Shown in pieces: positions 1 through 64,000 of a stretch of 64,000 nucleotides of DNA. The notes below the pieces were generated by a model. It was not told where the DNA came from. It made no database searches and saw only the letters and a program-made list of their open reading frames with translations. Numbering within the stretch: the stretch's first letter is position 1; each line of letters opens with the position of its first letter. Origin of the DNA: Terrimicrobiaceae bacterium (GTDB lineage Bacteria; Verrucomicrobiota; Verrucomicrobiia; Chthoniobacterales; Terrimicrobiaceae); assembly GCA_018402345.1 (NCBI GenBank), contig JAGYIV010000010.1, positions 310,001-374,000 on the forward strand. Reading direction: 5' to 3'. The position numbers and the translations under genes were made by a program.

Positions 1-378
1 GTGGACGGCGATGACATGAACGAACCCATCGCCGATGCCGTGCGCGGTATCCTCGACGGCCACGTCGTCCTCAGCCGCGCCCTTGCCACCTCGAATCACT
101 TCCCGGCGGTGGATGTGCTGGAGAGCGTCAGCCGCGTCACCCTCGAAATTTGCTCGAAGGACGAACTCGCCACCATCGGCAAGGCCCGTGATCACCTCGC
201 CACCTACCGGAAAAACGAGGACGTCATCGCCATCGGCGCCTACGCCAAGGGCACCAATCCCCTCATCGACGCCGCCATCGAGAAACACCAACCCCTCAGA
301 AACCTCCTCATCCAACCCATCGAGGACAAGTGGACCCGCGACAAAAGCTTCGCCGAACTTAAAAAACTCGTCGCATGA
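1..378 (+). CDS. fliI: Flagellar export ATPase FliI, C-terminal fragment
   Basis: This is the last 125 residues of the ATPase that energises flagellar type III export; the gene begins before the window. The opening residues DDMNEPIADAVRGILDGH match the conserved FliI segment after the Walker B region, and the helical C-terminal domain follows. The GTG at position 1 is an internal codon, not a start. The stop overlaps fliJ by 4 bases, so the two are probably translationally coupled. The P-loop lies outside the window and cannot be judged. Confidence 0.93.
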   Translation: MDGDDMNEPIADAVRGILDGHVVLSRALATSNHFPAVDVLESVSRVTLEICSKDELATIGKARDHLATYRKNEDVIAIGAYAKGTNPLIDAAIEKHQPLRNLLIQPIEDKWTRDKSFAELKKLVA

Positions 379-818
379 TCCCGAAGAAATTCAGCCTCCA
401 AGCGGTGCTCGACATCCGCGAACGCGCGAAGGACGAGGCAAAGGACGCCCTCGCCATCGCACTCCGCGCCCGTGACGCAGCCGCCGCCCGCTGCGCGGAA
501 GCCGTCGAGCGCCTCCGCGAACTCACCGGCATGATGTCCGGCGAGCGTTTCCCGGCCTACCAGCGGGAACAATACTGGACCGCCCTCAATAACCAACGCG
601 ACCTCCTCCGCACCCTCGAGGCCCGTCTCGCCAAGGAGGAGAAAATCGTCACCGCCAAACGCGACATCCTCATTGCCGCCGACAGGGACCTCCAACTCGT
701 CCAAAAACTCCGCGAAAAATGGCTCGCCAACCGCAATGCCGCCATCGCCCGCTTTGAAGAAAAACAACTCGAGGACTTCATCACCACCCAGCACGTCCTC
801 CAATCGGCCACTCCTTAA
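375..818 (+). CDS. fliJ: Flagellar export chaperone FliJ
   Basis: A 147-residue, highly charged, almost entirely helical protein starting MIPKKFSLQAVLDIRERAKD, which is typical of FliJ. FliJ is the soluble coiled coil that sits in the FliI ring and links the ATPase to FlhA. Length is normal for the family. It overlaps fliI by ATGA, and its stop shares one base with the next start. The assignment rests on position after fliI, size and coiled-coil character more than on strict motifs. Confidence 0.85.
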   Translation: MIPKKFSLQAVLDIRERAKDEAKDALAIALRARDAAAARCAEAVERLRELTGMMSGERFPAYQREQYWTALNNQRDLLRTLEARLAKEEKIVTAKRDILIAADRDLQLVQKLREKWLANRNAAIARFEEKQLEDFITTQHVLQSATP

Positions 819-1273
819 TGAACCCGCCCACCCTCGACCCTTTTCCCTCGCGATCGAACAACGACATTTCCATCGGCTCCCTCGCCATTACCGCGATCAT
901 CCTTGGCATCGCCACAGTCGCAGTGGTCTTTTACTTCAAAATGCCAAAACCGGCTGCGGAAGACCCCAAAGCTAATGATCCGCTTGCGGGTGTCTTCTCG
1001 GAAACCCTCACGGAAAAAATGAAAGACTGGGATTTCTACACCGCCGAGATCGGCACCGCGCTCCAGGAACTCCGGGATGCCAAGGAAAAATACGAGAATC
1101 AAAGCAAGGCCCTCTTAGAAACCGAACTCCGTCTCGAAGCTGAAAAAGAGGATCTCGCCCGCATCCGCAAGGACATCGAAACCATGCGCTCCCAACTCAC
1201 CGGGTCAATTCACACCATCACCTCCTCGAAAGCCTCCACCACCTCGCCAACCACACCTCAAAAGCCCCAATGA
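818..1273 (+). CDS. Short MotE-like membrane coiled-coil protein (no C-terminal domain)
   Basis: A 151-residue protein with a short cytoplasmic N-terminus, one membrane segment at about residues 22-42 (ITAIILGIATVAVVFYF) and a charged coiled coil. It is clearly paralogous to the next gene: both share the Ala-Ile-Ile-Leu-Gly-Ile-Ala-Thr membrane core, KxWDFxT, and LARIRKDIETMRSQL. It stops just after the coiled coil and lacks the MgtE-N-like domain of the neighbour, ending in a Ser/Thr/Pro tail. It is either a degenerate tandem duplicate or a specialised partner. Its stop overlaps the next start by 4 bases. Confidence 0.7.
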   Translation: MNPPTLDPFPSRSNNDISIGSLAITAIILGIATVAVVFYFKMPKPAAEDPKANDPLAGVFSETLTEKMKDWDFYTAEIGTALQELRDAKEKYENQSKALLETELRLEAEKEDLARIRKDIETMRSQLTGSIHTITSSKASTTSPTTPQKPQ

Positions 1274-1980
1274 GCGACTCGCCCTCACCCACACTCAACC
1301 CATTTCCGACCAAAGAGCCCGCATCCTCAGGCTCCAACTGGGGCATCATCATCGCTGCAATCATCCTCGGCATCGCGACCGCCGCCGGCGTGCTCCTCTG
1401 GCGCATGGACTCGATCACCGCCGCCCCCCAGACAGAATCCGCCTCCACTACCCGCGATACCAGCGCCCAACCAGAGAATTTCATCGATGCCACCCACTCG
1501 AAGATTTTTTCCCAAACCAAAAACTGGGACTTCTTCACCCGGGAACTCGAAACCTTCGTCAACGAACTCCACAAGGAACGCGAAGCGCTCGCCGCCCAAA
1601 GCAAGGACCTCGCCGCCGCAGAACTCCGCATCAAGGCCGAAAAAGAGGAACTCGTCCGCATCCGCAAGGAAATCGATTCCATGCGCTCCCAACTCAATTC
1701 CCTCACCACCGAACTCACCGAGGTCGAAAAAATCAACCTGGCTTCCATCGCCAAGACCTACTCCAAGATGCCTCCGGAAAACGCCGTCGCCATCCTTTCG
1801 GAAATGTCTGAAAACAACAGCGTCAAAATCCTCGCTCTCATGAAGGCGGACGTCGCTGCCAAAATCCTCGCCCAAATGGCGGCCACCAAGGAATCGCCCG
1901 ACAGCAATTCGACCATGGCCTCCAAAGCCGCCGATCTCACCAACAGGCTCCGCCTCTATAAACAGGACGACTTGGAATGA
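1270..1980 (+). CDS. MotE-like flagellar protein (YlxF/MgtE-N domain)
   Basis: A 236-residue protein with one membrane segment at about residues 24-43, a periplasmic coiled coil rich in Glu/Lys, and a C-terminal helical domain (about 160-215) carrying KMPPENAVAILSEMSENN and ADVAAKILAQM. Those repeats are typical of the MgtE-N fold of MotE/YlxF. In other bacteria MotE is a chaperone for a periplasmic motor protein and sits, as here, between fliJ and fliK. It overlaps both neighbours by 4 bases. The role is inferred from architecture and position. Confidence 0.78.
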   Translation: MSDSPSPTLNPFPTKEPASSGSNWGIIIAAIILGIATAAGVLLWRMDSITAAPQTESASTTRDTSAQPENFIDATHSKIFSQTKNWDFFTRELETFVNELHKEREALAAQSKDLAAAELRIKAEKEELVRIRKEIDSMRSQLNSLTTELTEVEKINLASIAKTYSKMPPENAVAILSEMSENNSVKILALMKADVAAKILAQMAATKESPDSNSTMASKAADLTNRLRLYKQDDLE

Positions 1981-3137
1981 ACATCACCCCTCAATCCATG
2001 AAAAGCTCCGAAACCTCCCCCCGCCAAGAGCAGCAAAGCTTTTTCCTCCCCGCCGTCCCGAAGGGCTCCGACTCCCCATCCTTCGATAGCTTCATCTCCC
2101 GCGAACCCCAAGACGACCCTCGCTCCAAAGAAATCGAGGAAGAGGAAAAGGCGAAAAAACGCAAAAAAGCCGAACAAACCGCCGCTCTCGCCGCTGCCCA
2201 AGCCCCGTCAACACCCACCCCCGCCTTGGACGAACTCTCGCTGGACCCCACACCTGCCGAACAACAAAAACCCTCGCAGTCCCCCTCCGAAAACGACTCC
2301 CGTAGCGAAGGTGCCCGCAAAGCAGCCTCCCGCACCGAATCCACCCCCCAAGATTCCCAACCCTCCTCCGAACCCGTTGCCGAACTCCCGAACGAATCCT
2401 CCGAGGAGGAACCCTCGACTGACAAGCCTGTGGCGAGTGGCACAGATCATGCTGTGGAATCCGATGACATGATCTCGCTTGCCGCCATGGATGCCTTGGA
2501 CGCCGGACAGCCCGTTGCTGCCGCAAAAGACCCGTCCATCACCACCTCCGGCCGCCTCAACACATTCACCGTGGCGGACCGCTTGGCCACGACCGCGATC
2601 ACCCCCTCCCAATCCGGGTCGAACACCAACCCCGAATCCAATCTGAACCAGCCCGGCGCCCAGCAACTCTCCGCCGCCCCGCGCACCGCAACCGCCCAAA
2701 AATCCGCCGAGACAGCCGCCACATCGATGCTCCGATCCCTCCGCGTGGAGATCGAAAAATTCACCCAAACAAATAGCTCGCAACTCCAACTCGAACTCCC
2801 CGTCAGCGACTCCGAGTCCGTCAAAGTCCGCCTCAGCATGCGCGGCAACGAACTCCACACCGTCTTCGTCACCGAATCCGCCGAACTCCGCGAGGCCCTG
2901 CAAAAAGCCTGGCCCGAATTTTCCCAAACCTCCCGCGACCGCGGCTTCCGCTTCAACGACCCTGCCTTCCAACAAGCCGCCAACCAACAAAACTCCCCCA
3001 CCAGCGACCGCGAGAACCGCAAACGCACCACCCCGTCGGAAACTCCCGACGCCAACACCGCCATCTCAAAACCCAAAAAATCCACCCCAGCCCAATCCCC
3101 CGACTCTCCGTCAAGCTCGGTCTCCCTCTGGGCATAA
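1977..3137 (+). CDS. fliK: Flagellar hook-length control protein FliK
   Basis: A 386-residue protein with a long disordered Ser/Pro/Glu-rich N-terminal ruler region. A compact C-terminal domain at about residues 255-335 contains LQLELPVSDSESVKV and LSMRGNELHTVFVTESAEL, which resemble the FliK C-terminal substrate-switching domain. FliK is itself exported, measures the hook and flips FlhB specificity from hook to filament substrates. It overlaps the MotE-like gene by 4 bases and precedes flgD. A Ser/Pro-rich tail follows the domain. Confidence 0.85.
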   Translation: MNITPQSMKSSETSPRQEQQSFFLPAVPKGSDSPSFDSFISREPQDDPRSKEIEEEEKAKKRKKAEQTAALAAAQAPSTPTPALDELSLDPTPAEQQKPSQSPSENDSRSEGARKAASRTESTPQDSQPSSEPVAELPNESSEEEPSTDKPVASGTDHAVESDDMISLAAMDALDAGQPVAAAKDPSITTSGRLNTFTVADRLATTAITPSQSGSNTNPESNLNQPGAQQLSAAPRTATAQKSAETAATSMLRSLRVEIEKFTQTNSSQLQLELPVSDSESVKVRLSMRGNELHTVFVTESAELREALQKAWPEFSQTSRDRGFRFNDPAFQQAANQQNSPTSDRENRKRTTPSETPDANTAISKPKKSTPAQSPDSPSSSVSLWA

Positions 3138-3152
3138 TTTTCCCGCACCGCC

Positions 3153-3665
3153 ATGAACATCGCTCCACTCACCTCCGAAGCCTCATCCCTCAAAAAACCG
3201 GCCGCTCCGGGCGAAAACGCCTTCCCCACCCCGAAACAGACCCTCGGTGCCGATGACTTCATGAAAATCCTCATGACCCAACTCACGGCGCAGGATCCCA
3301 TGAACCCGATGAAGGACACCGAATTCATCGCCCAAATGGCCAATTTCTCCTCCCTCGAGCAAATGCGCACCCTCTCGCAGTCGTTCACCTCCTACTCGAA
3401 CGACCAAAAAATGGCCGTCGCCCCCTCCTACCTGGGCTGCGAGGTGACCGTCAAGGACGCCGCCAACGGTGACATCACCGGCGTCGTCGATGCCATCACC
3501 CTCAAGGACGGCGCACCCGCGCTCGTCATCAACGGCAAAACCTACGAAACCAAACTCATCACCGACATCCGCCGCCCGGCCCCAGTCCTCCCGGCAACCC
3601 CCGTCGACCCCACCCTCCTCGCGTCGAACAGCACCGCAACAGAACCCTCCGCAGTCCAACCCTAA
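3153..3665 (+). CDS. flgD: Flagellar hook assembly (cap) protein FlgD
   Basis: A 170-residue protein with the diagnostic N-terminal block FMKILMTQLTAQDPMNPM followed by EFIAQMANFSSLEQM. FlgD caps the growing hook rod and is exported before FlgE. It is short compared with enterobacterial FlgD (about 230 residues), so the C-terminal Ig/Tudor-like region is reduced. That is common in non-enteric bacteria. It lies between fliK and flgE, the standard order. Confidence 0.92.
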   Translation: MNIAPLTSEASSLKKPAAPGENAFPTPKQTLGADDFMKILMTQLTAQDPMNPMKDTEFIAQMANFSSLEQMRTLSQSFTSYSNDQKMAVAPSYLGCEVTVKDAANGDITGVVDAITLKDGAPALVINGKTYETKLITDIRRPAPVLPATPVDPTLLASNSTATEPSAVQP

Positions 3666-3677
3666 CCTCACACGACC

Positions 3678-4535
3678 ATGGCACTCCTCAACTCCTTCAG
3701 CAGCGGCGTCTCCGCCGTTAAAACCTTCGGAAAAAGCCTCGAAGTCATCGGCGACAACATCGCCAACGTGAACACCACGGGGTTCAAAACCGCGCGCACC
3801 CTGAACAAGGATGCCTTCGCCGAGACCCTCCAACGCTCCTCCGCCGCCGCAGGCGAACTCGGCGGTGCAAACAGCATGCAAGTCGGCTACGGCACCGCCG
3901 TCTCCAGCATCACCCAAAAATTCACCCAAGGAGCACTCACCACCACCGCCGGCCCGGCTGACCTCGGCATCTCCGGCAAGGGGTTCTTCAAAGTCCAAAA
4001 CCCGACCAACCAAGACTTCTACTTCACCCGCGCCGGCGACTTCCGCGTGGATGACGCCGGAAACCTCCTCACCAGCGAGGGCTACAATGTCACCGGCGCC
4101 GCAGGAAATATCGTTATCCCTCAGACAAACCCGGCTGGCGACCCGCCTGGTGCTCCCATTCAGTCCTTCAAAGTCGACAAGGACGGCTCGATCGATGCCT
4201 ACTACGCTGACGGCACGCTAACCGAAGGTGTCGGCCAAATCCTCCTCACCGCCTTCGCCAACCCGAACGCCCTCGAGCGTGTGGGCGGCAACCTCATGAA
4301 AAATCCAGGCGGCGAGGACGGCGCAGCACCCGGTGCCGCCGGCGCCCAGATCGCCGATGCCGCAAACCCCACCTTCTTTGGCGAAATCATCCAAGGCACC
4401 CTCGAACTCTCGAACGTCGATCTCACCCAGGAATTCTCCGACCTCATCGTCGCTCAACGCTCTTTCCAAGCAGGCTCCAGAGTGATAACCGTCTCCGATT
4501 CCGTCATGGACGAGATTGTGAATCTCAAACGGTAA
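3678..4535 (+). CDS. flgE: Flagellar hook protein FlgE (short form)
   Basis: A 285-residue axial protein. The N-terminus (NSFSSGVSAVKTFGKSLEVI, then NIANVNTTGFK) and the C-terminus (LTQEFSDLIVAQRSFQAGSR) are the conserved rod/hook flg motifs that form the inner coiled tubes. The size is nearer FlgF/FlgG (about 250-260) than to long FlgE. Position directly after flgD favours hook protein, but a rod protein cannot be excluded. There is no strong Shine-Dalgarno; the start is set by the conserved N-terminal Met-Ala-Leu-Leu. Confidence 0.85.
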   Translation: MALLNSFSSGVSAVKTFGKSLEVIGDNIANVNTTGFKTARTLNKDAFAETLQRSSAAAGELGGANSMQVGYGTAVSSITQKFTQGALTTTAGPADLGISGKGFFKVQNPTNQDFYFTRAGDFRVDDAGNLLTSEGYNVTGAAGNIVIPQTNPAGDPPGAPIQSFKVDKDGSIDAYYADGTLTEGVGQILLTAFANPNALERVGGNLMKNPGGEDGAAPGAAGAQIADAANPTFFGEIIQGTLELSNVDLTQEFSDLIVAQRSFQAGSRVITVSDSVMDEIVNLKR

Positions 4536-4569
4536 CCCGTAAAAAAACCCACCCAAAAAAACAAAACCC

Positions 4570-5097
4570 ATGCCAGCAAACCCAGAAGATCTCGACGCAG
4601 GTCTCGCGCCCAAGAAATCCTCCAGCCCGATCGTTCCGCTCCTCGCGGTCATCATCCTCGTCCCCGCTCTTGTTTATGGGGTCATGGATTTTGTCATCCT
4701 TCCGAAACTTAAGGGTGCGGGCGCATCCAACTCCGAGGAAAAGGCATCCCAATCCAGCTCGGCTTCCAAACCTCAAGCCCACGTATCGGGCCTAAAGGAA
4801 ACCCCGGTTGAATTCGCCTCGCTTGTCGTCAACCTCTCGGGATCAGGTGGCACTCGATACCTCCGAACCACCATCGTCGTGGCCAGTTCGGATTCCAATC
4901 TAGGAAATTATCTCAAGGAACAAGAAGCCCCGCTCAAGGACGCTGCCATCACCATCCTCTCGGCACAAACCCCGGAGTCCATCGAGACAGCATCCGGCAA
5001 GGATATCGTCCGTCGCCAACTCATTAGAAACTTCAACAACATCCTCGGGGAAGAAGTCATCGGCTCGGTCTACTTCAAGGAATTCGTCGTCCAATAA
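4570..5097 (+). CDS. fliL: Flagellar basal body-associated protein FliL
   Basis: A 175-residue protein with a cytoplasmic N-terminus, one membrane helix at about residues 18-38 (PIVPLLAVIILVPALVYGVM) and a periplasmic stomatin-like domain with VVNLSGSGGTRYLRTTI. FliL surrounds the stator and modulates motor output. Placement directly before fliM is canonical. The leader before the ATG is A-rich with no clear Shine-Dalgarno. Confidence 0.9.
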   Translation: MPANPEDLDAGLAPKKSSSPIVPLLAVIILVPALVYGVMDFVILPKLKGAGASNSEEKASQSSSASKPQAHVSGLKETPVEFASLVVNLSGSGGTRYLRTTIVVASSDSNLGNYLKEQEAPLKDAAITILSAQTPESIETASGKDIVRRQLIRNFNNILGEEVIGSVYFKEFVVQ

Positions 5098-5115
5098 CCC
5101 ACGGCCCCGCCTCCC

Positions 5116-6117
5116 ATGCCCGAACCACTCAACCAGTCCGACATCGATCAACTCGTCGCCCAGGCCTCCCAAGCCTCCGCGCCGGCCTCGTTCCGGTGCG
5201 ATGGTTCGCGCTTTCCCGCCGCCGCGAAGATCAACCCAAGGCCCTTCGACTTCCGCACCCCCATCCACCTCGCAGAAGCCGAAATCCGCCGCCTCCGCAC
5301 GATCCACGCGGGCTTCATCTCGACCATTTCCGCCCGCTTCTCCTCACTCCTCCGCGCCGACATGAGCCTCAAGCTCAAAGGGCTCAACACGATCCCCTAC
5401 GGCTCCTTCGCGGACTCGATGAAGAACCCGACCCACATCTCGCTCTTCAAAGTCGACCAACTCCCGGGCATCGGCATCCTTGAAATCAACCCGCGCCTCG
5501 CCATCAGCATGACCAACCGCATGCTCGGCGGCGGCGGCATGGCGGGCGACGAGGAACGCCACCTCACCGAAATCGAAATCGCTCTCCTCGAAGAAATCGT
5601 GGACATCATCACCTCGGAATGGTGCCGCCTCTGGAAAGAACACCGCGAACTCAACGCCCGCCAAATCGGCACCGAAAACAACCCGCGCTTCCTCCAAGCC
5701 TGCTCAAACGACACCGTCATGATCGCCGTCACCATCGAAGCCATGGTCGGCGACAGCGTGGAGCAAATCCAAATCGCCATTCCCTACCCCATGATCGAAC
5801 CGATCGTGAAGACGCTCCACTCCAAGCGCTCTAGGGAGTTCCAACCCGCAAACGACGACACCAAACCCCGCCACTGGCGCACTTCCTACAACCAAATCAA
5901 CGTGCCAGTGGTCGCCGATTGGCTAGTCCAAGGCATCGCCGTCTCCGACATCCTCTCCCTCCACGTCGGCGACATCCTTGAAATGCCCAAATCCACCCTC
6001 GAAAAAACACGCATCCGCATCGCCAACGCACCACGCTTCATCGGCCTCGCGGGCAGTGAAAACGGCCACGTCGCCGTCCAGATCGTCTCGGAATCCTCCA
6101 CCTCTCAAAAACAATGA
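5116..6117 (+). CDS. fliM: Flagellar motor switch protein FliM
   Basis: A 333-residue C-ring protein. The extreme N-terminus NQSDIDQLV is the CheY-P binding peptide. The central CheC-like domain (about 40-230) includes LLRADMSLKLKGLNTIPYG, and a C-terminal SpoA domain mates with FliN. Length is normal for FliM. It overlaps fliN by ATGA, as expected for subunits of one ring. It controls rotation direction in response to chemotaxis signals. Confidence 0.95.
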   Translation: MPEPLNQSDIDQLVAQASQASAPASFRCDGSRFPAAAKINPRPFDFRTPIHLAEAEIRRLRTIHAGFISTISARFSSLLRADMSLKLKGLNTIPYGSFADSMKNPTHISLFKVDQLPGIGILEINPRLAISMTNRMLGGGGMAGDEERHLTEIEIALLEEIVDIITSEWCRLWKEHRELNARQIGTENNPRFLQACSNDTVMIAVTIEAMVGDSVEQIQIAIPYPMIEPIVKTLHSKRSREFQPANDDTKPRHWRTSYNQINVPVVADWLVQGIAVSDILSLHVGDILEMPKSTLEKTRIRIANAPRFIGLAGSENGHVAVQIVSESSTSQKQ

Positions 6118-6374
6118 GCACCCTCAACGACGCCAAAAACCTCTCCGTCATTCTCGACGTCAAAGTCGACCTCACCGTCCGCATCGGTTCCTGCACCCTC
6201 CCCATGCGCGACGTAGTCGAACTCACCGAGGGTAATGTCCTCCAACTCGACCAACTCGCCTCGGAACCCGTCGGACTCTACGTCAACGACCGCCTCATCG
6301 CCCGCGGCGAAGTCATCGTCGTGGAGGAAAATTTCGGCATCAAAATCACCCAGATCGTCGGAGACCCGGCATGA
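6114..6374 (+). CDS. fliN: Flagellar motor switch protein FliN
   Basis: An 86-residue protein consisting of essentially one SpoA domain, with the conserved pattern VDLTVRIGSCTLPMRDVVEL and a C-terminal ARGEVIVVEENFGIKIT. FliN forms the lower C-ring with FliM and docks the FliH-FliI complex. It lacks the N-terminal extension found in longer FliN/FliY proteins. It is coupled by 4-base overlaps to both fliM and fliO. Confidence 0.94.
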   Translation: MSTLNDAKNLSVILDVKVDLTVRIGSCTLPMRDVVELTEGNVLQLDQLASEPVGLYVNDRLIARGEVIVVEENFGIKITQIVGDPA

Positions 6375-6861
6375 TCCGCCCCGCATGCAGGCTCGCCCTG
6401 GCGGCGATCCTCGTATGTCTGGCGGCCCTGCCCCGCCTCGCCGCTCAAGACCCCGCCGCACCCCCGAAATCCGAGGCGGTCTTCACGACATCCGACCCCG
6501 TCCCGTCGCCATCCCAGCCTCCCACGAAATCCTTCGACGCCTCGCCGGGCATCGATGCCTTGGGCAAACTCTTCGTCTACTTCACCATCATCGCCGCCCT
6601 CGGTGCCGCGGTTGTTTACGTCTCCCGCCACGGCTTCCCTTTCCGCCGCACCGCCGGCACCCAAGAGAGGAAACTTCAAATCCTCGAGATGCGCCCCCTG
6701 GGCAACAAACAATTCCTCCTCGTCGTGGGCTACGAGGACACCCGCATGCTCCTCGGCGTCACCCCAGGAAAAATCGACTACCTCTGCCCGCTCGATGCCG
6801 CCGCTCCTGACGAACACGCCTTTGGCGCGCTCATGGCCGAAAAAACTCCACCGTCCGTTGA
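6371..6861 (+). CDS. fliO: Flagellar export assembly factor FliO (3' end frame-shifted)
   Basis: The N-terminus is a signal/anchor (about residues 1-24). A second membrane segment at about 57-77 (LFVYFTIIAALGAAVVYVS) is followed by the FliO cytoplasmic core, TQERKLQILEMRPLGNKQFLLVVGYED. FliO helps assemble the FliP-FliR gate. As read, the frame runs on to 7585 through fliP without a stop. One extra A in the A-run at 6840-6845 would end it at TGA 6859-6861, overlapping the TTG start of fliP, as neighbouring genes do. I therefore infer a one-base loss, real or an error, and place the end at 6861. Confidence 0.7.
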
Positions 6862-7695
6862 ACTCCTTCCCGCCACGCTTCGCCACCCTGCTGCTCACAG
6901 CCCTCTTGCTGCTGCTTTCCTTCGCGCAACCCGCCTCCGCCCAGCAAGCCGCACCTCAAGCTCCCAGCGCCCCGCAGGCTCCCCAAGCCCCGCAGGCTCC
7001 CAAAGCCCCTTCCGTCGCCTCCCCCATCGTGAACCTCCAACTCGGCACCGGAGGCAACGATCGCGAAAACCTCAGCACAGCCATTCAGATCGTCTTCGTC
7101 ATGACGCTTCTGACTCTGGCCCCCTCGCTCATCATGCTCATGACCAGCTTCACTCGACATCGTCATCGTGCTGGGCTTTGTCCGCACCGCCCTCGGCGTC
7201 CCAAGCGCCCCAGCAAACCAACTCCTCATCGGCCTCTCCCTCTTCCTTACCTTCTTCATCATGGCCCCCGTCTGGCAGGACATCCAAACAAATGCCCTCG
7301 ACCCCTACATGGCAGAACAAATCAATTCCGACGAAGCCATGGACCGCGCCGTCGAACCCATCCGCACCTTCATGCTCCGCCAAACACGCCCGGGCGAAGT
7401 CGATTTCTTTCTCGACCTCGCGGGTATGGGCCGCACCGAAGTCAACGACCTCCCCATGCGCGTCGTCCTTCCGGCCTTTGTCGTTAGTGAACTGCGCACC
7501 GCCTTCCAGATGGGATTCCTCATCTTTATTCCGTTCCTCGTCATCGACTTCCTTGTGGCATCGACCCTCATGTCGATGGGCATGATGATGATGCCCCCGA
7601 CCATGGTCGCCCTTCCTCTCAAGCTCCTCCTCTTCGTCCTCGTGGACGGCTGGCAACTCGTCGTGCGCTCCCTCGTCCAAAGCTTCGCCTCATGA
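6858..7695 (+). CDS. fliP: Flagellar export gate protein FliP, frame-shifted
   Basis: FliP forms the export gate with FliQ and FliR. From a TTG start at 6858 the protein has a cleavable signal peptide, an Ala/Pro/Gln linker, then STAIQIVFVMTLLTLAPSLI and MTSFTR. At 7157 an extra A (CTCGACATCG where CTCGCATCG is expected) shifts the frame. The family-specific remainder continues one frame over: GFVRTALGVPSAPANQLLIG, MAPVWQDI, and RTAFQMGFLIFIPFLVIDFL. Everything else is intact and of normal length. Either motility is lost here or the extra base is a sequencing error. Confidence 0.85.
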
Positions 7696-7961
7696 ACCAG
7701 GAAACCGCCATCGAGATGCTCCGCTCGCTCATCACCGTGGCCCTTCTGGTGAACACCCCCATCATCGGCGCGGCCATCATCGTGGGCGTAGTCGTCAGCC
7801 TCCTCCAAGCCATCACCAGCATCCAAGAACCCACTCTCAGCTTCGCCCCGAAACTCTTCGCCGTCGGTGGCGTTATCATCGTGGGCGCTCCATGGATGGT
7901 CCGGCAACTCATGCAGTTCACCGAGTTTTTCATGAATAAAATCCCGGAGATGGTGAGATGA
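7692..7961 (+). CDS. fliQ: Flagellar export gate protein FliQ
   Basis: An 89-residue protein with two membrane helices and the family core QAITSIQEPTLSFAPKLFAV. FliQ is the minor subunit that wraps around FliP-FliR in the export gate. Length is standard. It overlaps fliP and fliR by 4 bases each. Confidence 0.95.
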   Translation: MNQETAIEMLRSLITVALLVNTPIIGAAIIVGVVVSLLQAITSIQEPTLSFAPKLFAVGGVIIVGAPWMVRQLMQFTEFFMNKIPEMVR

Positions 7962-8716
7962 TGGAGATTCGCATCGAGCAGATCTACCCAGGTCTCCTCA
8001 TCTTCATGCGAGCCTCCGGCCTCTTCATCATCATGCCCGTCTTCTCCGGCAACATGATCCCCCCGCCGGTCCGCATTGGCATGGCGGCATTGTTTGCCTA
8101 CCTCCTCGCACCGATCTTCGGCGATTTCGGCGGCATCCCCGTCCACTGGTTCGGCGTCGTCCTCGAAGTCATCCACGAAGTCCTCACCGGCCTCCTCCTC
8201 GGGTTTGCGGTGCGATTCCTGCTATACGGTCTGGAAATGGCTGGAGAAATCATCGCCGTCCAAATCGGCCTTTCCCTCAGTTCAAATATCGACCCGGTGA
8301 CCCGCAACAGCGCGACACCTCCGAACACCATGCTCCTCTCCTTCGGCACCGTTCTCTTCCTCGTCACCGGTGCCTACCAATACTGCCTCATCGCCTTCGC
8401 CCGCAGCTTCGACCTCTTCCCCCCCTCCGCCATCTTCAACCCCCAGTCCATCAATACCGTCATCGACGCCAGCGCCAATGTCCTCCTCATCGCCGTCCAA
8501 ATCGCCGCCCCGCTCCTCGCCATCAGCTTCCTCGTCAATATGTGCTTCTCCGTCCTGGGCCGCGCCGCTCCCAGCCTGAACGTCTTCCTCCTCAGCTTTC
8601 CCGTCCAGATTCTCGCAGGCCTCACCGTCCTCTCCATGACCCTCGGCCTCATCGTTCAATACATCCTCCGCGAAATGGTCGTCCTCCCCGAAACCATGCT
8701 CCGCTTCCTGCGCTGA
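7958..8716 (+). CDS. fliR: Flagellar export gate protein FliR
   Basis: A 252-residue multi-spanning protein with about six hydrophobic segments. It has the FliR N-terminal region (LLIFMRASGLFIIMPVFSG) and a central AGEIIAVQIGLSLSSNIDP block. FliR completes the FliP5-FliQ4-FliR1 gate. Length is typical. It overlaps fliQ by ATGA, and flhB begins 7 bases after its stop. Confidence 0.95.
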   Translation: MMEIRIEQIYPGLLIFMRASGLFIIMPVFSGNMIPPPVRIGMAALFAYLLAPIFGDFGGIPVHWFGVVLEVIHEVLTGLLLGFAVRFLLYGLEMAGEIIAVQIGLSLSSNIDPVTRNSATPPNTMLLSFGTVLFLVTGAYQYCLIAFARSFDLFPPSAIFNPQSINTVIDASANVLLIAVQIAAPLLAISFLVNMCFSVLGRAAPSLNVFLLSFPVQILAGLTVLSMTLGLIVQYILREMVVLPETMLRFLR

Positions 8717-8723
8717 CTCCCCC

Positions 8724-9818
8724 ATGGCCGAGCACAACGACACAGCCACAGAGCAGGCGACAGAGAAAAAAATCTCGGACGCCCACAAAAAAGGCCAGTT
8801 CGCCCAAGCGCCGGAAATCCAAGTCGTCTTCGGTCTCATCGCGAGCTACTTCGTCATCCTCTTCACCCTCGGCAGCCAAGCCAACTACGTGACCGAGTTC
8901 ACCGTGGGACTCTTCGGCAACCTCGAGAAATACACCGTCATCAGCGATGCCCTCCCCCACTGGATCGCCCTCGGCTTCCTCATGCTCTTCGGCCTCCTCC
9001 TCCCCATTATCGGCGCGAACACCGTTGCCTGCGCCCTCGCAGGTGGTCTCCAGTCGCGCTTCAAAGCCACCCCGGAGGTCGTGGGCATCAAGTTTGAAAA
9101 ACTCAACCCCGTCACCGGCTTCAAACGCGTCTTCAGCAAACAGGGCGTCGTCAAAATGCTCATCGACCTCGGGAAAGTCCTCATCGTCGCCGGCCTCATC
9201 TACAGCGGCGTCCAGGAAATCCTCTCCGACCCCATCTTCTTCACCCCCGTCCCCCTCTTCCGCCTCGGCGAGTTCATCCACAGCTCGTCCCTCATGCTCT
9301 TCTTCCGCCTCGCCCTCGCCATGGGCGGCCTCGCCCTCATCCACTACCTCTTCCAACTCAAAAAAACCGAAAAGGATCTCATGATGACCAAGCAGGAGAT
9401 CAAGGACGAGAACCGCCAAGCCATGGGCGACCCGAACATCCGCATGGCCCAGCGCGCCATGGCCCGCCGCCTCCTCCAAAAACAAATGCTCGCCGACGTC
9501 CCCCAGGCCGACGTCATCGTCACCAACCCCACCCACTACGCCGTCGCCCTCAAATACGAACGCGGCGTGGACCTTGCCCCGGTCATTCTCGCCAAAGGCC
9601 ACAACATCTTCGCCCAGCGCATCAAATCCATCGGCGCGAAATTCCAAGTCCCCACCGTGGAAAACAAACCCGTCGCCCGCTCGCTCTACAAATTCGGCCA
9701 AGTCGGCAAACCCATCCCAGCCCAACTTTATCAAGCCATCGCCGAAATTCTCGGTTACGTCTACCGCACCCACCGCTATTACTTCTACGAACTCAAATCC
9801 CGCCGCCTGAAATCCTGA
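8724..9818 (+). CDS. flhB: Flagellar export switch protein FlhB
   Basis: A 364-residue protein. It has a charged N-terminal segment with ATEKKISDAHKKGQFAQAP, four membrane segments, then a cytoplasmic domain with the autocleavage motif Asn-Pro-Thr-His at residues 268-271 (VIVTNPTHYAVAL). Cleavage between Asn and Pro is needed for the switch from hook to filament export, triggered by FliK. All key residues are present, and length is normal. Confidence 0.96.
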   Translation: MAEHNDTATEQATEKKISDAHKKGQFAQAPEIQVVFGLIASYFVILFTLGSQANYVTEFTVGLFGNLEKYTVISDALPHWIALGFLMLFGLLLPIIGANTVACALAGGLQSRFKATPEVVGIKFEKLNPVTGFKRVFSKQGVVKMLIDLGKVLIVAGLIYSGVQEILSDPIFFTPVPLFRLGEFIHSSSLMLFFRLALAMGGLALIHYLFQLKKTEKDLMMTKQEIKDENRQAMGDPNIRMAQRAMARRLLQKQMLADVPQADVIVTNPTHYAVALKYERGVDLAPVILAKGHNIFAQRIKSIGAKFQVPTVENKPVARSLYKFGQVGKPIPAQLYQAIAEILGYVYRTHRYYFYELKSRRLKS

Positions 9819-9824
9819 CCGCCC

Positions 9825-12001
9825 ATGGCCACGCCCTCGACTCCATCGACCGCCGACACCTCCCCGTGGGGACGCCTGCTTAAAAACGGCGATCTCTTTT
9901 TCACGCTCGGCCTTTTCGGCGTCATCCTCCTCCTCGTCGTCCCCGTCCCCACCTGGGCGCTGGACCTCTTCCTCTCCCTCAACATCGCCATCTCCCTCCT
10001 CATCCTTCTCGTCATCATCTACGTGAAGGACCCCCCGGAGTTCTCTGCCTTTCCGACCATCCTCCTTGCCGTCACCCTCCTGCGGCTCGCCCTCAACATC
10101 GCCTCGACCCGCCTCATTCTCCTCGACGGCTACGCGGGCCGCGTCATCGAGGCCTTTGGTGAGGTCCTCATCCAAGGCAACTACCTCGTTGGCGCCGTTG
10201 TTTTCATCATTCTCGTCATCATCAATTTCGTCGTCATCACCAAAGGCGCGGGCCGCATCGCAGAAGTCGCCGCACGCTTCACCCTCGACGCCATGCCGGG
10301 CAAACAAATGGCTATCGATGCCGAACTCAACGCGGGCATCATCGACGAACTCACCGCCACCACCCGCCGCCTCAAAGTCCAAAAAGAAGCCGACTTCTAC
10401 GGCGCCATGGACGGTGCCAGCAAGTTCGTCCGTGGCGATGCCGTCGCGGGCATCCTCATCACCCTCATCAACGTCCTCGGCGGCTTCGGCATCGGTATGC
10501 TCCAAAAAGGCCTCCCCATCGACCAGGCCCTCGAAAAATACACCCTCCTCTCCATCGGTGATGGCCTCGTCTCGCAAGTCCCGGCACTCATCATCTCCGT
10601 GGCCGCCGGCCTCCTCGTCACCCGCGCCCAAGGCGAAAACAGCCTCGGCGCCCAGATCGGCCAGCAAATCGGCGCCTATCCCCGCGCCGTGGGCATCGCC
10701 TCAGGCCTCATCGCCGCCATGGCCTTCGCCCCGGGCATGCCTGCCACTCCCTTCCTCCTCCTCGGCGCCATCACCGGCTTCCTCGCCTACCTCCTGAACA
10801 AACAATCCAAAGCCGCCCTCGACAAAGGTGGAAAAGGCTCGCTCGCCCTTCCCGCCCCCGCAGGCTCCCAAAGCGGTGGCGGCTCGCCGCTCCGGGCCAG
10901 CAAGGCTCCGCCTCGGGTGATCAAAAAGGCTCCGAGGACTTCCACAAACTCATCGAAACTGACATCCTCTCCATCGAAGTCGGTTACGGCCTCCTCCGCC
11001 TCGCGGACAAAACCCAAGGCGGCGACCTCCTCGACCGCATCACCGGCGTTCGCAAGGGCTTTGCCCGCGACAATGGCATGATCATTCCTCCAATCGCGAT
11101 CCGCGACAGCCTGGAGATCGAGCCGAACGACTACCGATTCCTCCTCCGCGGCAAGGCCATGGCCGCTGCCTCCGTCATCCCAAACCGCTGGCTGGCCATG
11201 AACGTCTCGGGCAGCCAAGTCACCCTCCGCGGCGTCCCCACCCGCGAACCCGTCTTCGGCATCGAAGCCGTCTGGATCACCGAGGAGGAAAAACGCACCG
11301 CCGAAATCAACGGCTACAGCGTCGTCGATGCCGTCTCGGTCCTCATCACCCACCTCGCGGAAACCCTTAAACAAATCGCCCACCTCATCCTCACCCGCCA
11401 GGAAGTCCAATCCCTCATCGATCGCATCAAGGAATCCAACCCCTCCCTCGTCGCCGAACTCCTCCCGGACCTCGTCAACCTCGGCATCATCCAACGCGTC
11501 CTCCAAAACCTCCTCCGCGAAGGCGTCCCCATCAAAAACCTCCCCCTCATCCTCGAAACCCTCGCCGACTACGCCACCATCACCAAAAATCCGGACGAAC
11601 TCTCCGAACAAGTCCGCCGCCGTCTCGGCACCTACTTCATCGGCCAATACGAATCCGAACCAGGCCTCGTCCGCGCCATCACCCTCGACCCGGGCCTCGA
11701 ACAAACCCTCATCACCCGCATCCAGCGCTCACACTTCGAGACCACTCTCGCCCTCGACCCACACACCGCCCAGTTCCTCCTCCGCGAACTCACCATCCGC
11801 TCGAACTCCATGGCCGAACAGGGCCTCAGCCCCATCACCATCCTCAGCGCGGAACTCCGCCTCGCCTTCAAACGCTTCTTCGAACCCTCCCTCCCCAAAC
11901 TCGCCGTCCTCGCCTACCAAGAACTCCCCGCACAAACCGAAATCCAAAACATCGGCATCATCACCGCACCCCCCAACCCGAAAACCCAAGCCGCCGCCTA
12001 A
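9825..12001 (+). CDS. flhA: Flagellar export protein FlhA, frame-shifted in the linker
   Basis: The N-terminal membrane domain (about residues 1-325) contains the FlhA signature region DPPEFSAFPTILLAVTLLRL and the cytoplasmic FHIPEP loop with GRIAEVAARFTLDAMPGKQM. The cytoplasmic nonamer-ring domain follows (DILSIEVGYGLLRLADK, then RGKAMAAASVIPNRWLAMNV). The two halves are in different frames. A base appears to be missing between about 10860 and 10925, in the Gly/Ser-rich linker, after which the frame returns at Gly-Ser-Glu-Asp (10928). Total length of about 725 codons is normal. The linker position means a small error there would be less visible than in the domains. Confidence 0.88.
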
Positions 12002-12335
12002 CCTCCCCCAAGGCAGATTTTTCCCCCCCCACACTCAAAACTCGAGGGGGCACGGTCAGTCCCAGCCGTGAAGAAACCGACCCCCTCCCCTCACCCAACC
12101 CCCGCATCAAAAGAAAACAAACACGAGATTGATGCATCTTAATTTAATAGAAAAGAAACCATTAATTACTTAAATAATACTTAAACAAACCGAATTCCCC
12201 CGCACCTCCAATTCTCAAAATTCTGTTAATTCTGTCCAACCCTCCCTCCAGTTCCCGTGCCACCCACGACTGCCTGATTTTGGCTTAAATCTTGCTACGA
12301 ACTGGTGGTTTTTTCTAAAAGTCACACCCTGACCC
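12002..12335 (+). other. Gene-free gap after flhA, with an AT-rich patch
   Basis: A 334-base gap with no supportable gene. It contains a degenerate palindromic repeat at 12046-12070 and a markedly AT-rich stretch at about 12115-12190 unlike the surrounding GC-rich DNA. The AT-rich part could hold the promoter of the downstream small membrane protein-fliA unit. I could not fix clear -35/-10 boxes. Confidence 0.5.
12046..12070 (+). repeat. Interspersed palindrome, degenerate copy
   Basis: GGGGG followed by CACGGTCAGTCCCAGCCGTG. It aligns with the better copies at 15489-15513 and 20061-20083, which share a purine/G run and a CACGGCYR...YGGCCGTG hairpin. It lies between genes, like the others. 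Confidence 0.55.
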
Positions 12336-12635
12336 ATGCAATATTTCACCCTCATCGGGGGCTTCCTCGGCTTCCTGCTCACCCTCGTGGCGAGCATTTT
12401 TGCAGGGAAAGACCTCGCCGCATCGGTCTTCAACGCCACCATCGGCTGCATCATCACCGCCTTCCTCTTCCGCGGCCTGCGCTTCTCCATCGAACATTGC
12501 GCCCGCCAGATCGTTGCCCAAAAAGCCCGCGAGCGCGACGAACTCCGCGCCGCCGAACAAGCCGCCGCTGCCGCGCCTGATCCCGCTGCCACACCCCAAG
12601 CCGCGCCGAACGAAACCCAAGGCTCACCCGCCTGA
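12336..12635 (+). CDS. Small two-helix membrane protein of unknown function
   Basis: A 99-residue protein with two hydrophobic helices at about residues 4-23 and 29-47 (TIGCIITAFLFRGLRF between them and after), then a charged helix and an Ala/Pro tail in the cytoplasm. I do not recognise a family. It sits 2 bases before fliA, where many bacteria with this operon order carry flhF/flhG, so it probably shares the fliA transcript. It is too small to replace FlhF or FlhG. Coding is supported by composition, spacing and a plausible membrane topology. Confidence 0.6.
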   Translation: MQYFTLIGGFLGFLLTLVASIFAGKDLAASVFNATIGCIITAFLFRGLRFSIEHCARQIVAQKARERDELRAAEQAAAAAPDPAATPQAAPNETQGSPA

Positions 12636-12637
12636 CC

Positions 12638-13420
12638 ATGCCCGAAGTCGCCGAACACAAACCAGTCATCAACCCCCACAGGGTTTCGGCCGCTTGGCGC
12701 GCCTACGGCGAGGCGTCCCACTCCGAGGAGGATACCCTCAAAAGCCACATGCCCCTCGTCCGCTCCGTCGTGGACCGCATGCGCGCCAGCCTCCCCCCGC
12801 ACATCGATATCCAGGACCTCTACTCGGTCGGCCTCCTCGGCCTCATCAACGCCCTCCGCCGCTTCGACCCCACCCACGGCATCACCTTCGCCAGCTACGC
12901 CACCATGCGAATCCGTGGCGCCGTTCTCGACGAACTCCGCCGCATGGACTGGATGTCCCGCTCTCTCCGCGTCAAAGCCAAAAAACTCACCGAAGTCATC
13001 TCCGCCTTCGAACAAAAAGTCGGCCGCCCAGCCACAGAAGCCGAAATCGCCGAGGAACTCGGCATCTCCCCGGAGGAATACACCACTCTCCTCGACGACG
13101 TCCGCCCCGTCAGCTACGTGGAACTCGATTCCCTCTCGGGCGATGACGAGGACTCGAACCTCCACGACGTCATTGCGGACGAAAACCAACCCACCGCCAG
13201 CGATCTGGCGATGAAGCAGGAACTCATCCAGCTCGTCTCCGAACGCATCGAAAAACTCCCCGAAATCCAACGAAAAATCCTCGCCATGTATTACCACGAA
13301 AACCTTCGCCTCGCCGAAATCGCAAAAATCTTCGGCCTCACGGAATCCCGTATCTGCCAAATCCACACCCAAGCCGTGCTCAGCCTCAAGTCCTACATCC
13401 GCTCGTCAGCCTCCAAATAA
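12638..13420 (+). CDS. fliA: Flagellar sigma factor FliA (sigma-28/WhiG type)
   Basis: A 260-residue sigma-70 family protein. Region 2 carries HIDIQDLYSVGLLGLINALR and GITFASYATMRIRGAVLDEL; region 3 has GRPATEAEIAEELGIS; region 4 has LAEIAKIFGLTESRICQIHT. That domain set, without region 1, is typical of FliA, which directs late flagellar genes such as flagellin and the stator. It lies directly upstream of motA-motB. No FlgM anti-sigma factor is visible in the window. Confidence 0.95.
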   Translation: MPEVAEHKPVINPHRVSAAWRAYGEASHSEEDTLKSHMPLVRSVVDRMRASLPPHIDIQDLYSVGLLGLINALRRFDPTHGITFASYATMRIRGAVLDELRRMDWMSRSLRVKAKKLTEVISAFEQKVGRPATEAEIAEELGISPEEYTTLLDDVRPVSYVELDSLSGDDEDSNLHDVIADENQPTASDLAMKQELIQLVSERIEKLPEIQRKILAMYYHENLRLAEIAKIFGLTESRICQIHTQAVLSLKSYIRSSASK

Positions 13421-13467
13421 AAAACATCCCACCCGACGTCTCAACCCGCTAACAAACAAAACACCTC

Positions 13468-14337
13468 ATGACACTCATCATCGGATTCATCGTCGTTCTT
13501 GCCGCCACCATCGCGGGTTACCTTTTTGCCGGTGGCAGCCTCCTCGCACTCACCATCGCGGCATGGCCTGAATACCTCATCATCTTCGGCATCTCGATCG
13601 GGCTCCTCGTCATCGCCAGTCCGATGTCCCTCCTCAAAAGCATCCTCAACAAAATCAAAATCTCCTTCCGCAACCAGGCCGTCCCCACCGAAGACTACCT
13701 CGACGCCCTTAAGCTCCTTTACGAACTCTTCACCAAAGCCCGCCGCGGCGGCCTCATCGCCATCGAAGACGACGTCGTCACCCCAGACCAAAGCCAAATC
13801 TTCCAAAAATATCCCTCATTCCTCAACGACCACGAACGCCGCGAATTCCTCTGCAACGGCCTCAAGCCCATCATCGACGGCCGCCTCAAGCCCGAACAAC
13901 TCGCCGCCATGCTCGAAGGCGACCTCGAAAGCAAACACGAGGACTTCCACCTCCCCGTCCAAACCCTCAACCTCGTCGGCGACTCCCTCCCGGGCATCGG
14001 CATCGTGGCCGCCGTCATGGGCATCATCAACACCATGGGCAGCATCAGCCAAGGCGCTGAAAAAGTGGGCATCAAGGTCGGCGCGGCCCTCGTCGGCACC
14101 TTCCTTGGCGTCTTTGTCGCCTACGGCTTCGTCAACCCCCTCGCTGCCCGTATCAAACTCAACAACGTCTACGAACTCCAATACTTCACTCTCCTCATGA
14201 AGGGCATCGTCGGCTTCACCGGCGGCATGGCCCCGCTCATGGCTGTCGAATACGCCCGTCGCGCCATCGACCCCGCCTTCCAACCCTCATCCGACGAAGT
14301 CGAAAACATGGTCAAGAGCCTCGGCACTGGAGCCTAA
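13468..14337 (+). CDS. motA: Flagellar stator protein MotA
   Basis: A 289-residue protein with four membrane helices and the large cytoplasmic loop between helices 2 and 3. The conserved block with DSLPGIGIVAAVMGIINTMG and GAALVGTFLGVFVAYGFVNP forms helices 3 and 4. MotA pairs with MotB to form the ion-driven stator. It is followed 12 bases later by motB. Length is close to enterobacterial MotA (295). Confidence 0.95.
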   Translation: MTLIIGFIVVLAATIAGYLFAGGSLLALTIAAWPEYLIIFGISIGLLVIASPMSLLKSILNKIKISFRNQAVPTEDYLDALKLLYELFTKARRGGLIAIEDDVVTPDQSQIFQKYPSFLNDHERREFLCNGLKPIIDGRLKPEQLAAMLEGDLESKHEDFHLPVQTLNLVGDSLPGIGIVAAVMGIINTMGSISQGAEKVGIKVGAALVGTFLGVFVAYGFVNPLAARIKLNNVYELQYFTLLMKGIVGFTGGMAPLMAVEYARRAIDPAFQPSSDEVENMVKSLGTGA

Positions 14338-14349
14338 GCCTCACATCCC

Positions 14350-15138
14350 ATGGCAAAAAAACATCACGAACACCACGGCGGCGCATGGAAAGTCGCCTAC
14401 GCGGACTTCATCACCTCCATGATGGCCCTCTTCATGGTCATGTGGATTCTCATCGCGGAGGAAAAACCCGAGGTGCTCGCCCAGATGTCCCTCTACTTCA
14501 AAGACCCCGCCTCCGCCCAGAAGCCGCCCACCACCTGGGGCGTCATGGAAAAGGAAATCATGGCGACCCAGAAGGACGCCAACATCAACGACAAGCGCGA
14601 CAATGAAAACGAGGGCTTCCTCAAAGCCATCGCCCGCGATTTCTACCGCATGCTCAATGTCAAGGAGGAGGAAAAGGAACCCATCGACATCGAGATCACC
14701 TCAGACGGCCTGAAAATGACCGTCTATGACCGCACCAACAAACCCATCTTCATCGACAACACCACCCAACTCACCGACTGGGGGAAATTCGTCTTCCAGA
14801 ACATGGCCTGGCTCATCGAACGCTACAATTTCCTTGTCTATATCGACGGACACACCTCCACCGGCCTCCGCTTCGACGACCCCAAGCAATACAACGAATG
14901 GGAACTCAGCGCCGACCGCGCAAACACCATCCGCCGCTTCATGGAGTATTACGCCATGGCCGACGACAAAACAAAACGCGTCACCGGTTTCGCCGACTCC
15001 AAGCCCCTTATCAACACCGCGCCCGACGCCGAGGAAAACCAGCGCATCACCGTCAGCCTCTCGCTCACGCAAAAACCACCCGCCACTCCGGAGGCCTCGC
15101 CTTCCACCGCCACCACACCGGCAGCCACCACCCCCTGA
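14350..15138 (+). CDS. motB: Flagellar stator protein MotB
   Basis: A 262-residue protein with a His-rich cytoplasmic start, one membrane helix with the ion-carrying aspartate (D19 in VAYADFITSMMALFMVMWIL), a plug/linker, and a C-terminal OmpA-like peptidoglycan-binding domain with YIDGHTSTGLRFDDPKQYNE and WELSADRANTIRRFMEYY. It anchors the stator to the cell wall. The Asp and Arg expected for peptidoglycan binding are present. A Thr/Pro/Ala tail ends the protein. Confidence 0.95.
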   Translation: MAKKHHEHHGGAWKVAYADFITSMMALFMVMWILIAEEKPEVLAQMSLYFKDPASAQKPPTTWGVMEKEIMATQKDANINDKRDNENEGFLKAIARDFYRMLNVKEEEKEPIDIEITSDGLKMTVYDRTNKPIFIDNTTQLTDWGKFVFQNMAWLIERYNFLVYIDGHTSTGLRFDDPKQYNEWELSADRANTIRRFMEYYAMADDKTKRVTGFADSKPLINTAPDAEENQRITVSLSLTQKPPATPEASPSTATTPAATTP

Positions 15139-15154
15139 CCGCTCCCGTAGCACC

Positions 15155-15448
15155 ATGAAGGATTTTCTCCAAGGCCGCCCCCAATCCCGCTCGATCCGCC
15201 CGACCCATTCCAGCGAACCCAAGCCATCGCACTTTCCGCCGATCTCACAACCTGCACCGGAGCCCGAACCCGTCTCCGAACCCGAGTTCCCTCCTATCGA
15301 GGACAGCACCCCGCCCCCCACCGAACCCTCCCCCTGCGCAAACAGCGAACCACTCGTCGAAACCGTGCCAGACGCCCAAGGCCGCATCGGCCACATCGTC
15401 ATCACCTGCCGCTGCGGAGAACAAACCATCGTCCAGTGCAACTACTGA
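15155..15448 (+). CDS. Small proline-rich protein, unknown
   Basis: A 97-residue protein 16 bases after motB. It has a basic start, a long Pro/Glu/Ser linker, and a short C-terminal block, GRIGHIVITCRCGEQTIVQC, with three cysteines. The cysteine-rich end could bind a metal, but no known family was recognised. Coding is supported by codon-position bias continuing from motB and by its close spacing. A role in the motor is only suggested by position. Confidence 0.55.
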   Translation: MKDFLQGRPQSRSIRPTHSSEPKPSHFPPISQPAPEPEPVSEPEFPPIEDSTPPPTEPSPCANSEPLVETVPDAQGRIGHIVITCRCGEQTIVQCNY

Positions 15449-15488
15449 GACCAGCGTCTCCATGAAATTGGACTCGGCACCGCAAAAG

Positions 15489-15513
15489 AGGGAGCACGGC
15501 CGTCTCGGCCGTG
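15489..15513 (+). repeat. Interspersed palindrome (CACGGCCG hairpin)
   Basis: GAGGGAG followed by CACGGCCGTCTCGGCCGTG (15495-15513), a near-perfect hairpin with 8-base arms. The same element is at 20061-20083 and in degenerate form at 12046-12070. All copies are intergenic, which is typical of REP-like elements. Confidence 0.75.
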
Positions 15514-15578
15514 TGGTGACTGGCCCTCATTCACAGAGTCGTCGCCACCGATCCGGAGAAAAGCCTCTCTCCAATCAC

Positions 15579-15599
15579 CCAAAAGCAATCCGCTTTTGG
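15579..15599 (+). repeat. Second palindromic element (CCAAAAGC hairpin)
   Basis: A perfect hairpin, CCAAAAGC-AATCC-GCTTTTGG, ending one base before the ATG at 15601. Related copies are at 20390-20410 and, more degenerate, at 59508-59528. Its position directly against the start codon could affect translation of the downstream gene. Confidence 0.7.
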
Positions 15600-15600
15600 C

Positions 15601-17909
15601 ATGAACCTCCCCGCACCATCGCGCCTTGCTGCCACTCTCCTGATCGCCCTCGCCGCGATCCTCCCCCTGCACGCCCAACTCCCCACCGTGGTCACCAAAC
15701 CACCGGCTGTCAGCAAAACCACCCAATCCACCAACCTCCCCCAACTCGCCTACGCCCTCCACGAAGCTTCGCTCGACCTCCCTAGCGATGCCCGCCGCCG
15801 CGTCCAATACGCCACGCTCTCCATCCTTCTCCTCTCCCAATTCAACCGCCTTCTTCCCGCCGAGATCAGCCCGCGCGACCTCGACTCGCTTGCCACAGTC
15901 TTCCTCACAAAAACACCCGACACTGCCCGTCAGAACCAAATCGCCTCGACCCTCCCGCCTGCCGACTCGCTTGAATTCAACGGCACCAAACTCGGCGGCG
16001 GCAACTTCCGCAAGATCGACTCCATCATCGGCCTCGGTGGATACCCCATCGCCCTCGACCGCGAACTCCCCGCACGCATCGTCCCCCTCGAATCCGCCGC
16101 CTCCCAAGGCCTCGCTCACGCCAGAGAGGAATTTCAATCCACCCCACCGCCGCAAGGCTCCCTCCCTCCCGAACAAATCCAAGACCTCTACAACCGCATC
16201 CACCAAGCCGACATCGCCCCCCAAGTCGTCGAGGACGGTCTCCTCATGCGCCCCTACGCCGGCCGCATTGACGACCTCTACCACCAACTCACCCAAAAAC
16301 TACCCACTCGGCCCGCTCGAGTTCCTCGCCCTCCTCGACAGCCTCCCCCCGCGCCAATACAGCCCGCTCTCTGGCACCTCCGCCCGCCGAAACGTCCCCA
16401 TCAGCCGCGTCAACCTCAGCGACATCCTCACCGGCGGCAGCCTCCAGGCGGTCCAGAAATTCAAATCCCAACACCCGAAGGCAAATGTCCGAAACCCCTT
16501 CCAAGGCCTCGCCATTCGCCTCCTCCCGCTCCTCGACGAACCCCTCCGCGACACCACCCCGGGCTTAGACCTCCCCGTCTCTCGCGATGCCCTGAAACGC
16601 GCCATCACAGACCCCAGCCGCTTCCGCCCGCCGGACGCCCCACCACTCTTCAAGGATCCAAGCCGCTTCCTCGGCCAGTGGCCAGACCCTCGTTTCCTCC
16701 ACACCTCAAGAAAATCTAATCCTTCAAACGCCGCCCTCCTCTCCGCCATCCAACAAATCGATTTCGAAACTCCCCTCCCTGAAATGGATTTCGAGCCCGC
16801 CGGCAACGAACTCATCCAACTCGCCACTCTCGAACCCGAAAGCAAAGCCCACTACCAACGCTATTCCTCCACCGACCTCCTCCAAGATCTCGGCCTGCCT
16901 GCAGAACCCCAAGACGACCTCCAGCCGACCACCCCACCGGCACCTCCCACACTCTACCCCGAACCCGCCGGCCTCTCCCCCCTCGCACTTAACATCCCAA
17001 CGCCATCCGCCCCCACTCCCACTCCCACTCCAACGCCAGAACCAACGCCAGAACCAACGCCAGAACCAACGCCAGAGCCAACGCCAGAGCCAACGCCAGA
17101 GCCAACGCCAGAGCCAACGCCAGAGCCAACGCCAGAGCCAACGCCAGAGCCAACGCCAGCAGCTAGAGCCAACGCCAGAGCCAACACCAGAGCCAACGCC
17201 AGAGCCAACGCCAGAGCCAACGCCAGAGCCAACGCCAGAGCCAACGCCAGAGCCAACGCCAGAGCCAACGCCAGAGCCAACGCCAGAACCAACGCCAGAG
17301 CCAACGCCAACGCCAACGCCAGAGCCAACGCCAGAACCAACGCCAGAACCAACGCCAGAACCAACGCCAGAACCAACGCCAGAACCAACGCCGACTCCAG
17401 AGCCGACTCCATCCGACCCATCCGACCCAGAGTCCCTCATTGCCTCCACCCCGGCACCCACCCCCATTCCCGTCGCCAGAGCCATCCCGATCAACACACC
17501 ACCCACACAGCCGGCCCCCCAGCCCGATGACCGCACGCCCCGCGAATCCCAATACCAGATCGCCGTCCTCACGCCCACCGTCCGCGAAGCCATCGACTAC
17601 CTGAACACCATCGCCGCAAACGACCTCGCACTCTCCGACAACCTCGCCGCCTACCGCCGCACAGAATGCGACATCCGCTGGCTGGGCGACGCCCTCCGCC
17701 CCCTCGCCGCCCTCTCAAACCCCTCCCTCGATCCACTCCTCGCCGCCACCCGCGAGGAGATCGTCACCCTGCTCGAGCGCCGCGACACGCTGAAAAAACA
17801 ACGCATGGACCTCCTCTCCACCCGCCACGACGCCCGCCAAAAACTCGATCGCGAGATCGAGACCACCCGCCGCGACCGTCTCGCCCAACTCGCTGGCAAT
17901 CCAATCTGA
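15601..17909 (+). CDS. Secreted protein with long (Glu-Pro-Thr-Pro)n repeat, interrupted by two frame breaks
   Basis: The start gives a clear signal peptide (ALAAILPLHAQ cleavage region) and a conserved-looking helical domain up to about residue 235. At the A5 run 16295-16299 the frame shifts by one base; removing one A joins HQLTQ to NYPLGPLEFLALLDSLPP. A Pro/Glu/Thr repeat begins at 17032. At 17160-17166 seven extra bases (CAGCTAG) break the repeat and shift the frame again. The restored frame ends in a charged helical C-terminal domain (EIVTLLERRDTLKKQRMDLL) at 17909. The corrected protein would be about 766 residues. I do not recognise a family. Position after motB hints at an envelope or motility role. 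Confidence 0.6.
17032..17400 (+). repeat. 12-bp minisatellite GAGCCAACGCCA
   Basis: About 30 tandem copies of a 12-base unit encoding Glu-Pro-Thr-Pro, with single-base variants (GAACCAACGCCA) at both ends and an irregular spot at 17160-17166. Because the unit is a multiple of three, copy-number slippage keeps the frame. The 7-base irregularity does not. Confidence 0.9.
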
Positions 17910-17924
17910 CCCCCCGGAAATCAC

Positions 17925-17940
17925 CCCGAAATATCCCTCA
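17925..17940 (+). repeat. Left target-site duplication of the insertion sequence
   Basis: CCCGAAATATCCCTCA, repeated exactly at 19360-19375 on the other side of the element. Confidence 0.9.
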
Positions 17941-17999
17941 TGTCCCCGCCGGTTCAAAAGTGAACTGAGACGGAACAAAAGTGGAAAAGTGCATTTGTT

Positions 18000-19301
18000 A
18001 TGAAAATCACACTTGACCCGCTTTTGGCGGGGACTCGGAGAAGGCCGGAGCGTAGCGCAGGCCGGGAGAGACCCCGCCAAAAAGCGAGCGAAAATCTGGG
18101 TCCCTCTGCGGCCGCAAATGCTGTGGATTGCGCTGATGAAAAGCGCCAACTCCTCCACCGCCATCCCCTCCACTTCGTCCAGCAAACCCTCCACGCCTTC
18201 AACGCCGGCCACATCGACGCGGCACAAGCCTGCCAACTCCTCCATGTCGGCAAAACCCGCCTCTACCAACTTCGAACCCGCTGGCTCCAAGACCGTCAGG
18301 CATTCCATCTCCACGCCAGCGGCGGTGACCAGCGCACCTCCTGGCCCGAGTCCGCCATCGCCTTCCTGCGCGAATTCGTCCCGCTCCAAACCCCCTGCAA
18401 CTTCCAACTCATCGCCGACGAACTCCTGCGCCTCCACGGCCTCAAACGCGCCCGATCCAGCGTCGAAGCCTACATCAAAACCCACCTTCCCAATCTCATC
18501 CCTCCGGTCCGGAAAAAACCGCGCACCTACCGCCGCTTCCGCCGCGCCCGTTTCGGCGAACTCTTCCAGCACGACAGCTCCATCCACCAATGGTGGCCCG
18601 GCCCCGAAAACAAACCCTCCTCCCTGACCATCGACGACCACTCCGGCCTCAACATCGCCGGCCGCTTCGTCCCCCGCGACACCACCTGGGCCCACTTCGA
18701 GCACTTCCGCGAAGCCTTCGAGCGCCACGGCATCCCCCAGGCCATCTACACCGACGCACTCAGCCTCTTCGGCCCCAGCTCCTCCCACGACCACCTCGAC
18801 CCCCGCAGCGAGTTCCAACGCGCCCTGCGCGCCCTCGGCATCGCCCACCTCGTCGCCCCAACCCCGCAAGCCAAAGGCAAAGTCGAACGTCGCTTCGGCA
18901 CCTTCCAAAAACGCCTCGTCACCCTCCTCGCCCACGCCAAGGTCGACTCCTACCCTCTCGCCAACGAAATCCTCCAAATGGAAATCGCGCGCCAAAACTC
19001 CACAAAAAACTCCTCCACCGGCGAAATCCCCAACGACCTCCTCGAAGCCTCAACCATAAGGCCCAACCCCGCCCTGCGCTCCTGTCCACCCGCTTCCCTG
19101 CTCGATCTCCACCTCTCCCTGCGAACCACCAGAAAGGTCAGCGCCGCCCACACCATCGACTTCGAAGGCCGCACCTACCAAATCGCTCCAACCCTCAAAA
19201 AAACCGTCACGGCCCTTTACCACCCAAATAAAAAACTCTGGATCCTTGAAGAGCCCCCCAATCTCATCTGGCCCAACATCCTCGGCCATTTTTCGCTCTG
19301 A
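18000..19301 (+). CDS. ISNCY/IS1202-group transposase
   Basis: A protein of up to 433 residues. An HTH region (NAGHIDAAQACQLLHVGKTR) is followed by an rve-type DDE core with FQHDSSIHQWWPG (first Asp), AIYTDALSLFG (second Asp) and PTPQAKGKVERRFGTFQKRL (Glu). This is the pattern of IS1202-type transposases. The first 41 residues are compositionally odd and overlap a hairpin at 18022-18082, so a GTG at 18123 is a credible alternative start. No frameshift or stop interrupts the core, so it may be active. Confidence 0.9.
   Translation: MKITLDPLLAGTRRRPERSAGRERPRQKASENLGPSAAANAVDCADEKRQLLHRHPLHFVQQTLHAFNAGHIDAAQACQLLHVGKTRLYQLRTRWLQDRQAFHLHASGGDQRTSWPESAIAFLREFVPLQTPCNFQLIADELLRLHGLKRARSSVEAYIKTHLPNLIPPVRKKPRTYRRFRRARFGELFQHDSSIHQWWPGPENKPSSLTIDDHSGLNIAGRFVPRDTTWAHFEHFREAFERHGIPQAIYTDALSLFGPSSSHDHLDPRSEFQRALRALGIAHLVAPTPQAKGKVERRFGTFQKRLVTLLAHAKVDSYPLANEILQMEIARQNSTKNSSTGEIPNDLLEASTIRPNPALRSCPPASLLDLHLSLRTTRKVSAAHTIDFEGRTYQIAPTLKKTVTALYHPNKKLWILEEPPNLIWPNILGHFSL
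18022..18082 (+). repeat. Inverted repeat at the 5' end of the transposase reading frame
   Basis: TTTTGGCGGGG (18022-18032) pairs with CCCCGCCAAAA (18072-18082) around a GC-rich loop. In RNA it would form a strong stem before the alternative GTG start. In several insertion sequences such stems limit transposase made by read-through transcription; that role here is inference. Confidence 0.65.
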
Positions 19302-19359
19302 ATAATGCCAGTTCACTTTTGAACCGTCTCTATTTTCCACTTTTGAACCGTCGCCGACA

Positions 19360-19375
19360 CCCGAAATATCCCTCA
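19360..19375 (+). repeat. Right target-site duplication of the insertion sequence
   Basis: CCCGAAATATCCCTCA, identical to 17925-17940. It starts immediately after the element's terminal GACA. Confidence 0.9.
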
Positions 19376-19411
19376 TTGCGCAGCCACCCTCGGACTGCCA
19401 CACTCGAAGCT

Positions 19412-19987
19412 ATGGAACTCGATGGTGACACCACAGACGATGTGGAACTCATCGCCCGTATCGCCATGGGCGACCGGGACGCGTTTGCCGATTTCTACCG
19501 TCGCCACATCGCGCTCGTTTACTCCACCGCTTTCCGCGTCCTCAACAACGCGACCGATGCCGAGGATGTCACCCAGGAAGTCATGTTCATGCTCTGGGAA
19601 AAATCCCCCATGTATGACAAATCACGCGGCAAGCCGGGCACCTGGACCGTCACCATGGCCCGCAACAAGGCCATCGACCGCCTCCGCTCGATCCAACGCC
19701 GCTCGAAACTGAATACCGGCGTCGAAAACGAATCCCGCATCCACGAGCAAACCGCCGACACCTCCCTCCCAGCCGACGACCTAGAAGCCGGCGAACAAAA
19801 CTCCCTCGTTCGATCCGCCGTCCTGAAGCTCAACAAAGACCAGCGCGAGGTCATCGAGATGGCCTACTTCAACGGCCTCTCCCAACAAGAAATCTCCGAG
19901 CGCATCAACAAACCCATCGGCACCGTCAAAGCCCGAATCCGCCGTGGCATGATTCGCCTCCGCAAACTCGTCACAACCAAAATCTGA
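19412..19987 (+). CDS. ECF-family RNA polymerase sigma factor
   Basis: A 191-residue protein. Sigma region 2 carries DAFADFYRRHIALVYSTAFR and DAEDVTQEVMFMLWEKSP; region 4 carries DQREVIEMAYFNGLSQQEIS and KPIGTVKARIRRGMIRLRKL. The ATG at 19412 is preferred. The longer frame from 19319 begins inside the insertion sequence and cannot be ancestral. The insertion ends 52 bases upstream, so its native promoter may have been displaced or replaced. No anti-sigma gene follows, which is unusual for this class. Confidence 0.9.
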   Translation: MELDGDTTDDVELIARIAMGDRDAFADFYRRHIALVYSTAFRVLNNATDAEDVTQEVMFMLWEKSPMYDKSRGKPGTWTVTMARNKAIDRLRSIQRRSKLNTGVENESRIHEQTADTSLPADDLEAGEQNSLVRSAVLKLNKDQREVIEMAYFNGLSQQEISERINKPIGTVKARIRRGMIRLRKLVTTKI

Positions 19988-20060
19988 TCCCGGCCTCGCT
20001 GCGTCCTCCCGCGAGATCACTGACACCAAGCGAAAATCGGCCCAGCACCACCAAAAGAAG

Positions 20061-20083
20061 GGGGCACGGCCGTCCCGGCCGTG
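20061..20083 (+). repeat. Interspersed palindrome (CACGGCCG hairpin), best copy
   Basis: GGGG followed by CACGGCCGTCCCGGCCGTG (20065-20083), differing by one base from the copy at 15495-15513. Eight-base arms surround a three-base loop. Confidence 0.8.
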
Positions 20084-20389
20084 TTGAGGCTGATACCAAA
20101 GTCTCCAAGGTTTTGGATTTTCGGATGACTTCGCTTCGAGGGGTCTCGGGGAGCTCTCCCGCCTCGGGTGAACCGCCTCGCGCCTCGCGGGGCGATTGGA
20201 AAAAACGGGCCAGGGGCCGCTCGAAGCTCTCCAAGTCGGGCGCTGGGGCGCACCCGACGGCGGGCGCGCTACCGCGGCGCGTTCCAAAAGTCCAAACGCA
20301 AGCAGATTTTGGTATGACTCGCGCTCGCCAACGATCAGGACCATCGGGCCCGAAGACACAGCCCTGACAGAGCGCCCCACTCCAGAAAT

Positions 20390-20410
20390 CCAAAAGCAAT
20401 CCGCTTTCGG
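20390..20410 (+). repeat. Second palindromic element, one-mismatch copy
   Basis: CCAAAAGC-AATCC-GCTTTCGG, one base different from 15579-15599. It ends two bases before the stop codon end of the redoxin gene on the minus strand. Confidence 0.65.
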
Positions 20411-20412
20411 GA

Positions 20413-21006
20413 TCAGTTGTATTTCACACTGCAGCCGTAGGCCTCGGTCTTTGGAAGGCTGACAGGCTTTCCAGCGAGCACCTCTTCGACAGCAGCCATG
20501 ACATGGTTTTTGGCATCCTTGACATCATCTGGATTGGCCGACTTTTTGTCATCGATCGCGCCGTGGTATACCAAAACGCCACTGGCATCGATGACATACA
20601 TCTCGGGGGTGCGCTTGGCTCCGTAGAGCTTGCCCACCGTGCCGTCCTCATCGAGGAGGTAGGCCGTGGAGGCCGCCTTTTTTTCGGAACAAACCTTGGC
20701 GGCCTGCGCGGCATCCATGTGGCCCTGCTTTCCGGGGGCCGAGGAGCAAATCGACAGCCATACCACCCCTTTGTCCGTGGCCTCTTTTTGCAACTTCTGC
20801 ATGTTTCCGGAATCGTAATGCTTCGCAACAAACGGGCAGCCGTAATTGACCCACTCGAGCACCACAACCTTTCCCTTCAGACCCGCAAGCGACACCGACT
20901 CGCCATTGCAGGCGGAGAGAGTGAAATCCGGCGCGGGCTTTCCAACTTCAACTTCAGCGCGGACAAGAGCCGCTGCGGCGAGAATAGCAAGGAGTGTGAG
21001 TTTCAT
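20413..21006 (-). CDS. Secreted redoxin (AhpC/TSA thioredoxin-like)
   Basis: A 197-residue protein with a signal peptide (MKLTLLAILAAAALVRAEVE) and a redoxin fold starting GKPAPDFTLSACNGE. The active-site region is EWVNYGCPFVAKHYDSGNM, with one peroxidatic-type cysteine (Cys-Pro-Phe-Val) rather than a CxxC pair. The family is common in planctomycete/verrucomicrobial genomes, and its substrate is unknown. The start at MKLTLL is chosen over an upstream ATG because only it gives a signal peptide at the N-terminus. It is predicted to be periplasmic. Confidence 0.85.
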   Translation of the reverse strand: MKLTLLAILAAAALVRAEVEVGKPAPDFTLSACNGESVSLAGLKGKVVVLEWVNYGCPFVAKHYDSGNMQKLQKEATDKGVVWLSICSSAPGKQGHMDAAQAAKVCSEKKAASTAYLLDEDGTVGKLYGAKRTPEMYVIDASGVLVYHGAIDDKKSANPDDVKDAKNHVMAAVEEVLAGKPVSLPKTEAYGCSVKYN

Positions 21007-21061
21007 AGAACCCCAGCATACAACGCATCCGCCCCCACGCATGCAAGGGATATCCCCCATA

Positions 21062-21093
21062 AAAAAACGGCCGCCCGGTGTGCCCGGACGGCC
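21062..21093 (-). terminator. Rho-independent terminator of rpsO-pnp
   Basis: On the minus strand downstream of pnp, CGGCCGTCCGG, a short loop and CCGGGCGGCCG form an 11-pair stem followed by seven T residues. The orientation matches the end of pnp. Confidence 0.85.
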
Positions 21094-21119
21094 GCCTGTT
21101 GAATCTTGTTTTTAACGGA

Positions 21120-23246
21120 TCAAGCCGGCTGCGCTGCCGCCTCGTCTCGGTCTTTCATGGCTGCCTTGCGACTGAGCTTCACGCGCCCCTTGTCGTCGAC
21201 ACCAATGCACTTGACCCAGACCGAGTCGCCCATTTTCACGACGTCCTCGACTTTGTTCACACGCACATCGGCCAACTCCGAAATGTGGCACAGGCCGTCC
21301 TTGCCGGGCAGAACCTCGACGAAAGCGCCGAACTCCTTGATCGAAACAACCGTGCCCTGATACAGCTCGCCGATGGAGATCTCCTTGGTCATGCCCAAGA
21401 TGATTTCCTTCGCGCGCTGGAGGCTGTCGCCGTTGTTCGAGTAGATGTGCACCGAACCGTCGTCCTCGATATTGATCTCGGCACCGGTCTCGGCAACGAT
21501 GCCTTTGATCGTCTTGCCGCCAGGGCCGATGATGAGGCCGATCTTGTCGGGGTTGATGCGGACAGTTTCGATGCGCGGGGCGTAGGGGCTCATCTCGGTG
21601 CGGGGCGAGGCGAGCACGCTTCCCATCACCTCGAGCACCTTGGCGCGGGCCTCTTTCGCTTCGGTGATTGCTTCACGCATGATCTCATGGCTGATACCCG
21701 GAAGCTTGAGGTCGAGCTGGAAGCCCGTGACACCTTGGTCTGTGCCGCAGAGCTTGAAATCCATGTCGCCGAAGTGGTCTTCGCTGCCGATAATGTCGGT
21801 GAGCGTCGTGTAGCGCTTCAGGGTGTCGCCGTCGTATTCGGTGACGAGACCCACGGAAATGCCACCCACCGGACGGCGCAGCGGCACGCCGGCATCCATG
21901 AGCGCGAGCACACCCGCGCAGACACTCGCCATGGAGGTCGAACCATTCGACTCCATCACCTCGCTGACCACGCGCAAGGCGTATGGGAAATCCTTCTCGG
22001 AAGGAATCACAGGCTCGATGGAACGCTCGGCAAGCGCGCCATGGCCGATCTCGCGGCGGTTCTGGCCGCCGAAACGACCGGTCTCGCCGACGCTGAAGGG
22101 CGGGAAGTTGTAGTGCAGCATGAAGCGCTTCGTGTCAGCGCCGCCGCCGTAGGAATCGATCATCTGGGCCTCCTCGGCGGGAGCGAGCGTCGCCACGCCG
22201 AGCGCCTGGGTCTCGCCGCGGGCGAAGAGCGCCGAACCATGCGTGCGGGGCAGGAGCCCGACCTCGCCGGAAAGCGGACGGATGTCATGCAATCCGCGCC
22301 CGTCGCAACGCTGGCGACGGTCAAGGATGCTGATGCGGAAGGCTTTTTTCTGCAGATAGTCGAACGCTTGGGAAATTTGGAATTTCGAGGCTGTGGGGAA
22401 TTTCTCCAACACGGCCTTCTCGACCTCCTCGCGCAGGGCTCCAACCGCTTTGCTGCGGGCGACTTTGCCGTGGGTGTAGAGGGCCGCCTCGATGCGGTCT
22501 CCTGCGACTTGATACGCCACCTCGGAAATCTGCGCTGGCACTTCGAAGAGCGGAACCACACGCTTGGGCTTCGCGGCCTTCGCCGCCAACTCGCGCTGGG
22601 CGTCCACAATCACCCGCACCGCATCGCGGGCGAAATCCAATGCCGCCGCGAAATCAGCCTCGGGCAATTCGTTGGCCGCGCCTTCGATCATGATGACCTT
22701 CTCGCCATCACCCACGTAAACGAGGTCCAAGTCGCTCTCCGCGCGCTGGTCGTGGGTGGGATTCGCCACGAACGCGCCGTTCACCCGACCCACACGCACC
22801 GCGCCCACAGGCCCGGCGAAGGGAATGTCGGAGACGCACAAGGCCGCGGAGGCACCGTTGATCGAAAGGATATCGGGATCGTTCTGCCCGTCGGCGCTCA
22901 GGAGGAGCGTGATGATTTGCGTGTCGTAAAGGTAGCCCTTGGGAAACAACGGGCGCAGCGGACGGTCGGTCATGCGAGCGGTGAGGATTTCCTTCTCGCT
23001 CGGACGGCCCTCGCGCTTGAAGTAGCCGCCGGGGAATTTGCCGACAGCGGCGGCCTTCTCCTTGTATTCGACAGTGAGGGGGAAGAAATCCTGGCCCTCT
23101 TTGATGGTTGTGGCCGAGACGGCGGTGACGATGACGATCGTATCGCCGCAACGGACGGTGACTGCTCCGTCGGCAAGCTTGGCGAGTTTGCCGGTTTCGA
23201 AGGTGAGTTGGGAGTTTCCAGCGGAAACTGAGATGCTATGGGACAT
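21120..23246 (-). CDS. pnp: Polyribonucleotide nucleotidyltransferase (PNPase)
   Basis: A 708-residue phosphorolytic 3'-5' exoribonuclease. It has two RNase PH-like domains (for example FFPLTVEYKEKAAAVGKFPG and AKSKAVGALREEVEK-type helical spacer), a KH domain with IGLIIGPGGKTIKGI at about 565, and a C-terminal S1 domain (GTVVSIKEFGAFVEVLPGKD). Length is normal. It follows rpsO on the same strand, the standard arrangement that links ribosomal and RNA-decay functions. The first S1-type end is intact. Confidence 0.97.
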   Translation of the reverse strand: MSHSISVSAGNSQLTFETGKLAKLADGAVTVRCGDTIVIVTAVSATTIKEGQDFFPLTVEYKEKAAAVGKFPGGYFKREGRPSEKEILTARMTDRPLRPLFPKGYLYDTQIITLLLSADGQNDPDILSINGASAALCVSDIPFAGPVGAVRVGRVNGAFVANPTHDQRAESDLDLVYVGDGEKVIMIEGAANELPEADFAAALDFARDAVRVIVDAQRELAAKAAKPKRVVPLFEVPAQISEVAYQVAGDRIEAALYTHGKVARSKAVGALREEVEKAVLEKFPTASKFQISQAFDYLQKKAFRISILDRRQRCDGRGLHDIRPLSGEVGLLPRTHGSALFARGETQALGVATLAPAEEAQMIDSYGGGADTKRFMLHYNFPPFSVGETGRFGGQNRREIGHGALAERSIEPVIPSEKDFPYALRVVSEVMESNGSTSMASVCAGVLALMDAGVPLRRPVGGISVGLVTEYDGDTLKRYTTLTDIIGSEDHFGDMDFKLCGTDQGVTGFQLDLKLPGISHEIMREAITEAKEARAKVLEVMGSVLASPRTEMSPYAPRIETVRINPDKIGLIIGPGGKTIKGIVAETGAEINIEDDGSVHIYSNNGDSLQRAKEIILGMTKEISIGELYQGTVVSIKEFGAFVEVLPGKDGLCHISELADVRVNKVEDVVKMGDSVWVKCIGVDDKGRVKLSRKAAMKDRDEAAAQPA

Positions 23247-23305
23247 GAATAAATACAGAGGTGAGTCCCGCTCGAAAGAGCAGGACAGGGTTTGTTGGAA
23301 AAAAG

Positions 23306-23328
23306 CCCCGCCGAATTGCGGGGCTTTC
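23306..23328 (-). terminator. Hairpin between rpsO and pnp (terminator or attenuator)
   Basis: On the minus strand AAAGCCCCGC, loop AATTC, then GGCGGGGC is followed by six T residues. It sits 14 bases after the rpsO stop. It would cut most transcripts after rpsO and let a fraction run into pnp, as intercistronic elements do in other bacteria. Confidence 0.8.
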
Positions 23329-23341
23329 GAGGAGGGTTGTG

Positions 23342-23602
23342 CTATTTGCGGAGCTCGAGCTTCTCGAGGACCGTGAGGTAGCGGGCGTTTGCTGTCCGCT
23401 TCAGGTAGTCAAGGAGACTACGGCGCTGGGCCACGAGCTTGAGGAGACCGCGACGGGAAGCGTGGTCTTTCTTGTTCGTTTGAAGGTGCGCGGTGAGGTC
23501 GAGGATGCGCTTGGTGAGAAGTGCGATTTGCACGTCCGCGCTACCTGTGTCTTTGGGGTGGAGCCGAAGGGCTTCCATTTCGTTTGCTGCTGCTGTTGCC
23601 AT
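23342..23602 (-). CDS. rpsO: Ribosomal protein S15
   Basis: An 86-residue protein with the S15 pattern [39 protein letters not shown] and [20 protein letters not shown]. It binds 16S rRNA helices in the platform of the small subunit. Length is standard (about 88). It is first gene of the rpsO-pnp unit. Confidence 0.97.
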
Positions 23603-23697
23603 TTGTGATTTTTCTTTCGATTAGAGGGCGCGGAATCTGGCATGCACCCATGGCTCCTTGCAAGGGAAAACCGGAGATTATTTTCGGCTCCTGCAAC

Positions 23698-24561
23698 TCA
23701 AGGCGTCAATTTCCTCGACAACTCCCGAACGCACCGCTCGAGACCGGGATCGCCGATTCGCAGCAATGCGCGGTAAATCGGCAGCACCACCCGCCGTCGC
23801 TGCAGACGCTCGGGCCACACAGGCAACAACGTCGCGACCCGCAGGGGAAACAACCGCAGCTCCCGACCATCCTCGAGCACACATCTCCCAGCCACGCCGG
23901 GCTCGATCACGCCGACCACTCCAGCCTCCTCCGCCGCTTCCATCAAGGCCACCTCCTCCCTCGTCATGGAACGCTCAAGCCGCCCCTTCGGAACAAGCCA
24001 CTTTTGACCCGAGGAACTCGTCACCAGCACCACATGCAGGATGCCGTCCTTGAACAAAAAAGGCAGCGCGCCTGCCTGGATCGATCCGTCGAGCGTCGGC
24101 GCACCCCCGTGAAGCGCAAGCTGGGATTCGGAGTATTCGCCGGCGCCATCCACCTCCCTGCCGAAATAAGGTTTGAGCGCCTCGGGCAATGCCTCACGCA
24201 CTGGCAACATGACCATCCCGATCTTCAATGGACCAAGCGCCCCGCGATACTCGTCCACAACCACGGGAAACCCGCCCAGCGTCAACCTGTATCTGGTCTT
24301 GTGCACCCTCAAGCCGGCGGTTTCCTCCCAGAGCGCCTGAAATGCCGCCGCCCCGATTGGCATCTCTGTCTCCTTGCTCTGACGCGAGCGCCCCTCTCGC
24401 ACCACCATCCGCCGGCGGCCGTCCTCCTTGACAAGCGCGACTTCCCGCGACCCGCGGGCACTGAGATAGCCGATTTCAATATCGACCCCCGCCAACAAAC
24501 GCCTCGCGGGAAATTTCCCCCTCAACAAAAACCTCCGCTCGACCACAAGACCCCTGCTCAT
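23698..24561 (-). CDS. CYTH-NUDIX fusion protein
   Basis: A 287-residue protein. The N-terminal half is CYTH-like: VERRFLLRGKFP near the start, and EVDGAGEYSESQLALHG at the domain end. The classic ExExK signature is altered (Val-x-Glu-x-Arg). The C-terminal half is NUDIX-like: GQKWLVPKGRLERSMTREE then LMEAAEEAGVVG. The catalytic Glu-Glu pair is kept, but the first Glu and the Arg of the NUDIX box are replaced. CYTH proteins hydrolyse or bind triphosphates and polyphosphate; NUDIX proteins cleave nucleoside-diphosphate links. It overlaps the CHAD gene by ATGA, so the two are likely one functional unit. Confidence 0.75.
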   Translation of the reverse strand: MSRGLVVERRFLLRGKFPARRLLAGVDIEIGYLSARGSREVALVKEDGRRRMVVREGRSRQSKETEMPIGAAAFQALWEETAGLRVHKTRYRLTLGGFPVVVDEYRGALGPLKIGMVMLPVREALPEALKPYFGREVDGAGEYSESQLALHGGAPTLDGSIQAGALPFLFKDGILHVVLVTSSSGQKWLVPKGRLERSMTREEVALMEAAEEAGVVGVIEPGVAGRCVLEDGRELRLFPLRVATLLPVWPERLQRRRVVLPIYRALLRIGDPGLERCVRELSRKLTP

Positions 24562-25492
24562 CCCAACCCCTTTACTGTTCGAGCCCCGCTTTTGCGAAAC
24601 CGCTCCAGCGCCCGCCGGGCGGCGCGCCGCAACTCCTTGCAGCGCTGTTCCAATAGCACCTCCAACCCTCCCAGACACCTCGAGAGCTCGTCACCGGCGC
24701 CATCCAGCGGCCTTGACCATACCGAATCCCGCAAAAACACACGTTGCATCGCATTGTCATTCAAATCCCCCAACGCCTCCTGCAAGCGCACAAGCGGAGC
24801 CAGCGCCTTGAGCGCCCTCCCCTTCGGAAAAAAATCACCGAACACCTCGAGAAGATACCGCACCTTTTTGCCCTCGATCCGCACTTCATGCCAGCGCTCC
24901 TCTTGCGCATCGGGAGTCAATGCCGCCGAGAGTTTCGCGATCCTCTTTACAAGCTTCAACACCCGCGCCCGCACCACTCGGCCCAAATCCACCGCCGCCG
25001 CCGCGCGCAACGGCCTCAATCCCTGCAGCAATTTCCCGACCTCGACCTTCCGCAAAACCCCGCGCACTTTCACCTCCTCCAGGTCGCGCTCCCGTTGAAC
25101 CACCCCAAGACATTCGCCGAACCCCTCAGCCAACCCGGGCGGCAAGCCCTCCGCAACCAAGGGCAAAACACCGCACTTCACATCCAAATCCCTCAACCTG
25201 TTGCTCGATCTCATCGCCGCCGCCAACCGCCTGCGGCATGCCGCCAGACACCTTCCATCTACAATCCCCCTTCCGACCCCCAACGCGGCCCTCGCACGGC
25301 GCACACTCACCCGGTAGCGGTGCAAATCCTCCGGCTGCCCCTTTTTCCAAAAACGCCAACCTCCGTCCGCTCGGCCTCGTCCAAAAACCCCTGCGCGGCT
25401 CCCATCAACGCGCTCCACGCCTCTCCCCCGGCACTGCGATCCACAGGCACAGTGCCGCTTGCTTTCATGACCACTCTGGCAGGTTGTTTCAT
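24558..25492 (-). CDS. CHAD domain protein, frame-shifted near the N-terminus
   Basis: A conserved histidine alpha-helical domain protein. The core has QPEDLHRYRVSVRRARAAL, RSSNRLRDLDV, and RWHEVRIEGKKVRYLLEVFG, with His/Arg/Lys residues that bind polyphosphate in this family. The likely N-terminus (MKQPARVVMKASGTVPVDRS ... FLDEAERTEVGVFGK) is in another frame. One more T in the run 25342-25346 joins it smoothly to KGQPEDLH. The in-frame alternative start at 25499 gives an implausible Arg/Gly/Cys-rich leader. Its stop overlaps the CYTH-NUDIX start. Confidence 0.75.
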
Positions 25493-25571
25493 AAGTCAAC
25501 GCGGGACAATAAAACCAGTTGTTGCAACTGCCAGAATTTTATTGCAACATCATGCCCCTTTTTACAACGGA
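25493..25571 (+). promoter_or_regulatory. Divergent promoter region with GTTGCAAC repeats
   Basis: This AT-rich 79-base gap separates the CHAD gene from the divergent HTH/OmpA gene. It contains the 8-base palindrome GTTGCAAC (25518-25525) and a second TTGCAAC 23-24 bases downstream, about two helical turns apart. This is a plausible operator, possibly for the HTH protein itself. Promoter boxes are not certain. Confidence 0.4.
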
Positions 25572-27263
25572 ATGGACAACGAAAAAACCGCCCACAACGA
25601 GGTCATGAACGCAGACGAAGCGGCCTTGTTTCTGAAAATGCCGAAGTCAACCCTCCTGAAACTCACCAGCGAGGGACAAATCCCCGGTGTGAAAGTCGGC
25701 CGTGGCTGGAGATTCAACCTTACCGCCCTTGAAAATTGGAAAAGCGCCTCGTCTGCAGCGATGGACGAGGATTCGGACACCGTTGGCGAACCTGTCGATC
25801 TTGATTTCGACACGAACCTCTCAAGCGCTGAAAACCGCCTCCGTTCGACCATCAAACCGGTGGTCGATCAACCCGAGGAGTCCACCGGCGACTACGATTT
25901 CGACTCCGTGGGCGAAGTCCACGAACTCGAGGAGGAGGAGGAAGCCACGCCCGTTGCCAAGGCTCCGAAAAAGGCCGATCCCATTCCCGAACACGTCTCC
26001 GAAGGTCTTGGAGAAGTTCGCGAACTCGAAGAGGAGCCGGAAAGTTCCCTTCGCGGCCGCCCGAAGAAAACCTCCGCCGCCCGCACCACATCGGCCCTCG
26101 AACTCATGGCCCGCATCTCCGAAAAATCCTCGCAGAAGCAAGCCGCCGACCGGATCAGCAAGGCGAAAAGCCTGCCCACCACCCTCACCCCGAAACGCCG
26201 CGGCAGGCCCCCGCGCCAAGCCTCACCTGCACCAACCCTCGCGCCCGTCGAGGAGGCGCCCGTTCACAAAACCCAAGTCCGCGAGACGATCCGCGAAACA
26301 GTCCGCGAGACATCCCAAGAGGACGCTGTGGAGGTCTCGCGCCCCTACAATCCTGCCGCGACTACCAAGCGCCCCGACTTTTCGCGCCCGTCAAAACCCG
26401 CCGGCAGTTCCTTCAGCCTCCTTCGCAAGCTCTCCTACTGGGTCGTCGTTCTCGCAGTGCTCGCCTTGGCGGCCTTCGGCATCAAAGGCCTCCTCGTGCC
26501 CGCAACCACCGAACCCGAGGCGACCGCCCCCACAGCCCAACTCCACAGCCTGCCGGAGTTCAACACAGTCTATCGCCATAGCGATGACTCCCGACCTGGC
26601 GAGGACAATTTCAACGTGCCCGAAGCAACCCCAGCGCCAGCACCTCAAGCGGCCACGGAACAATCCCTCGCACAGATCACTGCTCCGCCCGCCCCGGCCA
26701 CAGAACCCGCCCCCAACCAAGTCGCCCTCACGCCAATCCCAGCGCAGGAGACCACCCAACCCACCACTCCCATCTCCGCTCCGCAACCCGTGGACAGAGG
26801 CTTGGAATCCATCAACCGCATCCTTCCCGCCCTCTTCGATCTCTCCGGATGCTCAATCAACAGCTCAAACAATGAAATCCGCATTGTGTTCCAAGAAGGC
26901 ATCTTCTCCTCGGGCGTGAACATTGGCTCTCAAGGCCGCACCCAGCTCGCACGCGTGGCCGAATTCCTCAACGCAAACGCCCCCGATTTCTGGGTCATTA
27001 TCGAAGGCCAAACAGACTCCGGAAAAGTCCGTGCCAAATCCCCCTTCCGCGACAACTTCACCCTCGGACTGCGGCGCGCCATCGAAGCGACAACCGTCAT
27101 GCGTGAGGAGGGCAACTTCCCCGCCGACCGCTTGCTGGCCAGCTCCGCTGGCGGCCTCAACCCGCCATTCCCTGAAAATCAGCCAGGTGCTGCCGCTAGA
27201 AACCGCACAGTCGTTCTCCGCCTCGTGCCCAAAACCAGCCCGCTCCCGGCCCAGAATCAATAG
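25572..27263 (+). CDS. HTH / AT-hook / transmembrane / OmpA-like fusion protein
   Basis: A 563-residue protein. Residues 11-57 form an excisionase/MerR-type winged HTH (MNADEAALFLKMPKSTLLKL, VGRGWRFN). Residues 60-285 are a charged, low-complexity linker with two AT-hook motifs (RGRPKK at 161-166, RRGRPPR at 209-215). Residues 288-309 are one membrane helix (LSYWVVVLAVLALAAFGIKG). A Pro/Ala/Thr linker follows, then an OmpA/MotB-type domain at about 420-560 with VIIEGQTDSG, RDNFTLGLRRAIEATTVM and a final NRTVVLRLVP. Topology puts DNA-binding parts in the cytoplasm and the peptidoglycan-binding part in the periplasm. The start is fixed by the HTH; longer upstream frames are non-coding. The function is not known. 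Confidence 0.85.
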   Translation: MDNEKTAHNEVMNADEAALFLKMPKSTLLKLTSEGQIPGVKVGRGWRFNLTALENWKSASSAAMDEDSDTVGEPVDLDFDTNLSSAENRLRSTIKPVVDQPEESTGDYDFDSVGEVHELEEEEEATPVAKAPKKADPIPEHVSEGLGEVRELEEEPESSLRGRPKKTSAARTTSALELMARISEKSSQKQAADRISKAKSLPTTLTPKRRGRPPRQASPAPTLAPVEEAPVHKTQVRETIRETVRETSQEDAVEVSRPYNPAATTKRPDFSRPSKPAGSSFSLLRKLSYWVVVLAVLALAAFGIKGLLVPATTEPEATAPTAQLHSLPEFNTVYRHSDDSRPGEDNFNVPEATPAPAPQAATEQSLAQITAPPAPATEPAPNQVALTPIPAQETTQPTTPISAPQPVDRGLESINRILPALFDLSGCSINSSNNEIRIVFQEGIFSSGVNIGSQGRTQLARVAEFLNANAPDFWVIIEGQTDSGKVRAKSPFRDNFTLGLRRAIEATTVMREEGNFPADRLLASSAGGLNPPFPENQPGAAARNRTVVLRLVPKTSPLPAQNQ

Positions 27264-27361
27264 TCAGCCCACGGAAACGGTGGCGCTCGGCAAAGCCCAT
27301 AGCAACGTCGAGCGCGGGAAGGCCACCAATGAGATGCCACCTGCCTGCACGCCGGGGCATT

Positions 27362-27700
27362 TCACCCCGGAGGCCATTCAAGCGGCCGCCCACCGAGCAA
27401 GTGGATATGCAAGTGCGGCACGGTTTCGCCTCCATGGGGCCCGTGGTTTATCACGACGCGAAAACCGGCTTCGGAAAGGTTTTCCTTGCGGGCGATTTCG
27501 CCTACCGTCAGCAGGAGATGGCCAAGCAGCGCCTGGTCATCCAACGCGGCAACACCGATCCGTGGAATGGGTTTTTTGGGCACCACCAAAAGATGCACCG
27601 GAGCCTGCGGGGAGATGTCGCGGAAAGCGATACAGTGCTCGTCCTCATGAAGGATTTCGGCGGGAATTTGTCGGGCAATGATTTTTTCGAACAGGGTCAT
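27362..27700 (-). CDS. HIT family hydrolase (HinT-like)
   Basis: A 112-residue protein starting MTLFEKIIARQIPAEILHED and ending with the histidine triad HLHIH at about 99-103, plus AFRDISPQAPVHLLVVPKKP. HinT-type proteins hydrolyse purine nucleoside phosphoramidates. Length is standard. It overlaps the upstream gene by 4 bases and is the last gene of the nrdR unit. The longer frame upstream of 27700 is not used because homology starts at Met-Thr-Leu-Phe-Glu. Confidence 0.92.
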   Translation of the reverse strand: MTLFEKIIARQIPAEILHEDEHCIAFRDISPQAPVHLLVVPKKPIPRIGVAALDDQALLGHLLLTVGEIARKENLSEAGFRVVINHGPHGGETVPHLHIHLLGGRPLEWPPG

Positions 27701-28257
27701 GTGAGTTGGAATTGAAGATGTCCGGTGCGGTTGGCAGCGGCGATTTCGGCGCGGATGAAAACCACGATCTCTTCGGTGAGCCGGGAGCACTCCCGGTTCC
27801 AGTGCTTGGCGCTTTTCAACTGCTTCACCCCCGCATGCAGTCCGCTGAACTCGACCTGCTGCGCAGGAGAAACGAGGATTTCCGCCAATCTCTCCCTCAA
27901 CAACCCGAAGAACACCAACTCGTAACCGGTGCCGGACCGCTTCGCCAAGTCGAACAACGACACACGCACCGGAGGCGGAAGGGTTTGAAAACATTCAGCC
28001 ACATCGGCATACCCGATCACCTTTAAGACCGAGCGCACAGCTTTCTCCAGCCGCGAAATGGTAACGATGTTTTCGTCGAACTCCTGCTGAAGGAAACTCG
28101 ACACGCTCTCCGTGACATGCGAGGTAAGCCACCACTTCTTATACCCGGCGGTCTCCGCAGCGCGCACCACCGCGGAACTTAACCAGACGCTATCGTAATT
28201 CATCACGCTACCGTCCTGAAATCTCACCAGCGGAAAATTGTCCCGGATCGCAATCAC
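27697..28257 (-). CDS. Protein of unknown function in the nrdR operon, possible ATP-cone-like
   Basis: A 186-residue protein with no family I can name firmly. The N-terminal half (IRDNFPLVRFQDGSVMNYDS, then AVVRAAETAG, ENIVTISRLEKAVRSVLKVI, YADVAECFQ) is loosely similar to the ATP-cone fold in NrdR and ribonucleotide reductase. The C-terminal half is helical. It overlaps nrdR and the HIT gene by 4 bases each, so it is co-translated with both. Coding is certain; function is open. Confidence 0.75.
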   Translation of the reverse strand: MIAIRDNFPLVRFQDGSVMNYDSVWLSSAVVRAAETAGYKKWWLTSHVTESVSSFLQQEFDENIVTISRLEKAVRSVLKVIGYADVAECFQTLPPPVRVSLFDLAKRSGTGYELVFFGLLRERLAEILVSPAQQVEFSGLHAGVKQLKSAKHWNRECSRLTEEIVVFIRAEIAAANRTGHLQFQLT

Positions 28258-28745
28258 GCCTTGAAAAGCTCCGCCTGATCCGGCGTCGGAGCCACACGGC
28301 GGCCCAGGGACTCGATCTCATCGATGAAGTCGCCCACCTCTTGAAATTGGCGATAGACCGATGCATATCGCACATAGGCAACAGAATCCAACGCATGCAA
28401 TTTGGCCATGATGAGCGCCCCGAGCTTCTTGGACGTCACCTCCCTCTCCTGCAAGGACTCCAAATCCTGAAGCAGTTCCTCCACTGCCGCCTCCATTTCC
28501 TCCAACCCCACCGGCCGCTTCTCGCAGGCCTTGGAGATGCTGTTCAACAACTTCTGTCGATCAAGCACCTCATGCCGGCCATCCTTCTTGATCACTCGCA
28601 ACTCCGTGCGCTCCAATGCCTCATACGTGGTAAAACGCATCTCGCAAGAAAGACACTCACGCCGCCGCCGGATATTCGCTCCATCCTTCGACAACCTGGA
28701 ATCAATCACCTTGTCTTCGAGTGTCCCGCACTTTGGGCATCGCAT
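28254..28745 (-). CDS. nrdR: Transcriptional repressor NrdR
   Basis: A 163-residue regulator of ribonucleotide reductase genes. It has an N-terminal zinc ribbon (MRCPKCGTLEDKVIDSRLSK with CPKC, later CLSC) and an ATP-cone domain (RVIKKDGRHEVLDRQKLLNS, SVAYVRYASVYRQFQEVGDF). The start is set at the conserved MRCPKCG; the upstream ATG would add a 10-residue leader not seen in the family. No reductase gene is in the window. A box matching its own operator lies just upstream. Confidence 0.95.
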   Translation of the reverse strand: MRCPKCGTLEDKVIDSRLSKDGANIRRRRECLSCEMRFTTYEALERTELRVIKKDGRHEVLDRQKLLNSISKACEKRPVGLEEMEAAVEELLQDLESLQEREVTSKKLGALIMAKLHALDSVAYVRYASVYRQFQEVGDFIDEIESLGRRVAPTPDQAELFKA

Positions 28746-28780
28746 ATCTTGTGGAAAAAAAAACCGACCCCTCACAAATC

Positions 28781-28796
28781 ACACCAGATATTGTGC
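28781..28796 (-). promoter_or_regulatory. Candidate NrdR box upstream of nrdR
   Basis: The + strand sequence ACACCAGATATTGTGC fits the NrdR-box consensus (acaCwAtATatwGTgt) at most positions and is partly palindromic. It lies about 36 bases before the nrdR start, which suggests autoregulation. A second box of equal quality was not found. Confidence 0.45.
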
Positions 28797-28826
28797 GGTC
28801 AATATTTTTCTCGAAAAGCCCAAGGG

Positions 28827-28846
28827 GTCAGGAATTAATTCTTGAC
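28827..28846 (+). repeat. 20-bp palindrome between nrdR and the autotransporter gene
   Basis: GTCAGGAATTAATTCTTGAC has ten-base arms with one mismatch. It lies in a 294-base gap (28746-29039) with no gene on either strand. It could be an operator; no owner is evident. Confidence 0.4.
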
Positions 28847-29039
28847 TTTACCCTTTGCGGATTCGCTCGCCGCAACGGCAACCCCTCTCGAGCCTGAAAC
28901 CAGCCGAAAAATTCGCGAGACCCGATCTTTAATGGTCCAGCGCCAATTGGAAAAATGGGATTCGGGAGTTACGGAATGGGCGGATTGGTATTGGCGGTTG
29001 ATTTTGCGTAGTAGCCTGGCCGAGGCGAGTTTTTGCCCT

Positions 29040-32000
29040 TTAAAACGCGAAGTTGAGCGAGGCGCTGATGGCGTTCTCGAGGTAGGTCTGCGCTCCGAAG
29101 TTCACGTTGTAGAACACCGACGCGCTCCAGTCCTGCCCGATCTGTGCCGTCACTCCCGCTCCCGCGAACACGCTGTTGCGGTAGGGCTCGCTCGTCTCGT
29201 AGCCGAAGGAGGCGCCGCTGCCTCCGTCGAGTGCCGAGGTGATCGTGCGCGGATTGTTCATGAACTCATGCATCCACAGCATCCTCGCTTCAGGGATGAG
29301 CGCGATCTTCTCGGCAACCTCCCACGTGTAGGCCACGCGCCCTCCCAGCGTGCTTCGCAGGCTGTTGGCGTTCTGCTGGCCGAGCGCGAGGTCGAGGCTG
29401 TCGGCTCCCGTTTCGGCGAAGCCTCCCACGCCGGCGTAGGTGTATTGCGCCCCGACGATCGGGCCGATCGTCCAGTTGCCGACCTCGAAATCCTTCCCGA
29501 GGTTCAGCGCGGCGCTGAACTGGCCGCTGTTCGGGTTCGCCCGGGCTGTGCGGTCGATCGTGCTGAACTTAATCGAACGCCGCGTCTGGTAGCCGGTGTA
29601 GCCACCGCCGATGACACTGTTCACATAGTAGCCGTCCTCGTTTTCCCAGGTGGCATAGGCTCCGAAGAGCGCGCTGTTGCCGCGCGTGCTGCTGCCGCCG
29701 CTGTATTTGGCGTAGTTGTATTGGTAGCCGGCGTAGAGGCCGGTGCTGAACGCCTCGCTCCAACGGTAATCGGCTCCCGCGAGGAACCCGCCGGCGTCGT
29801 TCTTGTAACCGGGAGACTCGGAGAGGTTGTAGGAGCGCGAGAACGATCCCGTGCCCATGACCCACGCGTTCCAGTTCGTGGACACGGCATCCTCGACGAT
29901 CGGGCTGGCGGTCTTCGCATCGGCCACGCTCTTGCCGTCGCGGTCGTGCTTGAGCGGTTCGCTCTGCATGCCGATGGCCTGGAACCCGCCGACTCCCGCG
30001 CGCACGGCGCTCAGGCGCTGGTTGAGTTGCTGGGTTTGCGTGAACGCCTGCTCGATGCTCATGTCGGCAAGGCTCTCGTAAAAGCCGGGCATGATTTGCT
30101 CGAAGGCATTCGGGAACTGCTCGGTTGTCAGCGAGTCGAGCGCGATGCTGACCGTCTCGCGGTCACCGCTGGTAGCCGGGATGTATTTATCCAACGCCTT
30201 GGCCACGCTCCGCTGGTTGGGAGTCACTGCCACGCGCGTGTAGGTGTCCGGCGCGATGAGTAGCGTGCCGGTTGTGCCGCCATTGAGGAACCGCCCGCGG
30301 AAGGTCTCGGGGGCGATGATGCTGTCAAACTCCCCGCTGATCCCGCCTCCGGCGGTGAGAAAGGCATACTGCTGGCCATAGGCGAGCGGGTTGCCGCCGT
30401 AGGGTATGACATTCAGCGAGCCACCCACCGTGGCTGCTTCACCGACCACAAGTCGGTCGAAGTTCGAAAGGCTCTCGATCTCGATATCCGTCACAGCGGT
30501 GGGCGTGAGGGTCAAAGAGGCCACGCTCAATATTCCCGGAGAGTTGCCCGGCGACAAGGTGCCGGAAACTGTCACCGGCGCGAAGATCGTGCCGCTTCCA
30601 CCGAGCGTGCCGCCCGAGTTCACAATGAGTGAGTTGGCGGCGAGTTGGCCATTGACCGACAGCAACCCGGCAACCACATCCACGCTCACCGCAGAGACTG
30701 TGCCGGTGGTGTTGAGCGAACCCGAGGCATTGACTGTCAGGGTTCCATTGCCGCCGAGATTTCCCGACAATGTCTGCGCGGCGGAACTTGCGTAGACGAA
30801 CGCCCCGTTGTTGGTGATCGCCCCCGAGTAATTCCCGCCGCCAAGCACTCCGGCGCCCCCGATTTGCAACGCCCCCGCCGAAATCGTGATGGGAGCGTTG
30901 AATGTATTCGCACCCGTCAGCGTGAGTGTTCCCGTGCCTTCCTTTTGAAGCTCCGTGACTCCCGCACCGAGCGGCGCACTCCACTCGATGGTGTTGCCGT
31001 TCGTGTCCACCGGGAGTTTCCCCGCAAACACAAATCTTGGAGACAAGTCCACCGAGATGCCCGGGGCGTAAACCAAGGTGCCGCCATCGAAAACAATCCG
31101 CTGGCTGAGCCTCTCGGGCAGGTTCAACGCGTTGTTGTGGGCCACAAGAAGAACACCGTCTTCAAGCATGGCATCGCCGGTGAAGTTCGTGTTGTTGCCC
31201 GAAAGCGCCAGGATGCCCGCGCCTGTTTTCACCAGATCGCCGCTGCCGGAAAGTTGCCCGGTGAGCGAAATCGTGCGGTTCGCGTAGGTTGTCAACGTAT
31301 TGCCTTGGGTGTCGATGTCGCCGCTGACCGTCAATGTCGCATCCGTTGCGCTGAAGGTCTGGTTCGCCGTGAGGTTCAGGTCGAGCCGCACGGTTTTTGG
31401 CAGCGCGAATTCCGTGGTGATCCCCTCCGCTCCGATCTCCAACGGCGCGGTCTCGATCTCGCCCGTGCCGAATGTGAACTTGTAGGAATCCCACACGCCA
31501 AAGTTTTCGAAGTTCGTGTTCGTGGAGTGGTTGAACAGCTCGATTCCCCATGTGCCGACAAGTGACTCTCCAAAGAAGGCATTGCTCAGAAATGTCCACT
31601 GGCCGACATCCGACAAGGACGCAAAGCGGTTCTCCTCGGAGGGTGTGTCGATCAGGTTGCGGTCGCTGTAGAACAACTGGGCACTCGTCCCGGAGGGCGA
31701 TGTCAACAAGGCGGAGAAATCGCCTAAAATCGCCCCCTCGCCCGCGAGGTAGGCGTCCGCATTTTTCTGCATCCCGGACAACCTCATCTCCAACTGCACA
31801 TACTCCAGCGGCATCAACCCAGAGGCCTCCACTCTGAATATCGCCCTGGACACACGCGTGTCGGCACCGAACACGCCTTGCGCGACGGGTTGGATGCCGG
31901 CTTCCAGCACGCGCGCGTCGCTCAAGTGCGTGACCTTTTCCGCCGCACGGGTGAACCAATCGGCATCGATCAATCCAAATCCATACTCGGGGTTGAAATC

Positions 32001-33227
32001 GAATCCGCTGCCGTTTGCGACCCATTTGATGTTTCCCGGATCGACCTTGACGCTGGTCCGCGCGAGGAGATGGCGCGCCATGCGAATGTTCAGGCTGGGA
32101 TTCGCCTCCACCCCCAGCGCCATGATGCCAGACACAAGTGGAGTCGCCGAGGAGGTGCCCCCGAACGTGCTCGTGTAGTTGCCGAGATCCGCAGCGTCGA
32201 CTGGTTGGAAATACGGGTCGTCCTCCGGCGGAAGTGACGCATCGTCACCGATATTGTTGCGGCCATCCCTCCCGGTGCGGTCGGTTGTGGCAGATGCTGT
32301 AAACACTGCCTCGGGACTGCCGCTGCTTGGGGCGACCACCATGAGATTCGCCCCGTAGCTGCTGTAGTTTGAGCGTGTTCCATTACTACCGAGGGCGCCG
32401 ACCGTGATCACGAAGGGCGAGGTGTTCTCTAGGCCCTTGTTCGAGTCTTCTAAGGGATATTGGCCCGCAGCGTTTCCCGCGGCAAAGACATGAATCACCC
32501 CCAATTCGGCGCTCTGCTCAAGGGCATCCAAGGCCAATTGGGCATCGGGATTTTTCGCCCCTTCAAAAGCATTGCTTTGGCCATAGCTATGGTTCATCAC
32601 CCGCACAGGCGGGCGGATTCCGGGAATCGGTGTGTAGGCGTCAAAAGGCGTTTCCTGCCCGACGAACCCATTCGCGTGGGCTAGGGCCTGAAATTCCGTT
32701 AAATTCTCAGCGATATCTTTTTCGTCTATGCCAACCAGCCTTTGGCCCGCGATTTGTGCCAACGGGGCGGCTCCGGTGACCCCGATGCCATTGCCGCCCC
32801 GGGCGGCCGCGACGCCTGCAACAGAGGTGCCATGGTTGTCGTCCACCTTCTCGGGGAAGGGGCGCAGCGGGTCCGCCTCGTTTTCCGCCACCGTCATCGA
32901 GTAGTCCCAACTGTATTCATTGAGGAACCCCGCCACCAAATCCGGATGATCCCCCTGCACGCCATCATCGACGATGCTGATTACCACGCCATTCCCGGTC
33001 AACCCACGCGCCCACGCGCCCTCCACATTCACATCCAGTCCGGCATTGACCTCGCTTATTGGCATCTGGTTCACCAAGTGCCATTGGCCATAGTAGCCAG
33101 CCGCCGTTCCGTTTCCCGTCCCGGGAGCAAAGTAGGGATCATTCGGAAAGAAGCCCTGCGCGTGGACAAGGTTGGGCGCCATTACGGCGAGAATGACACA
33201 TACCGATAATAATATTTTGTGTTTCAT
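29040..33227 (-). CDS. Kexin-like serine protease autotransporter (intact copy)
   Basis: A 1395-residue secreted protein: signal peptide at residues 1-23, then a subtilase domain of the kexin type with Asp in VVISIVDDGVQGDHPD (about 87), His in DDNHGTSVAGVAAA (132), the oxyanion Asn in FAAGNAAG and Ser in FGGTSSATPLVSG. A P-domain follows (LTSPSGTSAQLFYSDRN, VGTWGIELFNHST). Next is a beta-helix passenger with autotransporter-associated repeats (GDLVKTGAGILALSGNN), and about 290 residues of autotransporter barrel ending in Leu-Asn-Phe-Ala-Phe. It should cross the outer membrane by the type Va route. It is the downstream member of a tandem pair sharing long, almost identical stretches with 33377-37605. 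Confidence 0.93.
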   Translation of the reverse strand: MKHKILLSVCVILAVMAPNLVHAQGFFPNDPYFAPGTGNGTAAGYYGQWHLVNQMPISEVNAGLDVNVEGAWARGLTGNGVVISIVDDGVQGDHPDLVAGFLNEYSWDYSMTVAENEADPLRPFPEKVDDNHGTSVAGVAAARGGNGIGVTGAAPLAQIAGQRLVGIDEKDIAENLTEFQALAHANGFVGQETPFDAYTPIPGIRPPVRVMNHSYGQSNAFEGAKNPDAQLALDALEQSAELGVIHVFAAGNAAGQYPLEDSNKGLENTSPFVITVGALGSNGTRSNYSSYGANLMVVAPSSGSPEAVFTASATTDRTGRDGRNNIGDDASLPPEDDPYFQPVDAADLGNYTSTFGGTSSATPLVSGIMALGVEANPSLNIRMARHLLARTSVKVDPGNIKWVANGSGFDFNPEYGFGLIDADWFTRAAEKVTHLSDARVLEAGIQPVAQGVFGADTRVSRAIFRVEASGLMPLEYVQLEMRLSGMQKNADAYLAGEGAILGDFSALLTSPSGTSAQLFYSDRNLIDTPSEENRFASLSDVGQWTFLSNAFFGESLVGTWGIELFNHSTNTNFENFGVWDSYKFTFGTGEIETAPLEIGAEGITTEFALPKTVRLDLNLTANQTFSATDATLTVSGDIDTQGNTLTTYANRTISLTGQLSGSGDLVKTGAGILALSGNNTNFTGDAMLEDGVLLVAHNNALNLPERLSQRIVFDGGTLVYAPGISVDLSPRFVFAGKLPVDTNGNTIEWSAPLGAGVTELQKEGTGTLTLTGANTFNAPITISAGALQIGGAGVLGGGNYSGAITNNGAFVYASSAAQTLSGNLGGNGTLTVNASGSLNTTGTVSAVSVDVVAGLLSVNGQLAANSLIVNSGGTLGGSGTIFAPVTVSGTLSPGNSPGILSVASLTLTPTAVTDIEIESLSNFDRLVVGEAATVGGSLNVIPYGGNPLAYGQQYAFLTAGGGISGEFDSIIAPETFRGRFLNGGTTGTLLIAPDTYTRVAVTPNQRSVAKALDKYIPATSGDRETVSIALDSLTTEQFPNAFEQIMPGFYESLADMSIEQAFTQTQQLNQRLSAVRAGVGGFQAIGMQSEPLKHDRDGKSVADAKTASPIVEDAVSTNWNAWVMGTGSFSRSYNLSESPGYKNDAGGFLAGADYRWSEAFSTGLYAGYQYNYAKYSGGSSTRGNSALFGAYATWENEDGYYVNSVIGGGYTGYQTRRSIKFSTIDRTARANPNSGQFSAALNLGKDFEVGNWTIGPIVGAQYTYAGVGGFAETGADSLDLALGQQNANSLRSTLGGRVAYTWEVAEKIALIPEARMLWMHEFMNNPRTITSALDGGSGASFGYETSEPYRNSVFAGAGVTAQIGQDWSASVFYNVNFGAQTYLENAISASLNFAF

Positions 33228-33376
33228 GATCTATTCCCGTGTCGATGGCATCATAGCTGTCAGTGATTGGCTCTCTTCAATTTTTCTACTCCAAGTCGGC
33301 AAAGTCGAGCACATGGAGTGCCATCTTCATTTGGTCCTTAAGGCTGTCATAAATCGATGCTTCATCGACGCTTTCA

Positions 33377-36300
33377 TTAAAACGCGAAGTTGAGCGAGGC
33401 GCTGATGGCGTTCTCGAGGTAGGTCTGCGCTCCGAAGTTCACGTTGTAGAACACCGACGCGTTCCAGCCGATCGCCGATCTGCGCGCTCACGCCCGCTCC
33501 GGCGAACACGCTGTTGCGATACGGCGCGCCGGTCTCGTAGCCGAAGGATGGGCCGCTTCCTCCATCCAACGCCGAATTGATCGTGCGCGGGTTGTTCATG
33601 AACTCGTGCATCCACAGCATCCTCGCCTCGGGGATGAGTGCGATGTTCCCGGCCACCTCCCAAGTGTAGGCCACGCGGCCGCCCAGCGTGCTCCGCAGGC
33701 TGTTTGCGTTCTGCTGCCCGAGCGCCAGATCCAGGCTGTCGGCTCCTGTCTCCGCGAAGCCTCCCACGCCGGCGTAGGTGTATTGCGCCCCGACGATCGG
33801 GCCGATCGTCCAGTTGCCGAACTCGAAATCCTTCCCGAGGTTCAGCGCGGCGCTGAATTGCCCGCTGTTCGGATTCGCCCGCGCCGTGCGGTCGATCGTG
33901 CCGAAGGTGATCGCCCGCCGCGTCTGGTAGCCGGTGTAGCCACCGCCGATGACACTGTTCACATAGTAGCCGTCCTCGTTCTCCCATGTGGCATAGGCCC
34001 CGAAGAGCGCGCTGTTGCCGCGCGTGCTGCTGCCGCCGCTGTATTTGGCGTAGTTGTATTGGTAGCCGGCGTAGAGGCCGGTGCTGAACGCCTCGCTCCA
34101 GCGGTAATCGGCTCCCGCGAGGAACCCGCCGGCGTCGTTTTTATAACCGGGAGACTCGGAGAGGTTGTAGGAGCGCGAGAACGATCCCGTGCCCATGACC
34201 CACGCGTTCCAGTTCGTGGACACGGCATCCTCGACGATCGGGCTGGCGGTCTTCGCATCGGCCACGCTCTTGCCGTCGCGGTCGTGCTTGAGCGGTTCGC
34301 TCTGCATGACCGATGGCCTGGAAGCTCTGGATTCCCGCCCTCACCGCGCCCATGCGTTGATTAAGTTGCTGGGTCTGCGTGAACGCCTGCTCGATGCTCA
34401 TGTCCGCCAGACTCTCGTAGAACCCGGGCATGATTTGCTCGAAGGAGGCGGGGTATTGCTCGGCTGTTTGCAGGTCGAGGGCGATGCTGACTGTCTCGCG
34501 GTCGCCTTCGGTGGCGGGGATGAAGCTGTCGAGTGCTTTGGCCACATTGCGCTGGTTCGGCGTCACGGCCCCGCGGGTGTAGGTGTCGGGCGCGATCAGC
34601 AGCGTGCCGGTTGTGCCGCCATTGAGGAAGCGCCCGCGGAAGGTCTCGGGAGCATTGATCGTGTCGAACTCCCCACTGATCCCACCCCCCGCGGTGAGGA
34701 AGGCATACTGCTGGCCGTAGGCGAGCGGGTTGCCGTTGTAGGGAATGATATTCAGCGTGCCATCCACCGTGGCGGCTCCGCTGACCGCGAGGCGATCGAA
34801 GTTCGTGAGGCTTTCGATTTCGATATCCGTCACGGCGGTGGGCGTGAGCGTCAGAGTCGCCACGCTCAATATTCCCGGAGAGTTGCCCGGCGACAAGGTG
34901 CCGGAAACCGTCACCGGCGCGAAGATCGTGCCGCTTCCACCGAGCGTGGCGCCGGAGTTAACAGCCACCGAGTTGGAGGCGAGTTGACCATTGACGGCAA
35001 GCAATCCAGCCACAACCTCCACCGACGAAGCGGTGACATTCCCAGTAGTCTTGAGCGAACCAGTGGCATTCACTGTCAGGTTGCCGCTGCCTGAGATATC
35101 GCCTGAGATGACCTGTGCGGCGGAGCTCGAGTAGACGAAATTGCCATTGTTGGTGATCGAGCCGCTGAAATTCCCACCACCGAGCACGCCGCTGCCTGCG
35201 ATGTTTAGTTCCCCCGCAGCGATGGTGATCGGCCCATTGAAGGTATTGGCACCCGTCAGCGTCAGGGTTCCTGCACCTTGTTTGTCGAGTTCCGCCACTC
35301 CGGCTCCAAGCGGCGCACTCCACTCGACATTGTTGCCGTTTGTGTCCACCGGGAGTTTCCCCGCAAACACAAATCTTGGAGACAAGTCCACCGAGATGCC
35401 CGGTGCGTAAACCAAGGTGCCGCCATCGAAAACAATCCGCTGGCTGAGCCTCTCGGGCAGGTTCAACGCGTTGTTGTGGGCCACAAGAAGAACACCGTCT
35501 TCAAGCATGGCATCGCCGGTGAAGTTCGTGTTGTTGCCCGAAAGCGCCAAGATGCCCGCGCCTGTTTTCACCAGATCGCCGCTGCCGGAAAGTTGCCCGG
35601 TGAGCGAAATCGTGCGGTTCGCGTAGGTTGTCAACGTATTGCCTTGGGTGTCGATGTCGCCGCTGACCGTCAATGTCGCATCCGTTGCGCTGAAGGTCTG
35701 GTTCGCCGTGAGGTTCAGGTCGAGGCGCACGGTTTTCGGCAGGGAGAATTCCGTGGTGATGCCCTCGGCTCCGATTTCCAACGGCGCGATCTCGATCTCG
35801 CCCGTGCCGAATGTGAACTTGTAGGAATCCCACACGCCAAAGTTCTCGAAGTTCGTGTTCGTGGAGTGGTTGAACAGCTCGATTCCCCATGTGCCGACAA
35901 GTGACTCTCCAAAGAAGGTATTGCTCAGAAATGTCCACTGGCCGACATCCGTCAAGGACGCAAGGCGGTTCTCCTCGGAGGGTGTGTCGATCAGGTTGCG
36001 GTCGCTGTAGAACAACTGGGCACTCGTCCCCGAAGGCGATGTCAAAAAGGCGTAGAAATCGCCGAGAATCGCCCCCTCGCCCGCGAGGTAGGCGTCCGCA
36101 TTTTTCTGCATCCCGGACAACCTCATCTCCAACTGCACATACTCCAGCGGCATCAACCCAGAGGCCTCCACTCTGAATGCCGCCCTGGTCACACGCGTGT
36201 CGGCACCGAACACGCCTTGCGCGACGGGTTGGATGCCGGCTTCCAGAACCCGCGCGTCGCTCAAGTGCGTGACCTTTTCCGCCGCACGGGTGAACCAATC

Positions 36301-37605
36301 GGCATCGATCAATCCAAATCCATACTCGGGGTTGAAATCGAATCCGCTGCCGTTTGCGACCCAGTTGTTGTTTCCCGGATCGACCTTGACGCTGGTCCGC
36401 GCGAGGAGATGGCGCGCCATGCGAATGTTCAGGCTGGGATTCGCTTCCACACCCAAAGCCATCACGCCGGCCACCAATGGCGAGGCCGACGAGGTTCCTC
36501 CAAAAGTGCTGGTGTAGTTGCCGAGATCCGCAGCGTCGACTGGCTGGAAATACGGGTCGTCCTTCGGCGGAAGTGACGCATCGTCACCGATATTGTTGTA
36601 GCCATCCCTCCCGGTGCGGTCGGTTGTGGAGATGCTGAAAAACTCCTCGCTGCCCGAACTCGGGGCAACCACCATGAGGTTGGCCCCGTAGCTGCTATAG
36701 GGAGCGCGCCTGCCGTTACTGGCCAGGGAACCAACGGTCAGGACATGGGGCGATGTGTTCGCCAGCCGCTTGTTTGCGTCCTCGGTGGGGTAAATGCCCC
36801 CGCTGTTGCCTGAGGAGATAGAATGCAGGACGCCAAGCGAGGCGCTTTGCTCCAGCGCGTTCATCTTCAAAAGGGCATCAGGTTTCCCGGCACCCTCGAA
36901 TGCGTTATCCGGCCCATAGCTATGGTTCATCACCCGCACAGGCGGGTGGGCTCCGGGAACTTGTGTGTAGGTGTCAAAGGGTGTTTCCTGACCGATGAAC
37001 CCATAGGCGCGGGCTAACGCCTGATCCAGCGTCAAATCCCCTGCCAGATCTTGAAGGCGGATCACCCTTTGGCCCGCAATTTGTGCCAACGGGGCCGCTC
37101 CTGTAACACCGATGCCATTGCCGCCCCGTGCGGCCGCGACGCCTGCGACAGAGGTGCCATGGTTGTCATCCAGCTTCTTAGGGAAGGGGCGCAGCGGGTC
37201 CGCCTCGTTTTCCGCCACCGTCATCGAGTAGTCCCAGCTGTATTCATTGAGGAACCCCGCCACCAAATCCGGATGATCCCCCTGCACGCCGACATCGACG
37301 ATGCTGATCACCACGCCATTGCCGGTGAGCCCGCGCGCCCATGCGCCGGCGACATTCGCATCGAGACCCGCATTCACGGCGTTGACCGGCATCTGGTTGA
37401 TCAAATGCCACTGGCCATAATACCCCTCGGCGGTGCCATTTCCCGAACCCGGCGCAAAGTAGGGGTCGGATGGGTAAAACGATTGGGCAGAGCAGAGGGC
37501 CGTCAGGAACAAAAACAGCAGGGCAGACAAACGCCTGAGCGGACCATGCCCCCCTCTTGATTGAAACGCCAAACCAACAGTCGGGGAAAACGCAGGAGAT
37601 TTCAT
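33377..37605 (-). pseudogene. Second kexin-like autotransporter, two frame breaks in the barrel
   Basis: Same architecture as the neighbour: signal peptide, protease domain with ISIVDVGVQGDHPD, NHGTSVAGVAAARGG and GGTSSASPLVAG, P-domain, autotransporter repeats and barrel. Compared with the intact copy there is an extra base in GCATGACCGATGG (about 34308-34310), which breaks the frame before the barrel. A second extra base at about 33467-33472 changes the C-terminal Trp-Asn-Ala-Ser segment. Corrected, it would end at 33377 with the same Asn-Phe-Ala-Phe tail. Without correction it could not be displayed. The protease domain diverges more than the passenger, suggesting gene conversion. Confidence 0.85.
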
Positions 37606-37653
37606 TCGTTCTCCCTACCCCGCCTCACATCCAAATACAAGACCCAAACCGGC

Positions 37654-38574
37654 TCAAGCGGCCGGAAACAACTCGCCTTGGGCAGGCGCCACTGCCCCGG
37701 ACTTCGCCGCTTCGGCCTCGATCTCGCGGAGAAGTGAACCGAACTCGCACTCGCGCAACGCGGCGATCAACTCGGGATACTTGGGTTCGATCACCAACTC
37801 ACGCCACGGCACCGGCAGGGGAAGATCGTCGTCCAGACGCACCATCTCGCGGTTGGCGATGATCAACTCGCGGTGGGCTTCAATTTTCTCTCGGAGCTTG
37901 GGGTTGGCGATGGCCTCCGGATGTTCCAGCATCTGCTCGACGGATCCGCAGGCCTCGACAAGCGATGCCGCGGTTTTCGGCCCCACGCCGGGCACGCCGG
38001 GGATGTTGTCGGAGGCATCGCCGGTGAGGGCCAGCACATCGGCGATGCGCGCGGGCGGCACGCCCCACTTGCTGAAAACCTCTGCCTCACCGAGCAAGGC
38101 GAAGCCGGCTTCCCTGGGGCCGCCCTTTGTGCTGGCATAGATCGAAATCCCCTCGCCGACGAGTTGCATGATATCCTTGTCGTTGGTCGCGATCACGACC
38201 TCCACCCCGTCGCGCCGCGCGGCAAGCGCATAGGAAGCGATCAGGTCGTCGGCCTCGGTGTTCGAGAGCCACAGGCTCCGCAGCCCGATCAACGGCATCC
38301 GCTCCTGCAACCAATCCTCCTGCGGCCTCAGTTCACCGGGCATCTCTGTGCGGTTTTGCTTGTAGGCGGGCTGCAACTCGACACGCCGCGCGGGCATGCC
38401 GGCATCCCAAATGACAGCAGCGCGGTCGGGCTTCACATCGGCGATCATTTTCCGAAGGGCCTTGATGAAGCCATAGATGGCGTTCGTGGGCTCGCCCTTG
38501 GAGTTTTTCAGCCCCCGGATCGCGAAGAAGGAACGGTAGAGAAAATAGTGACCGTCGACGAGAAGGAGGCGCAT
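37654..38574 (-). CDS. 5'-3' exonuclease (PolA N-terminal type, stand-alone)
   Basis: A 306-residue FEN-family nuclease. It starts MRLLLVDGHYFLYRSFFAIR, with acidic metal ligands in AVIWDAGMPARR, NTEADDLIASYA and ATNDKDIMQLV. The helix-hairpin-helix DASDNIPGVPGVGPKTAASL binds DNA. No polymerase domain is attached. Such proteins process flaps and RNA primers or act in repair. The start at 38574 is chosen for the conserved N-terminus; upstream frame is not coding. The NIL gene lies 11 bases upstream on the same strand. Confidence 0.92.
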   Translation of the reverse strand: MRLLLVDGHYFLYRSFFAIRGLKNSKGEPTNAIYGFIKALRKMIADVKPDRAAVIWDAGMPARRVELQPAYKQNRTEMPGELRPQEDWLQERMPLIGLRSLWLSNTEADDLIASYALAARRDGVEVVIATNDKDIMQLVGEGISIYASTKGGPREAGFALLGEAEVFSKWGVPPARIADVLALTGDASDNIPGVPGVGPKTAASLVEACGSVEQMLEHPEAIANPKLREKIEAHRELIIANREMVRLDDDLPLPVPWRELVIEPKYPELIAALRECEFGSLLREIEAEAAKSGAVAPAQGELFPAA

Positions 38575-38585
38575 GCGGCAGCGGG

Positions 38586-38828
38586 TCAACTGGCAATCGT
38601 GCCGATTTCCACTGGCTCGACTTTGATGCCGAGTTCCTCGAGCCAGGCGATCGCTTTTTTGATCTCCTCGCGCTCGCCGTCGAGTTCGAGCGATACCACG
38701 CCGACCTCCTCGTTCACGCTGGCCTGGCGGACATTCGTGACGACAGGAAATTCCTTTGCGAGTTCCCACAATACAGGGCGGGTGATCAACCGGGCGGGAA
38801 ACATGAGCCAGAGGCGTGTCTTTTGCAT
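38586..38828 (-). CDS. NIL domain protein
   Basis: An 80-residue protein, MQKTRLWLMFPARLITRPVL then VVSLELDGEREEIKKAIAWL. It is a ferredoxin-like NIL domain, otherwise found at the C-terminus of methionine-transport ATPases and beside ferredoxins. A free-standing copy may bind a small ligand such as methionine. It may be relevant that a SAM riboswitch lies about 700 bases away. The start at 38828 is preferred over 38837 by alignment to the domain start. Confidence 0.8.
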   Translation of the reverse strand: MQKTRLWLMFPARLITRPVLWELAKEFPVVTNVRQASVNEEVGVVSLELDGEREEIKKAIAWLEELGIKVEPVEIGTIAS

Positions 38829-38867
38829 GATCAACATGCTAGCCGCTCGCTTCGCGGCATGCCACTC

Positions 38868-39419
38868 CTAAGAACGCTCCAGCGCGCGCGCAGGGTTCCC
38901 CGCCACCGTGGCGTTCGGTCCTGCATCGCGCACTACCACAGCGCCGGCGACGCAGAACGTGTTTTTTCCAATCACCACGCCGGGCCCAACAAACACCCCC
39001 GCCGCAATCCAACTCCCCTCGCCGATCTCGATGGGCTTCAGCACCAAATCGAACGCCTCACTGCGGAAATCATGCGACCCAGTGCACAAGAACGCCCGCT
39101 GTGAAAGACACACGCTCCGCCCGATCCTCACCGGCGCGAGACTCAAAACCACCACCTCGTCGCCGATCCACACATGGTCGCCTATGTCCACCCGCCACGG
39201 AAAAGTGATGTTCACCCGCGAGCGGATCACCACCCCCCTGCCAACCTTCGCCCCGAAGGCCCGCAGGGCGGCGCATTTCAATGCGGATGGCACCGGAAAC
39301 CACGGAGCGAACAGCAACGAGCGCACCACCCACCACAACACCTCTTTCCACGCGGAGGCGCCGCGGGAAAATTCAGGATTCTTGAAACGGGACAGGTCCA
39401 TGCGGGAAAACTCACCCAC
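38868..39419 (-). CDS. Hexapeptide-repeat acyltransferase (WcaF-type)
   Basis: A 183-residue left-handed beta-helix protein. Hexapeptide repeats run through VGRGVVIRSRVNITFPWRVD, IGDHVWIGDEVVVLS and IGEGSWIAAGVFVGPGVVIG. The active-site histidine region is CTGSHDFRSEAF, and it ends VAGNPARALERS. WcaF-type enzymes O-acetylate surface polysaccharide sugars. A start at 39401 is also possible. It is transcribed away from the riboswitch gene. Confidence 0.88.
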   Translation of the reverse strand: MGEFSRMDLSRFKNPEFSRGASAWKEVLWWVVRSLLFAPWFPVPSALKCAALRAFGAKVGRGVVIRSRVNITFPWRVDIGDHVWIGDEVVVLSLAPVRIGRSVCLSQRAFLCTGSHDFRSEAFDLVLKPIEIGEGSWIAAGVFVGPGVVIGKNTFCVAGAVVVRDAGPNATVAGNPARALERS

Positions 39420-39509
39420 AAACTCAACACACGAACCCCAACGCGGCGATCAGAAACACGCCGGATTTTTCCCTTGACGCTCCGGCGCCAAGAGACGATA
39501 CCCCAGCGC

Positions 39510-39635
39510 ATCTTATCGAGAGTGGTTGAGGGACTGGCCCGATGAAACCACGGCAACCGCCAAGCGAAAGCTTGGGCCCAGGTGCCAAATCCAGCTGGAC
39601 CGCGCGGAAACGCAGGTCTGGAAAAGATGAGAGGG
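39510..39635 (+). ncRNA. SAM-I (S-box) riboswitch
   Basis: Helix P1 pairs CTTATC (39512-39517) with GATGAG (39626-39631). Between them are the S-box core GAGGGACTGGCCCGATGAAA and CACGGCAACC, then AGGTGCCAAATCC and the P4 strand CAGGTCTGGAAAAG. These are the conserved elements of the class I SAM riboswitch. It precedes the threonine-synthase-like gene by about 60 bases, so S-adenosylmethionine should turn that gene off. The switching structure between 39636 and 39695 was not resolved. Confidence 0.93.
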
Positions 39636-39695
39636 ACATTCGCTATCGCAGGAGGTCCGTCACTCGTCCGCTCTCGATCGGAGCAACCACATCCT

Positions 39696-40958
39696 ATGAG
39701 TGATCAACAGACCTTCTTCTCGAACCTGAAATGCCGCGAGTGCGGACGCCTGTATCCCAAGGAGGCGATCCACATTTGCGAATTCGATTTCGGCCCCCTT
39801 GAGGCCGCCTACGACTACGACCTGATCGCGAAACATATCAACCGCGATGTCATCGCATCGCGTCCGCAGACCATGTGGCGCTACCGCGAGTTGCTGCCAA
39901 TCGACGGCGAACCCACCGTGGGCTTTCAGGTCGGCTTCACTCCTCTCGTCCGCGCCGATCGCCTTGCGCGGCACCTCGGCGTCGAGGAACTCTACATCAA
40001 GAACGACACGGTCAACTACCCCACCCTTTCCTTCAAGGATCGCGTGGTCTCGGTCGCCCTCAGCCGCGCGCGCGAACTCGGCTTCCAAGTCGTGGCCTGC
40101 GCCTCCACCGGCAACCTGGCTAACTCTGTCGCCGCAAACGCCGCCGCCGCGGGACTCACCAGCTATGTGCTCATCCCGGCGAACCTCGAAAAAAGCAAAA
40201 TCGTTGGCTCGCTCGTCTACGGCACGCAAGTGATCGGCATCGAGGGCCCCTACGACCAAGTCAACCGCCTCTGCTCCGAAATCGCCGGAAAATACGGCTG
40301 GGGCTTCGTGAACGTGAACCTCCGCCCCTACTACGCCGAGGGCTCCAAAAGCATGGGCTTCGAAATCGCCGAGCAACTCGGCTGGAAACTGCCGAAACAC
40401 ACGGTGATTCCCATGGCCAGCGGATCGCTCCTCACCAAGATCCACAAGGCCTACAAGGAATTCATCAAAGTCGGCGTCCTGCCTGAGCAGAAATTCTCCG
40501 TGCACGGCGCCCAGGCCAGCGGCTGTTCCCCGATCTCCGAGGCGCACAAAAAACGCACCGACATCGTCAAGCCGGTCCCGCACCCCGACACCATCGTCAA
40601 ATCCCTCGCCATCGGCACCCCGGCGGATGGCTACTACGCCCTCCGCAGCATGGAACAAACCGGCGGCAGCGCCGAGGACTGCTCCGACGAGGAGGTCATC
40701 CGCGGGATCCGCGACCTGGCCGAATACGCTGGCATCTTCGCCGAGACTGCCGGCGGCGTCACTGTGGCCTGCGCCCGCAAACTCATCGACAGCGGCAAAA
40801 TCCCCCGCAACGAAAGCATCGTCCTCTGCATCACTGGCCACGGCCTGAAAACGCAGGAGGCCATCCACGGCCATTGCGGCGAGCCCCGCGTCATCAAGCC
40901 AAGCCTCCGTGAATTCGAGGCCCTCGTGCAAAACGACCCGGCCCTCCAACCGGCCTGA
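39696..40958 (+). CDS. thrC: Threonine synthase-like PLP enzyme
   Basis: A 420-residue fold-type II PLP enzyme. The N-terminus has CxxC (LKCRECGRLYP) and a further Cys. The Schiff-base lysine is in LSFKDRVVSVAL (K114). CASTGNLANSVAANAAAAG and MASGSLLTKIHKAYK fit the phosphate and ring binding loops. By sequence it resembles threonine synthase, converting O-phosphohomoserine to threonine. SAM-riboswitch control and the ThiS/MoaD-like gene 32 bases downstream point instead, or as well, to methionine synthesis. The ATG at 39696 is chosen; the longer frame would start inside the riboswitch. Confidence 0.88.
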   Translation: MSDQQTFFSNLKCRECGRLYPKEAIHICEFDFGPLEAAYDYDLIAKHINRDVIASRPQTMWRYRELLPIDGEPTVGFQVGFTPLVRADRLARHLGVEELYIKNDTVNYPTLSFKDRVVSVALSRARELGFQVVACASTGNLANSVAANAAAAGLTSYVLIPANLEKSKIVGSLVYGTQVIGIEGPYDQVNRLCSEIAGKYGWGFVNVNLRPYYAEGSKSMGFEIAEQLGWKLPKHTVIPMASGSLLTKIHKAYKEFIKVGVLPEQKFSVHGAQASGCSPISEAHKKRTDIVKPVPHPDTIVKSLAIGTPADGYYALRSMEQTGGSAEDCSDEEVIRGIRDLAEYAGIFAETAGGVTVACARKLIDSGKIPRNESIVLCITGHGLKTQEAIHGHCGEPRVIKPSLREFEALVQNDPALQPA

Positions 40959-40990
40959 CACTCTTCACTCAACCCAACCACACACACCAC

Positions 40991-41266
<276 letters not shown>

Positions 41267-41275
41267 CACCCCGCT

Positions 41276-41980
41276 CTACCTGCCAGTTTTTTTCGCCACC
41301 GCCACAGGCAACGGCCTGGCGGGATGGCCGTGTTTCTCGCCGTAGACAAACACCGGCGTGCCTCTTGGAATGAGTTTGTAGAGTTCCTTCGCTGGTCTTG
41401 CAGGCATGCGGATGCAACCGTGCGACGCCGGCCTGCCTGGAACATACCCCTGATGGAACCCGATCGCCGTGGCCTTGCCCTCGGGAGTGTGGAATCTCAT
41501 GAAATATCTCATCGGCGCCCCGCGGAACACCATACCTTCGGGAATCTCGGCCACCCGCGTGTCGATTTCGCCGGGTTGTTCCTCGCCACTCTCGCCGTGG
41601 ACCAACTTGCCGTAGAGATTCGAGGCATGATCTGGGCTTTTCTGCCCGATGAGATAATCCCCCGTCGGCGTCCTGAAGGAACGCTTGCCGCTCGCGATCC
41701 GCGAGGCAGCCACAAGTTGCCCTTGGGAGTAAATATAGGCCCGCTGGCGATCCAGATCGACAATGACCCCCGAGCGCCCGGGATCCAGCGGCGCTGCGGC
41801 AATCTCCTGCTGGAATACCGCAAGCCGCGAAGGCGAGGCGCTCAGCGCCGTATCGATCAACGCCAAATCCCCCTCGCTGACAGCCACAGGCACGTCAGGC
41901 GCGGGGCGTTTCGAAAACGTTTGGCAACCACCGAGAACAAGCAGCGCCATGGGAAGTGTCAGCAGCAACACGCGGAACAT
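41276..41980 (-). CDS. L,D-transpeptidase lipoprotein (YkuD family)
   Basis: A 234-residue protein. A lipoprotein signal (LLLTLPMALLVLGGCQTFSK, lipobox Leu-Gly-Gly-Cys) is followed by a YkuD domain beginning at about 75 (VIVDLDRQRAYIYSQGQLVA) with the catalytic motif GRPASHGCIRMPARPAKELY. Such enzymes make 3-3 crosslinks in peptidoglycan or attach lipoproteins. It converges with the sulfur-carrier gene 9 bases away. The start at MFRVLL (41980) gives the better signal peptide. Confidence 0.92.
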   Translation of the reverse strand: MFRVLLLTLPMALLVLGGCQTFSKRPAPDVPVAVSEGDLALIDTALSASPSRLAVFQQEIAAAPLDPGRSGVIVDLDRQRAYIYSQGQLVAASRIASGKRSFRTPTGDYLIGQKSPDHASNLYGKLVHGESGEEQPGEIDTRVAEIPEGMVFRGAPMRYFMRFHTPEGKATAIGFHQGYVPGRPASHGCIRMPARPAKELYKLIPRGTPVFVYGEKHGHPARPLPVAVAKKTGR

Positions 41981-42063
41981 GGAAATAACAAACACCAAAA
42001 ATCACGCCCTCGCCAAGCCCGGATCGCGCCATGGCGGCACTGTGAGTAACTGGCGGGATTCTT

Positions 42064-43119
42064 TTACAACTCGCCGGCGAAGGCCTCGATATCCGCGCTC
42101 TGGATTGCCGCGCGGTGCAGACTTGTGAGTTTTTCAGAATCGTTGATCGATTCGATCACCTCGCGAAGCCCTTCGGGAACCGATTCAAACCGAATTTCCA
42201 GCGCCTCAACGATGGCTTGTTGCTTCGAGGCAATAAGGCCTTCCTGACGACCTTCTTGACGACCTTCTTGACGACCTTCTTGACGACCTTCCTGACGACC
42301 TTCCTGACGACCTTCTTGACGGAACTGCTGTGCAAGGGAGCGGACTTCTTCGCGACCTTCTTCTCGGAGTTGTTCGGCGAGTGACATGGCGTTTTGGTTC
42401 AATTTGGGGTTGGTGATTGTCTTTAGTTTCTGGCGAAAGGCGGGCTTGTCAATGTCGCGGTCAAGGATGTAGCGCAGCAATTGCTCGAGGGCTTCGGGCG
42501 TCAGTTGCACCATCAGCATCTCGTCCCACACGGCGTCATCGAGCAGGGCGCTGATCTTTTCGGCTTTCAATGCCCTCAGCGTCAGAATGCCCATCGGCGT
42601 GCCGAGGATTTTTTCGTAGGGCATCGAACACAACTCCACGAGTCGGAACTCGAAGTCGGGCGTGTGTTTTTGGATTGCTGCGGCGAGGCCCGCAGGCGCT
42701 TGGATGAGGTCGGTAAAGCGGGGGGAGGTTTTCCAAGGCTTGTTGTCTTGTGCGAGGACAAGCGGAAGGATCGGCGGCAGGCGGGTTGCGGCGGGAGACT
42801 TGCGGGCGTGGGTTTTCCAGATGCCGACCATGTAGGAGAGCAGGCGCAGGGCGATGAGCGGGTCTTCGCTGCTTTGGTGCTCGAAGAGGATATAGAGGAA
42901 GGCAGGCTCGCCGCCGAGATGCGCGGTATATAGCAAGTCGCTGCTGGAGGCGGAAAATTCGGCGTCGATCTGGCTGCCACTTTCCAACCGGAGCGTGGAC
43001 CAATCGATCTGCGGGACAATGCCGGGCGGGAGTTCGGCTTGGAGGAAGGCGCGGGCGGTGGGAATGTCCGAAAACGTGGCTTTGACGATTTTGTCATGCG
43101 GTTGATGCAGGCCGGACAT
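42064..43119 (-). CDS. Rpn-family nuclease/putative transposase (PD-(D/E)XK)
   Basis: A 351-residue protein. The N-terminus MSGLHQPHDKIVKATFSDIP and QIDAEFSASSSDLLYTAHLG ... AFLYILFEHQSSEDPLIALR belong to the Rpn/transposase_31 family of recombination-promoting DNA endonucleases. The C-terminal part contains seven copies of Arg-Gln-Glu-Gly in a coiled coil. Such genes are mobile-looking and widespread but lack terminal repeats; their role is unclear. The start at 43119 is chosen for homology. Confidence 0.85.
   Translation of the reverse strand: MSGLHQPHDKIVKATFSDIPTARAFLQAELPPGIVPQIDWSTLRLESGSQIDAEFSASSSDLLYTAHLGGEPAFLYILFEHQSSEDPLIALRLLSYMVGIWKTHARKSPAATRLPPILPLVLAQDNKPWKTSPRFTDLIQAPAGLAAAIQKHTPDFEFRLVELCSMPYEKILGTPMGILTLRALKAEKISALLDDAVWDEMLMVQLTPEALEQLLRYILDRDIDKPAFRQKLKTITNPKLNQNAMSLAEQLREEGREEVRSLAQQFRQEGRQEGRQEGRQEGRQEGRQEGRQEGLIASKQQAIVEALEIRFESVPEGLREVIESINDSEKLTSLHRAAIQSADIEAFAGEL
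42239..42322 (-). repeat. Seven tandem 12-bp units encoding Arg-Gln-Glu-Gly
   Basis: CCTTCYTGACGA is repeated seven times on the + strand within the Rpn gene. The unit length keeps the reading frame, so copy number can vary without loss of the protein. Confidence 0.9.
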
Positions 43120-43311
43120 GGGCGTGAGGTTAAGCGTGGCGGAAATGAGAGGAAAGGAGAGAAATAAAGGGACCGAGTGTTGCCCCATGATGAAGCGAAA
43201 GGAGGCGACGAAAACGGTGGGTTTTTCCAGTTTCAGCCGAGGCCATCGGCGGAATTACGTTTCGTTCATCCACTCTCCTTGGACTGGGGTGTTCAGTGGG
43301 GCTGACACAGA

Positions 43312-44199
43312 CTATGTCCGCCGCCGCGCATTGTTCCGCAGAGCACCCGGCGATTCGCCAAAGGTTTTTTTGAAGGCATTCGACAAGTGAAATGCCGAGG
43401 CGAAGCCCGACCTCTCCGCCACCTCGTCGAGAGTCAGGTCCGATGAGGCGATCCATCGACGTGCCTGCCCAAGGCGCGACTGCAGATGGTATTGCCAGGG
43501 CGAGAGGCCCGTCTGCTCCTTGAACACCCTGCGGAAATACGAATACCCCCACCCCAAATTCCTCGCGAGCGCCTGAAGGTCCGGTGGCACGCCACCGATG
43601 GATGACAACGCCCGCTCCGCCCGCCGCACCTTGTCTACCATCATGGACCGCCGCGCATCATCGAGCGGCAATTCGGCACACAATGCCAACAGGCGATAAG
43701 CCGCCGCAGACACCTCGGGCACACTCGCCTGCCGAGCCCCGCCAAGCAACGCGTGCAGGTCTTGAAAAGCAGCTTCGACCCCCGCAACCGCAGCGCCTGG
43801 AAAAACACAACTCTGCTTTTGCAACACCCCCCCGCCGATCAACTCCCGCGGCACCACGCCATCCACCTCGACCCAATGCTCCGTCCAACCTGTTTCAAGC
43901 GCGGGGCGATAGGTGTGCCACTCGTCGGGAAAAAGAATCATCACCGTCCCCGCTGAAACCTTGTGGCACCCCGCCGAGACGCTTTCAAAGAGCCCCTCGC
44001 CAGCCGTCACACACAGAATCTGGAGCGCTTGAAGCGTGCGGCCCTTTTCAAAATCGAACGCATGGTCGGTGGGATGGCCCGTTGGCGGATAGGCTTCGCG
44101 CGCAGGGATCGACACGCGCCCTGCGCCAAGCACCTCCACCCCCCACCGTGCCCGTTCGGGCGTGCGGGGCAGGTAAACAAAATAACTCTCAGGTGTCAT
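43312..44199 (-). CDS. AraC-family regulator of the rhamnose-type locus
   Basis: A 295-residue protein with an N-terminal cupin-like sensing domain (KVSAGTVMILFPDEWHTYRP) and a C-terminal double HTH (LARNLGWGYSYFRRVFKEQT, LTLDEVAERSGFASAFHLSN). It is divergent from rhaA with a 223-base shared control region, so it most likely senses rhamnose or a related sugar and acts on the two 37-bp operator copies. The start at MTPESYFVYL (44199) is chosen; the longer frame reads into the promoter. Confidence 0.9.
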   Translation of the reverse strand: MTPESYFVYLPRTPERARWGVEVLGAGRVSIPAREAYPPTGHPTDHAFDFEKGRTLQALQILCVTAGEGLFESVSAGCHKVSAGTVMILFPDEWHTYRPALETGWTEHWVEVDGVVPRELIGGGVLQKQSCVFPGAAVAGVEAAFQDLHALLGGARQASVPEVSAAAYRLLALCAELPLDDARRSMMVDKVRRAERALSSIGGVPPDLQALARNLGWGYSYFRRVFKEQTGLSPWQYHLQSRLGQARRWIASSDLTLDEVAERSGFASAFHLSNAFKKTFGESPGALRNNARRRT

Positions 44200-44336
44200 A
44201 TCCGTGTTTCTTAGAATGCTCCCGCATCCGCTGGAAAAATACCGGTTTTTTGTAACTCGCACAAAAAAAGACCATGAATTCCATCACCCCCCGCCAGAAA
44301 GGCACTCGTCTCGACTCAATCACAAAAGAAACAACG

Positions 44337-44373
44337 TGTCATTTTGATGATTTTAAAAATCATTCTGTGTATT
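44337..44373 (+). promoter_or_regulatory. 37-bp operator-like repeat upstream of rhaA
   Basis: It aligns without gaps (30 of 37 identical) with 46984-47020. It contains two direct half-sites, TCATTTTG and TCATTCTG, 21 bases apart, the two-helical-turn spacing typical of AraC/XylS-family sites. It ends 49 bases before the rhaA start. Confidence 0.75.
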
Positions 44374-44422
44374 CAAAAAAACGAAAAAACTTCTTAGTTA
44401 GAAGTGCCATCAACCTCAATCT

Positions 44423-45673
44423 ATGAGCACACCCTACGAATCCGCCCGCGAACAATACGCCGCCCTCGGCGTGGACACCGAAGCCGCCATTGCCACCCTC
44501 GCCTCGACGCCCGTCTCGCTTCATTGCTGGCAGGGCGACGATGTCGGCGGATTTGAAACCGCCGGCTCGAAACTCGACGGCGGCATTCAGGCCACCGGCA
44601 ACTACCCCGGCAAGGCACGCTCCATCGACGAACTCCGCTCGGATCTCGACAAGGCCCTCTCGCTCATTCCCGGGAACCACCGACTCAACCTCCACGCCCT
44701 CTACGCCGACCTCTCCGGCGGTTGCGTGGAGCGCGACGCCTACACGATCGCGCAATTTCAAAGCTGGGTCGACTGGTGCAAAGCCCGTGGGCTCGGCATG
44801 GATTTCAACCCGAGCTATTTTTCCCATCCCCTCGCCTCGGACGGACTCACGCTGTCGCATCCGGATAAAACGATCCGCCAGTTCTGGATCGAGCACGGCA
44901 TCGCCTGCCGGAGGATCGGTGAGGAAATCGCCCGCCAACTCGGCTCGCCGGTGGTCACGAATTTTTGGATTCCCGACGGATCGAAGGATCTACCCTTCGA
45001 CCGCAAATCCCCCCGCGAGCGTCTTGCCGCCTCGCTGGACGAGATTTTTGCCGCGCCAGTGGACCGCGCGTTGAACCTCGACGCCGTGGAGAGCAAGCTC
45101 TTTGGCATCGGCTCCGAGAGCTATGTCGTCGGCTCCCACGAGTTCTACCTCGCCTACGCCGTCAAAAACCAACTTCTCTACTGCCTCGACGCCGGTCATT
45201 TCCACCCCACCGAGAACCTCTCCGATAAAATCTCCTCGGTCCTGCAATTCGTTCCCCGCCTCCTGCTCCACGTGAGCCGCGGTGTGCGCTGGGACAGCGA
45301 CCATGTCGTGCTCATGGACGACCAGACCCGCGCGATCATGGAGGAACTCGTGCGCGGCGGCTTCCTCGCCCGCACTCACATCGGCCTGGATTTTTTCGAT
45401 GCCAGCATCAATCGCATCGCCGCCTGGGTTATCGGCACCCGCTCGACCATCAAGTGCCTCCTCGCCGCCCTCCTCGAACCCGCCGCCCAACTCCGCAGCG
45501 CTGAACAGGACGACGACTTCACCACACGCCTCGCCCTCATGGAGGAGGCGAAAACACTGCCTCTCGGCGCGGTATGGCAGGAATATTGCCGCCGTCAAAA
45601 CACCCCCGCCGACGCCTCATGGATCGCCGAGGTGAAAGCCTACGAGTCCAACGTCCTCGCAAAACGTGGCTGA
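44423..45673 (+). CDS. rhaA: L-rhamnose isomerase
   Basis: A 416-residue enzyme converting L-rhamnose to L-rhamnulose. Family motifs are [57 protein letters not shown] and [16 protein letters not shown] (metal-binding Asp/His). Length matches RhaA (about 419). It is first in a rhaA-rhaT unit. Rhamnulokinase and aldolase genes are not in the window. Confidence 0.96.
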
Positions 45674-46901
45674 TTTTTCCTCCCCCCAATCAACCCCAAC
45701 GCCACCCACCACGAACCTCGCTCTCGGCATCTTCTAGCACTGGCTTGGCGGCCTTGCCTCCGCCAGCTTCTACATCCCCTACCGCGGAGTGAAACGCTGG
45801 TCCTGGGAGACCTACTGGATTGTCGGTGGCTTCTTCAGTTGGCTCATCGCCCCCACCGCACTCGCCTCCTTGCTTGTGCCCGACCTCTTCGGCCACATCG
45901 CCGACACGCCGCGATCCTCGCTCATGTGGTCGTATGTCTTCGGCATCCTCTGGGGCATCGGCGGCCTGACCTTCGGTCTCACCATGCGCTACCTCGGCAT
46001 CGCGCTCGGCATGGCTGTGGCACTGGGCTTCTGCGCCGCCTTCGGCACGCTCATGCCTCCCGTGTTTGCTGGCACCTTCGGGGAACTTCTCACCACCACC
46101 TCAGGACTCGTCGTCCTCGCCGGAGTGCTGACCTGCCTCCTCGGCATCGGCATCAGCGGCGCCGCAGGCATGTCGAAGGAAAGTGAAATGTCCCAAGAGG
46201 AAAAAGCCGCCGCGATCAAGGAATTCGATTTCAAGAAAGGCATGGTTGTCGCGGTATTCGCCGGCGTCATGAGTTCCTGCTTTGCCTACGGACTCGCCGC
46301 CGGGAAACCTCTCGGAGAGATCACCAAGGCGGCCCTCCAAGCCTCGGGTGGAAGCGACCTCTGGCAAAACCTCCCGGTGCTCGTCATCGTCCTCTGGGGC
46401 GGCTTCACCACCAATGTCATCTGGTGCCTCGCCTTGAACATCCGCAACCGCTCGAGCCACGAGTATCTCAACCTCCGCCCCGGCCACATTTCCGAACTCA
46501 GTGCTGCCGAAGGCATCATGCCATCCAACGCCCCGGAAATTATCGCGAATCGCGAAGCCGCCGCACACGGAGCATCCGGCGGCCCTTCGCGCTACGAAGG
46601 CCCCGCTCCTCTTCTTCGCAACTATCTCCTCTGCGCCGTCGCAGGCGTCACCTGGTATCTCCAGTTTTTCTTCTACAGCATGGGCGAGACGAAAATGGGT
46701 GCCTACACGTTCTCGAGTTGGAAGCTCCACATGGCCTCGATAATCATCTTCAGCACCATCTGGGGACTCTTCCTCCACGAATGGCGCGGCTCCAGCCGCC
46801 GCACGATGACCCTCGTCCTCCTCGGGCTCCTCGTGCTCGTGGCCTCCACCGTCATCGTCGGCTACGGCAATGCCCTCGGCGGTGAATCCGGCGGCCACTA
46901 A
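45666..46901 (+). pseudogene. rhaT: L-rhamnose/proton symporter RhaT with an in-frame TAG
   Basis: About ten membrane helices. Conserved parts include GVKRWSWETYWIVGG, GLTMRYLGIALGMAVALGFC and TWYLQFFFYSMGETKMGAYT. The natural start is a GTG at 45666, overlapping rhaA by 8 bases. Codon 24 (45735-45737) is TAG where RhaT has Trp, in Gly-Ile-Phe-[stop]-His-Trp-Leu-Gly-Gly. The rest is intact from Met at 45789, but that would remove the first helix. It is either a real nonsense mutation, a G-to-A sequencing error (TGG to TAG), or read-through. Confidence 0.85.
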
Positions 46902-47074
46902 GCAATCTCCGTTCCAACGCGGCATGGACACGCGGCACCGCTTGGCGCCGCCCTCACAGCTCGACGTCCTAAAAAAGTTCAAATGTCATTTTGATCATCC
47001 TTTGAATCATTCTGTGCATTTCAAAAATCCGGCAGCGCGGCTACGTGTTTGAGCTCCTTGAATGGTTTGCCAGC
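46902..47074 (+). other. Gap between rhaT and the second isomerase
   Basis: With the small leader frame that follows, this is a 253-base gap. It holds the second 37-bp operator (46984-47020) and no other gene I can support. Confidence 0.5.
46984..47020 (+). promoter_or_regulatory. 37-bp operator-like repeat upstream of the second isomerase
   Basis: The second copy of the element at 44337-44373. Both half-sites (TCATTTTG, TCATTCTG) and their 21-base spacing are exactly kept, while changes cluster in the spacer. It lies 134 bases before the isomerase start. Confidence 0.75.
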
Positions 47075-47158
47075 ATGTCACACAAGCACCGATTCCCCAC
47101 CGGCCTTAGCGACTTGAGCCCTCTGCAGGCCAATTACGAAAAGCATCCAAAACAATGA
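47075..47158 (+). CDS. Possible 27-codon leader frame coupled to the isomerase
   Basis: A short frame, MSHKHRFPTGLSDLSPLQAN plus seven residues, whose TGA overlaps the ATG of the isomerase (ATGA). It could be extended upstream to a GTG at 47045. It may be a coupling or leader peptide, or the remnant C-terminus of a lost gene. Nothing besides the overlap supports translation. Confidence 0.3.
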   Translation: MSHKHRFPTGLSDLSPLQANYEKHPKQ

Positions 47159-48606
47159 GCACACCACCAGCGCCCCGCCCCACTCCGCACTTGCGCGTCG
47201 GACTGTTCGGCATCGGCCTCGATACTTACTGGCCGCAGTTTGAGGGACTGAAGGATCGCCTGGAAGGTTATCTCCGTGTGGTTGCCGAGAGGCTCGCAAA
47301 GGATGGTGTCGAGATTTGCAATGCCGGTCTGGTGGATTCCCCAGAGCGCGCCGCCGAGGCCGGAAGTTTCTTCCGCCGCTCGGAGGTGGACATCATATTC
47401 CTCCATGTCACCACCTACGCCCTGTCCTCGACGGTGCTCCCCGTTGTCCAACGGGCCAAAGTGCCGGTCGTGATCATGAATCTCCAACCCGGGGACGCGA
47501 TCGACTACGGGGCATTCAATGCCCTCGGCAACCGCACCAAAATGACAGGCGACTGGCTCGCATGGTGCTCCGCCTGCCCGGTTCCCGAGATCGCCAACGC
47601 CTTCAAGCGCGCCAGGATCGATTTCCACCAAGTGACCGGCACCCTGCAGGATCATGACCCCGTCTGGAACGAACTCGACGGCTGGATCGAGGCCGCCCGC
47701 GTGGCCCACACGATGGCGAACAACCGCCTCGGCCTCCTCGGCCATTACTACAATGGCATGCTCGACATCTACACCGACCTCACCGCCCAACTCGCCTGCT
47801 TCGGCGGCCACATGGAAATCCTCGAGGTCGAGGAACTCGCCGCCATCCGCCGTGCCATTTCCCAAGCAGCGCTCGATGCCAAGCTCGCCGAATTCCGCGA
47901 CGCCTTCGACATCCAACCCGATGTCTCCGAGGACGAACTCCACCGCGCCGCCCGCACCGCCGCAGCCCTCGACGAGCTCGTCGAAAAGCACCGCCTCGGC
48001 TCCATGGCCTACTACTACATGGGCACCGGCTCGGACGAGAACGAGGATGTCATGACCTCCGTGATCCTTGGAAACTCCCTTCTCACCGGCCGAGGCATTC
48101 CCGTCGCCGGTGAATACGAGGTGAAAAACGCCCAAGCCATGAAAATCATGGACACCTTCGGCTTCGGCGGCTCCTTCACCGAATACTACGCCGCCGATTT
48201 CCGCGAGGATGTCGTCCTCCTCGGCCACGACGGGCCGGGTCACATCAAGATCGCCTCGAGCAAAACAAAAGTCCGCCCCCTCGATGTCTACCACGGTAAG
48301 GTCGGACGCGGCCTCTCCGTGGAAATGAGCGTGCGCCACGGCCCGGTCACCCTGCTCTCCGTCATCGAGGGTTCGAACGGCCGCCCGCAGTTTCTCGTCG
48401 CCGAGGGCGAGTCGGTTCCCGGCCCGATCCTGCAAATCGGAAACACCAACAGCCGCTACAAATTCCCCATCGGAGCCCGCGCGTTCATGGAACAATGGAA
48501 CGCCCACGGCCCAGCCCACCACTGCGCCATCGGCATCGGCCACAACGCCCATAAACTGAAAAAACTCGCCTCCCTCCTCGGCATCGAAATGCAGACCGTC
48601 TGCTAA
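47155..48606 (+). CDS. L-fucose/L-arabinose isomerase-like protein
   Basis: A 483-residue protein of the fucose/arabinose isomerase fold. It starts with a Rossmann-like LRVGLFGIGLDTYWPQFEGL. It has VDIIFLHVTTYALSSTVLPV, TMANNRLGLLGHYYNGMLDI, and a C-terminal metal-site region (GGSFTEYYAADFREDVVLLG, GHDGPGHIKIA). It shares its operator with rhaA, so it probably handles a sugar met together with rhamnose. The exact substrate cannot be read from sequence. Confidence 0.82.
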   Translation: MSTPPAPRPTPHLRVGLFGIGLDTYWPQFEGLKDRLEGYLRVVAERLAKDGVEICNAGLVDSPERAAEAGSFFRRSEVDIIFLHVTTYALSSTVLPVVQRAKVPVVIMNLQPGDAIDYGAFNALGNRTKMTGDWLAWCSACPVPEIANAFKRARIDFHQVTGTLQDHDPVWNELDGWIEAARVAHTMANNRLGLLGHYYNGMLDIYTDLTAQLACFGGHMEILEVEELAAIRRAISQAALDAKLAEFRDAFDIQPDVSEDELHRAARTAAALDELVEKHRLGSMAYYYMGTGSDENEDVMTSVILGNSLLTGRGIPVAGEYEVKNAQAMKIMDTFGFGGSFTEYYAADFREDVVLLGHDGPGHIKIASSKTKVRPLDVYHGKVGRGLSVEMSVRHGPVTLLSVIEGSNGRPQFLVAEGESVPGPILQIGNTNSRYKFPIGARAFMEQWNAHGPAHHCAIGIGHNAHKLKKLASLLGIEMQTVC

Positions 48607-48671
48607 CGAACCTCAATCCCGCAACTTTTTTGGCCGATCGGCCATTTTTTTGACGGGCTCGGACGGGTGGT

Positions 48672-48932
48672 TCAGGTCTTGCGACGCCTGCGGTTTCTTG
48701 CCCAGGCAATGCCGACACCGGCGAGCAGGGCGACTGCCGTGGCCCAAGTTTCGGGCTCGGGCACGGGGCGAATCTCGTAGGGGCTGATCCCTTCGATGAA
48801 GCTGTTGCCGATGAAGCCTCTGCCGAAGCCTCTGTAGAAGCTGATGTAGGGCAGGCTGTCGGAGAGGTTCGCGTTGCTGCCGAAGGTAAGTCGGTCCGAA
48901 TACAGGGTGTAGTTGTAGCAACGCCCTTTCAT
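48672..48932 (-). pseudogene. PEP-CTERM protein C-terminal remnant
   Basis: An 86-residue frame whose end, VPEPETWATAVALLAGVGIA plus Trp-Ala-Arg-Asn-Arg5-Lys, is a textbook PEP-CTERM sorting signal (Pro-Glu-Pro, helix, Arg cluster). No signal peptide precedes it, so it is probably the tail of a larger exported protein whose front is lost. It implies an exosortase elsewhere in the genome. Confidence 0.75.
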
Positions 48933-49008
48933 CGGCCTTATAGATTGTATTGTGGGTCATTTAAGAGGGGAGTGAAGAGTGAAAAGGGAAGTAGGAAAGT
49001 TAAGATCA

Positions 49009-49275
49009 TCACCAAACGCGCTGGGCCACGAGCCCAGCAAATGTCTCGTCGGGAGCAACAAACGGCACCCGATGGTGAATGAAGTCTGCGGCAATGAGAC
49101 GGTCAAATGGATCTGAATGCACGCGCGGCAACTCGCCGCTCAGGAAAATAACTTCAGCATCCATCGGCAGAAGATCGACCTGAAAAAATGCCAACCGAGA
49201 AACCGCCCATGCACGGAGATTTTCTGGAAGTATCAGTATGCCAGCCGAGTGCCTGATAGCGATTTCCATAATCTC
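49009..49275 (-). pseudogene. PIN-domain toxin remnant (VapC-like), C-terminal two thirds
   Basis: From SAEIMEIAIRHSAGILILPE through LPRVHSDPFDRLIAADFIHH to the end VAPDETFAGLVAQRVW this matches the PIN family with the HSDPFDRLI motif (acidic metal site). The usual N-terminal LLDTHVFLW segment is missing, so it should be inactive. The frame before 49275 is unrelated. Confidence 0.65.
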
Positions 49276-49378
49276 TGCCGAGAAAGTGACTTTCGTTGAG
49301 CATGTAGATTTTTGAGCACCCCATTTTTCGTGCGGTTTCGGCGTGGATGGCATCGTAAAATGACCCCCCCATGTTCAT
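49250..49378 (-). pseudogene. Second PIN-domain fragment, different subfamily
   Basis: The short segment SFYDAIHAETARKMGCSKIY followed by Met-Leu-Asn-Glu-Ser-His-Phe is the typical end of another VapC subfamily. It is wedged between the antitoxin and the other PIN fragment, in a different frame from both. Confidence 0.6.
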
Positions 49379-49544
49379 TTTTTCTTCGGGTTTCCGACCG
49401 GGGCGGTTCGGCGACTGAAATCAGCGTTTTGCCAGCAAGAACTTCTAAAATGAGCGAACCTCGCCCGAAAACACCCATGGCTTCCCGAATAGCCTTCGGT
49501 AAGACCATGCGACCGACATCATCGATAGGAACAACTATCTTCAT
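49320..49544 (-). pseudogene. AbrB/MazE-type antitoxin, probably truncated
   Basis: The N-terminus MKIVVPIDDVGRMVLPKAIR plus EAMGVFGRGSLILEVLAGKT is the swapped-hairpin AbrB DNA-binding fold. The frame runs to 49233, but after about residue 65 it reads through the PIN fragments and loses family character. It may still bind its operator. Confidence 0.65.
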
Positions 49545-49570
49545 TGGTAATCAATATGCCAATTACCAAT
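49543..49570 (-). promoter_or_regulatory. Antitoxin operator palindrome
   Basis: ATTGGTAAT (49543-49551) and ATTACCAAT (49562-49570) form a perfect inverted repeat overlapping the antitoxin start codon. That is the usual place for an autoregulatory site. Confidence 0.6.
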
Positions 49571-49637
49571 TTTTTAGCTAATAAAAGTGAAGGTGGATTT
49601 CTGATCCCTCCACACGTTGACTCCCCACTCCACACTT

Positions 49638-50681
49638 TTACTCTCCCCTCATGCTGAGGATGACGCGGGCGGCGCCGCCGGAGCGGTGCATGGCGATGGC
49701 TTCATTGACTTGAGACAGAGGGAATTCGTGGGTGACGAGGCCGTCGAGGGTCATTTTGCCGGCGTCGATGAGGTTAATGAGGCGGGGGATTTCGATGTCG
49801 GGCGAAACACTACCGCCGTGAGAGCCTTTGAGGATTTTTTTGAAATGAAGGGGGAGTGTGTAAATCGATGCTTTGTCGCCGGCTCGGGGAACGCCGACGA
49901 GGATGGTGCGGCCGTCGGGATGGGTGAGGTCGTAGGCGAGTTCGATGACGCGGGTATTGCCTGTGGTATCGACCACGACATCGGCGCCGGATTTTCCGAC
50001 GATGGAGCGGATTTTTTCGGCAAGGGCTGGGCCCTCGGTGGCGGAGTTGAGGGTGTGGGTGAGGCCCCAGCGGGAGGCCATTTCGAGTTTGGAATCGTGG
50101 ATGTCAATACCGACAATTGGGTGGGCGCTGACCATGCGGGCGGCTTGGGCGATATTGAGGCCGACGCCGCCCACACCAAAAATAACGAGGCTTTGGCCGA
50201 TACGGAGTTGGGCATCATTGTTGATAACGCCGACGGCGGTGGTGACGGCGCAACCGAAGAGCGGGGCGGTGCGAAGGTCGAAGCCCGCCGGAATGACGGT
50301 GAGGCGGTTCTCGGAGACGATGGCTTCGTCGTTGAATGTGGTGACCCAGCCGGCGTTCACTGTTTTAGAGCCCCACCGGTATTTCGGCGGCTGGGCTTGA
50401 AGGCCGCCCGAGGGGCGCCAGTGGAGAACGACATGGTCGCCGGGCTGGACGCGGGTGACCCCCTCCCCTACCCGCTCGACAACGCCGGAGCCCTCGTGGC
50501 CGAGGAGGTGCGGAAGGAATTTGTCAGGGCCTTTGGCAGCTTCGATCTCGTTGATCTGGGCGCCGCAGATGCCACTGTAGTGAAGGCGGACATGAACCTG
50601 GCCAAAGGTGAGTGACTCTGGCATCTCGAGTTCGGCGAGTTCGAGCGGGGCATTGGATTGGACGAGGACGGCGGAGAGCAT
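49638..50681 (-). CDS. Zinc-type alcohol dehydrogenase-like oxidoreductase
   Basis: A 347-residue medium-chain dehydrogenase. GHEGSGVVERVGEGVTRVQP is the zinc-domain core, and GVGGVGLNIAQAARMVSAHP is the NAD(P) Rossmann motif. The zinc ligand region has HYSGICGAQINEIEAAKGPD. The four-cysteine structural zinc loop appears absent (WRPSGGLQAQPPKYRW). It is the last gene of the minus-strand sugar operon and probably oxidises a sugar or its precursor. Confidence 0.88.
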   Translation of the reverse strand: MLSAVLVQSNAPLELAELEMPESLTFGQVHVRLHYSGICGAQINEIEAAKGPDKFLPHLLGHEGSGVVERVGEGVTRVQPGDHVVLHWRPSGGLQAQPPKYRWGSKTVNAGWVTTFNDEAIVSENRLTVIPAGFDLRTAPLFGCAVTTAVGVINNDAQLRIGQSLVIFGVGGVGLNIAQAARMVSAHPIVGIDIHDSKLEMASRWGLTHTLNSATEGPALAEKIRSIVGKSGADVVVDTTGNTRVIELAYDLTHPDGRTILVGVPRAGDKASIYTLPLHFKKILKGSHGGSVSPDIEIPRLINLIDAGKMTLDGLVTHEFPLSQVNEAIAMHRSGGAARVILSMRGE

Positions 50682-50736
50682 GGGTGGAGGAGTGAAAGTG
50701 AGGGGTGAAAGTGAAAGGGGAGTGTGGGAGCGGGGG

Positions 50737-51129
50737 TTATTTTTTGTCGAGGGTGCGGAGTTTTTTAATGGTGGCGGTGAGGATGGCTATGATTTCGCGG
50801 CATAGGCTGGTGCGGTGATCGATGAGGGGTTGTGGAATCCAGTGTTTGAGGCGTTGGTAGCGCCCGAGGGTTTCTTGCGCTGAGCCGCGGGCGATGATGA
50901 GGAATTGGGTGTATTCCTTGCGTGAACCTCGCCCGTAGCCTTCCTCGATGTTCGAGGCGATCGAATCCGCACTGGCGTATTGCTGGGCAATGAGGCGAGT
51001 GAGAGTGAAATCGGAAGAGAGTCTGGAGAGGTCTTCAACGACAAGATCAAACAACTCGACAGCCTTGCGATAAGCCCCAAATCGCGCTAGGCCCCCCTCC
51101 TCACCTTCACTTTCACTTTTTCCTTTCAC
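50737..51129 (-). CDS. Four-helix-bundle protein (23S rRNA intervening-sequence type)
   Basis: A protein of about 130 residues from a GTG start whose GTGA overlaps the methyltransferase stop. It has AYRKAVELFDLVVEDLSRLS, QYASADSIASNIEEGYGRGS, YTQFLIIARGSAQETLGRYQ and a final helix. This is the S23/Avd-like four-helix bundle, often carried in rRNA intervening sequences but also found in glycan loci. Function unknown. The first dozen residues are low complexity, so the exact start is uncertain. Confidence 0.8.
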   Translation of the reverse strand: MKGKSESEGEEGGLARFGAYRKAVELFDLVVEDLSRLSSDFTLTRLIAQQYASADSIASNIEEGYGRGSRKEYTQFLIIARGSAQETLGRYQRLKHWIPQPLIDHRTSLCREIIAILTATIKKLRTLDKK

Positions 51130-51791
51130 TCGAAGTAGATGAACTCGTAGTCGCCGGTGTAGCCGAAGTGGTTGTAGAGCCAGATCCATTCCTCTAGGTC
51201 GAAGAAGGATTCGCAGGTGAGGGCCCAACACTGGAGATTGAAGAGTTCCTGCTCGCTCCTGTAGCTCTCGAGCATGATGTAGCCTTGCTTGCCGACGCGC
51301 TGGATTTCGCCGAGGGCGGTTTGGAGTTCGAAAATGCGAAGGTTGTGGAGCGTGGCGAGGGAGATGACGAGGTCGAAGGATTTGTCCTCGAACGGATAGG
51401 GGTCCTGCGCACGGTGACTGAAGAGGGTTGCCTTGAGGTCGGGATGTCGGCTGGCGAGGCCGTGTTGGGAGATGTCGAAACCAACGATTTCGATACCGGG
51501 GTCGAGGAGTTGGAGTTCGTAGAGGAGGAAGCCCTTGCCGCAGCCGACATCGAGGATGCGGGACCCGGCTTTGAGCCCGTAGGTGTCGATGAGCGCCTGG
51601 GCGACTGGCTTCCAACGGCCCGGGAGGTATTTATAACCGCCATAGCCGAGGCGGCGGTCGCCATCCCAGTAATCGAATTCGTATTCCTTCGCCTTGCGCA
51701 TGCACGCGACCTTGTCGTCGATCATGCGCGCGAGGACATCGCGGGAGGTAGCTTTGTGGAGGGGGGTGACGAAGTTTTTTAGGGAGCCCAT
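51126..51791 (-). CDS. SAM-dependent methyltransferase (class I)
   Basis: A 221-residue enzyme with SAM motif I ILDVGCGKGFLLYELQLLDP, motif II EIVGFDIS and motif III SFDLVISLATLHNL. The N-terminus with FDYWDGDRRLGYGGYKYLPG is shared with methyltransferases of surface-sugar loci. It probably methylates a sugar or the nucleotide sugar. It lies 40 bases downstream of the kinase-like gene and is coupled to the following gene. Confidence 0.88.
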   Translation of the reverse strand: MGSLKNFVTPLHKATSRDVLARMIDDKVACMRKAKEYEFDYWDGDRRLGYGGYKYLPGRWKPVAQALIDTYGLKAGSRILDVGCGKGFLLYELQLLDPGIEIVGFDISQHGLASRHPDLKATLFSHRAQDPYPFEDKSFDLVISLATLHNLRIFELQTALGEIQRVGKQGYIMLESYRSEQELFNLQCWALTCESFFDLEEWIWLYNHFGYTGDYEFIYFE

Positions 51792-51831
51792 GGTGGAAAA
51801 ACCTGAAACCTGAGACTTGAAACCTGAAAAA

Positions 51832-52818
51832 TCAATCGTGTGGTTTCAGGCTCTGCGCGGCTCTTTGGGCCATGGCTCGGGCTCGGGCGAGTTGGTTTTC
51901 AAGCGGACGAGTGGGATCGGTAGGGCGATTCGGCAGAAAGGCATTGAGGCAGATGCAGGCCCATTTGATCTGGTAGACGGGGGTGAGGATGGCCATACGG
52001 GCCTTCAGGTCGGTGGAATCGGTAAAAATCGGAATAGTTTTTTCGAGGAAGAGTGCGGCAAGATGTTGGGGCAGGATGCGGTCGGGTTGGTTGGTGAAAT
52101 CGATGAGGGTTTTTGCAGGATCGTCCCAGCCGGCGTATTCGAAGTCCAAGTAGCAGAGGGCGCCGTCGGCTTGGCGCAGGGCATTGTGAAAACCGAAATC
52201 GGATGGCGAGAGGCAGCGGCTGTCGGGTGATAGAACGGCTGCGCGTGTGGCAGGGGGGATTTTTTCGATGCCCTGGCGAACCCTATTCCAGAGCGGCTGG
52301 AGCGTCGAATGAATGAATTCCATCGCGGCAACATGGTCGGGTGTGGTTGGCTCGATTTTGGCCAGATGATCGATGCGGCGTGTTGCGGTGGCGTGGTGCG
52401 CGTCGAGTGAAAATGCGGCCTCGGACACTGAGGGAAGGTGCCTTGCCAAATGGCGTGAGAAGTTGATGTCCGCAAAAAAACCGGCTGCATCCAGAATATC
52501 GGACTCGGTGATTTCTTCCGGAGGTTCTCCCGGAATGAACTCGAGAAGGGCAAAGCGTTGATCGGGCATTTTGGCCAGTGCGACCGGCGCCTTGCACGAG
52601 TGGATGGATTGCAAATATTCCAGAAAAGCCCACTCCTGACCCAACCGATCTCGCAGATCGGATTCGCTCCAAAAATATTTTTTGAGCAGATAGGAATCAG
52701 GGCCTGCATCAACACGCCACACAGTGTTGTTGCGTCCGCCGAGAAGCGGCGTGAGGAAGTGCGGAGATCGTTTCCCGATGTTGCAGAGCAACTCTGCCGC
52801 TGCGATTTCAGGACTCAT
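51832..52818 (-). CDS. Aminoglycoside/choline-kinase-like phosphotransferase
   Basis: A 328-residue APH-fold kinase. It has GGRNNTVWRVDAGPDSYLLK (nucleotide loop), LSPSDFGFHNALRQADGALC with the catalytic Asp, and YLDFEYAGWDDPAKTLIDF with the metal Asp. The usual HxD is Pro-Ser-Asp. The substrate may be a sugar of the locus. It starts at MSPEIAAAEL, overlapping the HAD gene by ATGA. Confidence 0.85.
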   Translation of the reverse strand: MSPEIAAAELLCNIGKRSPHFLTPLLGGRNNTVWRVDAGPDSYLLKKYFWSESDLRDRLGQEWAFLEYLQSIHSCKAPVALAKMPDQRFALLEFIPGEPPEEITESDILDAAGFFADINFSRHLARHLPSVSEAAFSLDAHHATATRRIDHLAKIEPTTPDHVAAMEFIHSTLQPLWNRVRQGIEKIPPATRAAVLSPDSRCLSPSDFGFHNALRQADGALCYLDFEYAGWDDPAKTLIDFTNQPDRILPQHLAALFLEKTIPIFTDSTDLKARMAILTPVYQIKWACICLNAFLPNRPTDPTRPLENQLARARAMAQRAAQSLKPHD

Positions 52819-53387
52819 TCGGAAAGGATGATTCGAGCAGCTTCGTGCCATGACCTCACGCGTGGAGTGGCTGTCCACTCTGGATACACGCCATCGGGGT
52901 CGAAGAGATGGAACGCCGTGGCGGGCGGGAAGCCGGGGGTTTGAAGGACCTCGGGGAGGTCATCGATCAAGGCTCGTGGCCGGAGCGCCGCGATTTTGGC
53001 GACTTTTTCTTCGCGGGTATCGAGGAAGTGAAGCGGAATTCCGGCAAGCGGTGTCGAAGCCAGAAATGCGCGGGCGGCTTCGCGGAGGTCGGTGGGCTCG
53101 CCGAGAGCGGGGAATCGGGTTTTGTGGCTGACGATGACGAGTTCCTCACGGGCGGCGGAAAAAAATTCGACGCAGGCGGGAAAAATCTCGGCCTTTGCGA
53201 TATCCTCTCCGTAAGTGAGGCCTTGAAGGCGCGTCCACAAATCGTTGCCCCCGGCCGCGAGGGCTGCGGTTTTAACTGTTCCTTTATTGATCGGAGCGCC
53301 AGAGGGAAGGCAGTTCAATCGGGTGGCGGCGGCTTCAAAAGCGCGGTCGTAGCGAATGATCGTGTTGTCGAGATCAATAGCGATCAT
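52815..53387 (-). CDS. HAD-family phosphatase
   Basis: A 190-residue hydrolase. Motif I is MIAIDLDNTIIRYD (DxDxT), motif II lies near LVIVSHKTRFP (Ser), and motif III/IV is near PRALIDDLPEVL (Asp-Asp). It would remove phosphate from a sugar phosphate; it is not the GmhB type by motif I. Overlaps both neighbours by 4 bases. The start is fixed by motif I. Confidence 0.88.
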   Translation of the reverse strand: MIAIDLDNTIIRYDRAFEAAATRLNCLPSGAPINKGTVKTAALAAGGNDLWTRLQGLTYGEDIAKAEIFPACVEFFSAAREELVIVSHKTRFPALGEPTDLREAARAFLASTPLAGIPLHFLDTREEKVAKIAALRPRALIDDLPEVLQTPGFPPATAFHLFDPDGVYPEWTATPRVRSWHEAARIILSE

Positions 53388-54292
53388 CGGAGGGCTGCGG
53401 TGACCGCTTTGACAATGCCAGCGGAGTCGATGCCACAATGGATGCGCGATTCGTGTTGCTCTCCGGTGTCATGGAGAAATTCGTCGGGGATCCCGAGGCG
53501 ATGCACTCGTGGCGGGGAGAATCGGGAGGAAATGAACTCGGCAACCGCAGAACCAAAACCGCCGAGAATCGAATGTTCCTCCACCGTGAAAACAGGAGCT
53601 GGCGAGAATGAGGACAGGGCTTCGACATCGAGCGGTTTCACAGAAGCGCAATTCCAGACCGCAGCGTGAATCCCGCTTTTGGAGAGGAACTCCGCGGCGT
53701 CGAGTGCCTCCTCGAGGATGATGCCACAGGAGAGGATCGTGGCATCTCGACCTTCGCGCAGAAGTTGCCAGCGGTTCGGGTGAAATGGCCGCCCTTCGGT
53801 CAAAATGGGTTCCCCTTTTTTTCCTATCCGCAGGTAGGTGGGAGAGGACTGTTCAAAAGTGGCGCGGAGGAGTTCCCGAAGTTCCGGTGCGTCGGCAGGG
53901 GCTAGGACACGCATGCCCGGAAGGGTGCGCATGATCGCGATGTCCTCGAAGGAATGGTGTGTGGAACCAAGGGCAGCGTAGGAGAGCCCGCTGCCGGTGC
54001 CCACGATCGTGACAGGCATCTCATGGTAGCAGACATCCAGTTTGATTTGCTCGAGGCAGCGCGTGGTGACGAATGGCGTAATCGTGTAGCAAACCGGCCG
54101 AAGTCCGCTCGAAGCCAAGCCTGCAGCGAGCGAGATCATATTCGCTTCCGCCACGCCGCAGTTGTGAAAACGCTCGGGCATGGCGGCCTTGAACTTGTCG
54201 AAAAGGCGGTTCCCGATATCACCGCTCAGCACGACGATCCGCTCATCCGCCAGAGCGAGTTTCAGAATTTCATCAGCGAAGGCGTTGCGCAT
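53384..54292 (-). CDS. Transketolase, C-terminal subunit
   Basis: A 302-residue half-transketolase with the pyrimidine-binding domain (RFHNCGVAEANMISLAAGLA, ThDP-activating Glu in VAEAN) and the C-terminal domain (APVFTVEEHSILGGFGSAVA). It works with the N-terminal half encoded next to it, moving two-carbon units between sugar phosphates. Presence in a nucleotide-sugar island suggests a dedicated supply of a seven-carbon or other unusual sugar. Confidence 0.92.
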   Translation of the reverse strand: MRNAFADEILKLALADERIVVLSGDIGNRLFDKFKAAMPERFHNCGVAEANMISLAAGLASSGLRPVCYTITPFVTTRCLEQIKLDVCYHEMPVTIVGTGSGLSYAALGSTHHSFEDIAIMRTLPGMRVLAPADAPELRELLRATFEQSSPTYLRIGKKGEPILTEGRPFHPNRWQLLREGRDATILSCGIILEEALDAAEFLSKSGIHAAVWNCASVKPLDVEALSSFSPAPVFTVEEHSILGGFGSAVAEFISSRFSPPRVHRLGIPDEFLHDTGEQHESRIHCGIDSAGIVKAVTAALR

Positions 54293-54294
54293 CG

Positions 54295-55164
54295 TTACTG
54301 GGAAATCTGGAGTTCCTTGGCAGCGACTTCGACCTCCGGCGCTGTGGGCGAGCGGTAGTGCCAGTTGTTGTCATCCTCGATAAAGGAGGCGCCTTTGCCT
54401 TTGATGGTGTGGGCGATGATGGCGCGGGGGCGACCGTCACGAGGGGCCTCGAGGGCGGCGACGATGTCGGGGATCGAGTGGCCGTCAATCTCGCAGGCCT
54501 CCCATCCGAAGGCGCTCCATTTTTCCGCGAGTGGCTCCAGTTGCATGATCTCGCGGGAGCGGCCGGTGGCCTGCCATCCGTTGAAATCGACCAGCACAGT
54601 GAGCGGCCCGGTTTTCAACTTCGGAGCCAGCATCGCGGCTTCCCACACGCTGCCTTCCTGGCATTCGCCGTCGCTCATGATCACAACCGTGGCGTGGGGA
54701 TTTTTTTGAATTTCGGAGGCTCGAGCGATGCCGAGGCCGACGCCGAGGCCGTGGCCCAGAGATCCCGTGGCCCACTCGACTCCGGGAGTCAGGCCAGGAC
54801 AGGGTTGCTCGGGAAGCCCGGCGCAGGGCTGATTGTATCGGGCGAGGGACTCCTCCGAAAAAAAACCGCGCCTCGCCAGCACGGCATAAAGCGCACTGAC
54901 GGCGTGCCCCTTACTGAAGACAAGACGATCGCGGTCCGAAGCCTTGGGATTGGCCGGGTCGATCTTGAGCACGTGCCAGTAGAGGGCGACAAGCAGGTCG
55001 ACACATGAAAGAGCGCCAGCCAGATGGGCGCTCTTGGCATCGTGGGAAAGGCGGATCAGGCGATAACGGATTTCGCGGGAGATTTTCTCGGCGCGCTCCG
55101 CTTCAACGGGCTCCAAAAGCTTGGATCCGCCCGAAAGACCGGTTTTTTGAAATCCGTCGCTCAC
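54295..55164 (-). CDS. Transketolase, N-terminal subunit
   Basis: A 289-residue partner with the ThDP/pyrophosphate domain. VEWATGSLGHGLGVGLGIA, MSDGECQEGSVWEAAM (a Ser replaces the first Gly of the GDG motif) and VLVDFNGWQATGRS are visible. It is the first gene of the minus-strand operon, two bases from its partner, and divergent from the phosphoheptose-isomerase-like gene. Confidence 0.92.
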   Translation of the reverse strand: MSDGFQKTGLSGGSKLLEPVEAERAEKISREIRYRLIRLSHDAKSAHLAGALSCVDLLVALYWHVLKIDPANPKASDRDRLVFSKGHAVSALYAVLARRGFFSEESLARYNQPCAGLPEQPCPGLTPGVEWATGSLGHGLGVGLGIARASEIQKNPHATVVIMSDGECQEGSVWEAAMLAPKLKTGPLTVLVDFNGWQATGRSREIMQLEPLAEKWSAFGWEACEIDGHSIPDIVAALEAPRDGRPRAIIAHTIKGKGASFIEDDNNWHYRSPTAPEVEVAAKELQISQ

Positions 55165-55366
55165 GATGCTTCAACTTATCGACAGCTTCATTCCCCGAAA
55201 AGAAGACAAATCAAACAACCCGATAAAAAAACGCCATGGATACATGACGACTTGCCGCCATGATCCATTCGCACTTGCCGGTGTGTGGTCTTCCCGCCAT
55301 TTTGCAACCTATGCCCTTAATTCCCGCCGCCGAAAGCCAGCGTCCCCCCGTGAACCCCGCTTTCCC
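55165..55366 (+). promoter_or_regulatory. Divergent control region of the sugar island
   Basis: A gap of about 200 bases between the transketolase and isomerase operons, with an AT-rich patch at about 55195-55240. An open frame crosses it but has no domain match before 55367. Promoters for both operons must lie here; I could not place them exactly. Confidence 0.45.
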
Positions 55367-55930
55367 TTGAACACATCCCCTGCCAACTATTTCGCAAATG
55401 CTACCGCCCTGCTCGATTCAACGGTCGAGTCCCAGTGCAAGCTTCTCGCTGAAACACTCGATACCGCCAGAGAGCAGAAGAAATCAGTTTTTCTATGCGG
55501 AAATGGCGGAAGCTCGGCAAATGCCAACCACTGGGCCAACGACCTCCTCTACGGAGCAAATCAAACCGGCCTCGGGGGAATTCGCGCCCACTCATTGAGC
55601 GCGAATACTTCGGTCATCACCTGCCTGGCCAACGACACCGGTTACGAAAACATTTTTTCCACCCAACTCGATGTCTTGGCATCCCCCGGCGATGTTCTGA
55701 TCGCCCTCTCGGGGAGCGGAAATTCGGCGAACATCAGCAGTGCCTTGGAAAAAGCCAACTCCATGGGACTCGAGACTTGGTGCGTTGTCGGCTTCGATGG
55801 GGGGAAGGCCCTTCAAGTGGCAAGCCATGCGATTCATTTCCGCATCGACAACATGCAATTGGCCGAAGATTTGCAAATGATGGTTTGCCATGTCGTCACT
55901 CTTGCCCTCACCCAGCCACGGCATGTCTAA
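55367..55930 (+). CDS. SIS-domain phosphoheptose isomerase-like protein (GmhA type)
   Basis: A 187-residue SIS protein: SVFLCGNGGSSANANHWAND (sugar-phosphate loop), VLIALSGSGNSANISSALEK and a helix with QLAEDLQMMVCHVVTLAL. GmhA turns sedoheptulose 7-phosphate into D-glycero-D-manno-heptose 7-phosphate. A TTG at 55367 gives the normal family length; ATGs at 55166 and 55244 would add an unmatched leader. The gene overlaps the next one by 8 bases. Confidence 0.85.
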   Translation: MNTSPANYFANATALLDSTVESQCKLLAETLDTAREQKKSVFLCGNGGSSANANHWANDLLYGANQTGLGGIRAHSLSANTSVITCLANDTGYENIFSTQLDVLASPGDVLIALSGSGNSANISSALEKANSMGLETWCVVGFDGGKALQVASHAIHFRIDNMQLAEDLQMMVCHVVTLALTQPRHV

Positions 55931-57457
55931 AAAAGTCCTCCCCTTCCACGAAGCCTCCGCAGCCCTTGAGAAGGCTCGCCAAGCCGGGAAACGCATCGTC
56001 CAATGCCATGGCACGTTCGACCTTCTCCACCCTGGTCACATTGTCCACCTCGAAGAGGCCCGCGCCTTGGGCGACATGCTTGTGGTGACGGTCACCGACG
56101 AGGCCCACGTGAACAAGGGCCCTGGTCGGCCATGCTTCAATGACGCCCTCCGCTCCCGCACACTCGCAGCGTTGGAGTGTGTTGACATGGTTGTTCTGGT
56201 CCCCTTCCCCGCCGCCGTCGAAGCGATCCGACTCGTCAAGCCAGACATCTACTGCAAAGGCACGGAATACAAAGACGCCTCGAACGATGTCACAGGAAAC
56301 ATCCACGACGACCTCGCCGAGGTCGCCGCACACGGCGGCGAGGTCCGCTACCTCGGCTCGGTGGTCTTCTCTTCAACCAGGCTCCTCAATCGCCACTTCA
56401 ACCACATCCCAGAACCGGTTCGACTTTTCTGCGAGGATCTCGCCTCTCGAACCTCCGCCCAACACATCAGGACGGCTGTCGACCACTTCGCCAACCTTCG
56501 CATTCTCGTTGTCGGAGACACGATCATCGACCAATACGCCTACCTGAAAGTCCAGGGCCTCACCTCGAAGAACCGCATTATTTCAGGCCGCTTCCTCGAT
56601 CAGCAAACACACCTCGGCGGCGCGCTCGCGGTGTTTCGCCATGTGAAGGAGTTCACCCCACGCGTCCGCTTCGTCAGCCTCCTCGGCACCGAACCTTGGG
56701 TGGACGAACTTCTGGCGGGGGCACTGGCCAGCTCCGAAGACGCAACCGTGCGGGAACCCTCCTTCACCACTGTCGTCAAAAAGCGCTACGTCGAGCCCCT
56801 GCTGTCCGAAAACGAGATTTCGAAACTCTTCTCGATCAATTTCCTCAACGACGACCCCCCCTCGGAGGCCGTGCAGGAGCGCGTCCTGGCCAGTCTTCGC
56901 CGCGAGATGCAACCTGCGACGCTGTCCTCCTCGCCGACTTCGGGCATGGGCTCATGCAGGAAAAAATCCGCGCGCTCGTGCAAGAGGAGGCACCCTTCCT
57001 CGTTCTCAACTGCCAGACAAATAGCAACAATCACGGCTTCAATATCATCACCCGCCAATACCGGCGCGCCGACGCGTTCTCGCTAGACAACCAGGAGATG
57101 ATGCTCTCCTGCGGCCATCGCCATTTCGATCCCGACCACGAACTCGCCGCCATCGCCACCGCCTTCGGTTCCCGTTGTGCATGGTTCACCCGCGGCAGCG
57201 TCATGACCCACGGCTACGCGAAGGACACACAGCCTGTGCACATCCCGCCACTTGTCACAGATGTCACCGACACCGTGGGCGCGGGCGATGCCTTCTTCTC
57301 GGTCGCGGGCCTTGCCGCAGCGGCGAACCTTCCGCTCGACATCTCGACATTCCTCGGCCAACTCGCCGGCGCCCAGGCCGTGAACATCATCGGAAACGAA
57401 CGCCCGATCTCGAAACCCGCCCTCCTTAAGAGCGCCATGTCACTCCTCAATTTCTAA
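55923..57457 (+). CDS. Nucleotidyltransferase-PfkB kinase fusion (HldE-like, reversed order), frame-shifted
   Basis: The N-terminal domain (about 1-150) is a cytidylyltransferase-type fold with IVQCHGTFDLLHPGHIVHLE and DIYCKGTEYKD. A PfkB-type kinase domain follows (NLRILVVGDTIIDQYAYLKV) with the catalytic DTVGAGDAFFSVAGL near the end. Enterobacterial HldE has kinase first and transferase second; here the order is reversed. One base is missing at about 56913; adding it joins RREMQP to CDAVLLADFGHGLMQEKIRA. Corrected length is about 511. It would phosphorylate heptose 7-phosphate at C1 and activate it with a nucleotide. Confidence 0.82.
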
Positions 57458-57459
57458 CC

Positions 57460-58453
57460 ATGCACTGTATCGTCACCGGAGCCGCCGGATTCATCGGCAG
57501 CCACCTCGTCGACTCGCTCCTCGCCGCAGGCCACTCGGTTCTCGGCATCGACGACCTCAGCACCGGCCGCCGCAAAAACCTTGCCGCCGCCTCCTCCAAT
57601 CCGTCCTTCCATTTCCTCGAAAAAGACATTCGCCACCTTTCCTTGGACGACATTCCCGCCACATCCTGCGACTGGTTCTTCCACCTCGCCGGCCGTGCGG
57701 ACCTCGTTCCCTCGATCGTCAACCCCGAGGACTACTTCCAAGTCAATATCGAGGGCACCTTCCGCGCACTGCAACTCTCGCGCTCCCTCGGCGTGAAGCG
57801 ATTCCTCTATGCCGCCAGCTCGACCTGCTACGGCATCCCCGACACCTACCCCACCCCCGAGTGCGCCCCCTGCAAACCCGAACACCCCTACGCCCTCACC
57901 AAGCTCATGGGCGAGGAACTCGTCCTCCATTGGCACCGCGTCTACCAACTCCCCGCCGTCTCCCTCCGCCTCTTCAATGTCTACGGCCCGCGCAGCCGCA
58001 CCACCGGGGCCTACGGCGCCGTCTTCGGTGTCTTCCTCCGCCAAAAACTCGCCGGTGTTCCCTTCACCGTCGTCGGTGACGGATCCCAGACACGCGACTT
58101 CACTTTTGTCACCGATGTCGCCTCGGCATTCCTCGCAGCCGCCACCTCCAGCGTCTCGGGCGAACCCCTTAATGTCGGCTCGGGCCACACCTACGCGGTC
58201 AATCAACTCGTCGACCTCCTCGGCGGCGAAAAAACCTTCATCCCCCGCCGCCCCGGCGAACCCGATTGCACCTTCGCCGACACCTCGAAAATCCAAGCAC
58301 TCACCGGTTGGCAGCCTCTCCGTTCCCCTCGACCAAGGAGTCGCCCGCATGCTCGCTGTCATCGACGACTGGCGCGACGCGCCCCTCTGGAACGAACAAT
58401 CCATCGCACAAGCCACCGCCGACTGGTTCAAACACCTCGGCCACTCGTCATGA
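57460..58453 (+). CDS. NAD-dependent sugar epimerase/dehydratase, frame-shifted near the end
   Basis: A short-chain extended reductase: TGAAGFIGSHLVDSLLAAGH (NAD), FLYAASSTCYG and the YALTK catalytic pair, GDGSQTRDFTFVTDVASAFL. After GW-QP (about 58316) the frame shifts by one extra base. The expected C-terminus (VPLDQGVARMLAVIDDWRDA to the stop at 58451) is in the next frame. Without correction it would fuse with the next epimerase. Confidence 0.85.
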
Positions 58454-59460
58454 AAAATCCCGATCTCAACACCATTCTCGTCACCGGAGGCGCCGGCTAC
58501 GTTGGCTCCGTCCTTGTTCCTCTCCTCCTCGATGCAGGCTATAACGTCCGAGTCCTCGACCTCTTCCTCTACGGCAAGCAGGTCTTCGACGAAATTCCAG
58601 CCTCCCACCGCGAGCGCCTCGCACTCATCGAGGGTGACCTGCGCGACACGAGCCTCCTCAAGCAATCGCTTCCAGGCACCGATGCCGTCATCCACCTCGC
58701 CTGCATCTCGAACGACCCGAGCTTCGAACTCGACCCCGCCCTCGGCCGCTCGATCAATTTCGACGCCTTCATGCCGCTCGTGGATATCGCGAAGGACTCA
58801 GGCGTCCAGCGTTTCATCTACGCCTCGTCCTCCAGCGTCTACGGCGTGAAAGAGGAACAAAACGTCACCGAGGACCTCCCTCGGGAGCCCCTCACTGATT
58901 ACTCCCGCTTCAAAGCCATGTGCGAGGACGAACTTGAAAAACGCCGCTCCCCGGGCTTCACCACACTCACCCTCCGCCCGGCCACCGTCTGCGGCTGGTC
59001 CCCCCGCCTCCGGCTCGATCTCTCGGTGAACATCCTCACCAACCACGCTGTCAACAAAGGCGTCATCACCGTCTTCGGGGGCGCCCAACTTCGCCCGAAC
59101 TTCCATGTTCGCGACTGCGCCGAACTGTATGTCAAATGCCTCGGCCTCCCCGCCGCCCAAATCGACGGCAAGGTCTTCAATGCGGGCTACCAAAACCTCT
59201 CGCTCGACACCATCGCCGACAAGGTGCGCTCCATCGTCGGTCCGCACGTGAAGATCACCCACACACCCACCGACGACAACCGCTCCTACCACATCTCCTC
59301 GGAAAAAATCCTGCGCGAACTCGACTATTCCCCCCGCTTCACCATCGAGGACGCCATTCGCGAACTCGTCTCGGCCTTCGCCGCCGGAAAAATCCCCGAC
59401 TCCTTCACTAACCCGCTTTACTTTAATATCAAGCGCATGCAGGAGCTTCATCTCGCTTGA
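58450..59460 (+). CDS. NAD-dependent sugar epimerase/dehydratase
   Basis: A 336-residue enzyme, TILVTGGAGYVGSVLVPLLL (NAD), FIYASSSSVYGVKEEQ and the catalytic YSRFK. It has the FGGAQLRPNFHVRDCAELYV region of the NAD-sugar epimerase family. Its ATG overlaps the first epimerase's stop. Final gene of the plus-strand sugar operon, it converts the nucleotide-linked or phospho-sugar; the product is not predictable. Confidence 0.9.
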   Translation: MKNPDLNTILVTGGAGYVGSVLVPLLLDAGYNVRVLDLFLYGKQVFDEIPASHRERLALIEGDLRDTSLLKQSLPGTDAVIHLACISNDPSFELDPALGRSINFDAFMPLVDIAKDSGVQRFIYASSSSVYGVKEEQNVTEDLPREPLTDYSRFKAMCEDELEKRRSPGFTTLTLRPATVCGWSPRLRLDLSVNILTNHAVNKGVITVFGGAQLRPNFHVRDCAELYVKCLGLPAAQIDGKVFNAGYQNLSLDTIADKVRSIVGPHVKITHTPTDDNRSYHISSEKILRELDYSPRFTIEDAIRELVSAFAAGKIPDSFTNPLYFNIKRMQELHLA

Positions 59461-59507
59461 CCCGACCGGGGCGTTTCGACGTTGAAATGCCGTGCTGGCG
59501 GCATATC

Positions 59508-59528
59508 CCAACAGCCGATCCGTTTTGG
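59508..59528 (+). repeat. Second palindromic element, degenerate copy
   Basis: CCAACAGCCGATCCGTTTTGG resembles CCAAAAGC-AATCC-GCTTTTGG with several changes. It lies in the 180-base gap (59461-59640) that separates the sugar operon from csrA and holds nothing else I can identify. Confidence 0.4.
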
Positions 59529-59640
59529 ACTTGTCGGAGGGAAACAGCGCGAAGGTCGTCGCTGGTCGGCGGTGCCTCCTGTTCGTAGAGCCGAGACCGG
59601 CTACGCGACAGTAAACTTCCCGCCTTTGCAGAGAGCCCCG

Positions 59641-59949
59641 CTACTGCTGTGGCTTGTCCTCTCCCTGCGCAGGAGGGGCGGCGGGCTTGGGGGCCATGAG
59701 TCCGCGGGCGGCGACGGCGGCAAGGCGGAGTTTGGAGAGGTTCAGCTTGGTGAGCGAGGTCTGCGGGTTGCGGATGGCTTCGAGGTTCTGCGCTTTGATT
59801 TCCTCGTAGATTTCCCCGCGGTAGATCGGGATGCTTTTCGGCGCTTCGATACCGATGCGGACCACGTCACCGTCGATCCGCTTCACGAGCAACACGATAT
59901 CGTCGCCGATCTGGATCGTTTCGTTAACTTTTCTTGAAAGCGTGAGCAT
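59641..59949 (-). CDS. csrA: Carbon storage regulator CsrA, long form
   Basis: A 102-residue RNA-binding regulator. [20 protein letters not shown] and [20 protein letters not shown] are diagnostic. The tail (Ala/Pro/Gln-rich, about 40 residues) is longer than in the usual 60-residue protein. It represses translation, including flagellin in many bacteria, and is antagonised by FliW. It directly follows fliW. Confidence 0.95.
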
Positions 59950-59968
59950 TAGTGGGGCCTTTCGTTGC

Positions 59969-60418
59969 TCAAGCGGTTTCGTCGATCAGAACATGTGCGG
60001 TGGAGTAGTCCTGATAGTTGATCAGGAGCACTTGCTTGCCCACGCGCGTTCTGCGGTTGATGATGATCGGGGCCGCGAGGTTGAGAGTGACCTTTTGCGG
60101 TTCGAAAGATTTGATCGTGGCGACGTTCAGGATCAGCGGATTGCTGTCCGCCCCCTTGAGGCCGAGCAACTCGGCATCCTCGTCATTGATATTGAGCTTG
60201 TAGTTCTCAACAAAGCCGACGGGTTCCAAGGCGGGAATCTGAATGCTGTCGCCTTCAGTGGTGTGGAGGACGACGAAGGGAAGCGATTCGGGATCGACGA
60301 TGAGTTGGAATTTCTTGAAGTCTGGCAATCCAATCAACCCCTCAGGCATGAGGAACTGATTGTTCGAATTGTCCGGAACAAATTCCTCCTGCCCGGAGAC
60401 CGACGCTTCAACAAACAT
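59969..60418 (-). CDS. fliW: Flagellar assembly factor FliW
   Basis: A 149-residue protein with [40 protein letters not shown] and [20 protein letters not shown], all FliW family features. It binds both flagellin and CsrA and so couples flagellin production to need. The gene order flgK-flgL-fliW-csrA is the standard one. Confidence 0.94.
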
Positions 60419-60437
60419 GGCGCGGAATTAAGCCGAT

Positions 60438-61568
60438 TCAGCGCACGTAGTCCAGCAAAGATGTGTTCTGGATTCTCGCGCCGCTCTGGATCGCCGCCTC
60501 ATAGGCCAACTGGGCTCGGTTCAACCGCACCGAGGCATCGGCGAAATCGACATCCGCATCGACCGAGATCAGGCGCTCGGATTGCTCGTAGCGCTTCTCC
60601 AAATCTTTCATGACCGTCTCGAGGCGATATTGGATCGTGCCTTGGCGGGACAACGTGGAAAGGATCGTGTCCTCCATTTCCTGAAGGCCGCCGATGCGCT
60701 GGAAGGTGGCTCCGTCAGCAATTTCAGTAACGCTGACAGCGGGACCTCCAAGTGTCTCAGAAAGTTCGATACTGTTTTGGTTCACCGAACGGACGAAATA
60801 CTGCCTCCCGTTCTCAAGATCTCCGGCGAGCGTTGTGATTTTGTCCCCGACCTGAAGTCCATGGCCTGACTCAAGAGTCAATGTGTCGCCGGGAGAAGTT
60901 GCCGCAAATTTTCCCGATCCCGTCCGAATCGACGAGACCTCCTCTGAGCTGTATGAGGTCATTGCATCCCGCAGGCGGATCATTTCATTCAGAATTTCTG
61001 CGATCGACCGGTTTTCCGAGGCGGAGGTGGATGCCGAGATGGTCATCTCGGAGCCTTCTCCCACGTGCATCTCGGCCTCCTTGTCGCTGCCGCTGTAGGC
61101 CACGGCAGTGATTTTGCCGTCTGGCGCGGTCGCTTCAAAGGGAACCTTCAATGTGCTTTCGCCGGAGAAGAGGTAGGACCCGCGAAGCTTCGTGTTGCCG
61201 AGGTTCACGCCTTGCTGGATGAGTTGATCGATCTCGGCGGCCTTGGCTTTGTATTCCTGCTCGGAGGTGGCTCCGCTGATGTTCGCGGAGAGTTCCGAGG
61301 AGCGGACGAGGAGGTCTTTCAATTGCTCCAAGGTAGAAAAGGTGACCTGGCTTTTCTCCAACCCGTCGGTTGCATTGCGGTAGAATTGCTGGTTCTGCTT
61401 TTTCTCGGTGCGGAGATTGAGCACGCGCTGCATGGCCGGCGCGTCGTCGCTGGGGGCGGAAATGCGCTGCCCGCTGCTGAGTTCGACGAGGGCTTTGTTT
61501 TGCTGCGCTCCGAGCGCTTGCAAGCGGCCGAGGAGGGTGTCCGAGACGGAATTGAAGGTGACTCTCAT
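60438..61568 (-). CDS. flgL: Hook-filament junction protein FlgL (HAP3)
   Basis: A 376-residue flagellin-like protein. The N-terminus MRVTFNSVSDTLLGRLQALG and LSSGQRISAPSDDAPAMQRV forms the D0/D1 coil, and the C-terminus ends RLNRAQLAYEAAIQSGARIQ ... SLLDYVR. The middle contains a beta module (GDTLTLESGHGLQVGDKITT, then YFVRSVNQNSIEL) also repeated in FlgK. It joins hook to filament with FlgK. Confidence 0.93.
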   Translation of the reverse strand: MRVTFNSVSDTLLGRLQALGAQQNKALVELSSGQRISAPSDDAPAMQRVLNLRTEKKQNQQFYRNATDGLEKSQVTFSTLEQLKDLLVRSSELSANISGATSEQEYKAKAAEIDQLIQQGVNLGNTKLRGSYLFSGESTLKVPFEATAPDGKITAVAYSGSDKEAEMHVGEGSEMTISASTSASENRSIAEILNEMIRLRDAMTSYSSEEVSSIRTGSGKFAATSPGDTLTLESGHGLQVGDKITTLAGDLENGRQYFVRSVNQNSIELSETLGGPAVSVTEIADGATFQRIGGLQEMEDTILSTLSRQGTIQYRLETVMKDLEKRYEQSERLISVDADVDFADASVRLNRAQLAYEAAIQSGARIQNTSLLDYVR

Positions 61569-61583
61569 AGCTTATCTTTCAGG

Positions 61584-64000: not shown

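Follow-up and report, generated by a model that had tools for sequence, protein, structure and literature searches.

The way chromosomes keep a fixed position with respect to the cell wall is understood in few bacteria, and most often several proteins are required. In Bacillus, RacA uses a MerR-like winged helix to connect sites on the chromosome with the cell pole. The HTH of RodZ binds MreB, and the MerR-like domain of CbpM binds CbpA. FimV and HubP are peptidoglycan-bound hubs with an acidic cytoplasmic part (PMC12918733), and in Myxococcus xanthus the ParB-like adapter PadC brings ParA to a scaffold (PMC5703909).

The stretch of DNA analyzed here (the window, 64,000 nucleotides of a Terrimicrobiaceae genome) contains a gene (P0001, 25572..27263, on the + strand like all window features located below) for a 563-amino-acid protein in which an acidic, disordered linker joins an HTH_17 winged helix to a single membrane helix, and a MotB-like OmpA domain follows. 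An AlphaFold model built with 14 homologues contains the winged helix, a membrane helix at residues 280-302, and an OmpA fold (pLDDT about 90), with the remainder mostly disordered. An earlier note on this DNA had claimed that a HTH, a single membrane helix, and an OmpA-type domain occur in one chain; Pfam, AlphaFold, and fold searches place all three there, both domains exceed their Pfam cut-offs, and models and fold searches agree, which supports this two-sided architecture; its rarity is supported as well. The HTH belongs to the protein, because all 13 homologues that are complete at the 5' end share its start Met and because two of these loci (L039 and L040) have an in-frame stop upstream of it, with one codon between; a start after residue 60, which would place the HTH outside the protein, is thus contradicted. 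A longer reading frame from 24744 is unlikely as well, given the position of this Met and of a conserved TTGCAn-N17-CAnnnT element, which lies upstream with about 21 bp between its end and the ATG. Within the genus family, the HTH is the most conserved part (mean pairwise identity of 90%), followed by the OmpA domain (67%), the membrane helix (61%), and the linkers (34% to 48%).

Each of the described systems shares only part of this plan. HubP and FimV likewise combine a membrane helix with a periplasmic domain that binds peptidoglycan and with a long, disordered, acidic part in the cytoplasm that ends in a client-binding head (PMC12918733), but they have LysM instead of OmpA, a periplasmic N-terminus, and a TPR head instead of a HTH, and no sequence homology is claimed. 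LysM-like and FimV TPR domains are absent from the window protein, for which Pfam gives only HTH_17 and OmpA. TssL (evolved DotU/TagL) and MotB have the same topology, with a cytoplasmic head, a membrane helix, and a C-terminal OmpA domain, and proteins of these types are the best profile and fold matches of the window OmpA domain. However, the window protein lacks a DotU domain and the membrane-helix signature of a MotA partner, and whole-protein scores are far below cut-off (40.2 versus 139.8 bits for TIGR03350 and 32 versus 300 for the MotB model). RacA resembles it in the HTH fold (5i44) but is soluble, uses DivIVA, and has neither a membrane helix nor a wall-binding domain. ToxR and CadC share the order of cytoplasmic winged helix, one membrane helix, and periplasmic domain, although their winged helix is of the OmpR type and their periplasmic folds are different and without a peptidoglycan-binding domain. 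RodZ also has a cytoplasmic HTH, a single membrane helix, and a periplasmic domain, but its HTH is of the HTH_25 (Xre) type and its periplasmic domain differs.

The excisionase-like winged helix (25599..25745, residues 10-58) is matched by HTH_17 over residues 12-58 (E = 7.2e-10, 39.4 bits versus a cut-off of 27) and by TIGR01764 (39.5 versus 28.8 bits). Since a profile of this domain had no match among PDB sequences, a fold search was used. Modeled alone, the domain forms a beta-alpha-alpha-beta-beta-alpha winged helix, as the earlier note had proposed, and its best fold match is RdfS, followed by TraN, RacA-DNA (5i44), BldC-DNA, and Xis. Eight residues (K25, S26, T27, K30, K41, R44, W46, and R47) that make up the usual basic pattern of HTH_17 are invariant in the family. 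Fold and residues together suggest that the head binds DNA. The CbpM-CbpA complex (3ucs), in which a MerR-like domain has a protein as its ligand, is also among the fold matches, and the head could instead bind a protein partner, making the window protein an envelope scaffold for a cytoplasmic complex. Short conserved motifs in the linker, which suggest partners, and the protein-binding types of other heads joined to related OmpA domains (coiled coil and GYF_2, see below) are in keeping with this alternative. We nevertheless consider it rather unlikely, given the retained, invariant basic pattern and the fact that the role of RodZ is not vacant: a RodZ-type HTH_25 protein is present in 16 of 16 genus members, which also led us to reject replacement of RodZ as a function.

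The cytoplasmic linker is variable overall, with a few conserved islands. These are a short predicted helix (25806..25865, residues 79-98), the helix TTSALELMARISEKSS followed by a basic stretch (26085..26132, residues 172-187, with 78% identity over 172-186), which is a possible partner-binding motif, and the juxtamembrane motif DAVEVSRPYN (26319..26351, residues 250-260, 81% identity). Two AT-hook-like segments, RGRPKK (26052..26069, residues 161-166) and KRRGRPPR (26193..26216, residues 208-215), occur in the window protein and its homologue L041, and a single RGRP is also found in L037. Two or more RGRP cores, located in the window protein at residues 161-164 and 210-213, have a probability of 0.0002 in a shuffled linker of the same composition. 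The two AT-hook cores claimed from the sequence are thus present in this protein but are no feature of the family, in which RGRP is found in 3 of 15 members and a PGRP variant in 3 others, and 9 of 15 have no GRP core; the hooks are lineage specific, and we dropped them as a defining element. The membrane helix (26412..26480, residues 281-303) is a lone hydrophobic peak (Kyte-Doolittle 2.62, next best window 0.88) that coincides with the AlphaFold helix, in agreement with the single helix proposed before. Beyond it are a conserved periplasmic juxtamembrane motif, LPEFxxVYRHxD (26541..26582, residues 324-337, 75% identity), and a variable Pro/Ala-rich linker (26583..26786, residues 338-405). 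Matches of the family profile to TAL effectors in the PDB were discarded as Pro/Ala-rich low-complexity similarity.

The C-terminal domain (26796..27236, residues 409-555) is a MotB-like OmpA domain of what we call the NRT subclass. OmpA (PF00691) matches residues 454-545 (E = 6.9e-7, 30.0 bits versus a cut-off of 27.2), and the model superposes on the periplasmic domains of MotB, MotS, PomB, and PA0833 with Z scores of 16 to 17 (17.1 to 3khn and 16.5 to PA0833), confirming the OmpA/MotB-type assignment of the earlier note. The DAP-contacting residues of Acinetobacter baumannii OmpA are Asp271 and Arg286 (PMC5974059). By motif alignment, these correspond in the window protein to D482 (with T481 at 27012..27017) and R502 (27075..27077). 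The note had pointed to this Asp (TD) and Arg (LRRA) as kept; both are, together with N495, in the window protein, and the pocket Arg and Asn are invariant in the family, but the Asp is present in only 11 of 15 members, with Asn in three and Ser in one. The His of the GHTD motif is Gln throughout the genus family. Fold and pocket residues argue for peptidoglycan binding. These substitutions would also be expected if the domain, at least in part of the genus, did not bind peptidoglycan and served oligomerization or another periplasmic partner, which is quite improbable considering that the window protein and 11 of 15 members retain D482, N495, and R502 and that most related anchors keep GHTD. 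Near the end of the domain is the signature N544-R545-T546 (27201..27209), which is common to related anchors, while most OmpA domains have NRR.

To place this domain, a whole-family profile was run on 388 sampled genomes of the phylum with three candidates scored per genome, so that the counts given here are lower bounds. The scan recovered a set of proteins whose match to the periplasmic part is far above that of ordinary OmpA proteins. Besides the 15 genus members, the NRT subclass ends at least 25 other single-pass proteins with a common plan, in which a cytoplasmic head, one membrane helix, and a linker precede a C-terminal OmpA domain that has N-R/K-T close to its end where N-R-R is usual, and the window protein fits this class. 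In a tree from a single FastTree run covering about 145 columns, the NRT domains are separate from the Pal and two other OmpA proteins of the window genome (support 0.95), the placement of its divergent MotB outside is poorly supported, and the HTH family groups with a family f71 anchor (0.96).

The heads of these relatives are varied. Nine have ParB_N (E = 1e-10 to 1.7e-21), at least two have GYF_2 with long coiled coils, several have a coiled coil alone, and one is TPR-like by eye. In five loci (L100:1551-3730, L101:1581-3922, L102:1665-3675, L110:840-3144, and L095:1737-3555, the last without a ParB_N domain visible by eye), a ParA gene (AAA_31, E = 1e-52 to 1e-58) lies upstream of the anchor gene and overlaps its start or abuts it. 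Exactly these five anchors, L095 included, share with canonical ParB the N-terminal motif LGRGL, while five ParB_N anchors of family f35 have neither the motif nor a ParA neighbor. All nine genomes examined that encode a ParB_N anchor have a separate, better-scoring canonical ParB, and both genomes checked for ParA (G371 and G548) encode another, equally scoring ParA at a different place, so the ParA-anchor pair looks like an addition. Together, ParA and the ParB_N-TM-OmpA protein look like a wall-anchored, partition-like pair beside canonical ParB. In PadC, too, a ParB_N domain serves as the adapter for ParA (PMC5703909), but PadC is bound to bactofilins, whereas the sister proteins have a membrane helix and OmpA, and the window protein has a HTH. 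Five very long class members (L105, L107, L125, L130, and L131; 790 to 2,017 amino acids) with a GYF_2-type head, coiled coil, membrane helix, and OmpA are possible cytoskeletal wall anchors. The FtsZl1/vWA/OmpA system (PMC2875224) was considered and set aside, as no FtsZ-like gene with a GGGTG motif is near the sister anchors.

A search of mainly non-subscription literature found no published description of NRT-type anchors, nor of a system with the architecture of the window protein. Neither OmpA nor transmembrane fusions are mentioned in the main text of a 2025 survey on fusions of the ParB fold (PMC12704722), and OmpA is absent from the main text of a survey of transmembrane regulators (PMC10269533). 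The NRT-type OmpA anchors are apparently an undescribed class in the phylum.

Among 97 relatives searched, most of them, like the other sequences compared, metagenome assemblies, the HTH-TM-OmpA architecture is confined to the genus, where it is present in one copy in 15 of 16 genomes; the remaining one is a fragmented assembly that is 87% complete. It is present in none of 10 other genomes of the family, and the rest of the order has HTH-only matches. Those read in the order and phylum were HTH-receiver-like, stand-alone BldC-like, or HTH-acetyl-CoA synthetase fusions, and none had the window architecture. The fusions, in three genomes of the phylum (L115:781-2976, L116:940-3150, and L121:757-2916), have an HTH_17-like domain N-terminal to an acetyl-CoA synthetase-like enzyme of 725 to 740 amino acids.

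The gene neighborhood varies between subclades. In the window, the gene is divergent from what had been described as a CHAD/CYTH-NUDIX pair. CHAD is clear (E = 5e-36) and NUDIX is marginal (0.0026, under the cut-off; 1.2e-4 in the L039 homologue), but CYTH was not detected by Pfam, and the neighbors are not conserved: CHAD is divergent from the gene only in the window and L039, a NUDIX-type homologue occurs also in L037, and other members have other neighbors, so this link was dropped as a general feature. In one subclade (two species, L029:8847-10388 and L030:9634-11184), the gene adjoins ftsA-ftsZ, convergent with ftsZ at the end of a division and cell-wall cluster. No genus member has a ParA or ParB gene adjoining the HTH version, and in the window genome a single canonical ParA and a single ParB are encoded at sites not linked to the gene or to each other.

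Upstream of the gene is a conserved box, TTGCAA (25522-25527), a 17-bp spacer, and CAACAT (25545-25550). In the upstream regions of 14 homologues, TTGC is kept, as are an A and a T in the second hexamer, and TTGC(A) is found about 50 bp before the start in 14 of 14 in an otherwise diverged region. The GTTGCAAC repeats claimed between the genes do not hold up, as TTGCAAC occurs in the window at chance frequency (7 seen versus 7.2 expected), and GTTGCAAC was rejected as a specific operator and kept as a promoter/operator candidate. The spacing of the box makes a promoter the best reading of the GTTGCAAC "repeat", although the box does not pass a strict scan for E. coli-type sigma-70 promoters; a sigma-54 reading of TTGCA was rejected because no conserved GG element was seen upstream by eye. 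The exact pattern is unique in the genome, and no repeated genomic binding site was found, this box being the sole conserved motif. AT-hooks, repeats, and CHAD/CYTH-NUDIX neighbors, none of them conserved with the gene, should all be dropped as evidence.

The box could also be a putative autoregulatory operator, and this bears on the second function proposed in the earlier note, a transmembrane one-component regulator whose OmpA domain would sense the wall (its state or its distance) and whose HTH would act from the membrane on promoters, probably including its own, in the manner of ToxR and CadC. HTH_17 is chiefly a regulator and excisionase domain, single-pass membrane regulators are widespread (PMC10269533), and the box is conserved in all homologues amid diverged sequence. 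However, its spacing (TTGCAn, 17 bp, CAnnnT) is that of a core promoter and it may be nothing more, no conserved neighbor offers itself as a target, and the ParB_N, GYF_2, and coiled-coil heads of the relatives are not transcription factors. Such a regulator is doubtful in absolute terms, and it is nearly as good an account as anchoring; sequence alone does not separate the two.

The composition of the class tips the balance toward anchoring, since its heads are not those of transcription factors. We therefore favor, with a probability of roughly 0.4, a single-pass, wall-anchored hub whose HTH head most likely keeps the nucleoid, or a site on the chromosome, at the envelope. The C-terminal OmpA domain would fix this inner-membrane protein to peptidoglycan, and the winged-helix head would sit in the cytoplasm on a long, flexible, acidic leash. 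With the same OmpA subclass carrying varied cytoplasmic heads, the class may represent modular wall-anchored hubs in the phylum, and in this genus a DNA-binding-type head would hold DNA much as HubP/FimV, PadC, and RacA keep partition factors or DNA at defined places. From features computed directly (domains, folds, the single membrane helix, conservation, OmpA kinship with ParB_N anchors, and ParA operons in relatives), we infer the orientation in vivo, the binding of peptidoglycan and DNA, and the anchoring role. The tether proposed in the earlier note is partly supported, indirectly, by the ParB_N-TM-OmpA relatives, several of which have ParA next door. Counting against an anchor are the lack of a ParA or ParB neighbor and of a repeated site, the loss of the pocket Asp in 4 of 15 members, and the fact that a membrane-tethered HTH also has the look of a transmembrane regulator. 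A more specific version, in which a single chain links chromosome and peptidoglycan, with the HTH bound to a defined chromosomal site that OmpA fixes while the sister ParB_N-TM-OmpA fixes ParA machinery to the wall, is possible but tentative. A DNA-type head and a wall-type tail in one chain, along with the ParB_N/ParA sisters, would offer a short, testable route to such a chromosome-wall link in Verrucomicrobiota and their relatives.

Several other features of the window genome were observed. A protein encoded at G000:C8:184360-184644 (L005) has, by eye, a protein-kinase-like head, a single membrane helix, a phosphate-binding-protein-like domain, and OmpA in one chain, another cytoplasm-to-wall architecture. 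In the window, a large cluster of flagellar-type genes (375-15138) shows strong GC skew and has a MotA-MotB-like pair (13468-15138) in which the OmpA motif is GHTS and not GHTD; a second flagellar block has a csrA-fliW-flgL-flgK-like order (59641-63995). Tandem giant autotransporter-like genes are located at 29040-37605, where the near-identical barrel stretch MQSEPLKHDRDGKSVADAKTASPIVEDAVSTNWNAWVMGTGSFSR suggests duplication.
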